This document shows, piece by piece, positions 1 to 64,000 of a stretch of 64,000 nt of DNA (its first letter is position 1; each line of letters opens with the position of its first letter). A program made the translations under genes and the position numbers. Origin of the DNA: Pezicula radicicola (Eukaryota; Ascomycota; Leotiomycetes; Helotiales; Dermateaceae); NCBI GenBank assembly GCA_003008705.1, contig PDUO01000030.1:392982-456981 (forward strand), given 5' to 3'. The notes beneath the pieces were generated by a model. That model searched no databases. It had not been told where the DNA came from and worked only from the letters and a program-made list of their open reading frames with translations.

Positions 1-51
1 TTCGTCTGTGCAACTACATCGAGACGTTTTGAATACACTTGCTTATAGTTT

Positions 52-1263
52 TTAACCTGTAGCTATTCCCATATCCAAACCGTAAAGCTCGCAAACCAAA
101 GGCTTCTCACCACGCCTGGCACGCCAATAATTCGTGGACTGAAGTAATTCTATGCACCCCTTAACAGTCCAACCCCAATTCCTCAAGAACGTTTCACTAA
201 CCTCCCAACCATTAGGATCCCAAGGTTCACCCCAGACAATAAGGCCCGTCTGCTCATTCGTAATATCTTCAAACTCTACCAGATCATTACACAACTGATC
301 TTCGTCGTATGAATCTCCAGCTAGTAGTAAATTGTCTCTCATCTTTGGGATAGGCCATAGATCAATCCACGGATGATGTTTAATTGTTCGTTGAACGTGG
401 GTTGGACGTAGAGCTTGAGGACAGGGAGGCTCGTTGTCTTGTGGGAGTCCGTTCCAGGGTGATATGGGATCGGTACATTCGAGCCATTCTAGAGTCCAAC
501 CCAATGTGAGGGTATTTCTAATGAGGGCACGAAAAACGTTGAATTGGATTAGTGTTAGAAGTTGATCAACACGTGGTGAGCCTAGCATATAATCTCGACG
601 AGCTAGGTCCTCAAACCTGGCCATCACGACCTCAAGATGAGCCCGGCCAAGGCAGCGTGAGCCACGTCCTGCCACCCATTTCTTCTGTCCTGCAGCCCCT
701 GGCGGGTCAGTTGTACAACTGCTGGCAGAACCAGAACCACCTTCCTCAACTTGTATCTCATCAACGGGTCCGACGGCGGCAAGGAGGTCTTTGAACTTTC
801 CAGAAAGCTGCGGTTGTTGTGGTGCCATAAGAGTAGTGGGGCTAGCATCAGGTTTGGGCTGCACGATTTTTGGTTTAGCGCCACGTCTTCTCCCTGTGGA
901 GCACAAAATATATTAGCTCCTGACAAGACACTTTTGTCTGAGCTGACTTAGCAGCACTGGACGCAATCAACCGGGGAGTGGAATACTACGGGAGAAATAC
1001 TTACTGTAAATCCTCTGATTTAAACGATTCTGTAACTTTCTTCTCTCGGCTGCGCTGTTACGTCCCGTCCAATCGTCCTCAGCACATCGGACCTCGATCT
1101 GTTGTGGCATCTGGCCTAGCTCAACTGCAGGTTGGCTTCCATGATTACTGTCAACTGCAGCAGGCATGATCAGGACTGGCATATGGCTGTTATCTGGAGC
1201 ACTCATGGGTTTGATACAGGAGAGGCCATCTTCCTTGAGCTGTAATTGACGTTGGACCGACAT
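52..1263 (-). CDS. bZIP transcription factor with C-terminal DUF3425 domain
   Basis: Two exons, 1263-1005 and 893-52, with a GTAAGT...CCACAG intron (1004-894), give 366 aa. The junction joins a basic region (DWTGRNSAAERRKLQNRLNQ, about residues 65-84) to RRRRGAKPK, the usual fungal bZIP-like arrangement with a degenerate leucine zipper. The C-terminal half has the DUF3425 look: 'LTLIQFNVFRALIRNTLTLGW' pattern, 'HPWIDLWPIPKMRDNLL', then a WGEPWDPNGWEVSE segment and a closing 'NWGWTVKGC..LL..TNYWR'. It should be a nuclear DNA-binding regulator; targets are unknown. It is divergent from the aldo/keto reductase gene that starts at 1892, which makes local control possible but unproven. The start at 1263 is the first ATG of the exon. 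Confidence 0.88.
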
Positions 1264-1891
1264 AACTGTGCAAAGTCGCGGGGTGTAAATGGTGGGGTGC
1301 TTTCGGACTTTATATGCAGCTTGCTTATCCTATGTCATTGATCTCGGGCCCCCTAAACGCGTAAATATGCATCGACGGCCCACTAATTGCAGGGCTTCAC
1401 AGCGTACCGAGCATGCTAACCAAAAGCCGACACGGCATTTCTGCGGGGTTGCAGGGGCTGAAGCGACCTTTTTTTGTTCCTCGCCCGGACTTCAACGGCG
1501 TTAGCTGCAAGCCCCGAAGTCACTCTCCTACAATCAACACCACAACTCACTGCATCGTGGTGTGTTTGTGCTGTATTCTACTGTGTCCCACGGCGGAAGC
1601 AAGGAATTAAGCCCATTCATATGCAGATTGGTGCCCATATCCTGGCAGAGAATGTGTCGGAAGCTCAGACGATACCATGGAGAGTTCCACTTCTGCCAGC
1701 GACAGTAACAGCTCTTCTTGCTATCCCAGAAACTGAATGAGCTCCTTTCCAGCCTATATAAGTTCTGCTTCTCCCTCCTGTACACCGATCTAATCCTCCA
1801 ATCCTCAGCTTTCTAGTCATTGTAGCCACACGATCCCTCATACAAACCTCGAATTCAACCCTCCAAGAACAACACTACTCAAGTAGTTATC
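1264..1891. promoter_or_regulatory. Divergent promoter region, bZIP gene / aldo-keto reductase
   Basis: This 628-bp gap separates two divergently transcribed genes. A TATA-like CTATATAAG lies at 1754-1762, about 130 bp before the reductase ATG, followed by a CT/CA-rich leader. An ACGCGT core occurs near 1357. I see no protein-coding exon here. Confidence 0.5.
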
Positions 1892-3061
1892 ATGGCACCT
1901 CCATTTCCCGCACCACCGCCACCTGAATCCCCTCTCTTCCGTCACCGCCAACTTGCTCCGACTGCCAATGTCAGAGTCTCCCCAATATGCCTCGGAGCCA
2001 TGAACTTCGGTGAGGCCCACAAAGCGCGTTTGGGCGAATGCAGCAAGGAGACAGCCTTTGATATCCTCGATACCTTCAAGAATGCCGGTGGAAATTTTGT
2101 TGACACGGCAAATGGATACCAGAACGGAGAGTCAGAGCAATGGCTTGGAGAGTGGCTCACTTCACGCAAGTGCCGCGACGAGATGGTCATTGCCACGAAA
2201 TTCTCAACCGCCTACCGTTTACACGAGAAGGAAAAGATCCAATCTAACTTTGGTGGTAACGGCACCAAATCCCTTCGTGTATCGGTCGACAACTCCCTAA
2301 AGAACTTGCAGACCTCTTACATTGACTTACTGTACCTGCATTGGTGGGACTATGCCACCACCATCCCCGAGTTGATGCACAGTCTCAATGATCTTGTCGT
2401 CTCTGGGAAAGTTATGTACCTTGGTATCTCTGACACACCTGCCTGGGTCGTAGCAAAGGCCAATCAATACGCACGCGATCACGGTCTACGTCAATTCGTC
2501 GTCTACCAAGGAATGTGGAATGCAGCAATGCGTGACTTCGAGCGTGATATCATCCCTATGTGCAAGGACGAAGGGATGGCTTTGCTACCATATGGTACAT
2601 TGGGACAAGGAAAGTTCCAGACCGAGGCTGGCTATAAAGAGCGTGAGAAAAATAACCCTGGCCGGAAGGGCAAGCCATCTTCTGTCCAGAAGGCTGTCTC
2701 CAAGGTCATGGAGCAGCTTGCTGTTGTCAAGGATACAGCAATTACTAGTATCGCCATGGCGTACGTCATGCAGAAGGCACCATACGTCTTCCCACTTGTT
2801 GGAGGCCGAAAAGTCGAGCACATCAAGGGCAATATCGAGGCGCTCAAGATTGATCTCACTGAAGAGGATATGGCCAAGATTGAGGACGCTTACAGATTTG
2901 ATCCAGGCTTCCCACAATCCTTTCTCAGCGGCTCTCTCTTTAATGATGAGGATAGCAAACCTGAAATCCCCGAGGGCCCTAAAGATGTGTGGCTGACTAA
3001 TATTATGGGCACCTTTGACTGGGTGGAGGGAACAAAACCTATCAAGGCTTTCCAGAAGTGA
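1892..3061 (+). CDS. Aldo/keto reductase, norsolorinic acid reductase / aryl-alcohol dehydrogenase type
   Basis: A single-exon 389-aa protein. It shows the AKR signature: the DTANGY stretch holding Asp71 and Tyr76, Lys103 in VIATKF and His150 in LLYLHWW, which together form the catalytic tetrad. The C-terminal 'PYVFPLVGGRKVEHIKGNIEAL' is the cofactor-binding part. Length and motifs match the fungal AKR9-like group (aryl-alcohol dehydrogenases and NorB/StcV-like reductases), cytosolic NADPH-dependent enzymes acting on aromatic aldehydes or ketones. No polyketide synthase is nearby, so a role in a secondary-metabolite pathway cannot be inferred. The ATG at 1892 is followed by a Pro-rich N-terminus typical of the family. 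Confidence 0.92.
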   Translation: MAPPFPAPPPPESPLFRHRQLAPTANVRVSPICLGAMNFGEAHKARLGECSKETAFDILDTFKNAGGNFVDTANGYQNGESEQWLGEWLTSRKCRDEMVIATKFSTAYRLHEKEKIQSNFGGNGTKSLRVSVDNSLKNLQTSYIDLLYLHWWDYATTIPELMHSLNDLVVSGKVMYLGISDTPAWVVAKANQYARDHGLRQFVVYQGMWNAAMRDFERDIIPMCKDEGMALLPYGTLGQGKFQTEAGYKEREKNNPGRKGKPSSVQKAVSKVMEQLAVVKDTAITSIAMAYVMQKAPYVFPLVGGRKVEHIKGNIEALKIDLTEEDMAKIEDAYRFDPGFPQSFLSGSLFNDEDSKPEIPEGPKDVWLTNIMGTFDWVEGTKPIKAFQK

Positions 3062-4470
3062 AGAAGTCAGCGAAATGAATCTTGAAATAACAAAGATAGA
3101 TAGCAGGGAACAATTGGTTGGGAAGAGGGTCTTATTGTTCTCTTTGTAACGCATATCTTCAAAATAAAACTATGTTGTTGCAACCACAGCTCAAGTGCTC
3201 CCTTGTTCGATATCGATCAACTTTCCTTTCATATAGCGCAAGGTTCGTTGAAGAGAACAAATTGTAATTCAGGTAATTTCTGAAGACAAGGGCATTGCAG
3301 TTCATCGTACCTTCCAAGTCCTATACTCCTTGACAACCGATGCCACTAAAATCTTTCAGCGGTATGGACATCTCGAAATTTCGTTATTACTTTGCGAATC
3401 CTCTCTTGACTAACAGCAACTACAACGTCACATGTAACCCATCACACGTCACACATCACACTGCTCGCCGCCCTCCTCACCACTACCGCCCAATTCAATT
3501 CAATCATAAAAATCAAATCAGTTATCCAAATCAAACCAGCTCCAACTCCAGCTCCAGCCCAGCTTTTAACCCAACAACAGAGACCAAGACCTGGGACCGA
3601 GACTTCAGCTGTCGAACCAAGCACTGACACAGCTGCAGAGTCGCAACTACAACTACAAGCTCCAACTACACCACGACAATGCATTCCACCCCTTAAATTA
3701 CTCACACATACAACTCACTCTCACCACCCTCCTCGCACATCTCGCCATGTCTACGTTACTCCTATAGCTTCAGTTTCACGTAATTCACCTTGGCCACCAA
3801 AGTCTACCAAGGTTAACCAGCAGGGTGATGTTGAAATGGCACCTGTAGTGAAGACTATGCCATAAAATGTACCCGACATATAGTACAATCTCCATCTGCG
3901 CAAAACAATTTGCAGCAAGAGAGGAGGAAATAGGATATTCGGCGATACGTAGTGACATCGAGAAGTAAGCTTTGCTCTTGAGTCTTGAATTACTAGCATC
4001 TCTTTAGTAATTTAAACAGCTGCTGACTCATTTCTGTATAGCCATTTGAGTTTGGTCGGGATCAGCCTTGTGTTGGGTATAGTCAGGGTAGTAAACTACT
4101 CCTGGCTAACTTTTTGGGCCGTCCTGTACATGCCATTGTATTGGAGCGAATACTACAACCATCGCCGTATTTCTCACTAGCACCCCCACTGATACCGTCA
4201 ACAAGAACTCAGGTGCATCTCCTCTGGTAGAACGAGCTCTGGCGAAGGTCCTAGTTTTTGGCTTTTTTTTTTCTTCTTCGGGCGTAATTTGTTGTTTTGA
4301 AGTACGGCAGTACGAGCTTCAAGTCAAATAGCTAGATCAAGTAAGTTAGTTGAAAAGAAAGACCTTATGGTAGGGACTGTATCGTGCCGAACATATTACA
4401 ATTTCTATAAGAAGGGAGAAATGACTCCGGGAGGTTGCAGATTCGATACGATTATTTATTCAAGAAACGC
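3062..4470. other. Intergenic, no gene seen
   Basis: Convergent 3' ends of the reductase and the Zn2Cys6 gene flank this stretch. It contains a CA/CT-rich low-complexity segment (about 3440-3740) and a poly-T run near 4261. The open frames here are composition-driven and show no domain. Confidence 0.5.
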
Positions 4471-5845
4471 TCATGGATTTTGATAGACGATCGATTTTGG
4501 CCACGCCAACCAAGCTTCCCACTCAACACCCAGAAAGAGCTCTACAGCACCGAGCAAGAATTGACCGGAACCACCCACTGCCCACCAATTTCGACACTTG
4601 TGTAAAAGTATGGAGAAATATGCAAGTACTATAATAGCTTCAGGTTTGCGTTCGGTTAAAAGATTCGAAAACTTGGGGGATATGATAACGGGCCAGCTGG
4701 TAACCATTCGTGGATTCCCGTCTCCTTCATTGCAACCTGGCGTCACCTGTGCTTTGTAAGCCCAGCATAATAATTTGACGGCCTCAGCTATTACTTCTCC
4801 CTGATCTGGACTTAATTGCGGTAATTCCTTGAGGGCAGGAATGAGATTTTCAAGTCTTGTGAGTACTTCGTCGCTATAATTGGCATTCTCAGGTCTTTCG
4901 GCTTGAAGTAATGGCTTGATATCGGAATTTGAAACCTTTTCCCAGCCGCCTGTGAGAACGGCTCGGACTCCTTGTAGTAACCTGATTGATTGCACGAGTT
5001 CGTCCAGAAAGCCGTCGAGATTATCTGCTGGCGTAAGAAATACGTTACAGAAGAAATGAATACCTAGTAATCCCGAGAAGATGAAGGCTGGAATGAGGTT
5101 CTCGTCGTCGATGTTGGGAACTATTTTATTGTACAGTCTGAGTGCTTCTGTTTGCAGTTTTGCGGCTTCTTCTCGATAGTATTGCCTTTTTTCTGGTGAT
5201 GGTGTGATGAAGCTGAGGTGTAGGGATGAGAGGGCTAGGGTTTCGTATAAGAGGTATTTGGAAGAGAAGGCGTGTCGTAGTAATGTCGAATAAAGTTCTC
5301 TGGGGACTTCCTCTGCGAAAAAAGTAGGGCTGTTTTCTAGGGCGAAGTGGTAGAAGATTTCTAGGTGGGTGATGTTTACGTAGTCACCTGGTAGTTGGCC
5401 TGGAAGGATAGGTGGAAGACGGGTCCCACGACTGCTAATATTTGGACTTTCGTTTGTTGGATCGTTTGACGGAGTTGCAGTTGGAGTTACAGAAAAAATG
5501 CTCTGCTGTTGATTGGGATTGGGATTGGGACTCCTGGACTCGGAATTCGTATCTGAATTACGAGTTGTGGCTGTGACTTTTGCGATTTTGCTTTGGTATG
5601 TGCAATCTCCGTTGCCGGCTGTGGTACAGTTCACACATCGTGGTTTAACTTCATCACACTATATATACTGATGTTAGTTGATGTACGATGTATCCACAGA
5701 ACTGACAGGAGTTGGTTTCAATGTGGGTCAAGATGGTTGTGATCCTCGCGAAGAGTTCCTGAGTTGGGGACTATCTGACCTTTACATGTCGACGCTTGCA
5801 TTGTGCGCAACCATTTCGAGACTTTCTGTGCTTTCGACGAATCAT
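4471..5845 (-). CDS. Zn2Cys6 transcription factor, sterol-uptake-control-like
   Basis: Exon 1 is 5845-5780 and exon 2 is 5658-4471 (417 aa). The short first exon encodes RKSRNGCAQCKRRHVK and is joined in phase 0 to CDEVKPRCVNCTTAGNGDC, so the six zinc ligands are C13, C16, C23, C30, C33 and C41. An in-frame TAA directly before the ATG at 5845 fixes the start. The rest resembles the compact UPC2/'sterol uptake control protein' group: an 'ITHLEIFYHFALENSPTFF' segment followed by helical regions. It is probably a nuclear regulator. The donor GTCAGA is weak, but the zinc cluster makes the junction convincing. Confidence 0.87.
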
Positions 5846-6546
5846 TTACAATTATCGGGACAAAAAAGGTTTGGTGCCGAGGACTGTGGTCTACTAGGAC
5901 TTTGCTGCTAGAGAAAGTGGAAATAGCTTGTTGAGGCATGAGAGTCGTGATGTTGAAGCGTCGGCTCTTTTACGTGTTGTGCCAAGTGTTTTGAATTGGG
6001 TTAGACTCCACGTGACTTTGATACTCTAGTCCTGGGCGGCGGCCAGAAATATGTGGCAATGGCCGTTTAATGAGGGTATTTAGACTCTTGATTTCGGTAC
6101 CTCTGTATGTGAACTTGGGGCTTTGTAGTAGCTAAGGTACGTAGGTTAGGTCTTTCTGCTAGCACGAGTAGTGAGTGCCAGTGTCGTATTACTAAGCGAT
6201 ATTTACCATTCATCAGATTCGGTTTACTTCGTATGCACAAACCACCAAACGAATCACTAACCGCCCAGTTATTACTCCTCGTTCATAGGCCTCCAATCAC
6301 GCCTTCAGGTCATCCTATTTCCAGTTAACAGGTACAGCCACACCCAGCTTACAGAGAAGGCGGCGGCGGAGTTGTTGTTAGGTAACAGAAATCCGGCTGG
6401 AAAGGGGGCAATCTCTACAAAACTTACAAGCCAATAAAGGTAAATCTTCGTCACGTTGGCTAAGTATAAACTATTTGGTATATAACTAATTATGTATAGA
6501 GAGAGTTATCCCTATGGCTCAGATCTACATCCGTTAAGGTACCCCT
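5846..6546. other. Intergenic, upstream of the Zn2Cys6 gene
   Basis: About 700 bp with no convincing exon. It contains the probable promoter of the minus-strand regulator ending at 4471. A GGCGGCGGC-rich tract sits near 6358-6371. Confidence 0.4.
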
Positions 6547-7279
6547 TTAGAATATATACCCTTCCATTTCATTGTCTTCATCTTCCTCTGGATCCTCAAT
6601 TACCCCGACTTTTTGGAAGTCCATCAGGAAATCTTCATCATCAATTTTCACTTGATGAATGATAGTCTCCTCACCGCTTCGAAAAGTTGGCCCATTTTGG
6701 CTTGCCTGAACGAGCATCTGAAGGTTTGAGATGGTTCTACGAAGTCATAAGTAGTGTCCAATTGTCTATAGCACTGGACTTACCCCAGCGCTAGCCATAC
6801 GATGGAATCGAAAGTGTAAGCCGCCCATGAAGACCACATAGCGCTCATTTTTCTAGTACAGTCAGTAAAGATCATTGAAACTGCTACGAAACATACTTCT
6901 ATGGCCGCAGATTCGATCCAACCCCCATCCGAGGATGACTGATACCAGTTTCCATGAGGAGCAGCTTCACCGATCGAAACCGCCTTCGCTTGAAAGCCAA
7001 CTGTCACCACCTTATCTTGTTTGTCCAGGCATTCAAGGAGCACTTCTTGGTGGTGTAAGTCCACTTCACAACGAACAAGCCATACTTTTTGATCTCTGGT
7101 CGGAGTCGAACGAGGAGTTCACTATTTTGACGGACCCAAGACTCAAACGGACTATCATGGTAGTAGCCCTCTCGCCAGATATTTGGCTCAGTCATAAGTA
7201 CTGCACCAAAATCGGACTTAGACGAGAGCCGGTACACACATGAGGCTGTAGCCGGGACACCTAAAGATTCGGGCCGCAA
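6547..7279 (-). pseudogene. Frameshifted gene of an unnamed fungal protein family
   Basis: Three coding blocks can be followed on the minus strand: 7279-6897, 6852-6784 and 6717-6547, with introns GTATGT...TACTAG and GTAAGT...TTCAG. The N-terminal block reads in one frame up to YTTKKCSLNAW and continues in another frame as DKQDKVVTVGFQAKAVSIGE, so a single-base shift lies around 7021-7030; there is no room for an intron there. Downstream the frame stays open through ERYVVFMGGLHFRFHRM to an acidic C-terminus ending EMEGYIF. I do not recognise the family; the KKCxLNAW and GxWYxxSSDxGW motifs look conserved rather than random. The true N-terminus may lie upstream of 7279. It may be a recent pseudogene or carry a sequencing error. 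Confidence 0.5.
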
Positions 7280-7288
7280 GAAGAGATC

Positions 7289-7990
7289 ATGCCGAGATGG
7301 AAGGATAAAGGACTATGGCCAGTTACACCATTTCAAACTATGGAAGACAACAATACCCGGAAGAGTCGTATGCAAAACTTCAAGCACGCAGCACAGTACG
7401 ATCAATACGCCTGCGAGAGATTTTTCGCACCTCTCAATGAGAGCATTGATTGGGCGACTATAAGGCTCTGCAGAAATGAGGAGACAAAGAAGATGTATGA
7501 ATGGGGCGTGAGTGCTTTGGCTTGGGGGGCCAACATTACATACGAGTTAGGTTTGAGCCAAAAGGAAAATAAGCAAGATCATAAGTTATTGCGGCGAAGG
7601 AATCTCGCATGGAAGGCTACTGGAAATATGGATCCAGGTCCAAATCTTACCTGTATCCCAATACAGAGAAGTTTTGGATGCGGAAAGAGGGGGACTATCG
7701 TTCAAACCTTGCCAACGAACAATTCCTACGGGAAAGATAGTTGCATCAAACTTCCTTCGGATTCGGGCTGGCTATTTGGTGTTGATGATGAGGATGATGG
7801 TAATGCTCGGGCGATTATAAAGATGAAGGGGGCCAGGCCAAAAGGGTGTCGTACGAGAGAGGAAGAGTTGTCGGCAGAAGAGCTCAAGAAACGTATAAAA
7901 AAAAGAAAGACACGGAGAAACCCGACGGAACGAGAGCTGAAGAAGGTGAAGATATTTTCAGAGCATGGCGATGGAGTTATGCGAATATAG
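7289..7990 (+). CDS. Hypothetical protein, doubtful
   Basis: A 233-codon open frame starting with ATG, on the strand opposite to the broken gene next to it. The product is basic, with a Lys/Arg-rich C-terminus (LKKRIKKRKTRRNP) that could serve as a nuclear localisation signal. No domain is recognised and no intron is evident. The length exceeds what chance usually gives in this composition, so I list it, but it could be a chance frame or the remnant of a larger gene. Confidence 0.25.
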   Translation: MPRWKDKGLWPVTPFQTMEDNNTRKSRMQNFKHAAQYDQYACERFFAPLNESIDWATIRLCRNEETKKMYEWGVSALAWGANITYELGLSQKENKQDHKLLRRRNLAWKATGNMDPGPNLTCIPIQRSFGCGKRGTIVQTLPTNNSYGKDSCIKLPSDSGWLFGVDDEDDGNARAIIKMKGARPKGCRTREEELSAEELKKRIKKRKTRRNPTERELKKVKIFSEHGDGVMRI

Positions 7991-8007
7991 GTAGGCTTAG
8001 ATGCTTT

Positions 8008-8117
8008 GGGGAGGTCTCAGGCGCAAGCCACGTAGCATTCATTATTTGAGGAGGTCTTTGGCTCAAGCCACATAACATTTATTTAGGGAGCTCTGGGCGA
8101 AAGCCATGTCATATTCA
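8008..8117. repeat. Degenerate tandem repeat, about 3 copies, 38-41 bp unit
   Basis: Three successive segments carry the pattern GGAGGTCTnnGGCnCAAGCCA followed by an AT-rich tail (CATTTATTTA type), starting near 8008, 8049 and 8086. Copies differ mainly by transitions. Confidence 0.55.
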
Positions 8118-9639
8118 AAAATAAATATTCCCACCAACTTAAATCGGAGAAAAAGGAAGTGAGATGTCAAGTTCGAATGCGGATGTAGGTGTAATTGTCC
8201 GTATCTAGTTCAATGAACTCGAGGAAAACAGCAACCTAATCGTGAATAGTACACCCGCATTCACCTCGTTCTCAAGCCCCCTTCCATAGAAAACTCGCTC
8301 TTGAGTATCTCAAAAACACCGCTTCCAATACTAGTTAGTATGGTGCTCCATGTACCGACAAGGAAGGCGGAGACGAAATGCCTAAGGGCATAATCTATAC
8401 AAAATATGTGATTCAAACCAACTCCAAAGATCATGAATTTTACCCTGTAACAGACTCTGAATCGAGCCATAAAACAACTCCCAAATAACCCCAGTTCATA
8501 TCCTATAGTTGAATAAGCCAGTCAGAAGCCATCATTCAATGCCTAAGCCAAGATTAATTCAATGTTAAAGCCTATTCCAAATCAGAATAGACTGGTGCTC
8601 TGGCACCAGAATGAAGTCAAATAGAGCCCAGAATAAGTCCCCCAGACATTAAAAATTAAAACCCATATCACGCCCGATTCAGACCCAAGTCGAAGAGAAG
8701 AGTGCCAATCAAAGAGTCAAGTCAGGTAGCAAATAGTTGACGAAGTAGAGAGGTGAACGGTAAGGGAAAGATATGACGGTACAGCTGATTTGTATGGGAA
8801 ACGCGTACAAATTCGATAAGCGGAGACAACTTTGGGCGTTGACGGATCTTGAAGATATAGTTCTAATTTTCGAATAGTTTCCATGCCGTAAAACAAGGGC
8901 AGAGCATTGGCTGTTGGTGGTAACTTCGTACAAACTCGATATGTAGTAGGCGATTTCGTGCGTCTTAAATATTCGGAGTCTGCCCAATAATAGAGCTTCA
9001 TCTTGTCAAATAGCTTCGTCCTTGCAAATAGCCTTGCCTTTGTGAATAATCTCAATTCGTAATACCGCATGCTAAACTTCTAAATCTCGTGTCCCATGTT
9101 TTCCGGGTCTATGCCATACATATAGCCAGAGTGGCCATACGCTTCTCTTCTTCGTCTGCAAGTATTGCCATTATTCGAATATACCGTAAGTACCAGATCG
9201 CCCACTTACAAGTAGTAGCAACACCTTGTTACGAATCGACCCTCATATCGATCCATTTGTATTATAGGTCAGAGACCTCTTAATTATCCAGCGCTTCGAT
9301 TCTCTGCCTGATTTTGAATCGTTCCCAGACACATGGCACATGAGCGAATCATTTCAAAAAACAATCTACGAAGGAAACTTTACGGTTAAGCTGCTCGCTA
9401 AACCTTGGACGATAGGGAAAGCGAGATCTTTTATGAACTCCTATCAGACATGGATGAGAACAAGTATGCGTAATACTTAGATTGCTAGTCCACCAACTGC
9501 ATATACACATCGAAGAACACTTCCCAACGGCTCGGATCAGCGAAACATTGCCAGTGCAGAATCTGGACAGGCTGAAATTGATCTACCGCCACCATACGAA
9601 ATGATTGGATCTGTAACTATAAGACAAAGGGTGATTAGG

Positions 9640-9659
9640 CTAACCCTAACCCTAACCCT
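9640..9659. repeat. Interstitial telomeric repeat
   Basis: CTAACCCTAACCCTAACCCT: just over three copies of CCCTAA, the fungal telomere hexamer (TTAGGG on the other strand), inside gene-poor DNA far from any contig end. Confidence 0.8.
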
Positions 9660-10349
9660 GATAAGGATAACTAGGAATTCAGATTGGTTGGCTGATGCGG
9701 ATAAGAAATGTGTGGCTGCACTTGTCGAGGCTGTTCAAATATTGCATGTCTCTTAAATACTAGAGAGAAATTCAATCGCTGACCTGGAAAATCAAGCTTA
9801 CGCAGTAAAATTGAGATTAGCATATTATTGTAAATCCAACCTCCAACATAAGAATCCGAGATTTCTTATATCAACTCCTGACTACAGAAATGAAATCGTT
9901 AGAAGGGTACTTTATGGATTAAACATGAGCTTGAAGAACCGTAACAACTCAGATAAATAGGAGAAGTTCTTAATTCTTCGAAGTGGAAACACAGTAGAAA
10001 TACAAAGTGGTAAAATAATGAATAGGAGATAGTTCCATACATGGGCAATGTGAATTTATTATAGATAACAGGCAATATCAGACTCTCCATCGTATCAAGC
10101 CTATTCTTCAGCGAGTAATGATTTGCAAAGAGAGCAATCTATTAAGCAATCAAATGCTACACTAATCTAGCTCTACTCTATATGTGCATGAACACGGCGT
10201 CACCTAAAATCCCTCTCTGTCTAACTTGTTCGACGTTATTTAATACAAAACAAAGACCGTATATCCATAAAAAAGAATCTACCAAAAGAAATCTACGCAA
10301 TGAAATTCATACCGTTCTACTCAATAACCCAGTCCCAAATATCCATCAA

Positions 10350-11300
10350 TCATGAGAAATAGCTCTGTACCCTAGACTTGACACTAGCCGCCTTCGGCTC
10401 CTCCTGTACATTTGTATCCATCTGCAAGCCTGGCTGATATTCATCAGCAGCGGCAGGAGGCTGCTGAAGTCTGCTAGGATACCAAATGAAGAAAATAACC
10501 GTAACTATAAACATAGGCACACTATCGAAAATGTACAAAGTCCACTCATGAGACAATGAGTATCCACTCTGACCCTGAGCATATTCAACACATCTGAAAA
10601 TCGAACGGGCGAAGATGGCAATGCTGACAATATATAGCATATAGAGACTTTGTTTCCAAGGAGCATCGGTGTTGTAAGACTCGGTAGTGGGAGCCTTTTG
10701 CATTCGCTGCATCCAAATTACAGCGCAAACGAAGAAAAGTCCGAATGAGATGATTTGGACGATAAGACCGGCGAGAACAATATTTTCTCCGATTTTGGCG
10801 GTGCTTTCGTTGAACATCAGGCCTGCTGATCCTCCTTGTATCATAAAAGACATTACATCGCCAAGGACGAAAACCTTTGTGAGTCGAGTGACTTTGATTA
10901 TTGAATGGTGTTCTCCTCTGACTGAGCGTACGATGCGACCAAGTGTCATGTAGATACTGGCGGCGAAAAGAGCGGGTGCGACGAGGGTGAAGAAGTTTTG
11001 GAGAACGTATGGCATCAATTTATCGGTTTTATGAACTGCTGATGCTCTGCCAATGTAACCTATGAATTCCACTAATATGTCGTTAGATTGCGTTCACTAA
11101 GATGAGAGGAGTCTGAACTTACTCCAACAGCCAATGGTGAATGGCCAGCAGAATTTAGTTTTCGTCTTGAACATCCGCCATGAATGTGCGAAACTGGCTC
11201 CTAGGAATAATATAATGAAAATTACGGCGGCTGCGGTGGAGGGAACATATTTCCAAAGATAGTAGTCTCCAGATCCTCTGAATGGAAGAAGTTTGGTCAT
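10350..11300 (-). CDS. RTA1-like lipid-translocating/resistance membrane protein (copy 1)
   Basis: Exons 11300-11123 and 11071-10350 (intron GTAAGT...ATTAG) encode 299 aa with about seven hydrophobic helices. RTA1 family marks are present: 'YVPSTAAAVIFIILF' at the N-terminus, CWMEFIGYIGR at the splice junction, 'LAPALFAASIYMTLGRIV' pattern, 'LTKVFVLGDVMSFMIQGGSAG', and 'RSIFRCVEYAQG...LSHEWTLYIFD' near the end. Known members (Rta1, Rsb1, Pug1) act in the plasma membrane in sphingoid-base export or drug and stress response. The C-terminal tail is Pro/Glu-rich and cytosolic. Palindromic TACGCGTA sites sit upstream (11536-11675). Confidence 0.9.
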
Positions 11301-12106
11301 TGTGGAAGATTTGCTCGCTTAGTCTTTTGTCTTTTTGCCGTGTCGTCTGTGCTAGAGACCAGACCAATCGTTGCGTTTCAATTTATTTGGGAGATGGATA
11401 GGGTGGTAGACTTTGGGATTTATGAGTAGATGAAGTTGTATGAGTACAGATTTGTAGAATATGCAGCTTGAGGACCTTTATTTACATTTTTTCCACCAAC
11501 AGAGGGCCAAGGCCTCGTCGATATAGATAACAATCAATACGCGTATTTTCGTATGGCTACTTGACTAAACCGAAAATGTCGATACGCGTATTTCAGGATC
11601 CCACGATAGAACCCCTGTACCTCTCGTTACGAGCCGTTTACCCCTTTTCAAAACTGCCAAGACTAATACGCGTACTCGCTTCGGCAAAAGGGAATTTCTT
11701 TTGGGAATGCTTCTGTACGATGAATACGTAGGAATCAAAAGATGTGGATCTTTGTAGCATCTTACAAGGTGCAGCACAAGTCTTTGCAACTTGAAGTGAT
11801 GACAGGACTCAAATTTCTCTTGTAGCTAGCTCGCTTGGAATTATCTACAAATTAATCTCAAAGCATTGATCAAAACCAACCTCGAATTGTAAAGGTTAAC
11901 CCAACAGGGAATTAGTAAACAAATTCCGTTAACCCCTGATATGTGTGCTTCTAATCTAACATATTTGTTGATCAGAGCCTAATTGCTCCCCGCATTCAAA
12001 GTAATACCAGTATTTATCCAAGAGTTTTCGGCACTGTGAGGTCGTGGCAAGGCAAATGGCAAAACTCGTAGGACAGACATCCTCGAGCCTCTACTTGTCA
12101 AGGACG
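11301..12106. other. Divergent intergenic region, RTA1-like copy 1 / tannase
   Basis: No coding exon seen. It holds the repeated TACGCGTA palindromes listed separately and the promoter of the secreted esterase. Confidence 0.5.
11536..11675. promoter_or_regulatory. Cluster of TACGCGTA palindromes
   Basis: AATACGCGTATT at 11536-11547, ATACGCGTATT at 11582-11592 and AATACGCGTAC at 11665-11675, all 240-380 bp upstream of the RTA1-like start. The same 12-mer occurs upstream of RTA1-like copy 2 (16482). The core ACGCGT equals the MluI cell-cycle box bound by MBF/APSES-type factors; that it acts here is inference. Confidence 0.5.
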
Positions 12107-13942
12107 ATGACCATAAATACCGTGGCTTTTTTCCTCACTCTCACGATCTTTCTTTTCCTTACCGCTTCCTCGCCAACAGAAGGGCACAGACAATCAATCA
12201 TGAGCGCTTCACTCTTTAATATCCCGACAAGTACTTGCTCGGCAGCATCAATTCCATATCCAAATCTCTATGGCGCAGAATTCTTGTCACTGGAAGCCAA
12301 TCTAATCACCAACTTTTCTAGCTACATTCACCTTGGGCTTTATACCAACCATGGAGCTGTTAACGTCACAAACGTCAACTTCTGCAATGTCACGGTATCC
12401 TACACACATCCAGGTCAAAACGACACAATTAATGTTCAAGTCTGGCTACCACAAGACACTTGGAATGGACGTATGCAACACATCGGCGGTGCAGGTTGGC
12501 AAGCTGGGCTTCACTATGCTGGACTCCAGGGCATGAAAGCTGCAATCGGTGAAGGATATGCTACGCTCGGAACCGATGCTGGACTTGGCTCTGAAGTCAC
12601 ACCTGTCAATTGGGCACTCCTCAGTCCTGGAAATGTCAACATGTATTTACTTCAGGACCTAGTATCTACCTCGCTAAATGATGCTTCGATTATTGGAAAA
12701 GCTGTGGTAAACAGTTATTACGGCCAATATCCTCAATACTCATACTTCAGTGGTTGCTCCAAAGGTGGTCGTCAGGGACTAATGCTTGCTCAGCGATATC
12801 CAGAGGCCTACAACGGTATTGCTGCTTCTGCTCCAGCTATAAATTGGAACGAATTTCTTATGGGCGACTATTTTCCGACGTTGCTAATGAACGAGCTGGG
12901 AGATTATCCGGCTCCATGCGAATTTGATGCTATTACTGCAGCTGCTATTTCTGCTTGTGATGGTAATGATGGGGTCGTCGATGGAGTTATCTCGGATCCA
13001 GAATCCTGTGACTTTGATCCTCAGAGTCTAGTCGGTACAGCCATTAACTGCACAGATACTAGCTTGGTAACCGAGATATCATCTACCGCAGCGCTTATAG
13101 CTCAAGCAGCTTGTACGTCTATCCCTATCTGAATCAACTTTCCTTGTACTCATTCTTCCTTAAAATTCAAAGCTGCTATTTTTCATTCCCTTGCTGTTTA
13201 TATGCTAACAGGATTTCCATTGTCAGGGGCTGGTGCCAGAAAAACCGACGGCTCATTTCTATGGTACGGTATCGAAAAAGGATCGGCATTGACACCAGAT
13301 ATCTCGACTGGAGGTTCATCAATTGCCGCAACCACATGTTCGTCCAATGGCACTTGTACAAGTGCACCCATAGAACTTTCAACCGACTGGATAAAATTAT
13401 TTATTCTTAAGAACGCAACCGCCGACATCTCGAATCTGACACGTCAAGAATATGAGCGTCTCTTCCATGCTTCTGTACAACAATATGGTTCTCTAGATAC
13501 AAATGATGTTGATTTAACTGTATTTCGTGATCGAGGTGGAAAGATGATAACTTATCATGGCTTAGTAAGTGTCTATATATACAATATAATTTGGAAAACT
13601 ACTTATGTAAAATAGGCCGATCTAGTCATTCCTCCTCTCGGATCAAAACGCTATTACGATGCCGTCACAGCAGCAGATGAGACGGTGCACGACTACTATC
13701 GATTATTCTTCGCACCTGGTCTTGATCACTGTCTCGGAGGGGCTGGAGCATATCCAGCTGGGACTTTTGATGCTATGCGGAATTGGGTTGAGAATGGTAC
13801 TGCACCTGATACTTTGAATGCTACTAGTTTGACGGATTCTGAGGGGAATACTATTACTCGACCTCTGTGTGCTTATCCTAAGAAGCAGTATTATAATGGG
13901 ACTGGTGATTCGAGTACTGGAGAAGGATTTTATTGCGCGTAG
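12107..13942 (+). CDS. Secreted tannase / feruloyl esterase family protein
   Basis: Exons 12107-13112, 13227-13564 and 13616-13942 give 556 aa. The ATG at 12107 opens a clear signal peptide (TVAFFLTLTIFLFLTASS). The nucleophile motif GCSKGGRQG, a CDGNDGVVDGVISDP calcium-site loop and a late 'FFAPGLDHCLGG' histidine segment are the tannase-family hallmarks, with many Cys and N-glycosylation sites. Members hydrolyse ester bonds of gallotannins or feruloylated plant cell-wall polysaccharides outside the cell. The frame runs across both introns with consensus sites (GTACGT...GTCAG, GTAAGT...AATAG). Tannase versus feruloyl esterase cannot be settled by eye. Confidence 0.92.
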
Positions 13943-15005
13943 TTTTAATTTGTTATTTTTGTTTTGTTGATGTTAATTTTTGTTTTGTCGATGTTAATTT
14001 TTGTTTTGCTCAGATTACTTCTAGCCTTGTTTCTTTTATTTTGGAGATTATCTGAGCTTATAATTGCTGATAAATTTGAAAGGGTTCTACTAATTCTAGG
14101 TCATTTCCCTGTTAATTTCTATACTAGCACTATTGTATTTAGCCTCTGCTATATAAACACCACTAAAATTACTAGCCTCGTTCCTTAACCGGGTTAATAA
14201 ATGCTATTAGTCAAATTAAGTAAATTACTGAATTCAAATAAGTGATAAAATAAGCGAGAAACTATAGTTAGGTACGTAACAATGTCTACATTCTATAGAA
14301 TTTTTTTCTAGTTTCTACCGACTAGACACTTAAAACCAAGGAGGGGTAGAGTCTATCTTAGCTATAAACAAGGCAGTATCACATAATGCTAGCATGGGAA
14401 TCAACGAAAAAAATGACCTGGAGTTCAAAGATCCTATTTGAAAAGATGTCTGCTCGCTTTGCAAATATGCTTCACTGAGATGGACTTTCGCTACTCAGCA
14501 AAGAATCTGGCGTGATCTCGGCTTAGTCAAAAACAATGAATTTCTACTATCACCGTTGCAGTTCGGAGAGTCTGTCGACTGCTCGTTAATGAATGGAAAG
14601 GCAAAGTGTCTCCCTATCCTTAAATGTTGAAGCCAATCATTTTTCGGTTTGTCAAGCAATTTTTATTAGCATCTTAGGACCTCAAAGCCTTCAAAAACAA
14701 GCACTTTGTTGATTCGGAATTTGAAAAGTCTTACTGCTCCAGTGTTCACGAAAACTGCAAGCTGCCCTGAGATCCATGAGAGTTATTTTTTGAAAGTATT
14801 TTGGTCAAACTTCATTGACTCTGGAAATTTCTATATACACAATGAAAACCTGTCACAAGTCTATCCGAGTCCCCAAACCTTTACCCACAATTGCTATAAC
14901 CCCTCGAACGCCTCTTGAACCAGCAAGTTATAAAGCAAAATGCACCCCAAACACAAAATGAAATCCTGTCTCCTACAAATCTGGTCTACTACCAAAAGTA
15001 TCCAA
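13943..15005. other. Intergenic, no gene seen
   Basis: Convergent 3' ends. The first 70 bp repeat TTTTTGTTTTG-(T/C)TGATGTTAAT three times. The rest is AT-rich, without a supported exon. Confidence 0.5.
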
Positions 15006-16013
15006 TTAAACATCGCTAAGTTTATATCCAGGTGTCATGTTAAGCAGTCCATCAGAGCTTTGAGCTCGAAGCAGAAGTCCAATCTCGCTGGGGTGCTTGA
15101 AGTTCATCCAAAGCATAACAAGAAGCATCAAAAGAGCGTCGAATAGATACATGAAATATTCATGACGAATGATACTTCCATCACTGCCTTGCAGGTACTC
15201 AATAGCACGGTAGATGGATCGGATCAAGACGAGAAAGCTCACGAGGTAGAGCGTGTTGAGATAGCTCGTCCATCTGATTTCAGGTTGTAAGGATCGTGGC
15301 GTTGGGGACCTGATCATGCGCATATGGAAGACTGCTGAAACAACCATGAAGAAGCCGAAGAAGGCGATTTGAAGGAAGAGACCGCCGATAATTGCTTTCT
15401 CGGCAAGGTTCATCATATTTGCGTTGCTAGAAAAAGCGGCCATCATACTACCGGCTATAAGCAGACGCAGGTCAGTACACGAGAAAGAATTTTATGTCCA
15501 GGGGGTGAAGAACTTACCACCTGATTGGATCATGAATGAGAAAACGTCTCCAAACACAAATAATTTTGTGAGTTTGGTCCGTCGGATTATCGAATGTGAT
15601 TCACCATCCGTGAGAAGGATAATCCTGCCCAAAATCATGTAGATTGATGCCGCGAAAAGTGCTGGTGCAACTAAAAGAAGAACGTTTTGGACAACATATG
15701 GCATTATTGTCCAAGAGCCGGCCTCCTGCGAGGCTGATACTGCGCGAGCTGCATATCCGAGGCACTCAACTAATTGAAAAGCAGTATTAGTCTCTGCAAC
15801 TTAAAATCCAAGGAACATATCCAAGAGGTGATACTTACAAAGTCCTCCAATTGTAAACGAAAGCATATACCAAGTTTTTGTCTTGCTTAATTGGAACCCA
15901 TGATACATGGTTGTGGCGAAGAAAAGAAGATCAAAAATGATTGCTGCTGGTTTCGATGGCGCGTAACGATAAAGTGCAAAAGCCGCTGTTTCATAATCGG
16001 GTTGAGAAACCAT
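15006..16013 (-). CDS. RTA1-like membrane protein (copy 2)
   Basis: Exons 16013-15839, 15769-15518 and 15454-15006 (GTAAGT donors; ATTAG and TATAG acceptors) encode 291 aa. Family marks repeat those of copy 1: YAPSKPAAIIFDLLFF, GGLFECLGYAAR across the first junction, LAPALFAASIYMILGRII, TKLFVFGDVFSFMIQSGAG across the second, and 'RSIYRAIEYLQGSDGSIIRHEYFMYLFDALLM'. Seven membrane helices are expected. It is closer to copy 1 in sequence than to copy 3, has one more intron than copy 1, and is divergent from the sterol glucosyltransferase gene. The ATG at 16013 is used because the upstream open frame has no membrane or family match. Confidence 0.9.
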
Positions 16014-16653
16014 TTTCAGAGTGTTCTGCTGAGGGTTGGTCAAAAGACAAATTCTACTAGCGCAATTGCTGTCTTGTAAAGGAATGGGAAGGCAAGAGAA
16101 TGTGGATGGTAAAGAGAATGTGAATATCCGACACACAAAGAAGGACTAAACGATGGAAGAAAATGTAGATGATCTGAAGATATGAATAAGTATTTGAAAT
16201 TGGCCATTTATATTTACTTATATAGTTAGATGTTGAAGCCCGATGCAGAGTATCAATAAACCATACAGAATACGCTGAATACGCGGTTTGCGTATCTTCG
16301 TATTGCCAATAATAAAGCACTATTCAAACTTCCACAGCCCCCTTATGCTGCAGCATACGAAATAGCCGCTCTTTTTAGCACATCACCTTACTCATTTTAA
16401 CACACCCACTAGCGAAAACATCATTGGATGTCACTCAGTTCAATGGATTCGCCCTAGTGGTCCGTCCACTACAGCTTATCTAATACGCGTATTTCAATCA
16501 ACTTTGTCTTCCCGACGTTAGATCAACAAATAGCCGAATATGCTCCTGTTCCATATTGTCTTGACACGGATTTCCTTATCATGCAGTCCCAAGTCTGGGG
16601 TAGATATCTTTTCCTGACGTATTTGCAAAATTTCCTTCTCTACCTCATCTAAC
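16014..16653. promoter_or_regulatory. Divergent promoter, RTA1-like copy 2 / sterol glucosyltransferase
   Basis: A perfect AATACGCGTATT lies at 16482-16493, identical to the site upstream of RTA1-like copy 1. Looser relatives (AATACGC, GCGTATC, CGTATT) cluster at 16268-16310. No coding exon is seen. Confidence 0.5.
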
Positions 16654-19600
16654 ATGTACGATACTAAGGTTTTGGAGGACGATGAATCGCATTTCTCGGA
16701 AGACAGAAAGATTGCTAAAGAACTACTCGAAGAGGGCACTGAGATAACAGGTAAACTACTAGCGTTTGGTAATAAATTACTAGTCGTTCTAAATGTACTA
16801 ACTGCTACGCTCCGCAGAAAATGGCCGTGTCAATGTCGACCTCGACTCTAGACTTAGTAGGGCGCTCTCGAAACTCATTCCCAAGTCAGAATTCGAATAT
16901 GAAAGACCAGAAACTCCTCCACCACAATACGAAGATCTCAGACCAACAAAAGTAATCAAGCTGAACATCGTCATACAAGTAGTTGGAAGCCGAGGAGATG
17001 TGCAGCCCTTTATAGCAGTTGGCAATGAACTCCAGAAACATGGACATCGGGTTCGTCTTGCAACACACGGTGTCTTCCAAGACTTTGTACAGAAATCAGG
17101 CCTTGAGTTTTATCCGATTGGTGGTGATCCAACAGAGTTGATGGCATATATGGTCAAGAACCCTGGTTTGATACCTAGCATGAAAAGCTTGCGCGCCGGT
17201 GATATCCAGACGAAGAGAAAGATGATAACAGAGATGCTTGTTGGGTGTTGGAAATCTTGTATCGACGCTGATTTAACGACTGGAATTCCCTTTACTGCAG
17301 ATGCTATCATCGCTAATCCTCCGAGCTTTGCACATGTACATTGTGCGCAAGCACTTGGCTGTCCAGTAAGTACGAAACCCCAGAGATAAGTTCCTGTAAT
17401 TTGACGCAGAAAACCCATAGAAAGCACTTTAACTATAGTCGTAGATTTGGAACTAGCTTATACCACTACTTAGAATTTGACGAAGCGGTTCATACTGATA
17501 CGAAACTTATTAGGTCCATATGATGTTTACAATGCCATGGTCAAGCACGCGAGCATTTCCACATCCGTTAGCAAATCTAAGATCATCAAATGCAAACACG
17601 GACCTACGTAGTGGAAATTCAAATTACCTCTCATATATGATTTTCGAATGGCTGGCCTGGCAAGGGTGAGTAGTTTGCTGAGAAATTCAAGCAGAATGGA
17701 TTTTCTGACTATGGTACACAGTCTCGGAGACATAATCAACAAGTGGAGGAAAGAGATGGATCTGGAGCCTGTTCCAATTACTGAAGGACCATTACTTGCA
17801 GAGACCATGAAGATACCCTTTACATATTGTTGGTCGCCTGCCCTCGTCCCTAAGCCACTGGATTGGCCCTCGCATATAGGTCAGTTTACTATCAGCGTAT
17901 TTTCAGCACGCTCTAACAAGGGGAATAATAGACGTTTGTGGTTTCTTTTTTAGAGATTCGCCGGCATATAACCCACCTCAAGACCTCGATACCTTTCTCC
18001 GCAGTGGTTCTATGCCAGTATACATTGGATTCGGAAGTATCGTAATCGATGACCCCGAGAAGCTCACAACCATGATTCTAGAAGCTGTTCAACAAACAGG
18101 TGTCCGCGCGATTATCTCCCGTGGATGGAGTAAGCTTGGCGGGTCAAGAGAGAGCGACTCGAACGTCTTTTTTCTTGGAGACTGCCCGCATGAGTGGCTT
18201 TTTCAACATGTCGCAGCAGTGATCCATCACGGAGGTGCCGGTACGACAGCTTGTGGCCTACTGAATGCAAGACCGACTACTATTGTGCCATTTTTTGGAG
18301 AGTGAGTCTTGCGTAAACGTTTAATTATGGTCGTTGCTGATGAAATCATTCAAGTCAGCCATTTTGGGGCAATATGGTAGCTGCAGCAGGAGCAGGACCT
18401 TCTCCAATTCCGTACAAAGTATTAAGTAGAGAAAAGATCGCCGAGGCTATTGCATTCTGCCTGACTCCCGGAGCCTCCACTGCAGCTCACGAGATTGCTG
18501 CCAAAATGCGAGCAGAAAACGGTGTGAAAACAGCTGTCGATTCTTTCCATAGAAATCTCCCTTTAAATCGACTTCAATGCGATATCTTACCAGATCAACC
18601 GGCCACTTGGGTTTACAAGAAAGGGAAGAAGCCTATCAAGATCTCAAGGATGGCCGCCGAGATCTTAACTCAGCATTTGAAAGTTGATCGTAAGAACTTG
18701 AAATAGTAAGTAAACGGAACTAACAATACTATCTACACTAAATTTTGTTATTAACCTTTCTGACATATCTATCAATGTTTCTAGTTATGAAACTAATCCC
18801 ATTGTCATCGAAACTCGCAGATGGGATCCCGTAACCGCCTCGACATCTGCCGCGCTTGGGACAGGTATCGATATGTCTAATGCAATGACTGGGATAGTCA
18901 CAAGGCCACATGACGAGTATGTTAAAGCTAAGGCACTGAACGCACAACATTCCAACCGGCCAATTTCGAATGCGAGCAATGACAATACCACCAACTCTGA
19001 AATGCGAGCAGACAGCATGGAAGTGAAATCCAAATCTTCTAGCGATAGCTATGGGCATGATCGCCAACTTCTGAATAACTCTACGACCAACTCATCTTCT
19101 GGGAAAAGTGGTACACAGGTTGCGGGACGGATGGCAGCTGCTTCAGCCAAAAGTCTAGGTAATGTTATAGGATATCAAACAAAAGGCATTTTCGTAGACG
19201 TACCCCTCGCAGTCACGGACGGCTTACACGCACTTCCCAAACTTTACGGCAGCGAAGTTCGCGAACGGGAGAAGATTACAAATTGGAAGACCGGTACTGC
19301 AGTTGCTGGGAAGTCGTTTGTCTTTGGGCTTGCAGGGGGTATGGCTGATATTTTTGTTGAGCCTTACAAGGGTGGGAAGAAAGAGGGTGCTGTTGGAGTT
19401 ATGAAAGGCATAGGGAAAGGATCTTTGGGATTTTTGGCTAAAAGTGGTGCTGGTAAGTCTGATCACTTTTTTCTCTCCTATTGTTGATCAAATGTGGCTA
19501 ATATTTTGTGCTGTTTAGCCGGATTGGGATTGGTTGCATATACTGGACAAGGTGTTTACAAAAGTGTTCATGCTGCATATCATGCAAAGACGAAAACTCT

Positions 19601-19730
19601 TATCATTGAGCGAAAACAGCAAGAGGCTGAGTATATGCTTAAGCATGCGACACGGGGGCAGTTTAGCGATGAAGATATTATCAAGAAGTTTAATCAGTTG
19701 AGAACAGGGATTGATGATAATTATATGTAG
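16654..19730 (+). CDS. UDP-glucose:sterol glucosyltransferase-like protein (GT1, no PH/GRAM)
   Basis: Eight exons: 16654-16750, 16818-17365, 17514-17665, 17722-17879, 17932-18301, 18355-18705, 18785-19452 and 19519-19730; all phases agree, giving 851 aa. The GT core starts at '[20 protein letters not shown]' and includes [18 protein letters not shown], the sugar-nucleotide loop [12 protein letters not shown] and [12 protein letters not shown]. These are hallmarks of sterol 3-beta-glucosyltransferases (Ugt51/Atg26 type), which make steryl glucosides on membranes. The PH and GRAM domains of full-length Atg26 are absent. The extra 250-residue C-terminus is Ser/Asn-rich then Gly/Ala-rich ([14 protein letters not shown]..., [20 protein letters not shown]), as in many filamentous-fungal paralogues. 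Confidence 0.9.
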
Positions 19731-20410
19731 TCTAGTATACTTTAAGCAAACAAGCTTTGGATCAGATACCGAAATCGAGTTACTCAAATCAGATAAGTAA
19801 TATGTGACTATAGTCAAGTAGCGCTGCCTGCATTACGTAGAGGGGTTTTCGGTTTATATATATTTGTTCTTTGCCATGGCCCATATTGTTATTTCCTTTT
19901 CCTTCATTTTTCTAGATGTTATTAGTGCGGGTTTAATGAATTTTTGTGAACTATTTTAGGAGCTGAAAGCTATGGATTTAAGACTATGGGAAGAGGGTAA
20001 AAGGCATAATTGCCAAGGAAATCCTTTGTAAAAAATTTCTGAATCCTCCTTATTTTAGGCTGACAATTTTCGCTAACGAAAGGTAATCGCGTAGCAAATT
20101 AGGGGGGAGAGTCGGTGATGAAATCGGCTTAGCGCCTCGCTTCGAACTTGTAGAAGTTTAGCAACAACCTCCCTATATCTTGTTTGGCACCCATTATGTC
20201 ACAACAACTTTCTGTGCACTCATTCAAATCCAGTAGAGGTAGACCAAATTACAGCTACATACTATATTTTTCTGAATGAACAAAACACCCACCCACGCAG
20301 TGCACATCTAACTTGATGCGAAAATTCAAGGGGTTAAAATCTGGTATCAAATACAACTACACGAAGTTAAACGGCAGGAACTATAGGCTATTTATAGAAT
20401 ATTAAAAACT
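19731..20410. other. Intergenic, no gene seen
   Basis: A 680-bp AT-rich gap between the convergent 3' ends of the glucosyltransferase and the Zn2Cys6 gene. Confidence 0.5.
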
Positions 20411-22256
20411 TCATCGTACCTCAAAAGCTGCAATGGCCCAATCAGTAGCACTTTCCAAGCTCTTAGTGAATGTCGACTCGCCTACTTTTCTGTACGTCAA
20501 ATCCACATCCTGAACAACATCTTCTCGTCGAAAGAGCCAGTCTTCTGATCCGTCGATGGGTTCCATCATGTATGTAATAGAAGAGCACTTTCGTCCTTGG
20601 TTCTGGATATCACGTTCATTACGGATCGTCACATCAACAACTCGATCCTGATCAGCGGGCATAAAAGTGTCTCTTGCCATAACCGGATCAGCCGAAGATG
20701 CTATAAAATCATTGAGCCCAGCCTCCTCTATCTCTACCACACGTCTAGCGGCATATTGCAGGATCCTGGCATCCCAGAGTCCTTCTCGGCGTGGGATATT
20801 TGAAGAGAGAAGTGAAAGTGCTTCCCGCCGTACTTTGCCATTGCGACATGAAATAGCCGTGAAATAAAGAGGTGCAATGACGCCCATTTCGAAGGTGAAT
20901 GAGAACGATCCCTTAGTTGAAGATCCTGGAAGCGAGCATATACAAGAGTTGAACCCGCCTGTCAAAGACGACGCAAGGACAATGATCGAGGCGAACTCTT
21001 GTATCTTGTCATCAAATTTTGTTCCTTTTAGTGAAACACAAGCTGAGAGCCAGATGATTCCAGTAAGGTAGAACATCCGAAGCAGGGTAGAGCCGTTGAA
21101 GAATTGTGCATCCGCTGTAGCTCCTCTCTGAGCCATGAAAGATTCGAAAGACTTTGACCACTTTTCATACTGAGCACCGAGCCGTCCTTGCGTTATGTAA
21201 AGGGTATTTTCAATATTATTGTCGTCCTCAGCCGAGGAAGGAGAATAGAGATACTTAAGACTAAAATTAATAAAGCGCAAACATAGGCCGTTAAGACAGT
21301 CCAAAGACGATCTTGCCTCCTGAAGACTAGAGAACGGTTTGTTGAGCTCAAGTAAGTCTGAAGAAATCTCGATCTCATCCAAAGAAGCAGCCGATCGACC
21401 ACACAATGTCCACTGTATACGCAAACGATAGAAAATTCCCTCTAGCTTGCGGGCAATGGTGTCTGAACTTGAGTATACACGGGGAGGATTTTTGGCCATC
21501 TTGAGCTTTGCGTTATTATGGTAAACATTCAAAATGGTTATCCCCCCTTGAAGATGTAGAATGGCATGCTCAATACTGCCTCGTAGAAACTCTAAGCAGA
21601 TGAGAAGAACGCAACACATCAATGTCACCTCTGTTGTTACTCCATTGGCGGAAATATGTTCCCTGAAATGCCGAATAGATTTGTTGTACTGTTCCAGCTC
21701 AAAACGTCGACTTTCCTCTAGCTTATCAGCACTTTCTAAACGACCGTCCACTGATTCAAGCCGTGCATGAACAACAGCCACGGCAATCATGGCATGTTGA
21801 ATGGCCGGTTCGTATTGGCCAACCCGAGGTAGTAATTCATTCCAGAAATCAGAATCAAAGCATCCCGAGATGACTGGGGCTGTGTGATGGTAAAAAAAGG
21901 CCAAAAGTCGATGCTCTCGTTCCGTACCAGAAAAGTCAATAAAAGGATTATGAAAAGAAACGGGAGGGACTCGCAAAGGCTGTATTGTGGGTTGAGCGTT
22001 CTTGATGGTATAGCCGTCACATTTTCGGCCTGTACTTATACATTTTAAGCACGCCGGCTTACCCTCATCACACTTAATACGTCTGATTCTATCCATCAAG
22101 TCAGTCTGTTTGTCACTTGCAAAATATGTTACGATATCCAACTCACTTGCATGTGATGCATCCATTCTTAGATTTCGGAGTTCCTTTTCGAAATTTCTTA
22201 GCAGGCGCTGTGCTCATCTTTAGCCCGTTGAGATCGCCGTCAGAGCCACCGACCAT
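20411..22256 (-). CDS. Zn2Cys6 transcription factor, fungal_trans_2-like
   Basis: Exons 22256-22147 and 22088-20411 (intron GTGAGT...GATAG) encode 595 aa. The zinc cluster spans the junction: NGCITCK then IRRIKCDEGKPACLKC, ligands C33, C36, C43, C50, C53 and C60. The ATG at 22256 is the first after an in-frame stop; an alternative ATG at 22217 would shorten it by 13 residues. The long middle region matches the DUF3468/fungal_trans_2 style, with 'EREHRLLAFFYHHTAPVISG' and 'AIQHAMIAVAVVHARLES'. It is nuclear. It is divergent from RTA1-like copy 3 and its promoter holds a CGG/CCG palindrome, which makes that transporter-like gene the obvious candidate target. Confidence 0.88.
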
Positions 22257-22469
22257 GATGCCCGTGCGTCTTCCAACTTTGAATACGAACAGACCAACGG
22301 CAGGTCCAGGGCATTAATTGCGTTGTTGTTGTTGAGTGTCTTCGATGTCGATGGGAGAAATAAGACGAGCTGCTGAAGAGATGACATTTGTCTGGGGGTG
22401 AGCGGGGGAATTGGTTAGAATAAGAATAAGCGAGCTTACAATGGTATTATTTCTGTGATTGGTCTGTTC

Positions 22470-22494
22470 GTGTTCGGAACCGGGCTCCGAACAC
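22470..22494. promoter_or_regulatory. CGG...CCG palindrome, candidate Zn2Cys6 operator
   Basis: A perfect 9-bp inverted repeat, GTGTTCGGA and TCCGAACAC, flanks a 7-bp spacer (ACCGGGC). CGG triplets in inverted orientation are the classic half-sites of Zn2Cys6 dimers. It lies between the divergent regulator (start 22256) and RTA1-like copy 3 (start 22969). Confidence 0.5.
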
Positions 22495-22513
22495 GCCTAC
22501 CCTATTCCTATTC

Positions 22514-22809
22514 GGCTCCTGATACATGTACGGTGCTGAAAATGATATTTGATATAGGCCATGCGGATTCTGCCGGAGTCGTGACTTTAAAGTACCTAAC
22601 ACTCCCAGTTTAAGGAACTCACATTATTTCGCTCTCTTCGAATGACTCACTTGATTTGAGTAGCTTACTTGGTTTGAGTAAACTAGTTGGCTTGAGTAAC
22701 CAATTTGATTTAGGTATCTAACTTACCTTCAAGCGGTGAGCTCGACGAGGCGTGTACGTCCATGGCCGCATTGAATATTAATAACAGCACCGTACACGTA
22801 TCAGAAGCC
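22514..22809. repeat. 25-bp inverted repeats flanking a minisatellite
   Basis: GGCTCCTGATACATGTACGG (continuing TGCTG) at 22514-22538 matches the reverse complement of 22785-22809 with two mismatches. The 246 bp between the arms hold the 18-bp tandem repeat. This may be a small MITE-like insertion; I could not identify clear target-site duplications. Confidence 0.5.
22645..22716. repeat. 18-bp minisatellite, 4 copies
   Basis: Four 18-bp units of the form ACTCACTTGATTTGAGTA, diverging progressively. Related degenerate units appear at about 24119-24180, 24260-24310 and 27885-27960, so the motif is dispersed in this region. Confidence 0.65.
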
Positions 22810-22968
22810 TCATATTCAATCGAGTATCCTTGTCTGTAGAACATTTCTGGCTTCTGAAACTATAGAGGCTGTCTCATTAGTCTCTACCTATTTCTATGCT
22901 GTTTAGTGTCTTTTATTCTGAGCAGAATTTTCTGGACCACCTTCTCAAATCATCGTTCTCTTCTCACT

Positions 22969-23983
22969 ATGTCGACCAATTCAACTCCGTTAGACAGTTG
23001 CACTCTCCAGACATGTCCACTTTCCGAGGCATATGTCACTTATGACCCGTCATTGGTTGCAAATGCTCTATACGTAGGAATCTTTGGTGCTCTTCTTCTC
23101 GTACAGTCTTACCAAGGCTACCACTTCAAGACGTGGACTTACACGATTGCTATGCTTCTTGGTCTAAGTGGGGAGGTAATAGGATACGCCGCAAGGATAC
23201 AAATGCATTTCAATCCCTTCCTCCCAAATCCATTTTTGATGTAAGAGACATCAAAATTTTAGGAACTTAGACTGACAAGGTTTCAGGTATCTCAGCTGCC
23301 TTACCATCGCACCAGTCTTCTTCTCCGCTGCCATCTACCTCTGCCTTTCTCGAATTGTCGTCATCTATGGGCCCGATTGTTCACGATTCCAACCGAAGAC
23401 TTACACAGTCATGTTCATGTGTTTCGATTTCATCTCGCTTGTACTTCAAGCGATCGGCGGTGCCATCGCGGATACATCTTTGACCAACATACCGCTGCAA
23501 AATACAGGTGTTCACATTATGGTGGCCGGACTCGCATTTCAGGTGGCGAGTTTGCTCCTGTTTGCTATTCTCTGTATCGAATATGGTTGGCGGGTCAAGA
23601 AGCAGAAGGGCATTGTAACTACAGAGCACAGTCATCTCACCCATAGTAAACGTTTCCACCATTTTTTGTACTGTAAGTCCCGAACTTTCCTCTTAAAATT
23701 TGAGAAGTTTTGCTAAATTCATACAGCCCTTGCCTTCGCCACTCTCTGTATAATTGCCCGGTCCTGCTTTCGACTTGCAGAGCTAGAAGATGGATTCTCT
23801 AGCTCGCTTGCGAATAATGAGATCTTACTCATGGTCTTCGATGGCGCTCTGATGGTTTTAACTTGCTCAGCTTTAACTTTCTTTCATCCTGGACTTGCTT
23901 TGGAAGGTAATTGGGCGAATACTGCACCCAAGCTGAGGATTCCGAAAAGTCTTAGCGTTGGATTCGAAAAATTATTCTTATAG
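22969..23983 (+). CDS. RTA1-like membrane protein (copy 3)
   Basis: Exons 22969-23240, 23287-23672 and 23727-23983 (GTAAGA...TTTCAG and GTAAGT...TACAG) encode 304 aa. It shows the RTA1 pattern: 'YDPSLVANALYVGIFGALLLVQ', LSGEVIGYAARI, YLSCLTIAPVFFSAAIYLCLSRIV, 'FDFISLVLQAIGGAIA' and 'IIARSCFRLAELEDGF...NNEILLMVFD'. Seven helices are expected in the plasma membrane. It belongs to the Rsb1-like subgroup with a longer extracellular N-terminus (Cys- and Ser/Thr-containing), so it is more distant from copies 1 and 2. The neighbouring divergent Zn2Cys6 gene is its likely regulator. The start at 22969 is preferred over an upstream ATG that adds a short non-conserved leader. Confidence 0.9.
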
Positions 23984-25509
23984 ACTATTATGAACGAAGT
24001 ATATAGATCTAGAAAGTCGCGCATATTAGAGATTCCGTTTCTATAGAAACAGGAAAACTTTTTGGAATTCAGACACTGCTACATAACTGTAGTCAACCAT
24101 TCATTTGTAGTGTTTATTTAAGTTGAGTAACTCACCTTATTTGAATACCTGATTTATCTAACTGACTTGATTTTGGTATCCGTTTTAAGCTTGTTATAAG
24201 AATATGAGGTTTCAACCAAATACCTGCGTGAATTAAGCAATCTTAATCTAAGGTGAGGTACATTATCTTAAATTAAGTAAGTTATTTAAGTCAAGTAATT
24301 TACTAAAACCAAGTGCCACAGCAATTTCGTGACAAAACATGAGCTGAGCATTTTGAGGCAATATTTAATTTCGATTAATATTTACATGAAGTAGGTAGAC
24401 CTAGTTACGGATTTGGATAAGTACCTTAAGCCGCTTAATTAGCACGGCAGCCAGTACTACTTAACTAAGACCGAGTACTTATTAGCATCGCCTAGAAAAA
24501 CTAGAAGTTTCTAAATATTCTAGATTATCACAACACCTTAGGTACGTAATATAGTAAATGAACTTGAAATCTCCACTGCTAAGAACTACAAAAAAAGGAA
24601 AAGATAAGACGAACAATGTACTTTGATAATGCTATTATAATGGGCAATGAATAATCAAATGAGATCCTCTTCTCTTTAATGTACAATCACCAACATTGGA
24701 GTAATGTGGACCAAAGTAGTTTCAGGGACTACGAGACAAAAAAGTTCCGAAATATACCTAGTTGGCTTTCATAAACCCAGGGTCCCGAATCCACTTATGC
24801 CGTGAACTCAACTTAAACATCCCTTACCAAAGATCCCATCTCTAGATTTGCATGCTACAACTACGTAACTTACAGGCACAACAGAATTTATAGCAAGAAG
24901 AAGAGTTGAAAATTAAATTATAATTCGATGCCATAAATCTCACAGGAATCCTGTATTGTGTGCCCTACTGGCCACCGAACCATCTTGCATAATACTTATT
25001 GGCCAGACCATTGCTATCTGGACTGAAAGATTTTTTTTCTTTTGCAATTTCCTTAGCACTTGGGACCTTGCATCTCGCTAGCCTATGTTATAATTTAAAT
25101 TTTTAAATAACGTTGCCTCAAACAAAAAGTCATAACTTCCAGAACAAAATCTACCTAGTCTGCGATCGGTTCTCGCTTAGCCCCAAGAGACTATACCAAC
25201 AGTTACCAGCTACTGATCAGCTATCAAGGACAACCGCAAACTTTTGAACCCTAGAATTTTAGCTCCAAGCTAACAGCTTTGAACTGCAGAGAGTCCAATT
25301 TGAAATTGGACTGCATCCTCGTTATTTAACTGCCATCTATCTCCCTCCACCATTTCAATTTATAAATTCCCCAACCAAACATTCTCCAAGGAGCCAAAAC
25401 TCAATATTTTCAAGATCCCGCCAAAACAGGAACGAAGCCTTAGCACAAGTTTATCGCTATTTCAAACGTCTTTCCATCTTACAAGATATTCACAACGCTC
25501 AAAGTCAAC
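23984..25509. other. Intergenic, no gene seen
   Basis: 1.5 kb of AT-rich DNA with degenerate copies of the TTGATTTGAGTAACTCAC-type minisatellite (about 24119-24310). A pyrimidine-rich leader precedes the ATG at 25510. Confidence 0.5.
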
Positions 25510-27399
25510 ATGACCAATTACCATATTGCTCCATTTGCTCGTGGTCACCAAAACCAATATCACATTCAACCCGCCGACCAGACAATGGCTTCATTACCAA
25601 CACTAAGTTACTCAGGCTCCAAGAGCTCTCATACAATAGGCCATGAGTATGAGTCCAACAGCCAAGACTCTTCGATGATCAGCCAACGGCAACAAGACAG
25701 ACAACAAGTACAGCGTGCACGCTCTCCAGCACTTTACTATCCGTGGAAGAATCCTCGATCAGAACCCTCAAGCTCTAATAACAATGCTACTGGGAACTCC
25801 GCCTCCATGTCAGCAAATAAGAGAAAGCCTGTGGAGGGCCTCTCGGAAACGTACCGTCGACTAAAACGTGCCAAGATGAACGAATACTCCTCTAAGACCA
25901 CTAAGCCCAAGAAGTCGACCAATCCCCAGAAAGATTACTACAGCGCACCCTCTTCTCCACAACTAAATCCTCATCAACTAGGTACAGATTCCGAGGTGTT
26001 ATATTCTCGAGAACAATGGGATAGCATACCACCTTCTCCATTCATGGCCTACCCCCAAAGAGAAATTGAACGTTCCTCTTCCATGGCACCCAACCTCAGC
26101 TGCAGTAGTTCACAATCCTACTCACCACCACCAGCTGAGCCTCCCCATTCTAGTATGGAGCAAGAACAACACCCGGAAATCTGGGACTACAAATCTAGTT
26201 CCTACTCTCCAACATCAACGGTTTTAGAATGGCTAGGAAATGAGGGTTCGTTCGACAATGAAGGTCCTACAGAACCAAGAAACACTAGAATTAGCTCAGT
26301 ATCCAACTCATCTATCGTTTGTCATTCAGGTCTCGAAGAAGAAGACTCGGATAGCAGGTACAATAAGTCAAGAGAGAGTGAGGAGGTGTTTGATAGTGAG
26401 GAGGATTTTAATAGCGAGGAAGAGTCCGATAGCGAAGCGTCTATGTCACCAACACCAACACCATCCGGTACCTTCGACCTTCACGAAGATGCTTCTTCTT
26501 CACCAAGAGATAGACTCCCGGGTCAAGGAGACGTCTACTCGTTCAAAACCATCCCATCCACCCAAACATCTCACGGACCCCCACGGCGTCTCAATAACAA
26601 CCTCAACAACGATGTCTACTCTTTCAGAACCATCTCACTACAGCCACCATTAACGCCAGCTCCAAATACCAACACACCAGATAACAATTACGCCTCTGAC
26701 TACGAATCAGACTACGACTTCGGCTACGAACCAGATGATGAATCTGATAAAGAGAACAACTGCTATCTAGAGTCCAGAAGTTCACCGCCTGAACCTATTT
26801 CTCACTCCAGACCTATAGATGGGCTCCCACCTCTACCTCGCTCTGAATTCAGAGGTCTTGCATCAGGTTACCAACTTGAACCTCGTTCTCAATTCAGAGG
26901 TACGAGTATCCCACCTAGACTCGGATCCAGAGGCTTTCTACCTACATTCAGAGGTTACTAACTACCAGCACTACCACCTCTTCCATCTCTTTATCTCAAT
27001 AATCAACCAAACAACCAATCAAACAATCAACCCACCAACCATGCAACATTCAGAGGACCACCCACTCCATTCATGAACCCCTCACCACCGTTCAGAGGCT
27101 CTCTACCTACAATCAGAGGTTGCCCACCTCCCTTCATGACTTTACAACCCCCATTCACAAACGTTCCATATCTACTTCCCGCTCCTCCCCGAACTTCATC
27201 TCCATCTCAACACCTACCTCTACCTCAATATCTCGCCAACCAACCCACCAACCAACTCCCCTTTCAAGGCCCCTACCAACCATACCAACCATTCCAACCA
27301 CCCGTCTTACAAATACCTTACATTCTCAACAACAACCCCCACAACCAGCAGAACTACGATTTCAATCTCGATCATGATTCTGGGTATGAATCCAATTAG
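25510..27399 (+). CDS. Disordered Ser/Pro-rich protein, probable intron over an in-frame stop
   Basis: The uninterrupted frame from 25510 stops at TAA 26959-26961 (483 aa). The same frame is then open for another 145 codons to 27399, with the same composition and the same repeated SxFRG motif on both sides. An in-frame 69-bp intron, 26900-26968 (GTACGA...TACTAACTACCAG), would remove the stop and give 606 aa; TACTAAC is the ideal branch sequence, although close to the acceptor. No known domain. The protein is Ser/Pro/Asn-rich and probably disordered, with a basic segment (KRKPVEGLSETYRRLKRAKM, about residues 103-122) that looks like a bipartite nuclear signal, acidic Ser/Glu runs, two DVYSF(K/R)TI repeats and a C-terminal DSGYESN. 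Function unknown. Confidence 0.6.
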
Positions 27400-28348
27400 G
27401 AAGGCCGGCTGTTAGGTTAAGAAAGAGGTTGGAAACCGTGGCTATGGGGGGAAAAAAGAAATGAAAAAAAGATATTAAGATTATTGTATAGCAAGGAAGA
27501 TTTTTATTGTAAAGAAAGTTATGTCGGAAGAGGATTTTCGATTAAGGGGGTTTTATTTTATTATATTATTAGTAATTATTATTAGACTAGATTAGTTTCT
27601 TTAGTGTTGTCTTGTCTTGTTTTGTATTTCCTCTCACGTTAGTTTTATTTAATATGGATCTCATAGGTACTGTACGAGTAGACAGTGTGTGTATATTTGG
27701 AGGAAAGTTAAATATAATGGAACGGAATGGAACGGATAGGATAGGATAGGATAGGACATATAAATCAAAAAATAAATTAGCGAAGGAATGTCTATATGGA
27801 CTATACACCTTAAGGTAAGTAGATGAATGTCACTTGTAAGCTTCACAACCTCCGGTTTGAGATAAAGATGCTCTTAACTGTTTATTACTCGTTTATCTAA
27901 ACCAATTGGCTTTCCTTAAGGCAGTGAACTAAGTGAGTTACTCAACCCAAGTCAGCTACTGAAAGCAAATAGGGAGCAGCATAGCATGCTTTAGAACCCC
28001 ACTAGTAGTAAAAACCAACAATATTAAATTCCACTATTTGGGTCTCTTGATAGCTTTTATAATTTTGTAGAGAAGAAAAATACGCTTGCGATTTCCACTA
28101 TTCCTAGCAAGCTACTAAACAACGATATTCCATTTTCAATTCAGTTCCCCTCTTCCAAACGCCTGCCATCCCATTTGAATGCCCCACTCCCTTGTGCCTT
28201 GCCTTTTCTTTACAAAGAAAAAGAAGACACCCTCAAAATATGCATAAAACCGACCGCTCGTCCCGCATAAAATCACTATTACAATTCTGGTATCACTCTG
28301 GTCGATGAAGAGTTCGAAAAACGTGCATATTATCCGTTACTCCAATCC
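27400..28348. other. Intergenic, no gene seen
   Basis: Convergent 3' regions, AT-rich, with a GGATA microsatellite (27734-27757) and another degenerate TTACTCAACC-type segment near 27935. Confidence 0.5.
27734..27757. repeat. (GGATA)n microsatellite
   Basis: About four and a half perfect GGATA units, directly after two GGAATGGAAC-like units. Confidence 0.8.
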
Positions 28349-31051
28349 TCAACCCTCTTGCACAATCGTCTTTGGAGCCTTCGAGCTGCCGTCAACTAAG
28401 GGATTCGGTGGGTCAGGTATTAAGAATCCATCTGCATCGCCAGCATCTCCTTTTGCCTTTTCCAGGTTCTTTTCTCTCTGCTTCGCAAGACGATCCATCT
28501 CTTTATTAGCGTCGCCCAAATCCTCCTCTTTGACATCTACTGGTTTAATTTCGCCTTCTGTGATGGTCAATGCTTTCAGCGTTTCAGCCGAGAAGCTTGA
28601 TGGGGACTTTGGCCGATGTTCTGTATATACAGTTTCGCCGATGATATCTCCAAGCATTTTTGCTTCGTTCTCCAAACGCTGGTAATGAGTGGCCGTAACT
28701 TTCTCGTTCAAGTAATCAAGGCGATGACCACAGCGGTTCCAGGAGATGTCATGAGCCTCAGGATGGGAGGCACAACAACTACCCCAGCAATCACCAAAGC
28801 GATCCATGATGCTTCGGGATGGATGGCGTCGCCGACTGTCGTCAATGATATGTAACATTGTCGGAACGGCAATTTCATGGAAGACAGAGAAGCCCCCAAA
28901 AACCGAAGAAAGGAATATGTAGTCGGCAAAGAAACGTTTCGGGATGTAGTAAATGTCGGTCCACCCTACACACCATTCTGTAGTGTTGACCTTGTAGTCC
29001 ATGTCGAAGTGGTCGACCACAGCGCTAGCTGCTAGAGAGGCGTGATGCAACTTTTGGCCGAATCCCCACCAGTCGTACTGTTTGGGGTCGGACATGCATT
29101 CAAAGCTTGGTCCGCCGCCGCTGGGTGGAGCCTGATCCACGATGTCAGGAAACCAAATATTATGCATATTTGAGCCGGCCCACGCGAGTGGGTCAATCCA
29201 GGCATCAAAGTGAAAGTAGAGGATGCCGTCGATTTCTGATGTTGCAGAACCAGCTGGTGCGTCGAGGATAAGCTGCATGGTATTTGCGATCTGCATGTAA
29301 ATGTACTCGGACACTTCATAGGAGTCGTGGGTGAGGTTATGGAAGTCTGGTTGACCTTTGACGTAGCCAGGCATACTGAAATGAATATCGTGGAAGAATG
29401 GAGCATATTTTTGAAGAAGAGGCATACGCTCTGGATGGTCGCTGTTCCATCTGATCATGGCCAGTGTATTTTTGAAAGGAGATGTGAGGACTAGGTCACC
29501 AGTTTCGCTCGCTTTTCCACCAGTCTTTCCACTAGGTTTACCTAAATCAGGCATTGTAGAATTAGACATTGTGAGGTATGCGACAACCACAACAGTGAAG
29601 AAGGTTGCAGTCCCAAGAACATATTTGTGGTGGAGCTAAATAAAGTTAGCATTCATAAATTCAAAGGGAATTCAGCCAGTTTTTACCCTTGATACAGCAG
29701 CCAATTTGGAGAAGATTGACTGTCTCAAAGGTTCATTTGTTTCCTTGAGTGGGTTTGGGTCCTTTGGTGCAGCTCCCTCCATATACAACCAAGACGCAAT
29801 AAATACGACAATGGTACCTGGGAGGACCAAAAAGCTGAGTTCGGTGCCGAAAAGAATAGGAGACAGGTAAAGTAGGATGCCAGTAGCTACAGCTGTTGCA
29901 AAGCACTTAATAACAGCATCGGCATCTGGAAATAAGTCAGCAAGAATTTGCAAAGGGTTTGGAGCTGCATACATTTGTAAACAGCAGTAATCGCAAGGCC
30001 AATGAAGACGTTGCTAAGAACAACCATGCAAGCGCCGACGCTTCCATAACCCGTGAAGAAACCCGGCTCATCGCTCTTGACGATCCTGATGACAATGTGA
30101 AGCAGGAAGTTGATGGCAGCACCAGAAGCATACAAGGTCATATTGCATGCATGCAGCGAAGACCCGTCACTCTTCAAGAGGGCTTGATTATACACCCCGG
30201 ACAGAGCACTCAAAAAGACTTGGAACAAGAGCAGGAGATATGTCGAAATTGGGTATGCAGTTCCAGCTTCTGGATGATATTGAGTAACCATTAAACCGCA
30301 GATCTGTGACTCGTTTAGCAGAGTGCTAGCTTGCAGGGTCTCGAGGACATACTTGAATGACAATCGCAATCCATTGTATCTTGGTAACCTTACTTCCAAG
30401 GGTGGCTATCATTGTAAGCGCAGTAATGAAGGTAACTCCCGATTTTGTTAATTGAATCGTTCCGGGGTCTGCTAATTTGTATGCTACGAAAATCTGTTGA
30501 CCGCAATCAGCATAATCCCACGCCAGGTACAGAATACCGCTTACAGTATTATTAATGAGCGCGTAGAATAGAGCTAGCTGCGCAAAACCATATCTGGTAT
30601 CCCTGCTAACCTCGTTCCTGATGTAATTTGCAAACGTTTGCCAATCCAAGCTGCGGGGCTCCAGGTTTCTGTCGTAGGCACCACTGATCCTACGTTTGTG
30701 TCCATTTGCACTCCCTCCATTCATGCCTGAAGATTCGTCATCCGCATATGTCTTTACCTCCTCGAAGGAGTTTTTCTCGGTGGTTGGTAGTGAGCTGTGC
30801 CCCTGCTGGCTGTTCGCCGCCCGCTTCTTGCACTCGTTGTAGAAGAAAAGGGTCGAGAGGAGCATTTTGAGGAATTCGGATATTGTTACAGAGCCCGACG
30901 GCGAAAAATCGTAGCTCCCTCCCGTCTGCGCCATTTTCATGATAATTCCAATACCCACTTGTATCCCAATCAATCCCAACGCAGCAGCATAAGCCGCGCC
31001 TTGTGGTCCGTGAAGCCATGAGAGGCGGTTGTGACTGAAGGGTCGAAACAT
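28349..31051 (-). CDS. Nucleotide-sugar transporter fused to a large C-terminal domain
   Basis: Exons 31051-30353, 30303-29973, 29925-29687 and 29635-28349 join in phase to 851 aa. Residues 1 to about 400 are a UDP-galactose/CMP-sialic-acid type transporter: many helices, 'ISEFLKMLLSTLFFYNECKKR', NNTVSGILYLAWDYADCGQQ, 'QIFVAYKLADPGTIQLTKSG', QICGLMVTQYHPEAGTAYP and AVYKYADAVIKCFATAVATG. It should sit in the Golgi or ER. Exon 4 adds a further membrane span (YVLGTATFFTVVVVAYL) and a soluble domain of about 400 residues with 'IRWNSDHPERMPLLQKYAPFF', YFHFDAWIDPLAWAG and 'ISWNRCGHRLDYLNEK', which I cannot name but which looks like a lumenal glycosyltransferase-type domain. The last intron (GTAAAA...TTTAG) decides whether this is one gene or two; the second half has no good start codon of its own that keeps the membrane span. 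Confidence 0.78.
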
Positions 31052-31611
31052 GGCGACGTGATCGTGGGAGTTGGCGACACAGTTCGGGGCCCCAGAGGCA
31101 GATTAAGAGAACGAGTATGTGGTCGGAATCATAAATATGGTGAGGCCGTTAATAGAAATGGGTGGTGGTGGTAGTGGTCGTGGTGATGGTGGAGGTGGAT
31201 GATGATTGTTGTCCGGGATTACCAAATGGACGGCTGTCAATCCCCGTACCCCGTTTAAAATTGGTGTTTGAGCTCTTTGAGCGCACTCAAGGGATTCCAG
31301 GGAGCGATCACACTTGAAAATACGCACTGCCACAGGTCGAATGGAAATATTGGGTTGCGGGGGTGTTGATGTCGATGTCAATAGACAATGGTTTGGTGAA
31401 GTGCCAAAAACACGGTTGCTGTGATGCGCTGAGATTCTTAGGGTTGGGAGGAATGGGGAAGTCCAAACAGCTTGGACTCTCCGCCAAGTCCCACTTACAC
31501 CAGCTCCCTGTCGATGCAGCACCTCTGACTTTTTTGATTTTTAGGATACTCTTGACTTGCAAATTAGATCATAATCATGTTATTATTAACGGATTTTGTG
31601 GCAAAGGTTTA

Positions 31612-31637
31612 CGGTTTTCGGTTTTCGGTTTTCGGTT
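31612..31637. repeat. (CGGTTTT)n tandem repeat
   Basis: Three and a half perfect 7-bp CGGTTTT units. Confidence 0.75.
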
Positions 31638-32339
31638 TACATGTAATCTGTATCAGAAGGCTCTCAACCTAGGATCGCGAAACAGGAACATGGCCTAGAA
31701 ACTGGTAGAAAAAGGCCTAAAAATCCATGACTACTTGGCTTTTATTTTGCAGCGTCGTACTGTTACCGTAAAACCCTTTATTAGAGCCAAGTTCTTGGGG
31801 TATTCTCCTATTTTTGTGTGTATCCCTTTTGTGCTATCGTGTATGACAACAACCAGTGGACGCAGCTAACCGCTCTGCTGAAGACTAGTTCGTTTCTACT
31901 CTGTGCCGCTGCGATACATCTTCCTCAGAAAGCCAAAGGCACTAAATCCCTGTTGACGCTCGAGATACTGTACTGGAGAAACCTTAAGCTGTTATAGGGA
32001 TATAAGCCGACATATCGGATAAGATACGTTTACAGGCCGCCAAGGCAGAGCAAGAATCAAAAAAAGTCTAGATGGCTGCGAGTACGAAATTGATTTTCCA
32101 TGCTTTCATGTACCTGTACGGTCGTAACATTGTAACCTCACATTCAAAAGAAGGCTGATATTTTGGATGCCGACATGCCGATATGCCGACATAACGGAGA
32201 AGACGCGATAAGCTAGTGATAGGTTTCCCGAGCTACCTTGCCCCCTACCAGGGCTCCCCATGAGCTCCTAACTTGAGAGGAGCCCATACAAAAAGAACTG
32301 GTCTCTCCCTCCTAAATACAGTCTCAAGGCACTGAAACT

Positions 32340-32430
32340 TATAAAAAGGGGTCTGGAAATCTCTTCTTTCTCGCTTTCTCGGTTTCTCGGCAGCCCAACT
32401 AATCGCAATTACCAACCAACCTCAGGTAAG
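32340..32430 (+). promoter_or_regulatory. TATA box, CT-rich start region and candidate leader donor site
   Basis: TATAAAAA at 32340-32347 is followed 30-50 bp later by CT-rich DNA (TTCTTTCTCGCTTTCTCGG) and by CTCAG/GTAAGG at 32421-32430. A strong acceptor (TTAATTTCAG, ending 33482) lies 26 bp before the ATG at 33509. A 5'-UTR intron of about 1.06 kb would link them; this is inference. Confidence 0.4.
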
Positions 32431-33508
32431 GGACTCGGACAATCAGTCTTTATTCCGATCCTCCTCCTCAATTTTAGCATGTCTCAGGGGTGTGCAACGG
32501 GGATTGGCGGCAGGGGTTGAGTCTCTTTGCAGGTTTTGACTGGTTACCTGTCAAATACCGTCATTTTTCTCAACCTCTGTGGCACGGCTGAAGGCTGATT
32601 AGCGACAGGGCCCCTCCTGCGATGGAGATCTGGCTGGCCGGGTTGGTGGTGCAGTGCTTACACTGTAATTCCCGCCGAATTCAAGGAGGGGAGAGGGAAC
32701 GATGGAATTCGATGTCCCAGATGTCCTAGATTGAGACAACCAGCTCCTTGCCTTCCAGAGACACGACTTTAGACAATCGCAAGACATCTCGTATCTTTAC
32801 AAGTTTTTATCATTATTAGTGTTTGCCCTGTAAAATCTTGTCCACTCCCACGTTCACAAGCGGTAAGCTTACCCACTGTCGGTTGGATTGCTTGGCAAGT
32901 TCGTATATTGGCTACGGCTTTTCTAAATTAAACCCCTTTACGAAAGTAGACAACCATTGCACGCTGCCAGACAGTCATTGATCGGCTACTCTTCCGTTGA
33001 ATGCTTCTTGCAGTGGTAGTGCAGAGCCCCCTAGCAAGGACTGTACAATAACCACCCCCTTTTTTTTAAGACCTCGTAAACATGCCATGCCAACTTCCCA
33101 AAGTGACTATCGCATTAAAAAATGCTCTGAGCAGTGGAAAATGCTTCTGATAGTTTTATTACTGCTGTGCCACGCTGCACCCCTTTTCCATCCGGACAGC
33201 CACAGGTGAATGATGGATTAACATTCCCGGTCGCTTGGCGCTTTGATCTCGATAGGGTCTGGCGGAAGACTAAATTGACACCAAGGCGCTAGCAGACACC
33301 CCTGCAATTAAATTCTGGGGAGCCGACCCTTAAGCATAAGGTGAAGGTGGTGAATCGAAAATGTGCATTCTGTCAACAACATCATATTTCGCAGGATTTG
33401 TGATCCGCGAGAAAAAGAAGCTATTCCCATATCTGCCTTACCGAAGCCTCACAGTCGCATCTTAATTTCATCTTAATTTCAGCCTTGTCCTTTTCGCCTC
33501 ACGTTGCC

Positions 33509-36008
33509 ATGGAGGAAGAACTCTCTGTCCAAGCTGCAAAGCTGAAGCTCGACGAAAATGCCGAAGCCGCCGTCGCCCCTCGCGATGCTCTCAATGTTAT
33601 TGTCCCAATTGGTGGTATTGGCTCGAGATTCTCCAAGGAAGGCTACCGTTTCCCCAAACCCCTCATCAATATTGTGGGCAGACCCATGATATTGTGGATG
33701 ATCGACAATCTTAGTCTCAGAGCTGGTGATACGCTATGGATGGCCATCAACGAAGAGGTGGACGATGAATTCAGAATTGGCCAGCTGGTTGCAAAGTCAT
33801 ATCCCAAGATTGATTTCCGGCTGTTGCGCCTCAGACATCAGACTAAGGGAGCTTCAGAGACGGTAGGCTTCTAACCCACGGTCCTCCACACTCTTCGCCA
33901 GCTAACGCCTGTCAATTTCTAGTTGTACATTGTCAGTCAGAGCATGAACGCCGAGCATCTCAAGCGAAGAACCATCTCCCTCGATTGCGATACTATTTAC
34001 TGGGCTGATATCCTACAAAATGTGCGAGATATGCCGGAAAACCACGGTGGATGTATTTGGTTTCCAGATCATGGGGACAAGCCCATCTTTTCTTATATTA
34101 AGACCAACGAGAATTCAGTCATTACAGACATTAAGGAGAAGGTAGCAATATCAAGAAAGGCCAATACAGGTGGTTACATCTTCCCCTCTGCAGGCATCTT
34201 GCGATCATGGGCTGCCCAGAATATCGATATGAACTCAAGAAAGCCGTCTGGCGATGTTGGAGAATATTACACAAGTCAACTGATTTCAGCTATGATCCTA
34301 GAAGGAAAGATTCCTTTCTTGGGAATGCCTATTGGTGAGACCGATTTCAGCTGTGTGGGAACGCCAGAACAACTCCAAGATCTTCTACGGTTAATGAAGG
34401 TTGAGCCGGATAAAATTAAGATCAAGAAGCGTAGATTCTGTTTTGATCTTGATTCCACGCTTGTCGGTGTCCCCGCAGTCGCTGGTGACTACTCAACATG
34501 CCCACCTATTACAAAGAATATTGAGCTAGTTCAGCAACTACACAAAGCAGGCCACTATATTATCATCGTATGTTGACATTTCCTTGATCCTGGTATGAGA
34601 GACTGACATGTTACAGCAAACTGCACGTAGAATGCGCACTCACAAGGGCAATGTGGGATCCGTTATTGCTGATATTGGACCTGTTACGTTTGCCCAACTT
34701 GCAAAGTACAATATTCCATTTGACGACATCCATTTTGGCAAGCCTTGGGCTGATGTGTATGTTGACGATCTTGCGGTTAACGCTAACTTGGACACCATGC
34801 GCGAGATTGGTTGGCTCTTGGAAGAGCCCGACCCATCATCTCTCGTCGGTCTTCCGGGTGCGGACACCAAGAAGGCTGGTATGATCGCAGCTCGAGACTT
34901 CAACACTATCCAAATAATTGGCGACAAGGTCATTAAGTCGTCCAAGTCGGAAAATATTCTTGGAGAACTCTTCTTTTATTCCCACATGCCTCCACAACTA
35001 AAGGCTGTTTTCCCAACTATCTACCATGTTGACTATCTTCCCGATACCACAACATATACGATAACCATGGAGAATCGCAAAGGACTTACATTCTCCCACT
35101 TACTGGTTGGCCGATCCATCACAAAAGGCCGCCTTCTCACCCTCCTCTCTGCACTTCACAAAATCCACTCCACCGCAAACCCGGCCAAACCTGTTCTCCC
35201 TATCTCCGAGCCACTTGAGGAGAAATTTGCTGCCCATTCTCTTGAAGCTGCGAAAGGTCGTGTCAACATCTACGCAAACTATGGCTCAAAACTGAGGTCT
35301 AGGTATGCTCAGCATGCAGACAGATATGCAGCATTAGGTCCTCTAGCAGCAGAACTGTTCAACCGCCTCAACGAGTTCCTGGATACCTACGAAGCCGAAG
35401 AGAAGGGTGTACACGCCCAAGTGATCCATGGAGATCCCGTGTTCTCGAACGCTATTTTATCAAGAGATGAGAAGTTTGTGTCCTTCATTGACGTTCGTTG
35501 CCAGCTCAACAACACCCTTACCCCCGAAGGCGATATCCATTACGATCTTGCGAAGGTCCTGCAATCACTTGTCGGATATGACCACATCCTCTTCATGTCC
35601 GCAAACCACCACATCATGTCACCTGACCTTCCACTGCTCGATGAAGCAGACACGAACCTGCTCACCGAACTACAGGACGTCTTCTGGGAGTTCCTTGAAA
35701 CTCAATACGAAGTTCGCCTGCACAAAAAGACTCTCCTCCGAATCACAGCATCTCTCTTCTTCAGCCTGATCCCATTGCACAAGCCCGAGTTGGGACAGGT
35801 CTTCTTGAGGATGTGCAAGACGACCCTTGATATGGCAAGCCGAATCGGATATGGGCTCGGCGCCAAGAGTGTCGCTGGTAATCCCATTCCCATGATCTCG
35901 CGAACAGCCAGCTCGAACTTTGGAGACGATATCCTTCCCCGGACACCACGGGAAGAGCTTGGGAGCCCAACACTGCAGACTAATGGAAAGCTGGATGTGA
36001 AGAAGTAA
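33509..36008 (+). CDS. Trifunctional nucleotidyltransferase - HAD phosphatase - APH/choline-kinase-like protein
   Basis: Exons 33509-33862, 33923-34567 and 34617-36008 encode 796 aa. Domain 1 (about 15-260) is a sugar-phosphate nucleotidyltransferase: VIVPIGGIGSRFSKEGYRFP then KPLINIVGRPMI. Domain 2 (about 288-400) is HAD-like: FCFDLDSTLVG holds the DxDxT motif, followed by IIIQTARRM and a VYVDDLAVN segment. Domain 3 (about 435-720) is a kinase of the aminoglycoside/choline kinase fold: VIHGDPVFSNAIL is the catalytic HGDxxxxN loop and FIDVRCQ the metal-binding Asp. The combination resembles bacterial capsule or LicC/LicA-type modules; it could activate a sugar or choline-like alcohol in the cytosol. 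The ATG at 33509 (GCCATGG) has ideal context; nothing upstream in frame starts with ATG. Confidence 0.88.
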
Positions 36009-36765
36009 AGCTGAGGTAGCTTGCTTGGTGTTACTGTTCTCTTGGGTCGCATATGAGATGACTATTATGAGGCGAAGGATTTCATGAATTAATGGATGTG
36101 CTACAAACATAAAAAGGAAAGAACGAGCTGTTTCTGTTTCCAAAACAAAACTTAACCTTTGTATTGATACTAGCTAGATGCTTGCTTTGGCTTGGATAAA
36201 CTCTTCCTTTCTTTGTATCTTATACGGTGGCTTTGTTTTGTAAGAGGAAGGTTGAAAAGGGGAACCTAGCTGGATTCAAATAGGAGTTCGAGTCTGAGTA
36301 TGAGTACAAGTAATTCAATTCTATATGAAATAACACTCCGGTACTCTCATCTTGTAATTTCGTGATAGCCTAGAAGAGGGTTAATGTAGATTGAAGCTTT
36401 ATTTATGCCTCATAATATCTGATTTTATTCTCACATCCCCAGTCTATCATCCATCAATCTCATAGTGAAGAAGTCATCGATTTCTCATCTTATTCATTAT
36501 CAATAAGTAATTCTTTTAAAAGTCCCAACCCACCGTAGCGGGTATGGTATAGAAAACCTCCTCCCTCCATACAAACAGAAGTACGGAAGTATCGCCGAAA
36601 AAAAACTCCATCCAAACCACTAGAGCCTCCCACCCAGCCACCGACCCATTCATCATAATACATCATTACTCGTATCATTCCACAACTCCCTCTTTCCTCC
36701 TTCCAATCTTTCCCCTCCTTCCCCTCCTTCCCCTCCATCAAAACCCCAAACCCACCTTCAACACT
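36009..36765. other. Intergenic, no gene seen
   Basis: Convergent 3' ends. A CCCCTCCTT tandem (about 36712-36736) lies at the 3' side of the RCR-type gene. Confidence 0.5.
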
Positions 36766-37377
36766 TTACTTATACACCCCCGCATAAGTAGCAGGTGGTG
36801 GTCCAGGAGGTGGCCCATATCCCCCGGCTTGTCCATACTGTTGATTTCCATACTGTTGAGGCGGAGCACCGTTATAGTATCCTTGATTCGCTCCTCCTGG
36901 TGGTGCGTTATAGGGTGTGTTATAGGGTTGTGCTGGTGCCGTCATTGGTGTTTGTGTTGTGTAGCGGGCTCGGGCGCGTCGTTTACGGGATGCTAGACAG
37001 CTGTGGGGTGTGTTAGTTCTGATGTTTGGGTTGTTTTTGGGGTGGTTGGGGAGAGGGGAGATGGGGAACGTACAGAAATATAACGAGTAAACAAAGTCCG
37101 ATGAAGATTAGGACGCCGGCTAGGACCCAGCGGCCCCAGGTGTGGAAACGGGAACAGGTGTAGGTGCGGTAGTAAGGGTATCTGGGTGTGCGAAATTAGT
37201 TGGTTGGTTTGTTTTTGTTGTGTATTGAGGTTTGAGATTGATGCGACGGGGTGAAGTTCACGGTGAAGGTGAGATTGCGAAAGCCGGGGAAGAGGAAAAT
37301 GAAGAGAGTACGAACCCTGTTCTACATATTGCTCTTGCTTGTAAAGATCGCGCGACGATACTTTTTAATTCTATCAT
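36766..37377 (-). CDS. Small RCR-family membrane protein (Congo-red resistance type)
   Basis: Three short exons, 37377-37316, 37181-37074 and 37000-36766, give 134 aa; each exon is too short to stand out as an open frame. The product has a short N-terminus ending ICRTGYPYYRTYTC, one membrane helix (WVLAGVLIFIGLCLLVIFL), a basic stop-transfer CLASRKRRARARY, and a Pro/Gln/Gly/Tyr-rich cytosolic tail with PPPATYAGVYK at the end. This is the layout of Rcr1/Rcr2-like proteins, ER/endosomal adaptors that affect chitin deposition and sorting of plasma-membrane transporters through ubiquitin ligase binding. Donors are GTTCGT and GTACGT (GTNNGT); acceptors CCCAG and CACAG. The first exon is the least certain. 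Confidence 0.75.
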
Positions 37378-38662
37378 GTTGTTGATTTGCGAAGTCGTAG
37401 GTAAATCTCAGTATCCGATGTTTATACTTGATTTTCCGTTTGTGCAAAGCTGGACTCTTGACGTTGTCTTTGTGACTGGAAGTTGTGTAAAGAGGAATAC
37501 TACGGAATAAGTACTTGGGATATGATCGTGTGACCGTGAGATATCAACTGCGGTTTATGTTTTGTTTCCGGACGGTGAAGGTTAAAGTAGAGGTGGATGG
37601 TGAAAGTGGATATGATGTGAGGTGATATTCAGCTCTTGTGTTGTGGAGCAGTGTGAGTTGTGGAGTGAAGTTGGCACAGCAGACAGTTGTAATTGCAGGG
37701 TGATGGACAGTGCACTGCCACTGTTTAAACCTCTTTAAGCTTGTTTTTTAAGGCTAGGCGCTTAGCTAGGTTGCCAATGGGGGCTTAGCTCTGCTTAGTT
37801 TGCTGGTAATCGATGACGACGTGAGCTTTGATGTCATTGCGTGCCACGTGACTTGGCGCCAAGGTGATGGATGTGATTATTTGGAATCTTTGTGTTTTGT
37901 GTTTGGACAGTGAGAGATATATTGGACTGAGGTTTGGGAATTATGTCCGGAATTGGGAAATCTTTTACTGGATTTGGTGTTAAGTTTTGACTTTAACTTT
38001 TTTCTTGTTGCTTTGTTGCTACTTAGGGATAAGGGACTTGGCAATGCCGCGCCACCAGAAAGAGTAAATGCCTATCTACTCCGTAAGGAAAGCGATAGGT
38101 GCAATTACTTATTATTAATTCCTAGCCATTAGTAAAATTCTAAGCCACGAGCAAATCCAACAATAAATCATAATCTTTGTAGACCTTGATAATGGCCATA
38201 ACATTTTCAAACCATCTCTCGAAGTTACAGAGAATGCCAGTTCACTTAGGAAGGGACAACGATGACAAAGTCACTTCGATAGACTAAGGGATAGTTAAAA
38301 TATTCTCATTGCCCAAGGTTATTATAGGTTATTGCTTCTATAACGAAAGTTTAATTATGATATCCTACCATCTCCTATTCTATCCTATTCTATATGTCTT
38401 AGTAGATATATATCTACTTTGCAAAATATAAGCCTCTTTACTTAACCATAAATAAAACAATAGTAAAGCTGCAAGTTGGTATATATCTAAGACGAGCTGG
38501 GGTCCTAATTAGGACACTTGTGAAATACATGGGCTACTAAACTATTTAATCTGATACCACAGATATAGCAGAACTCAGTGCCACAGAGACAACTACTTAA
38601 TATTAGCATTGTTTAATACAACACTCTCACCAAGCAAACAGACAAGTAAGCACCAAAATCTA
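37378..38662. other. Intergenic, no gene seen
   Basis: About 1.3 kb including the RCR-type promoter. From about 38100 it becomes AT-rich and repetitive-looking, up to the truncated RBR gene. Confidence 0.5.
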
Positions 38663-39553
38663 CTATAAGAGAGGTAAGAAGAGGAGAACTAACTGCATAA
38701 TATGACATCCGCCCGTCCGCTCAATCACCCTTGGGCAAACAGGACAGCGTCTCCACTCCTCCGAATTTGCAGTCTGCATAAGAACCTTAAGACCCTCATC
38801 TTCAGGACATTCAGTCGAAAATCCTCCATGATCAGGTCCTTTACACCGAATACAAGTAAAAGAAGCACAAACACTACATTCAGCTAGCCCATCACCTCTT
38901 ATATTCGACTCCGGTATGAAAGCCGAACACCGCGGCTTAGAACAATATGTCGCATCCGTAGCTTCTCGCTCTATTTTAACCTGTATATATCTCCTCACGA
39001 GTTCGGGACCTAAGAAGGTTCGCATCTTTAATTCATTGAAGGTTAGTAGCCTTGGATTATGAGGATCGTAGATATCGAGAAGTAATTTTCGACAGCAGCG
39101 AGGTGGAAATATTGATATTGACGAAGTCTCAAGTGATTTGAGAATATAGGCTATTGTGCAGTTTCGACAGAAGTAGTGATTACCGCATGGTGCGAGGGCC
39201 ATGTCGATATGTGGGATGGTATTGGTATTTTCTAGGCACATACCACATGTCCAAGTTTCTGATGATTTGTGTTTTAGTACTTGGTAGGTTATTTGGATTA
39301 ACCAGAGAATGAAGAATCCAAATCCGATGAGGGAACGGCTGACGAAGGCGAATAGTAATACTAGGGAGACTATGCATCCTAGGATTAAAAGTGGGATACC
39401 GAATATGATTAATAGGATGAATGCGACTACCATGAGAGGTATGGCTCCAAAGATAAAGAGCGGGATACCGACGATGGTGATGATAGCCTTTTTGAAAGTC
39501 GACATGCTGGCATTTTGTACTTTTGGCATAGATGTGGTCGTAATGGATGACAT
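38663..39553 (-). CDS. Membrane-anchored RBR (RING-IBR-RING) ubiquitin ligase, RING2 truncated
   Basis: From the ATG at 39553 the frame gives 296 aa. Residues about 20-95 are three or four very hydrophobic helices (FKKAIITIVGIPLFIFGAIP onward). RING1 starts at WTCGMCLEN and continues through 'ALAPCGNHYFCRNC'; the IBR holds TYCSKPRCSAFIP and 'ECSVCASFTCIRCKGPDH'; RING2 begins RRCPVCPRVIERTGGCHIMQ, keeping the catalytic-type Cys (GGCHIM), and then ends in a run of hydrophobic residues. The remaining RING2 zinc ligands (usually CxC..FC..C) are missing; a decayed-looking DFGAYLSVCLV can be read 30 bp further in another frame. It is probably a degenerate or pseudogenised E3 ligase, beside AT-rich DNA. 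Confidence 0.7.
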   Translation of the reverse strand: MSSITTTSMPKVQNASMSTFKKAIITIVGIPLFIFGAIPLMVVAFILLIIFGIPLLILGCIVSLVLLFAFVSRSLIGFGFFILWLIQITYQVLKHKSSETWTCGMCLENTNTIPHIDMALAPCGNHYFCRNCTIAYILKSLETSSISIFPPRCCRKLLLDIYDPHNPRLLTFNELKMRTFLGPELVRRYIQVKIEREATDATYCSKPRCSAFIPESNIRGDGLAECSVCASFTCIRCKGPDHGGFSTECPEDEGLKVLMQTANSEEWRRCPVCPRVIERTGGCHIMQLVLLFLPLL

Positions 39554-40324
39554 TTTGGAATGCGAAATTTGAGTGGCTTGATTTGTTTTTGCTTTGGTGA
39601 TGGTGGTACTAAATAAGAAGAAGGCCTTCAAGGGAGCTGTAACATATATAGGAGCACCAAGGTTCAGTCGAATTGAGAATTAAACGACACGCTAAGCTGC
39701 CGTAGTTGAAAAAAAGAAAGGGATTTAGGTTAATATAAGAGGTTCAGGCCAACTACCAATTTTAGAGGAATAAGAAATCACCTCGAAGGAAGCTATGCCT
39801 AACCCTGTTGCACTAAGCCCAACGACATTGGATAGTCCATACTAGCTTGGTAGTAGCTCGCTTATAGAACCACAACATAGAGCTGTCGACTTAAGAATCA
39901 AAATATTAACTTGACAGATAAAGAAAAATCTTTTGTATAATTGAAAGAAATATTGTTAGGTTAAACATATAAGTTGGCTCAAATGATTTGCTTAATCTTG
40001 CTAGCTCAGAACTAGCTAGAAGAGGAAACACAGGTTAACAAATTTAAGTGTGAAACAGATGCAGGATTTTGACTAGGACTTGATGGAAATAAGTATTCTG
40101 GGATTGGTATTTCAATACCCATGTTTTGTGATTTTGCCTCAAGAGAGCTGAAGATCACATTCGCTATCGTACAAGTATGCTGAGCATTAACACCGAAATC
40201 CCTAGTCCTGCGGCAGAGGTTATAAACCAAGACCTAGGTATGAATGATTTCCCCCACACTACAACTGCTTAATACGCCTCCTCATGTGCTCAATCTGCCA
40301 ACCATCGACGAACGGCTTCTTCAA
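39554..40324. other. Intergenic, no gene seen
   Basis: AT-rich. A 72-codon minus-strand frame at 40012-40230 shows no recognisable domain and is not annotated. Confidence 0.45.
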
Positions 40325-43134
40325 TCAGTCCAGAATATCTCTATTCTTTGACGTTCTACCAGAAGTAGGTTGTCCCATCTCACCACCCTCTCTGACCTCC
40401 TTATCTACTAGGGCATTGATCTCTTGAATGAGCTCATTACACGCATCATCGTTTGTCTTCTTATTCGACTGCACTGCTTGTTCATTAAACCACCGCATGG
40501 AGCTTAAGCCTAGCGTCGTGGAGGGCTCCATTTTCATTTCATTATCGTATATTGCCCTCCAAGCTATTTCGGCAATTTTATATAGCAGTGTTTTGCACAT
40601 TTCAAGGTTTGTTAACCTTGCTTTGCGTTTTGGCGCAGTTCTCTTGAGATCGGCTCCAAGGAGTGCTCCTCTTCCACGTAGGAATTGTTTCAAATCTTCG
40701 TTGCCTTTCTTGATGGCAATGTCTAGGGCGGTTGACGCATGAAGTCGCCTATTTTTGATATCTTCTATGATTTCGAATAGTCTCGGGGCAGCACTTTGAA
40801 TGTCGCCTATGACTTTGAGGTTTTGGGAAATAATGAACAACATATTTTCTTTCTGTTCTGTCTCTGTTGAACCAGGATATTCATCAACCCAGAAATGGTT
40901 TATATCAATGTTATTGAAAGGGAAGGGAAATTTTATGCGCGCGGGACTAACGTCAAGTAGCTGCTGATTTCGTTCGAGAATGAGTATTTGAAAGGCCTCC
41001 TGGTACAAATCTAAGTCCACCACAGCTGTCGAATTCTGAGAAGCTGTAGCGTTAATATCAGCCCCGTGGTCCAGTAGCAAGCGAACTACCGACAAGTGGC
41101 CATAATTTGAAGCAAGATGCAAAGGCGTCATGACTATTCTGGGGTCATCTGGCCATTCCCATACCTTGAGCTCGGTAATAGCTTCATGTTTCAACAGAAG
41201 TCCAACGATTGCTTCGTTCCCTTCTTTGGAGGCGTAATGCAACGGTGCGTGGGCTATTTCCCCGTCACTCTGGATGTTTGAGCCTTTTTCAATCAAGAAC
41301 TTGGCCACCGAAAAGTTCAGGTTTGAAACTGCCCAGTGAAAGGCTGCACTGCCATTCCGATCTTTCTCCTTGATCGTACTAGGACAGTGCTCAATGAGCA
41401 ACTCAAGCAAGTCTATGCGTCCATAGTTTGCAGCTTGGCGTACGAGACTATGATATAGTTGTGGTCTATCATGTAGAAGCTGGTGGTGGTATGAGGACTC
41501 TCGAAGAAATATTGAAGGTATTCTGATGCCGTGTATGGCCCAGTTCAAAAGCGCATATTGAAAAAATTGTGTAGGGTCGAATACCTCCCAAATCTTCGGT
41601 TTACGGACACTTCCAGTCTTGCATCGGGGATAAATGTTACAAAATTGCGAATCCCAGTCTTTACAGCTTAAGAATCTGCAAAAGTTCTTGAATAGCAAGA
41701 AATTAGCTTTGCCTGCGTCCACATAATAGTCAGACAGATCTGGGTTGTTGGCTAGCTCGTCACTGAGGAGATAATCTTTTGCGGTTTGATGTACTAGGTT
41801 GAGAGTTTTGCTCTTTGGATCCAAGTATAAGAGCGGGATACAACACTTATAGCCATCTTGGAAGTCTTCAACAATATCTTCTGTTGGCACCCAAATTCTT
41901 TCTGTTGTGTCCATTGCCTGAGCCATGGCAAGCTGGTCTAAAGTTACCGGCCTTGGAGAAACGACAACCCACTGGAGAATGAACTGAGCTACCTCTCTGT
42001 GCTGCTCTTGGATATTCTGGAGCATTCGTGCATACACACCCGGCAGGTCAGACGGGAGGCTGGAAAGTTTCGTCTCAATATGGCGTGTTATGAGGACGGT
42101 GTCAAGATCCTTTAAGACGAGTGCTGCCCATAAGAAAGTTCCGCCAAGCCTTTCCGTAAGGGCCTTCTTCAGTCTGTCCACCCACTTCCCGTTCCATTCC
42201 TTGTCCATGACTAATTCCCGTACTTTCACGTCAATATAGTGGTTTAAGTCCTCGTTGATGCTTGCGGAGTCAATGCGTATGGAGAGGTAACCATTAGCTC
42301 GTTGAAGTGTACGAATAATGTCGGTCTCTGGTCGACTTGTTGCAATAACCTTCACATCTTTCTCAGAAACGGCCTCAAGAATATCTTTTAGACTCGATAA
42401 GATCTTCCCCCTAGACGATATGTCGCATTCGTCGAGTGCATCGATGATGATGTATAGTCTTCTGTCTGTTGCTTTAAGAATGGCTATGAGGATGCGCTGC
42501 ATGGCGTCAAAGTTTCTGATCAGTCTTTTGTCCATCTGGGTATAGTCTTGCTCGATGTATGTGAAAAGGTGGTAGTCGTTGTTCATAAGCTGCCACAGGA
42601 GGCCTCGAAGTATCGCAGTTGCTGTGTTCCGTTTGTCGTCCTTATTGTCGCAAAAATAATAGAGAAGTGCTGGGCTTTCTGACTGCAGGCGGATTTCTCC
42701 TTCTAACTCCTTTACGAGGTAGCTAGATATCATTGATTTTCCGATTCCTGGTGCACCAATCAAATGCAGAAATTTTGCCTCCGTGGATTCCTTCCAAGCT
42801 AAGTACTGAGGTTCGTTCTGAATCCAGGTGCAAGTTCCATAGACGCGGTCGCCTTTGGCCCGTTTCATGGCCTTTAGGTCGTCGGAGGGATTCGTGAGAA
42901 AGATGATCTTCATGCATGCGTCGTGCTTCATTTTCCTATCTATGTCTTTCCCTTAAAGCCATTGTTAGCATGGATCATAGTATTGTAGAGCCACTGAACA
43001 CCCGCAAGGAAAATGGGCAGCTTACCTGCGTTTCCTCCATAGTGATAGTGGAAAGCATCTCCCATATGTACTTGTGAGGCATCTCGTGCAGATATGTCAC
43101 GAAAATCATGACCAGCTCTCCTAGAGCCCTCCAT
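40325..43134 (-). CDS. NACHT-ankyrin NLR-like protein
   Basis: Exon 1 43134-43026 and exon 2 42939-40325 (intron GTAAGC...CATAG) give 907 aa. The short first exon carries 'GHDFRDISARDASQVHMGDA', a motif of the type often seen just before NACHT domains in fungal NLRs. Then come Walker A GAPGIGKS (about 98-105), Walker B LYIIIDALDEC (about 198-208) and 'VIATSRPETDI'. A winged-helix-like region is followed by ankyrin repeats (about 520-670; 'PLHYASKEGNEAIVGLLLKH', 'PLHLASNYGHLSVVRLLLDH'). Such proteins act in non-self recognition and regulated cell death. No separate effector domain precedes the NACHT, unless an upstream exon was missed or the short motif is the signalling part. Confidence 0.85.
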
Positions 43135-44327
43135 GCCTAATAAAAGACTCTGATGACGTGGAAAGAGTAGTCAATGGCAAAGAGGAGTTTTGTTGTCTTT
43201 TGTTTGTGTGGTTGTTGAAAAGGTTCAACCCCACCTCGTTGGAATTCTAGCCTTGTTGCTTTTGTGATAGCTACGAGGTCGTTAGTCGGCCTAAGCTCCT
43301 ATATCCTTGCGTTCTCTGCCTTGAGAGATAGACAACCATTCACTTAGCCCGATCAGAAGTCCAATGTAGACTATCACTTGTTCCACCAGCTCGTAAGGAA
43401 TTTCTTTATCATAAGACATCCATGAACTGAAAATAACTTTACGTGACGGAGTATAACTAATCTAATCTACAGACAGGATTCCTTCTAGTATACACTTCTC
43501 TTTGGCTCATTATTTAGAATGGCAACCTAGTGTTGAAAATAGCTTTGATAATGTTGTTTCTAAATGCTAACTGAAAGGTTGTTGCCTTACACGCTAGCAT
43601 AAGGTAGCTGGAGAACCTATATTTGTGGAGGACTTTGGTAATGAAAGGGACTAAGGGTTTAGTATTACTTCCTAGCTTCCTTGTTGCTCTTTTCAATTCC
43701 TATAAAGACATCCTACATAGTTCTTCTAATTCTAGTAAGCCCACTACTGTAAAAATTGGTTCTAAGAGATTAAATTGATTTGCGCAAGGAATTTATTTTA
43801 AATCCAGTGAGTTACTTAAATTTATGTCTCATATCCTTATAGGCATCGATTCAAAATGATCTTTTACAATATTTACTAAGCAGCTATTAGAGTAGTCTGG
43901 CAAAATACTGACTAAGATCAAGTGTTTGAGGCTACCTTAGTTAACACTTATAAAGAAAATCATTACAGAACCATTATAATATAGGACACGAACAATATTT
44001 GTATGCTAGCTAAGACTGTTTCGGGATCTGAAGATGCTCATTGATTCCCTCCCTATTTATCGTAAATATGTAAAGTTGTATCACCTCGCTTAGCACTCTG
44101 GCATTTGAGTGGCCACAGCTGCGGCTTACTTACTCATCGCAGAAATGAGTAACAGCGCGCATAGAGTATTTCACCAATAAGGTTTCTGCCGTAGATATCA
44201 CTTGCATGGCATGAAAAACACAGGTACCCAAGCGATAAGCACAAGAGCAGCCGAGAGAACTTCCTCAGAAGTTTTATAAGGCCGTTCGTTCCCTCAACAT
44301 ATCCTACGACACAACCATTAAGAAAAA
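43135..44327. other. Intergenic, no gene seen
   Basis: AT-rich gap between divergent genes. Only short chance frames. Confidence 0.5.
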
Positions 44328-46051
44328 ATGGCACAACGAAAAAGTATCTTGTTTTTCACAAATTCTGACTTTGGACAAGCGAACGTCGTACTGGCTGTAG
44401 CCTACGAGCTGCTTCTTCGAAACGAATTCGACATTCATATCGCATCTTGGACACCCTTGGAATTGCGAGTTATTGAGCTCTCCCAAAAGGTGCAGAATGA
44501 GATTCCCAGCACCACGATCCATCCTATAAAATTTCACACCCTTCCGCTGAACACAATGTTCGACTCGTACGTTAAGAATACTGGCGAAAAGAAGGCTGAT
44601 CTCCCTCATCCACCAGGTGCGAATGGGGCAGAGAGATTTACACAGCTAGCACCTAATGTTCTTGCCGTCTGGGAGCCAGAAGAGCACATTGAGCTCTACG
44701 AGTGGTGTGCGGATCTTGTCAGAAAGTTGAATCCTAGCCTCGTGATTATCGAACCCTTTCTAGGGCCGGCTCTTGATATGGCTAAGACGTTGAAACTAAA
44801 ATATGCTATCTTGAGTCCATGCACTCTGGCTTCAGGCTTGATTCCGGAACAACCTTGGGGTGCTAGGTTCGTAAGCAACATATTTCTTTGTTCTCATGGT
44901 CTCGAAACACTGTCTCACGACTCCGGGAGCATGTCTCAAAGCTCTTACTCTTACTCTTTGGAAAAAACATAGTACTAATTTGTTGAAGTGGAAATACCCT
45001 GCGTAAGACACAGGACCACCAAGCTTTTACATATACTAATCAAGCCCATACAGTCTCTCAACTGGGTTCCGATATCCACTGCCATGGAGCAAAATTCCAG
45101 AGAACTTGTACTGCACGTGGGCAGTGATTAAGTGTCTCTGGCAACCTCGGGTCAAAAATCTCAATGCAGCCAGAAATGCCCATGGCATTTATGGGGCACT
45201 GCCAACACTTACACCTTGGGTTAAAGACGTTCCACACGTCTCCGCTTCGCTTCCCGAAATTGACCTTCCAATGATCATCCCATCCAATGTACATTACTGC
45301 GGGCCTATCCTTCTAGCCACGACACCTATTTCTCAAAGTGATCCAGAACTTCTCAACTGGTTGCAAAAGAAACCAACTATTTTGTTAGCCTTTGGAACAC
45401 ACCATGAAGCTCGTGCTGATGTCGTCCGGGAGATAGCTCTTGGTCTTCGTATACTTCTCGAAGCAAGACCAGATGTCCAAGTTCTTTGGAAATTGAAAGC
45501 AGAAAAACAAGCAGAGGAAGACGACAAACAAACTGTGAATGCAATCTTGAGTAAGGAGCTTGAAGAGACTCGAGTTCGCATTGAGGGATGGTTGAAGGCT
45601 GATCCGGTTGCAATAATGGAAAGTGGAAATATTGTATGTTCTGTGCACCACGGAGGTGCAAACTCTTACTTCGGGAGTTGCTGGTAATACTGTTAGTCTA
45701 TTTGAATGTGGCTAAATACTAAATTCTACTAGGGCTGGTATTCCTCAAGTCATACTTGCGCCCTGGTACGATACTTATGACTACGCAACACGTGTCGAAT
45801 ATCTTGGAATTGGGGTGTATGGAAACGATAGAGCTGGCCATGAAGCAGTCGTCGACGTTTCCAATTATAAAGCCCCGCTTATGATCGACGGTGAGGAGTT
45901 TGGTGCAGCACTTCTGAAAGCTGTTGGTAAGGAGAAAGGTGGTGCTGAGGCGATGAGGAAAAGGGCTAGCGAATTAGGCGAGGTGTGTCGGAAAAGTGGA
46001 GGAAGAGTGCAAGCTGCTAAGATTTTCAGTGATTTAGCACTGAACGGATAA
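44328..46051 (+). CDS. UDP-glycosyltransferase, GT1 family
   Basis: Exons 44328-44866, 44973-45002 (30 nt), 45054-45683 and 45733-46051 encode 505 aa. The N-terminal half starts KSILFFTNSDFGQANVVLAV, the acceptor-binding Rossmann half; the micro-exon contributes TNLLKWKYPA. The C-terminal donor-binding half has VHHGGANSYFGSCWAGIPQV and 'ILAPWYDTYDYATRVEYLGIG', the fungal version of the UGT signature with the conserved HGG. Members glycosylate lipids or secondary metabolites in the cytosol with UDP-sugars. A hydrophobic C-terminal anchor is not visible. Splicing uses GTTCGT, GTAAGA and GTAATA donors, the last being weak. No biosynthetic partner is adjacent, so the substrate is unknown. Confidence 0.88.
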
Positions 46052-47966
46052 TTATTTGTGTTAGGAAGAACATAGGTCCGATTGAAAATTGAGCGCTTAG
46101 GCTCAAAGGAACTCTGCACTGCGAACTTCTTGGTATTTGATTCATGTATCGTTTTTATGCAACTAAAATTAAGAATAATATGATATGACAACGTTTCCTT
46201 CAGCTAGGGCTATTTTCAAAGAGTACATTTAATCCTAATATGTATGTTTCAGAATAGCTTCTGTTTCATAAATATGGATAAAATATAGCTACCACTGGTC
46301 CAACAAGTGAGTTTATGACTACATTAAGCGAACAGCTCTTCAACACTTAAGTCAAGTAATGGCGAAGTTGTTGCGATGCCTGTTGGAATATTCCTGGGGC
46401 AAGAGTGCCCGTTCTCGACTTTGTACGGCTGGATTGAAAATGGAAAATTGTAGGCTGTCTGTGATGGAAAAAGAGGAAGTCAAGGAGAAGTTGTCTGGGC
46501 GTGAGAAGGGTCAGAAGGCTACCTGAATCATTTGTACTGAGAATGCTATGTACTTTCGTCGGGCGAACATGAATACCTAGGTTAAAGGAGTAGTAGGGTA
46601 GCTTGGGGAACAGTTCACACTGTAGTAGTCAGAACATGCCACTGAGATAGAGAAAAAAGACATCAAGAACAGCTGAAATTGCTAACAGATACCAAGGCAT
46701 TATCAAGTAATTTTCTTTCTCTTGTGCTTTGCATGAAGTTAGTAATCTGGCTGCTATTGCTCAGTGCTAATCGCCCTCGGCTCACCTTTGGCTCAGTGTA
46801 CACACTTCACTAGCCTGAGCAGCCTGAGCAGCCTGAGCAATATTCCTGACATTATCACGGCCTTTAATTTCATTCTCGTCAGGTTTTAACAGCGATGCTC
46901 AAGGACGCTAAACAAGTTTCACCCGAAAATGGACACTTTCCAAAACATATCTAATGCATTGCTTACGGTGTAAGTTGACTCAATATGAAATGCTCCTCCT
47001 ACGAAGTAGCGCAGTTTCAGTAGCAGAAGTATCTCTATTTACTGTAGTCAGCTAATGTGCTGGGATGAGATACTCGTCCGCTGATCGACCTTAGATGTTT
47101 CATACTAAAAGAGTGTGCTGCAAGGAATTTTCAGTAACGAATGTAAGAGTCTTCCAACTCTATAAAGAGTTCTAAACTTAGAAGGTACAAAAACAACAGT
47201 TATATTTAAAATTAAAATTCTCTAGCTATGCTGGCTCTTAACTCTATATGCACCGCTAGTTGTTTGACTAGCATATCTAGTTCGTTGCCTATAATTAGAG
47301 TATCAATTGAGAGATTCTCGTATCTGGGAATATCACGGAGAGAAATAGAATGAAGTGCTTGAAGCCTTGGTTAAGGCCTGCAAGGGAAAGTCTACTTTAG
47401 TCGTATACGTAGCGAAGTTCTATTATGTGGTACGTTAGCTTTTGTTACAATTTATCAGCTGGGTGTAAATGAACCTCTATTTACCTCGCTTAATGTTGGA
47501 AGGGATTTGCTACGCCAGTTAAAACACTTAGAATTAAAAGACTTATTCTATGATAATTGAAATCTAGAACTAGTGACATGGAACGAATACAACTTTCTCT
47601 CTAAATCAAACAACCCTAGCTAATAGAGAGTTGTGAATCCGATTTCCTAATGGGCAAGGACGAAAGAGAGAAGAAAAGAAGAAGAAAAAGTTCATTTTCA
47701 CTTCTCTTGTCAAACGACTTTACTCTATCACTCTTGTAGAACTGAAGATAATTTTATATTCTGTTCTGTACTTCCCACTCGTTCTTAACAACTAGGCCCT
47801 TAAACTTTACCTATCTCCAATCTATGATTAAGGAAGTGAATTGACCAAATGTTACCAATCATGTTAGGTATACCAGGTACCATTTAATTGATAAAAAGAA
47901 TAATACATTGAACAATACACTCTTGCTAATATTTCTTAAATTTTACATTTGTTTACTTAAGTTCAG
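46052..47966. other. Intergenic, no gene seen
   Basis: 1.9 kb AT-rich, without supported exons. A 9-bp AGCCTGAGC unit is repeated three times at 46812-46838. Confidence 0.5.
46812..46838. repeat. (AGCCTGAGC)3 tandem repeat
   Basis: Three perfect 9-bp units. Confidence 0.85.
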
Positions 47967-48835
47967 TCAGGCAAAGGGTAGTTCCTTAGGTACCCCATAA
48001 TCATCACAGCTAGCAAACCTCCACGCTCCTTTCAACTGGGGGACATATACCCATCGAAAGATTTGATGAACAAACCATGGGAACGGAGGAAATCTCACCC
48101 CATGGATTCCAGACTCGTATGTGGTATCCGAATTCGTCATTAAGAACGGCACTTCACGGACCTGATAAAGTGCATTAATATTAGTCAACTTCATGAGGAA
48201 GATGGGTTTGGCTTACTCTATCAGCAACTTTCTTAGAGTGTTGAGCCATCGTTTTGCCTAACAAATTCCAGTCAATCCCGTCATCCTTCTCGAGACTCTC
48301 AAGTAGCACAATCTCATTGTTCAAATGCGATTCCAGCCTCGGCCCAAAATCATCAATAATCTGGTTCAACTTCTCGCCGTCGTAATCTTGCCCATTATCC
48401 TTCACGCCACTAACAAATTCATCAAATGCCAAGAACCCAGGCAGAAAACTCTCATGCTCATCATGATTTTTCGCGGCGACTCCTTTCTCCTGACATTGTT
48501 CCTCGAGAAGTGGAAAATATACGGTCTCTTCGGTCATGTGGTGCGAGTGAAGAGTGCAAGACCAAGCATCACAATACAGCATGAAGTCGGCAATGTCTTT
48601 TGGGTCCTTGATATTGGGCGCCTGGAGATAGATACAGTTCAGTCCTCGGAAAAGGATGTTGTGGATCAGTGCCATCTCAGAGGCATTTCGTGATGCTCCC
48701 GATTCGGGTTTGCCCTAGGCTCTGTTAGAGGTGTTTTGCATACAATAGACAATCAGATCAAATCACATTCAAAGCAGCTCGGGGAGTAGAAAGGAGTTTG
48801 AATGGACCGTCGGCCCACTTCTTATCAGCTGACAT
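47967..48835 (-). CDS. Hemerythrin-like HHE-domain protein
   Basis: Exons 48835-48767, 48714-48217 and 48161-47967 give 253 aa in phase. The start MSADKKWADGPFKLLSTPR, then GKPESGASRNASEMALIHN, matches the usual N-terminus of the fungal family. Metal-ligand histidines are seen in ALIHN, LHSHHMTEETVYFPLLEE, 'KNHDEHESFLPG' and 'LESHLNNEIVLLESL', the four-helix HHE cation-binding pattern; a C-terminal segment 'FPPFPWFVHQIFRWVYVPQLK' is also typical. The protein is cytosolic and binds iron or other cations; its physiological role in fungi is not defined. The first donor (GTGATT) is weak, so the exon 1-2 junction is less certain than the rest. It borders the RiPP-like cluster but I see no reason to include it. 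Confidence 0.85.
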
Positions 48836-50007
48836 AATGATGTGCGTGGGGAACAAGGAAAGACAACTTTGAAGAGGATGGCGCACGATATTGAATATAC
48901 TTTGTAGATGAGTATGTATGTAGTAGACATATAACTCCCAATGAAGCGGCTGGTATTATAAATTATTTTGTTTAAAAAATGAGGAGGTCATCACCTGATT
49001 TCTCGCCTGACCATCTAAAGTGAGTTGCAAATGATAGCGGCGTGATTGGTGGAGACTTCTGTTTCTCGCCACCGATTAATGATTACATCGCCGAATAAGC
49101 CGGCACTTGGAGCGATCGAGACTCTTAAAGTACAGGCTATTCCGACCGCCTTCAGACTCACCTGCTCTGCATCTTGTGGCCTGACCATTTGGTACTCACC
49201 TTATCACCCTCACTTAGCGATACTAACCCTAACTCGCCGCATAAAACTAATAAAAGTAGCCTCCCGTCCTCAACAGAGATGGATACCGTTGAGGTTAGGA
49301 TTACATATTTTAAGTTTTAAAATAATGCACTTATCCTATAGTTTTTTGCTACAGTACTAATACGCCAAATGCCTGAACTACTACCCTAACCAATTTGGAT
49401 GGCAAGGTAGTCGGAATGGTTACTTGTCTTAGGTGTTTAAAGCAATAGAAAAATGCTGGATAGCTTGAATATCATACTTTCTATAAAGGACGGGGCGGGG
49501 TGCTCGCTTCCTAACTTGGATTAAGTACGGAAGACTTGATGACACCCATGAAGCCCCGAGGAGAGGCAACTATATTGAGGTAAGTACAGGAACCAATCTA
49601 ACAGACAACGTAGTCTGTTGACAAAAAAGCGCATTTAAACGATGATGATTTAATTTTCAACAGGAATGCATACCGACTCTAGATATACAACCATCAAAGC
49701 TTGTCCAACATAATGATTGTATGTAGTATCCCCGCAAATCCGTCAAAATCCACAGCCAAAAACATACCAAAACCATACCGTCAAAACTTGTCCAATATAA
49801 TGATTGTATGCAATATCTCCGTAAAACCGTCAAAACCCACCTCCAACCCCATTCCACTTCACGTCGAACAACGTCGGGGCCCACCTTAAATGCGCTATTA
49901 ATACACATAGATGGAAGGGGTGAGTATCACTAACAGGACTGAAGCTATGGCTAGACCTTGAGCAAAGTTTTGCAACATAAGCTGGTGTTGAGAAGTGGTT
50001 TTCACTT
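48836..50007. other. Intergenic with an 87-bp direct duplication
   Basis: No supported gene between the hemerythrin-like gene and the peptide precursor. It contains two diverged 67-bp direct copies (49691-49757 and 49778-49844) and, earlier, short CCTAACC-like tracts near 49215. Confidence 0.5.
49691..49844. repeat. Two direct repeats with 87-bp period
   Basis: Copies at 49691-49757 and 49778-49844 share the pattern CC(A/G)TCAAA(G/A)CTTGTCC and TAATGATTGTATG and differ almost only by C/T and G/A transitions, as expected after mild RIP. On the minus strand the period equals 29 codons and stays open in one frame. Confidence 0.65.
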
Positions 50008-50883
50008 CTAACACTATATTAAGAGTTAAATATGGCAGTTTAGACAGGGGTGTGTTACTCACACTGAATATATAAGAGATTAGTTGTCAAAGTCCGCTAA
50101 ATTAATGACGTCGCAGTTCGGCTTAACTGGGTACTTACTCTAACAAAATGAATTAGTTGAGTATAACTAGGCGAACACCTTTTTTACTTACTCTGTATTG
50201 AAGTATAGTCAGCATAAAGCAAGGCAAATCAAGGGGTATGGGAATACACTCACGCTATAAAGCGCTGTTAATAACGCTACGAATTTAAGCTAAGGTCATC
50301 ACATTTTACTTACTCTGCGCGTTGTATGAGCGGCGTACTACAGCTTTATACAGTTGGTTGACTTACACTGTAAACGTCGAGTGTCAGAATACATAACAAT
50401 TCGCCAAAAATGCTAGGGTAGTTACATACGCTACGGAAATAACTCATTTTAGTTCTAGGAGCTCTTGTTCTTTCTAAGTCTTTTTATAACTCTGATATTT
50501 AACACTTACCCTGAGATACATATTAGCAATTTCTTGACCCGTCAACGTAGCTTAACCTTAGGCTTACTCTGTGTTTTGTAAGTAAGTTGATATTTGATTG
50601 ATTAGATTATAAAGGTAAGGATAGGCGAATAACCCACACTGATTGGATGTGAAATCAGCATCATGATATCGAAGTAGAATGAATTATAGAGGGTGCACTT
50701 ACTCTTCACATTGTTGCAACTTGTAATACAAAGCACTCTTAGTATTTAAAGTATATTATGTCGGGTTATACGTACAGCAGCCCAATCTTCATCGACTTCC
50801 GCCCAAGCAGGGCGCGAGTCTGACGACAAAGAAGAAACAGTCAGGAAGAATGCCACGCCTATGAAAAATTGCGCGAGACGCAT
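50008..50883 (-). CDS. Secreted RiPP-like precursor peptide with ten single-nucleotide exons
   Basis: Thirteen exons: 50883-50776, 50719-50703, then one base each at 50638, 50568, 50510, 50430, 50367, 50314, 50254, 50192, 50139 and 50063, then 50013-50008 (TGT TAG). The coding total is 141 nt, or 46 aa. Exon 1 encodes a signal peptide (MRLAQFFIGVAFFLTVSSLS) and an acidic linker ending AWAEVDEDWAA, with a plausible cleavage after AWA. Exon 2 adds LQQCE plus GA; the single bases T,A,G,C,T,A,C,A,A,T complete D, S, Y, N, and the last exon gives Cys-stop. All twelve introns are 49-79 nt with GTRNGY-type donors, branch-like CTRAY sequences and AG acceptors, YAG in all but the first (ACAAG). It is divergent from a UstYa gene, which supports a RiPP precursor with C-terminal core CEDSYNC. 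An alternative first acceptor is discussed in the findings. Confidence 0.75.
50063..50638 (-). other. Array of ten 1-nt exons separated by short introns
   Basis: On the minus strand each junction reads YAG-N-GTRNGY with exactly one base between acceptor and next donor: CAG-T-GTGGGT, CAG-A-GTAAGC, CAG-G-GTAAGT, TAG-C-GTATGT, CAG-T-GTAAGT, CAG-A-GTAAGT, TAG-C-GTGAGT, CAG-A-GTAAGT, TAG-A-GTAAGT and CAG-T-GTGAGT. Intron lengths from the one before the array to the one after it are 64, 69, 57, 79, 62, 52, 59, 61, 52, 75 and 49 nt. Ten consecutive spacings of one cannot be chance. Confidence 0.85.
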
Positions 50884-51286
50884 TTTTGCTGTGACGAGGA
50901 ATGTTAATAAAGCAATAAAATCTGTAAATGTATGTAGGTTTCAGCAATGATGAATGCTCACAACCAAGAGAATTTAGATTCTAGAGAAGCGGCTGCAGCC
51001 TTTAAACCAGTGCGTGAGATTTAGTTCCACATTTTGAGACAGACATAAACAGTTTTGTTGCTGAAGCCATTTCGTTTCGTCCTTCCATACTTAGTCAGCT
51101 CGAGTCGCCCTTCCAATTTCGCATTGGCATTAGTGGGTAGAGTGACGTGGGAGGCATTAAGCGAGTCGCCGACGTCTAGTAACCATTGAAAGGCCAAGTA
51201 CTTTGTAAATGGAGGGTTTGGTTCTTTTTCATGCAACGAAGTGTTTGTTGAGCCGATATTGTCTTTCCCTCCGTATTTCAGGCAAA
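50884..51286. promoter_or_regulatory. Divergent promoter, peptide precursor / UstYa gene
   Basis: 403 bp shared by the two divergent cluster genes. Visible elements: TTTAAA at 51001, an AGCGGCTGCAGCC tract at 50989-51001, and TATTTCAG just before the UstYa ATG that could be the end of a 5'-UTR intron. Co-expression of precursor and oxidase is the expected consequence. Confidence 0.5.
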
Positions 51287-52426
51287 ATGTCCTGGATTCC
51301 TCAACTTCAGTATCGTCGTGTTGCATCGGATGAAGGTGACAGCAAGAAACAGAATGAGAATGAAGGAGAGACCCCTTTGCTTGAGGGAGTTGAGGGTCAT
51401 CATCAAGCAGAGAAGTCATATAAATCCTATTTGAAAACTGCTTTGCCCTGGGTCCTATCCACGTTTCTCTTATGTGTGATACTTCTTTGGTCTTTTCGGT
51501 CAGATTGCAACTGTCGTGGAACATTGGCAACGTTTGAGTCTGGCTTCAACACTGATCTCGGTAGGGAATTCAATTTCTTTACTGTAATATCCTCTACGAA
51601 CTCTTCTTGCTAATCAATAGCTTTCAGAGTCAGCGAAATCGGAAATCGAAATTGTTCAGACGCGTTTTTATGGGGCCATCAACTACGATCAAAATGGTAC
51701 TTTCTATATCACAAAGTCCCCGGACGAACCTCCATATGTTGGGCATCCATCAAAGGAAATTGATAAGGCATGGTACGATCTATTAAACTGTTAAGTAACT
51801 ACCTTCCCCTACTGCAAGCTGCTCTCAAATTGACATTTAGTTCATAGATAGATACGTGGCTTTAACAGATGCCGAAGCTTTCGAGATTGAGAACCCGGAT
51901 TACTGGGGGCCCAAAGATCACGGGTCCTTTTGGGCATCGTAAGTCCATTGCACCACTTTCAGTTGAATCATCTACTTACGGAGATAGTCCTGATGTTTTG
52001 CATACATTACACTGTGTGGTAAGATATCTTTGTCGTTCGCTTTCGTCATGAAACTAAATTTAGAATCAGAACTATCTCCGAAAGTCGTTCAACACAGAGT
52101 ATTACCCTAATATTCTCGTCGACAAAGTCCACCAGCCTACTCATCGGATGCATATAGGTGAGTTTTGCTATACATTCAAACATCTCCCGTCTAACCTTCT
52201 TTGAGACCATTGCCTGGAGATGATACGGCAAAACATACAATGCCACGGCGATCTCACACCAATACCACGGCCTTTCAGAGGAGGTGCAGGATGGCTTGCA
52301 GATGGGAATCGAGCTCACACATGTCGCAACTTTCGCCGCATTCCGCAGTGGACGAAGCTGAGATGGGATACCGATAGATTAGAAACTGAGAATCCTTACA
52401 AATCGTCGAATGTGGGTACTAACTGA
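51287..52426 (+). CDS. UstYa-like (DUF3328) oxidase, RiPP-associated
   Basis: Exons 51287-51560, 51628-51789, 51848-51938, 51988-52018, 52064-52157 and 52206-52426 join in phase to 290 aa. A cytosolic N-terminus (MSWIPQLQYRRVASDEGDS) is followed by one membrane helix (LPWVLSTFLLCVILLWSF) and a lumenal domain with both DUF3328 signatures: 'DVLHTLHCV' (HxxHC) and 'HRMHIDHCLEMIRQNIQC' (HxxHC), with YYP between them. UstYa proteins are membrane oxidases that hydroxylate or cyclise ribosomal peptides (ustiloxin, asperipin, phomopsin, cyclochlorotine routes). It is divergent from the precursor gene. The GTTAAG donor (51790) and GAG acceptor (52205) are non-ideal, but reading frame and family fit support them. 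Confidence 0.9.
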
Positions 52427-52817
52427 AGAACTAAAGTCATGATTGATTATTGGAGCAATGTATATGGCATTATAATAATTAGTAAGGTCATTAGACATAG
52501 AAAATTTCACAAGTAGCCAGGAACAGTGGTACGTAGTATGATGATTTTTGTATATAATTCCCGTGTTGGCTGGTTAAATTCTAGAAAACATCATTTTCCC
52601 TCGTTGCAAGCAATCTACCTTCAAAGTCATAAGACTGGCATTGGCAGGAAACGTGACAGCGAATGATAATGAATGTGAGAACACCAAAAAGCGAATCAAT
52701 CCGGTGATGTACTGCATTTGATAAATTGTAAAAGCTGCAATATTTACTCTTAGTGGTAGTTTGCAATATTATAGGTGGTGATGTTCTTACTTGTAGAGTA
52801 TGCAAATTAATCCAAGG
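52427..52817. other. Intergenic, no gene seen
   Basis: 391 bp between convergent 3' ends of the two UstYa-like genes. Confidence 0.5.
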
Positions 52818-53415
52818 TCAGACAACTTTACAGGTAAGGAATCCTGGATTGATTGTGGAGTGTATCATGTCCAAGTGCTCTGGCCTTCTTTCAGCAAAGA
52901 GCACCAACATTTTGGAGCAGTGCAATGTGTGGTCCAAATTTGTGATCAAGTTATCTCGTGGGGCTCCATTGAGTAAAGCCCTCTGCAGCTTCTGCCATAG
53001 CATGAGGCAATGAAACATGTGATCTCTTGCTGTTCCATAGTACTCATCGAGCTCCATCATCTCCTCAAGGGTCAACACCTCTTTCCCGGATAAGTCTCGG
53101 TATCCCTGCCAAGTTGGAGTGCTTTTGTACTCCACTAGTAGATCGTGGTCGATACAAGGCTTGGGAGTCCAGCCGATCAGCAAAGGATCAAACTCACATC
53201 CCAATGCCCGAGCCTCAGCTGACGAGTTGCCGCACGTAAGAATTTGGGAATACTCTGCTGTATTGCTTGCAAGACCGTGTGATATGTGATAAACTGTGAT
53301 GGCAAGGATCCAAACAATGGAAGTACAAGTAATGCTAATCAGGTGCCCATGTCGGTGACCGTGAGTGTAATGGCTGATGGCTGTACCAGTCTTTAGCTGA
53401 TTTTTGAAAGTTCAT
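52818..53415 (-). CDS. Second UstYa/UstYb-like (DUF3328) protein, N-terminus unresolved
   Basis: From about 53340 down to 52818 one frame is open: a membrane helix (TSIVWILAITVYHISHG), then SSAEARALGCEFDPLLIGWT, PKPCIDHDLLVEY, 'ARDHMFHCLMLWQKLQRAL', 'NLDHTLHCSKMLVLF' and FLTCKVV at the end. HMFHC and HTLHC are the two DUF3328 histidine-cysteine motifs. No ATG lies in that frame. A fitting start (ATG 53415, MNFQKSAKDW) lies in another frame; an intron 53386-53335 (GTACAG...GATTAG) would join them into 181 aa, or a one-base frameshift has occurred, since the other frame also carries a family-like segment before the helix. It probably works with the neighbouring UstYa on the same peptide. Confidence 0.72.
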
Positions 53416-53443
53416 AAATCGAATATCACAAACTGTCGACTCA

Positions 53444-54369
53444 TTGCCGGCACAATCTAGGAAGAAAATAAGGGATGCCTTCCGGGGATTGAGGCAGCCT
53501 ACTCCTTGCAGACGCAATAGCATACCTTCACAAGAAGCGTTACGAGCAATCTGCAGAACGACGAGTGTTGAATTGCCCGCCTCACTTACGGCGGTCTATG
53601 CTGAGTGGCGACGACACCCCCATTCATTTTTGACGTCCCATGGGTTCAAAGTAGACAGCGGAGATTTATCCCACATGTACAGAGAAATGAAGAAATTGGA
53701 GACGAAACGGAAGTCGGACACAGTAATCTGGAGATATTTTACTCTCTTTTTTCATGACCTGATGCAATTAATTGGAGGTGGAAGAACGTATTTAGTGCAG
53801 AAACTTCAACATAAGTTGATGGAGGCTATTGATAGCCCGGGGATGCTTCCGGAAGCTCCTAAGCACATTCAAGGAAATCTCAAACGATGGGCTAGTGCGG
53901 GGCTAAGATATCATAATATCACGACGAGGCTGGGAGATGGAGCCTTGATGCTTCTTCCGCAACAAGTAACGGATAATATGTGAGTTGGCACGTCTTTGGG
54001 GTGCGGGATTTGACTAACAGACATCGCTATAGTTGGGAAAATAGGTTACCTATGAAAGGTCCCTGCTTTGATACTGCAATAACACATCTTCTTGGATTGG
54101 GTATCTGTGATATCGCCAAGAATATCGGGGCTGACACGCTGGGATCAGAAGTTCGGAGGGTGGTATTGGAACCATTCCACCAACAGTCCTTAAACGGGCC
54201 AGTGGATTATGACATTTCTACCGACCGTCAAGTGCGAAATGGTAGGACTCATCCAGGTCCAACTACTGAGAACTATTCCGAGGTAGGACAATATAGGATC
54301 GCATTGCAAGACCCTATGCGTCGCGACACGACTGCATGGAAGTCGGCGAGGAAGTATGAGCCAGCTTAG
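53444..54369 (+). CDS. Unrecognised protein inside the RiPP-like cluster
   Basis: Two exons, up to 53979 and 54033-54369 (GTGAGT...CTATAG), give a frame of up to 290 residues. I do not recognise a domain. Conserved-looking stretches: TTSVELPASLTAVYAEWRRH, DTVIWRYFTLFFHDLMQLIG, NLKRWASAGLRYHNITTRLG and RLPMKGPCFDTAITHLLGLG. No signal peptide or membrane helix is visible, so it is probably cytosolic or nuclear. The 5' end is unresolved: the frame is open to 53444 but the first in-frame ATG is 53675, inside conserved-looking sequence. An upstream exon, if any, would overlap the UstYb-like gene on the other strand. It may be truncated. Confidence 0.5.
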
Positions 54370-54735
54370 CGAAGATATGACTAAATGATATCATTCGACT
54401 AGAGATAGGTTTGAGTTTCTTCATGAAAGATCTATTGGCAAGCTTAATTTGACGTGAATAAGATTTTAGGCATAGCCAAATTCAACTCTGTTGCTACGTC
54501 TAATGACTTGTCCGGGAATGTGATACTAGTAAGATCGAGAGACCAGTAAGCACGGAAATTTGTCATCACCTTGCAGGTCGCTGGTGATACCCCCGAAGGA
54601 TGGAGGAGAAATTGAAGATTCTATGGGCTCAGGATAAAGAGTCTGTTGGCTTGTAATTATCTTTCAAGAATTACATATAAATTTCACCTACGTTGAGCAA
54701 CGAGAAAATTGGTTTGAAGCAGCAGGGTCGGCACA
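54370..54735. other. Intergenic, promoter of the hydroxylase gene
   Basis: 366 bp, no exon seen. Confidence 0.45.
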
Positions 54736-55545
54736 ATGGCATTTGGTAAAGTACATATACTTACTGTTATGCTTGGCATTATGATTATTTTGTACCGGCG
54801 TTCTTCGTCCATTCTATGGGAACCTCATCATTCAGAGGCTCAACCATTTGTTCGAATTCTCAATTACGACCCGTTAATAATGCACATCGAAAACTTCATC
54901 TCATTAGAAGAAGCTGACTATCTTCTCAGACTTGGGTAAACAAATTATTCTTTATTCGAAAAGGCGAAGACTGATTTAAACAGTGAACCTCTGTTTCATC
55001 CATCCTCTCTTTTATCTGCGAATGGTACTTTACATATGTCATCGGATCGAACAAGCTCAACAGTTATTCCACCACCCCAAGATCCTACGATCAGTCAGAT
55101 TCTGGCAAGAGCGGCGGAAGTCCAGGGCTTTACAAGCCTAGACGAAGAATTCGAGGTTCAATTAACTCGCTACCACCGTGACCAAGGTGTTTTTCCACAC
55201 ACAGATTGGTTTGGGCTGGAACCTTTCATGGGGTGGGATCGTGTTACCACTTTTTTTGTGATATTGAAAGCAACTTGTGCGCAGTGTGGCACCCGCTTCC
55301 CTAAATTACGTATAAACTGTTCTGAGAAGGTTCCTAAGATAAGAGAAATAGTGGATTGTGACGATTCGGAGGGAATTACTGTGAAGGCCATCCCAGGAAG
55401 TGCTACGTTCTGGAGGAACCTCCACCTTGACGGAACCGGAGACGAGAGAACATTACACCTCGGGCTTCCACCCGAAGACGGCACAAAAGTTGGAATGAAC
55501 ATTTGGACTATTATTAAACCAGACTATATTAGCTACTTTTTTTAA
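54736..55545 (+). CDS. Membrane-anchored prolyl 4-hydroxylase-like 2OG-Fe(II) dioxygenase
   Basis: Exons 54736-54935 and 54984-55545 (GTAAAC...AACAG) encode 253 aa. One N-terminal membrane helix (VHILTVMLGIMIILY) precedes the catalytic domain. Motifs: VQLTRYHRDQGVFPHTDWFG holds the HxD iron ligands; the distal part 'IPGSATFWRNLHLDGTGD...TLHLGLPPEDGTKVGMNIW' holds the second His and the Lys that binds 2-oxoglutarate; a CxxC pair (CAQCGTRFP) is typical of the fungal branch. Such enzymes hydroxylate peptidyl proline or related residues and are found in several fungal peptide clusters. The predicted core has no proline, so another residue or another substrate would be needed. Confidence 0.87.
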
Positions 55546-56014
55546 TGCATTCTTTCTGCATTATCTCGCGCAACTGTGGCGCTATTGTAGTAAAGTTATT
55601 TTCTTTCGATTTTATATAAAGATGAAGCACTGAAGTTAAAATCAGCTACACTTACCTTCAACCTAAAATATTACCATTGTTACAGTTCTATTGCTACCTA
55701 ATCGTACAAATAAAGTAAGCACCCTTACTAATGTTAGTGCATAGCCTATCCCTTTGTGCGTCAAACGGCTTTGTGTACAAGGATTCGACACCCCAACAAT
55801 TTCATCACCAAAAAGAATATGTATTTTGCTGTGCGCGTCCTCGTGGTCCGTGTCGAAGCCGTTTGACGTACAAAGGGATTGGGCTATATTAATAATAATA
55901 TACGCACTGAGTTCAACCTTTGATGCCCATTTATATTATCAACTATCAGACGAAGGATATCAGTTTTTTGTAAGTACTTAATCTAAACGTCGAGTTTCAC
56001 ATTCATTACTTGAA
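55546..56014. promoter_or_regulatory. Upstream region of the cluster regulator, with inserted inverted repeat
   Basis: 470 bp. The central part is the 148-bp inverted-repeat element listed separately; the 130 bp after it would be the core promoter of the Zn2Cys6 gene. Confidence 0.45.
55741..55888. mobile_element. 148-bp MITE-like inverted-repeat element
   Basis: The left arm (ATAGCCTATCCCTTTGTGCG then TCAAACGGCTT) pairs with the right arm, which reads CGAAGCCGTTTGACGTACAA then AGGGATTGGGCTAT; inner segments TTCGACAC and GTGTCGAA extend the pairing. The ends ATAGCC...GGCTAT are perfect terminal inverted repeats, and the element has no coding capacity. Size and structure suit a non-autonomous DNA transposon (MITE); the family is not identified. 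Confidence 0.65.
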
Positions 56015-57977
56015 ATGGCTACCGAGAGTCGAAGTTACAATGGCTGTTGGACCTGTAGACTGAGGAAAAAGAAATGTGACGAGAAACGACCTGTCTGCGT
56101 GGAATGCAGCATGCTGGGCATTGAATGCCATGGATTTGGTAAACGCCCGTCATGGATGGACCGCGGGCCAAACCAGAGGATAGAAACACTCAAAGTCAAA
56201 AAGAGGGTCGCAGAGAGAACGGCGGAGAAAAGAATGGAGCAAATTCACCAAAATTATGCTTCACCAATAAAACATCAAAAGAATGATAGCCGGAGACAGG
56301 AGGCTCCTAGTCATAGTGTCGACCAGGTGCTAATTACTACTTATCACACCTCTCTATCCCAAGAGAAACCAGTTCATGGTACTGAGACATATCTCTCAGG
56401 TTGCAAAGGCTTTCATCCTACTTCATTCTCGGCAGTACAGCCCTCTCTAGAAACCCGCGATCCCAGTATATGGCTGGAAAATATTGGTTCCTTCACACCA
56501 CACAACATGCTCCCTCTTCTAAACGCCGAATTGAATCCGATTGAGAAAGACATATCTTTACCTAACTTTGACTGGGGTTTGCCATCTCTTTCCGCTCTTG
56601 ATAGCCCTTTTCAATCTGATACTTGCTCCTCGGTAACAGCAAAACCGCCTGGGGTCAACCACGTTCAGTCTGGGAAGGAATCAAGATTGATGGTAGCCGA
56701 CATTGAAGAAGCCCTTCTGCTAGCTCATTACTTGGAAGAAGTATTCAACTGGCAATTCCAATTTAGGTCCTCATATGGTGGACTTAAGAAAGGCTATATG
56801 TTATGGTTAATTTCCCAGTCTCGGCCGTTGTATCTTGCGAGCCTCGCTTTAAGCGACTCATATCAAAGTGTCTCGAGACAGGCGCGACAAAAGTCTGGAA
56901 CTTTCACAGAACCCTCATTTCGATACAACCTAGCTCTGGAGTCATTTAACCTCGCTTTGCCAGCCAATAGCAGTACAGAGGATCTGGCGTTGCTGGCTTC
57001 TGCTATTAACTTCATTCACCTTGGGGTATTTTTGCTCCCAGTCATAATTTGAACATAATTTCATCTGCTAACGGCAATGCCAGATTTTACACTATGGAAC
57101 AATTGATTGGAGTGCAAATCTCCAGATAGCTACGTCAATAATATCTCCCTGGATTCTTGCACCGTCCAACCGTCCTCAGGTCAAAAGTGTCGGAGAACAA
57201 GCGAATCTAGAATAAAAGTCGACCGAGTTCTTAATTGCTTGGATCATCCATTTGGATGTGATTTCTAGTCTAATACGACAGCCACTTCCAACTCTGTGCG
57301 GAAATTACATAATCACCTTGCAGAATTCAGCTTCTAGAATCGACATGGAGTCTGTTAATGGATGTCAGAATTGGGTTTACGTCGCCATCTTACAGATTTA
57401 TGAACTACGCTACTGGAAGAAAAGAACGAAAACTTTCAGTCTGTGGGAATTAGTTTCCAAGGCCAGCTCGATCCAACAGAGTCTGGAGGAGAATATTGCT
57501 TCAAATATGAAGCGGCTCAATCAGAGCAAGCATGACTTAGAGCAGAGGCTGGACCACTCTGAATTGACTAGCCGTGTCAAGTATGACTATCACATATGCA
57601 CAATCACTCATGTTTATGCATGTTCGGCTTCGGTTTTGCTGGAAGTGGTTGTCTCGGGCTTCCATCCGGGACTTCAGGAGATGAAAGAAAAAGTTGATCG
57701 GGCACTCAAAACCTATGAATACATAGACGATCCTAGTTTCCTGCGTATGTTTCGCTGGCCACTATGTGTTACTGGATGTATGTCTCAACCAAGGCAGCAA
57801 GACTTCTTACGCAACCTTATGTCATTCCAAAGAGCTAGTGATATGAGGAATTTGCATGATGTTCTAGAGATTCTTGAGAAGGTTTGGGAAATGACAGCAA
57901 ATGACGGATTTGGAGAAGATGGCTTTGATTATACAAAGCTTGAAAGCCTTATCTCACGAAACATCTTTATAGTATAG
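56015..57977 (+). pseudogene. Zn2Cys6 transcription factor with an in-frame TAA (cluster regulator?)
   Basis: Exon 1 56015-57025 and exon 2 57084-57977 (intron GTATTT...GCCAG) would encode about 634 codons. The zinc cluster is complete: 'NGCWTCRLRKKKCDEKRPVC' followed by VECSMLGIECHGFG (ligands C11, C14, C21, C28, C31, C38). The fungal_trans_2-like region follows (ADIEEALLLAHYLEEVFNWQ onward). At 57213-57215 a TAA interrupts the frame at about codon 381, between SVGEQANLE and KSTEFLIAWIIHLDV; both sides are conserved-looking and in the same frame. Only a poor intron (GTCAAA...GACCGAG) could remove it. Either the gene is inactivated or it makes a shortened protein. Its position suggests it controlled the RiPP-like cluster. 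Confidence 0.72.
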
Positions 57978-60900
57978 CTTAATAGTATTATTGTTGAATG
58001 AAATGACTACTAAGGCAAGCGTGTGGGTGGCAAAGATGTTGTATTCTGTAAGAAATAAGTGTTTAAGAAGAGCCTACTTGCGGGGACGGTCTCATGAATA
58101 TTCCCATTTGATTCAACGATTATTAATTCATTAATTTGGTTACTGTCGGTATAATATCTATACCGATTTATATTAGTCGGGATCCTGTCAACTACTCAAC
58201 GGGCAACCTAGTGAGGTATTACAGTAGGGTGCTTATTTGAGTATATTGACAATGGATGATTCCTTCTATCTAATAGAAACGAGTGGTTTTATATAGGAAC
58301 CTACCAATTGGGCTAATCCTAATTAGGTTAGGCTTATATATTCTATGGCTCTGATTAGCTGAAATAATAAAGGAAATATAATGAATATAATTACTAGATA
58401 TCGATGTTCTAATACTAGGCCTACTTTAGAATCATTGGACCTATAGGTTATATTTAATTAAAGGTATTAATTGATATTAATATTAGTCTATTATCCCTCT
58501 CTTCCTTCTGTATCCCTATCCACTAGTTTTCCTTCTCTCCCTTCCCTATCTCACTACTCCCGGTAGCTCTCTCTATCTATCCTATCTCTTCTAGACTAAT
58601 ATAGTTTATATCGATGAAGTATTTCAGAGTATTACAGGCCTTAGTCTTTATTATAGTATCTATAGAATTAGTCTTACTATTGATCTACTTGATTTCTACT
58701 ATTTCCCTCCTTTTATATACCTAGTATAAATATATAATATTGATTATTAATTACTTTTTCTAGGTTATACTAAGTTTAACTAGATAGTTAAAGAGTAATT
58801 TCAAGTTAGTATATATAATTAATAAGATTATTATTAATAGTACCTTATTAAGAGTTAATTTAATTATAACTATAATATTAAATTTATATACTAGTTTATA
58901 TAATTTAGTAGTTAAAATACTTCTAGTAACCCTCTTATACTTAATTAATAACTAGTAGATAATATTAATCTTATCTATAGTATTTATAAGTATAATTATA
59001 TATCTAATTTATAATAAGAGGTTTAAATTATTAGTAAAGGAGGTATTAGTAAAAGTAATTAATTTTAGAGTTTTTATATTAAGTTTAATAAACTTAAGAC
59101 CTTTAGATAGATTATTAATCTACTATTATAGATATTAATTTAAAGTTTTTATATTAGTTTCCTTAGAGTTAGTTATTTAGATAGTAAATAATAAATTAAA
59201 AGTAGTCTCTAACTAATAAATAAAAGTAATATAGACTCTATAAATTCTTTAAACTATATATTAATCCTTAGATATAAGACCTTAGTAAATTATACCTCTA
59301 GAGCTTATTAATATAATAACTTTAGTAATTTTAATAATACTAAGATTCTAGTATTATTATTATTAGATAAGTATAATTCTATTTAGAACTATATAGATTA
59401 TATTATTATTGAATTTAAGTAGTTTCTCTAGAGTTAATTACTTATATTCCTTAGTTAAAAACTTAGCTTTATAGAGTTCTCTTTTCTCTAGGGTAGTGAA
59501 TTTATTATTTATAAGGAATAGTATATTATTAGTTTATAAACTAATAACTTTAAATAGTAGTATAGTACTACTATAGAGTAGGTATAGATTATATAAGGAC
59601 TATTCTATAGTTATTTTTATAATATAGTAGAAATAGTAGATCTTAAACTAGTAGTTTCTAATTTCTAATACTTTATATAGTAGTTTTATAACTTTTAGAA
59701 TATAGTCTAAACTAAGTCTAAGTATAGTTTCTAACTCCTTTAGTAGATATATATAAAATTTATAATTAAGCTTAGTTATAGATTATATATAGACTTAAGA
59801 GATATTATATAAGTAAAGGTAAGTCTAGGAATTATCTAGAAGAGTAGTAAGTATAAGGAGTATTTATTAACTTATATATTAGATAATTAGAGATTATATT
59901 AAAATAATTTACTTTTTTATATTATTATAAGCTTATATAACTAACCTTAACTTTTCGAAAGTTTATATAGTTCTCTAGTATTTTATATTATTAATAAAAT
60001 AAGAGTTAAAGAGATATATTATTAGAGGAATATCTATAAACTTAGTAATTTTAAAGACTCCTTTTTCTAGAAGTTTAATAATCTCTTTTTAATATAATAT
60101 TATAAACTAGAGCTCCTATATATTAATATTATCTTAAATAAAGATAGTAAGGTTTACTATAGTTATTAATAGAAGTAGATTCTTATATAAGTACCCTCGG
60201 CCTTATTATAATAGTACTATTATAGTTATTTCCTCTATTAGATAGATTAAATTAATTAATTAATTTTAAGATATTTTACTAGTTTAAGATATTTTACTAG
60301 TTTAGGGTATTTTACTAAAGGTATATTTAATAGAGGTAGTTATTAGGATTACTAGAGTAAGTATAGATAGAACTAATTATACTATAATAACTTAATTAAT
60401 AGATTAATAATAATACTATAGAATAGAAATAAATACTATAATATAAGTAGTCTCTAGTTACTTAGCTTACTTATAGAACCTTAAGGGTTTTATATTATAT
60501 TCCTAGTATTAGTAACTCTTTCTTTTATTATAAAGTAGACTATTATCCCTTAATTATAATAACTAGTAATTTTTATAATATTAGATATATTAATAGTTAG
60601 ATTCTATAATATATAATATAATAATTATAAGATTTTATAGTATTAATAAGTAATAGAAAGATTTCTAAAGAACTTCCTCTTTTAAATTAAACTAGAATTA
60701 AACTCTAATTATTAGTTTAAATAACTATTAAATAATCTTAGATAATTATTTTAAAATAGACTAAGTTTAGACTATAATTATTTATAAAAGAAATATTTTT
60801 CTCTTATTTCCTTTATTTAAAAATATCTCTAATAATACTATCTTTTATAAATCTTTTCTAACTTTCTTTCTTCTTAACTTCTTCTTTTTTAATCTTTATT

Positions 60901-63900
60901 AATTAAATTATTCTTTTTTAAGATAAGGATAGTTTTATCTTATTCTATAGTATTATTAATAATTCTATAGAATTATCTTCTTTATCTTTTATATCCTTAT
61001 CTTCTATATCTTTACTTTCTATAATATTATAGCTCCTTTTATAAAGATTCTATAAATAGTATAGTAGGTTATTACTAGAGATATTAATAATTATCTATTC
61101 TCTACTAATACTAATAGTAATTACTAGATTCTATAAAATATAATTATTCCTATAGTCTTAAATATACTCCTCTTTTAAGTTAATTAGAATAAATATTAGT
61201 TTACTATCTTTACTTATACTTAGGGTATTCTAGATAATAATTATTATTACTATAATTATAATAATTATTATATCTTTATAAATACTATTATCTTCTTATA
61301 TACTAGATTAAATAATTAATATATTATATATAAATATATAAATTACTACTTTTAAGTAGATAGTATAGATTATAAAGTTATCCTTATTAATCCTATATAA
61401 GGAAATACCTTATTACTAGTTCTAGCTCTAGTTCCTACTACTACTATAACCTCTACTCTTATAACTTCTATTCCTACTCCTATAGTACTAGTTCCTAGTA
61501 GATAAGCTACTAGTAGTATTAGTTATAATATAGGTTATAGTATAGATAGATCTTCTAGTAATACTATAGTTTATAGTAGTTATTAAGATAATCTTATATA
61601 GTATAATATTAGTTAAGTTACTAAGTTAATTAGAGATAATTATAATACTTATATATTATATCTATCTCTTCTAAAGAAGGATAGTAGATCTAGTAATCTA
61701 TATAAAGAAGGATTATATAACTTCTTCTCTTAGAAGAATACTCTATAGTATACTACTTATATTAGTATTAAGAAGATATTAAATAATCTATAGATAGAGA
61801 AGACTTAATTCTTTACTTACTAGTAGGGTTATTATAATAGAGATAATAATAATAATCCTTTTAGTAGTTCTTCTAGAGATCCTTCTAGTAGTAGTAGTAA
61901 ACTATTTTAGTTTATATTTATTTATTAATTATTTTATAGAATAATTTTATAGAATAGTTTAGAGTATTTTTATAGATTAGCTTTCTAGTAGTATTTTCTA
62001 AAGGTATTTCTATAGGTATTATAAATCTTATAATATAGGTTTTTATATTTTATAAGGTATTTTTATAAATATTTAATAGATTTTCTACTTTATATAATAG
62101 TCTATAGTATAGTTTTTATAATAGATTAACTAAAATAACTAATATAGAATAATAAAATAAATTAAAAATATATCTATAATATAAAATACTATAAACCTAA
62201 ACTTTATAATATAACTCCTAGTTATTAATTTAAGTTATAATAGTCTTTTATCCTCTTTCTATCTAATCTTTAACTCTTACTTAAAGTTAGTTTATATTAA
62301 TAAACTTCTTAAGAGTTTTATTTAGACTTAGTTTTATTATTATATCTATAAGATTATCTTAGCTATTAATCTATTAGATCTCTTATAGTTCTTTCCTTTT
62401 ATAGGATTATTATAATACTATAATATTAATTATTAAATACTTTTCTTTAATTATTCTAAGTTTAATAAGATATTTATAAAGTAAGTAAGAGTCTATATAA
62501 ACAATAGTTAGAATAACTATAAGGCTTAGCTAATCTATAATTAATTTAATAGTAGTATTAATAGTAATTACTATATCTATACCTTCTACTATTCTATAGA
62601 TCTCTAATACTAGTATACTTTAGATAACTCTTTTACTTTTTATAGAACTCTAATATACTAGGTTTCTCTTAATTTTAAAGTATTCTTATTCTATAGTTTT
62701 ATTTATAATAATAATTTTATAACTAAGTTAAAAGCTAAGATCCTTATTATTTATAAATAATCTATCTATAAATATAAAGAGCTTTATAATTAGTAAATTA
62801 ATTAAAATATAAGTAATTCTATAGTCTAGGTTCTATATTTACTAATTAAGTCTCTTATTTAGGTTTATAATATCCTCTTTAGTAGGATTCTAGGTTTATA
62901 TAACTATAGAGAGGTTATAAATAGTTTCTAGTTAGTAGATTATAATAATATATACTCCCTAGGCTTATTACTTAGTATATTAGTATTAAAGACCTAATTC
63001 TAAGAATTCTATAATATCTATTTCTATAATTTAAATAAGTTTAATTTTCTTATCTTACTCTTTTTAATATAACTAGATAGTATCTCCTTATTTCTATAGA
63101 ATATATCTATTAAAAATAAATAATATTTCTAATATTAGTATCTCTTTTTACTTAGTTATAAATTTAGCTTTCTTAAGCTCTTTTTTCTTTAATCCTATAA
63201 ATTTCTCTAATACTATAATTAGAGTATTATATATCTATATACTAACTATCCTAAATATATCCTTATCTTCTATAATTATTACTAGTAGATAATAATTATA
63301 GATAGATATTATTATTAATAGCTTCTTTTTATAATACTTATAATATATAGTTTACTAATAGATTCTAACTTTAGGGATTTTATATAATAGTTATAAAATA
63401 ACTATAATTATATTTAATAGATATTAGTATTATAGTTCTATAAATAACTTTATTAGAATAAGTTACTATAGGAATATAATTAATTAAATATATACCTAAG
63501 TAATATTATAAAGTTATATTTAGATATTCAAGTCTAGAATTTAGATTAAAGAAGGGGCTAGTATAATTATAACTCTCTAACTAGCTCTCTAGATTATTAG
63601 AGATTAGATAAGAATAACTTCTTTTCCTTTATTATTATATACTTAGATTATAAGTCTTGATTTCTTATATAGAGTATCTATAGCTTTATCTTTAACTTTA
63701 TTTATAAGTTTAAACTTAAAAATTTAAATTCCTATATACTTTTTAGAGTTATATTCTATAAAACTAAATACTTCTCTTATAATTAAACTATTAATTTCCT
63801 ACTTTTAGAATTCCTTAAATAGTATTCTAGGAGTTATAATAACTCCTTTCTTCTATAGTTTTAATAAAAGCTCTTTATTAGTTTACTCTTTTATAATTAT

Positions 63901-64000
63901 AAATATTATAGTAATCTCTTATTCTATAATAACTATTTATATAAAATATTTATTAAAATCTCTAAAAATATTAATACTTCTAATAAAGTAAGTATAAGTA
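57978..64000. repeat. AT-rich, CpG-depleted block, RIP-type relic of repeats
   Basis: From about 58440 to the window end the sequence is made almost only of A/T with scattered G/C. TA dinucleotides dominate and CG is nearly absent (I noticed only a few, for example near 58610, 59956 and 60198). No open frame of useful length is seen on either strand. This is the composition left by repeat-induced point mutation of transposons in Pezizomycotina; the original element cannot be recognised by eye. The first 460 bp are a transition zone. Confidence 0.8.

Follow-up and report, generated by a model that had tools for sequence, protein, structure and literature searches.

Genes and features at the locus

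We analysed a 64,000-nucleotide stretch of Pezicula radicicola contig PDUO01000030.1 (hereafter the window), in which a UstYa-family gene and a short candidate gene stand divergently with their starts 403 bp apart. The UstYa-family gene (51287..52426, plus strand; PF11807, DUF3328) has five predicted introns, and its predicted protein carries two HxxHC motifs. The candidate gene, on the minus strand from 50883 to 50008, contains ten successive splice-like junctions with exactly one base between the acceptor of one predicted intron and the donor of the next; we refer to it as the array gene.

The array gene would begin with a 108-nt exon 1 (50776..50883), which carries the start codon and encodes an N-terminus that is signal-peptide-like by hydropathy only. 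Predicted intron 1 (56 nt, 50720..50775, GTACGT...CAAG) ends in a weak acceptor, AAG, and is followed by a predicted 17-nt exon 2 (50703..50719), whose last base, an A at 50703, itself comes after AAG and is a possible one-base exon. From there on, predicted introns alternate with predicted one-base exons located by the junction scan. Intron 2 (64 nt, 50639..50702) precedes a T at 50638, intron 3 (69 nt, 50569..50637) an A at 50568, intron 4 (57 nt, 50511..50567) a G at 50510, intron 5 (79 nt, 50431..50509) a C at 50430 and intron 6 (62 nt, 50368..50429) a T at 50367. The second half of the series runs from intron 7 (52 nt, 50315..50366) and an A at 50314, through intron 8 (59 nt, 50255..50313) and a C at 50254, intron 9 (61 nt, 50193..50253) and an A at 50192, and intron 10 (52 nt, 50140..50191) and an A at 50139, to intron 11 (75 nt, 50064..50138) and a T at 50063. 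Intron 12 (49 nt, 50014..50062) leads into the last exon, whose coding part (50008..50013) consists of a Cys codon and a stop codon. An alternative acceptor six bases on would yield a peptide ending in Lys.

Just downstream of the array gene, a degenerate repeated motif (GTTTTGACGG... ATACAATCATTAT) was seen by eye at 49700-49880; the tandem-repeat finder did not detect it. Elsewhere in the window, an 875-residue open frame of the NLR-like kind, with NACHT-type and ankyrin-repeat parts, occupies 40328-42952 on the minus strand, and dense AT-rich short tandem repeats lie near the window end (60265-63494). Neither a tRNA nor, at gathering score, a known RNA family was found in the window.

A run of junctions with single-base spacing

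The sequence-only reading of this DNA had placed ten consecutive YAG-N-GTRNGY junctions on the minus strand between 50638 and 50063, each enclosing one base, and all ten were recovered at the coordinates first claimed. The junctions are 53-80 nt apart. Over the whole window, YAG-N-GTRNGY matches the minus strand 13 times, with ten of the matches inside this 576-nt stretch.

The exactness of the single-base spacing is the most striking feature of the array. When junctions were counted at spacings of 0-15 in the 721 nt around it, the minus strand gave ten with a spacing of 1 and a single one with a spacing of 11, all other spacings being empty, and the plus strand of the same stretch gave at most one at any spacing. 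The ten observed compare with 0.057 junctions of spacing 1 expected for the 721-nt stretch from the rest of the window, and with a mean of 0.13 (maximum 2) in 5000 dinucleotide-preserving shuffles. The array is thus real and far beyond chance. Twelve donor-like hexamers occur in the 721-nt stretch, ten of them after YAG-N and one after AAG-A. Since the array donors were partly picked by the same pattern that revealed the array, their strength is not independent evidence.

Intron features of the array segments

The array introns, meaning those that come after exon 2, measure 49-79 nt. These sizes are ordinary for this genome, where five introns in the adjacent UstYa gene measure 48-67 nt and eight in a pyruvate carboxylase gene measure 49-77 nt.

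We next consider branch motifs, which provide an independent test since the array was found without them. Motifs were counted 8-22 nt before the 3' end of each intron and compared with 2000 shuffles. Strict CTRAY occurs in 6 of the 12 introns (shuffle mean 1.01, reached in 1/2000), YTRAY in 8 (mean 2.36, reached in 2/2000) and YTNAY in 10 (mean 4.78, reached in 4/2000). Ahead of all YAG triplets in the window, on both strands, YTRAY was found in 548 of 3802 cases. Two introns without YTRAY carry related words, namely CTAAA at 18 nt in intron 5 and CTCAT at 12 nt in intron 7. Two observations count against the intron reading: internal YAG triplets are present in half of the introns (6/12), and the AG-free stretch before the acceptor is only 8 and 10 nt long in two of them. 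The claim that each unit is a complete fungal intron thus held for donors, acceptors and the 49-79 nt sizes, but only loosely for a CTRAY-like branch sequence in every unit, given the count of strict motifs above.

The similarity of one intron to another is not above that of shuffles, and the tandem-repeat finder detected no tandem repeat at 48000-53000. The introns are therefore either long-standing or the product of independent gains; the array is no recent satellite. When overlapping windows of three junctions were aligned, each stretch paired mainly with its own overlap. A recent tandem duplication of introns was also considered and dropped in view of their mutual dissimilarity.

In each unit, YAG is followed by one base and then by an intact GTRNGY. 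The usual stwintron pattern does not apply, as had been argued earlier, because the donors are intact before splicing. Taken as DNA, the stretch is well supported as a series of complete introns with one-base exons predicted between them.

Predicted peptide and reading frame

When exon 1, exon 2 and the ten bases are joined to the six coding bases that open the last exon, the 141-nt spliced coding sequence that had been forecast is reproduced. The predicted peptide has 46 residues, a hydrophobic N-terminus and a C-terminal C-x5-C. In this full join the ten bases complete an Asp codon and supply all of the Ser, Tyr and Asn codons, each of which is divided over three predicted exons, and the last exon then adds Cys and the stop.

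We also read the frames of incompletely joined forms. In 9 of 10 cases, omission of one array base leads to an open frame about 60 residues longer, and the single two-base omission tried opens a different frame with a hydrophobic end. With one intron retained, the product does not exceed 58 residues in 10 of 12 cases; the remaining two have 99 and 126. Since forms that skip a base also keep long open frames, coding potential alone is no proof of full inclusion. It should be noted that exon 2 is uncertain, given that intron 1 ends in AAG.

The peptide had no Pfam match, and a large protein search, in which hits must share five-residue words with the query, gave no candidate. Within its own genome, no further match appeared at E values up to 10.

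Search for other arrays in the same genome

A second array was sought in the genome with five fully written ten-letter junction words, for which 420 of 683 places were among the matches listed. Genome matches were compared with those of the reversed word, giving 142 against 131 for CAGAGTAAGT (100 among the matches listed), 74 against 101 for CAGTGTAAGT, 71 against 93 for CAGCGTAAGT and 75 against 136 for CAGGGTAAGT (all listed for these three), and 321 against 232 for TAGAGTAAGT (100 among the matches listed). Thus, four of the five words are at, below or barely above their reversed controls, and TAGAGTAAGT is above, partly via repeats.

Among the matches listed, same-strand neighbours within 300 nt were seen by eye at the array itself, at places on another contig (C3) and at one pair on a third (C19). 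On C3, TAGAGTAAGT recurs on the plus strand over 26511-27654 at multiples of 126 nt, and the word places at 27393-27645 are spaced 126 nt, a satellite-like arrangement. The C19 pair (8573 and 8808) was rejected as a second array, since no further one-base junction was read between its members.

PF11807 has undergone a large expansion in this genome, with 62 exon-level matches. We scanned 30 of these 62 as loci with ~1.5 kb on each side (101,799 bases), and a run of one-base junctions occurred only at L042, the locus of the window itself. At four other loci (L025, L039, L040 and L047), isolated junction words close to UstYa matches proved on reading not to form arrays.

As a background, 20 stretches of 8,010 bases (160 kb) around the first 20 places of CAGAGTAAGT were scanned, which yielded two pairs of one-base junctions, in L007 and L014, and a mixed pair in L008. 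The L007 pair falls in a gene that we take, from its sequence, to be pyruvate carboxylase; one junction lies inside an intron and the other at the end of a 32-nt exon. Three successive exons of 21, 8 and 12 nt are predicted in the same gene (minus strand, about 4571-3665). In the part of the genome covered by the five junction words, the 30 of 62 UstYa matches and the 160 kb of background, no second array was seen.

The UstYa-family neighbourhood

The UstYa-family gene adjoining the array gene reads, with its introns removed, as a full-length family member of 288 residues, which matches PF11807 with 131.3 bits over profile positions 8-218 of 220. Three database matches were obtained for this protein, the best being an unnamed Microthyrium microscopicum protein with 34% identity, and a search for a related solved structure found none. 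A close paralogue in its own genome was discarded as a candidate, the best match beyond its own locus reaching 46 bits and 34% identity.

Further frames surround this gene. An open frame on the minus strand (52818..53411) has two HxxHC motifs by reading and possibly encodes a second UstYa-like protein; it has no Pfam match, and its one homologue is without a functional name. A frame with a hemerythrin domain lies nearby at 48184-48714, a sub-threshold match to 2OG-oxygenase at 54940-55542, and a Zn-cluster frame at 55982-57049, followed by a fungal transcription-factor domain at 57216-57974.

A hydropathy scan of 46000-56500 returned seven short hydrophobic starts. Leaving aside antisense starts inside the UstYa gene, none lies closer to the start of that gene than that of the array gene. 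The idea of a repeat-type precursor in the vicinity was dropped after the local scan.

The arrangement resembles that of dikaritin-type UstYa clusters in that a UstYa-family gene adjoins a short gene with a signal-peptide-like start. Unlike in those clusters, the array peptide contains neither repeated cores nor, by reading of its 46 residues, a dibasic Kex2 pair. Because these are missing, we have not filed the array gene as a dikaritin precursor. A study of lichen clusters describes UstY genes with no repeated precursor beside them and raises a single core as a possibility (PMC12048977). As a weak suggestion, a small UstYa-type peptide cluster may have the array peptide as its substrate or precursor.

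A more specific version would make the gene product a UstYa-modified ribosomal precursor, with a C-terminal Ser-Tyr-Asn core assembled from ten (possibly eleven) one-nucleotide exons by strictly sequential splicing. We regard this as conceivable but rather doubtful. If it were true, the spliceosome, and not contiguous DNA, would spell the product.

Proposed splicing and alternative explanations

We consider it likely that splicing joins the ten single bases of the array as consecutive one-nucleotide exons, which would encode part of a predicted secreted peptide of 46 residues. As judged from the DNA, consecutive one-base exons are the best reading by a wide margin. Under this reading, the array gene would be transcribed, and each short intron would be recognised as a unit by intron definition. 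Since an acceptor and the next donor are one base apart, neighbouring introns probably could not be committed simultaneously and would leave the transcript in turn. At each step exon 2 would grow by one base, in the order T-A-G-C-T-A-C-A-A-T, so that base-by-base joining would complete the Asp codon, build the Ser, Tyr and Asn codons and finally join the Cys codon and the stop. By the logic that applies to a single such exon, ten in a row would need a non-overlapping series of removals.

The main competitor is an alternative-splicing generator, in which the number of included bases would vary and its remainder modulo 3 would pick a short or a longer C-terminus, in the manner of secreted micro-exon genes. 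The extensions of about 60 residues reached by omitting one base in 9 of 10 cases, together with the hydrophobic-ending frame reached by omitting two, agree with such a device. On the other hand, skipping one one-base exon would need an intron of 112-142 nt (the sum of the predicted lengths), which exceeds those in the array gene, the UstYa gene and the pyruvate carboxylase gene, and the short introns of the genes read here favour the pairing of each donor with its own acceptor. The extensions also lead, by eye, towards the degenerate repeat region. We therefore hold this alternative to be unlikely. Small exons, for their part, are tolerated in the same genome, as indicated by the 8-nt and 12-nt exons predicted in a row in the pyruvate carboxylase gene.

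It is still less probable that a single intron of 689 nt (50702-50014) is removed, whole or stepwise, with the junction pairs acting as stepping points and their bases lost or irrelevant. A direct joining of exon 2 to the last exon does leave a frame of about 100 residues open. Classical stepping points, as in recursive splicing, have a spacing of 0, and a YAG directly followed by GTRNGY occurs 0 times in the 721-nt stretch; nor would such an intron give any reason for a spacing of exactly one base at all ten pairs, or for branch motifs unit by unit. Slightly lower again we place a version with eleven one-base exons, in which intron 1 would end at the AAG before 50703, exon 2 would shrink to one A, and a different frame would yield a longer protein. 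The donor at 50702 indeed follows AAG-A (AAG-A-GTAAGT) with the same one-base offset, and the frame does not close for about another 60 residues; against this, the nearer AAG would be bypassed although it lies 19 nt after a CTAAG branch-like motif, and the protein would read into the degenerate repeat region, as judged by eye. Chance, a repeat or an assembly artefact comes last and is very improbable: TAGAGTAAGT does recur in the satellite-like spacing on C3, but the shuffles never exceeded two junctions, the surrounding 48000-53000 gave no tandem repeat, and the introns are mutually dissimilar.

If the reading of ten consecutive one-nucleotide exons is true, intron definition alone would carry splicing through a run of ten with almost no exon sequence. 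The order of neighbouring splicing steps would then be directly testable, each intermediate lying one base from the next. Moreover, short genes for secreted peptides could escape standard gene finders, which would bear on the precursors reported as missing beside UstY genes in lichens (PMC12048977).

Comparison with known systems

Isolated one-nucleotide exons have precedents. The earlier mention of an isolated 1-nt exon in plant APC11 is borne out in print: the single-nucleotide exons of plant APC11 and VPS55 are shown by RNA, conserved in plants and present once per gene (PMC4674806, PMC8831610). The VPS55 donors are given there as GTRAGT. In soybean APC11, the one-base exon escaped an aligner that had not been given the introns as annotation (PMC8831610). 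For Arabidopsis APC11, the model preferred by the authors is intron definition, with the introns taken out step by step, and they report that it made no difference which base the exon contained (PMC4674806). As in these cases, the acceptor and the donor at each array junction are both complete and flank a single base, the acceptor upstream and the donor downstream. A difference is that APC11 and VPS55 have a single conserved exon of this kind, whereas ten are predicted here in succession, in a short gene.

A closer relative in terms of organism is CYP621A of Fusarium, which has a single G exon within a conserved motif, conserved in many species and supported by RNA reads; its authors count it as the second case and as the first from a fungal gene (PMC12940212). 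Both cases concern a nuclear gene of a filamentous fungus, with a one-base exon between short introns, but CYP621A has one conserved exon against the ten predicted here. Mitochondrial cases of one-base exons are also in print, such as that in PMC5436844.

Stwintrons are fungal introns that need removal in consecutive reactions, and in the [D1,2] type an internal intron splits the donor of the outer intron (PMC12403724). Consecutive removal is also predicted for the array, but every array donor is intact before splicing. Secreted micro-exon genes (MEGs) of schistosomes and bicycle genes of aphids resemble the array gene in their short exons and in encoding secreted, fast-diverging proteins with few relatives. 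MEG exons measure 3-81 bp and are separated by long introns, in contrast to the one-base predicted exons and 49-79 nt introns of the array gene (PMC10526429, PMC9168663).

Searches of the open-licence PubMed Central literature gave no run of one-nucleotide exons, and the nuclear cases found there are isolated ones (APC11, VPS55 and CYP621A), in contrast to the ten predicted in succession in the P. radicicola gene.
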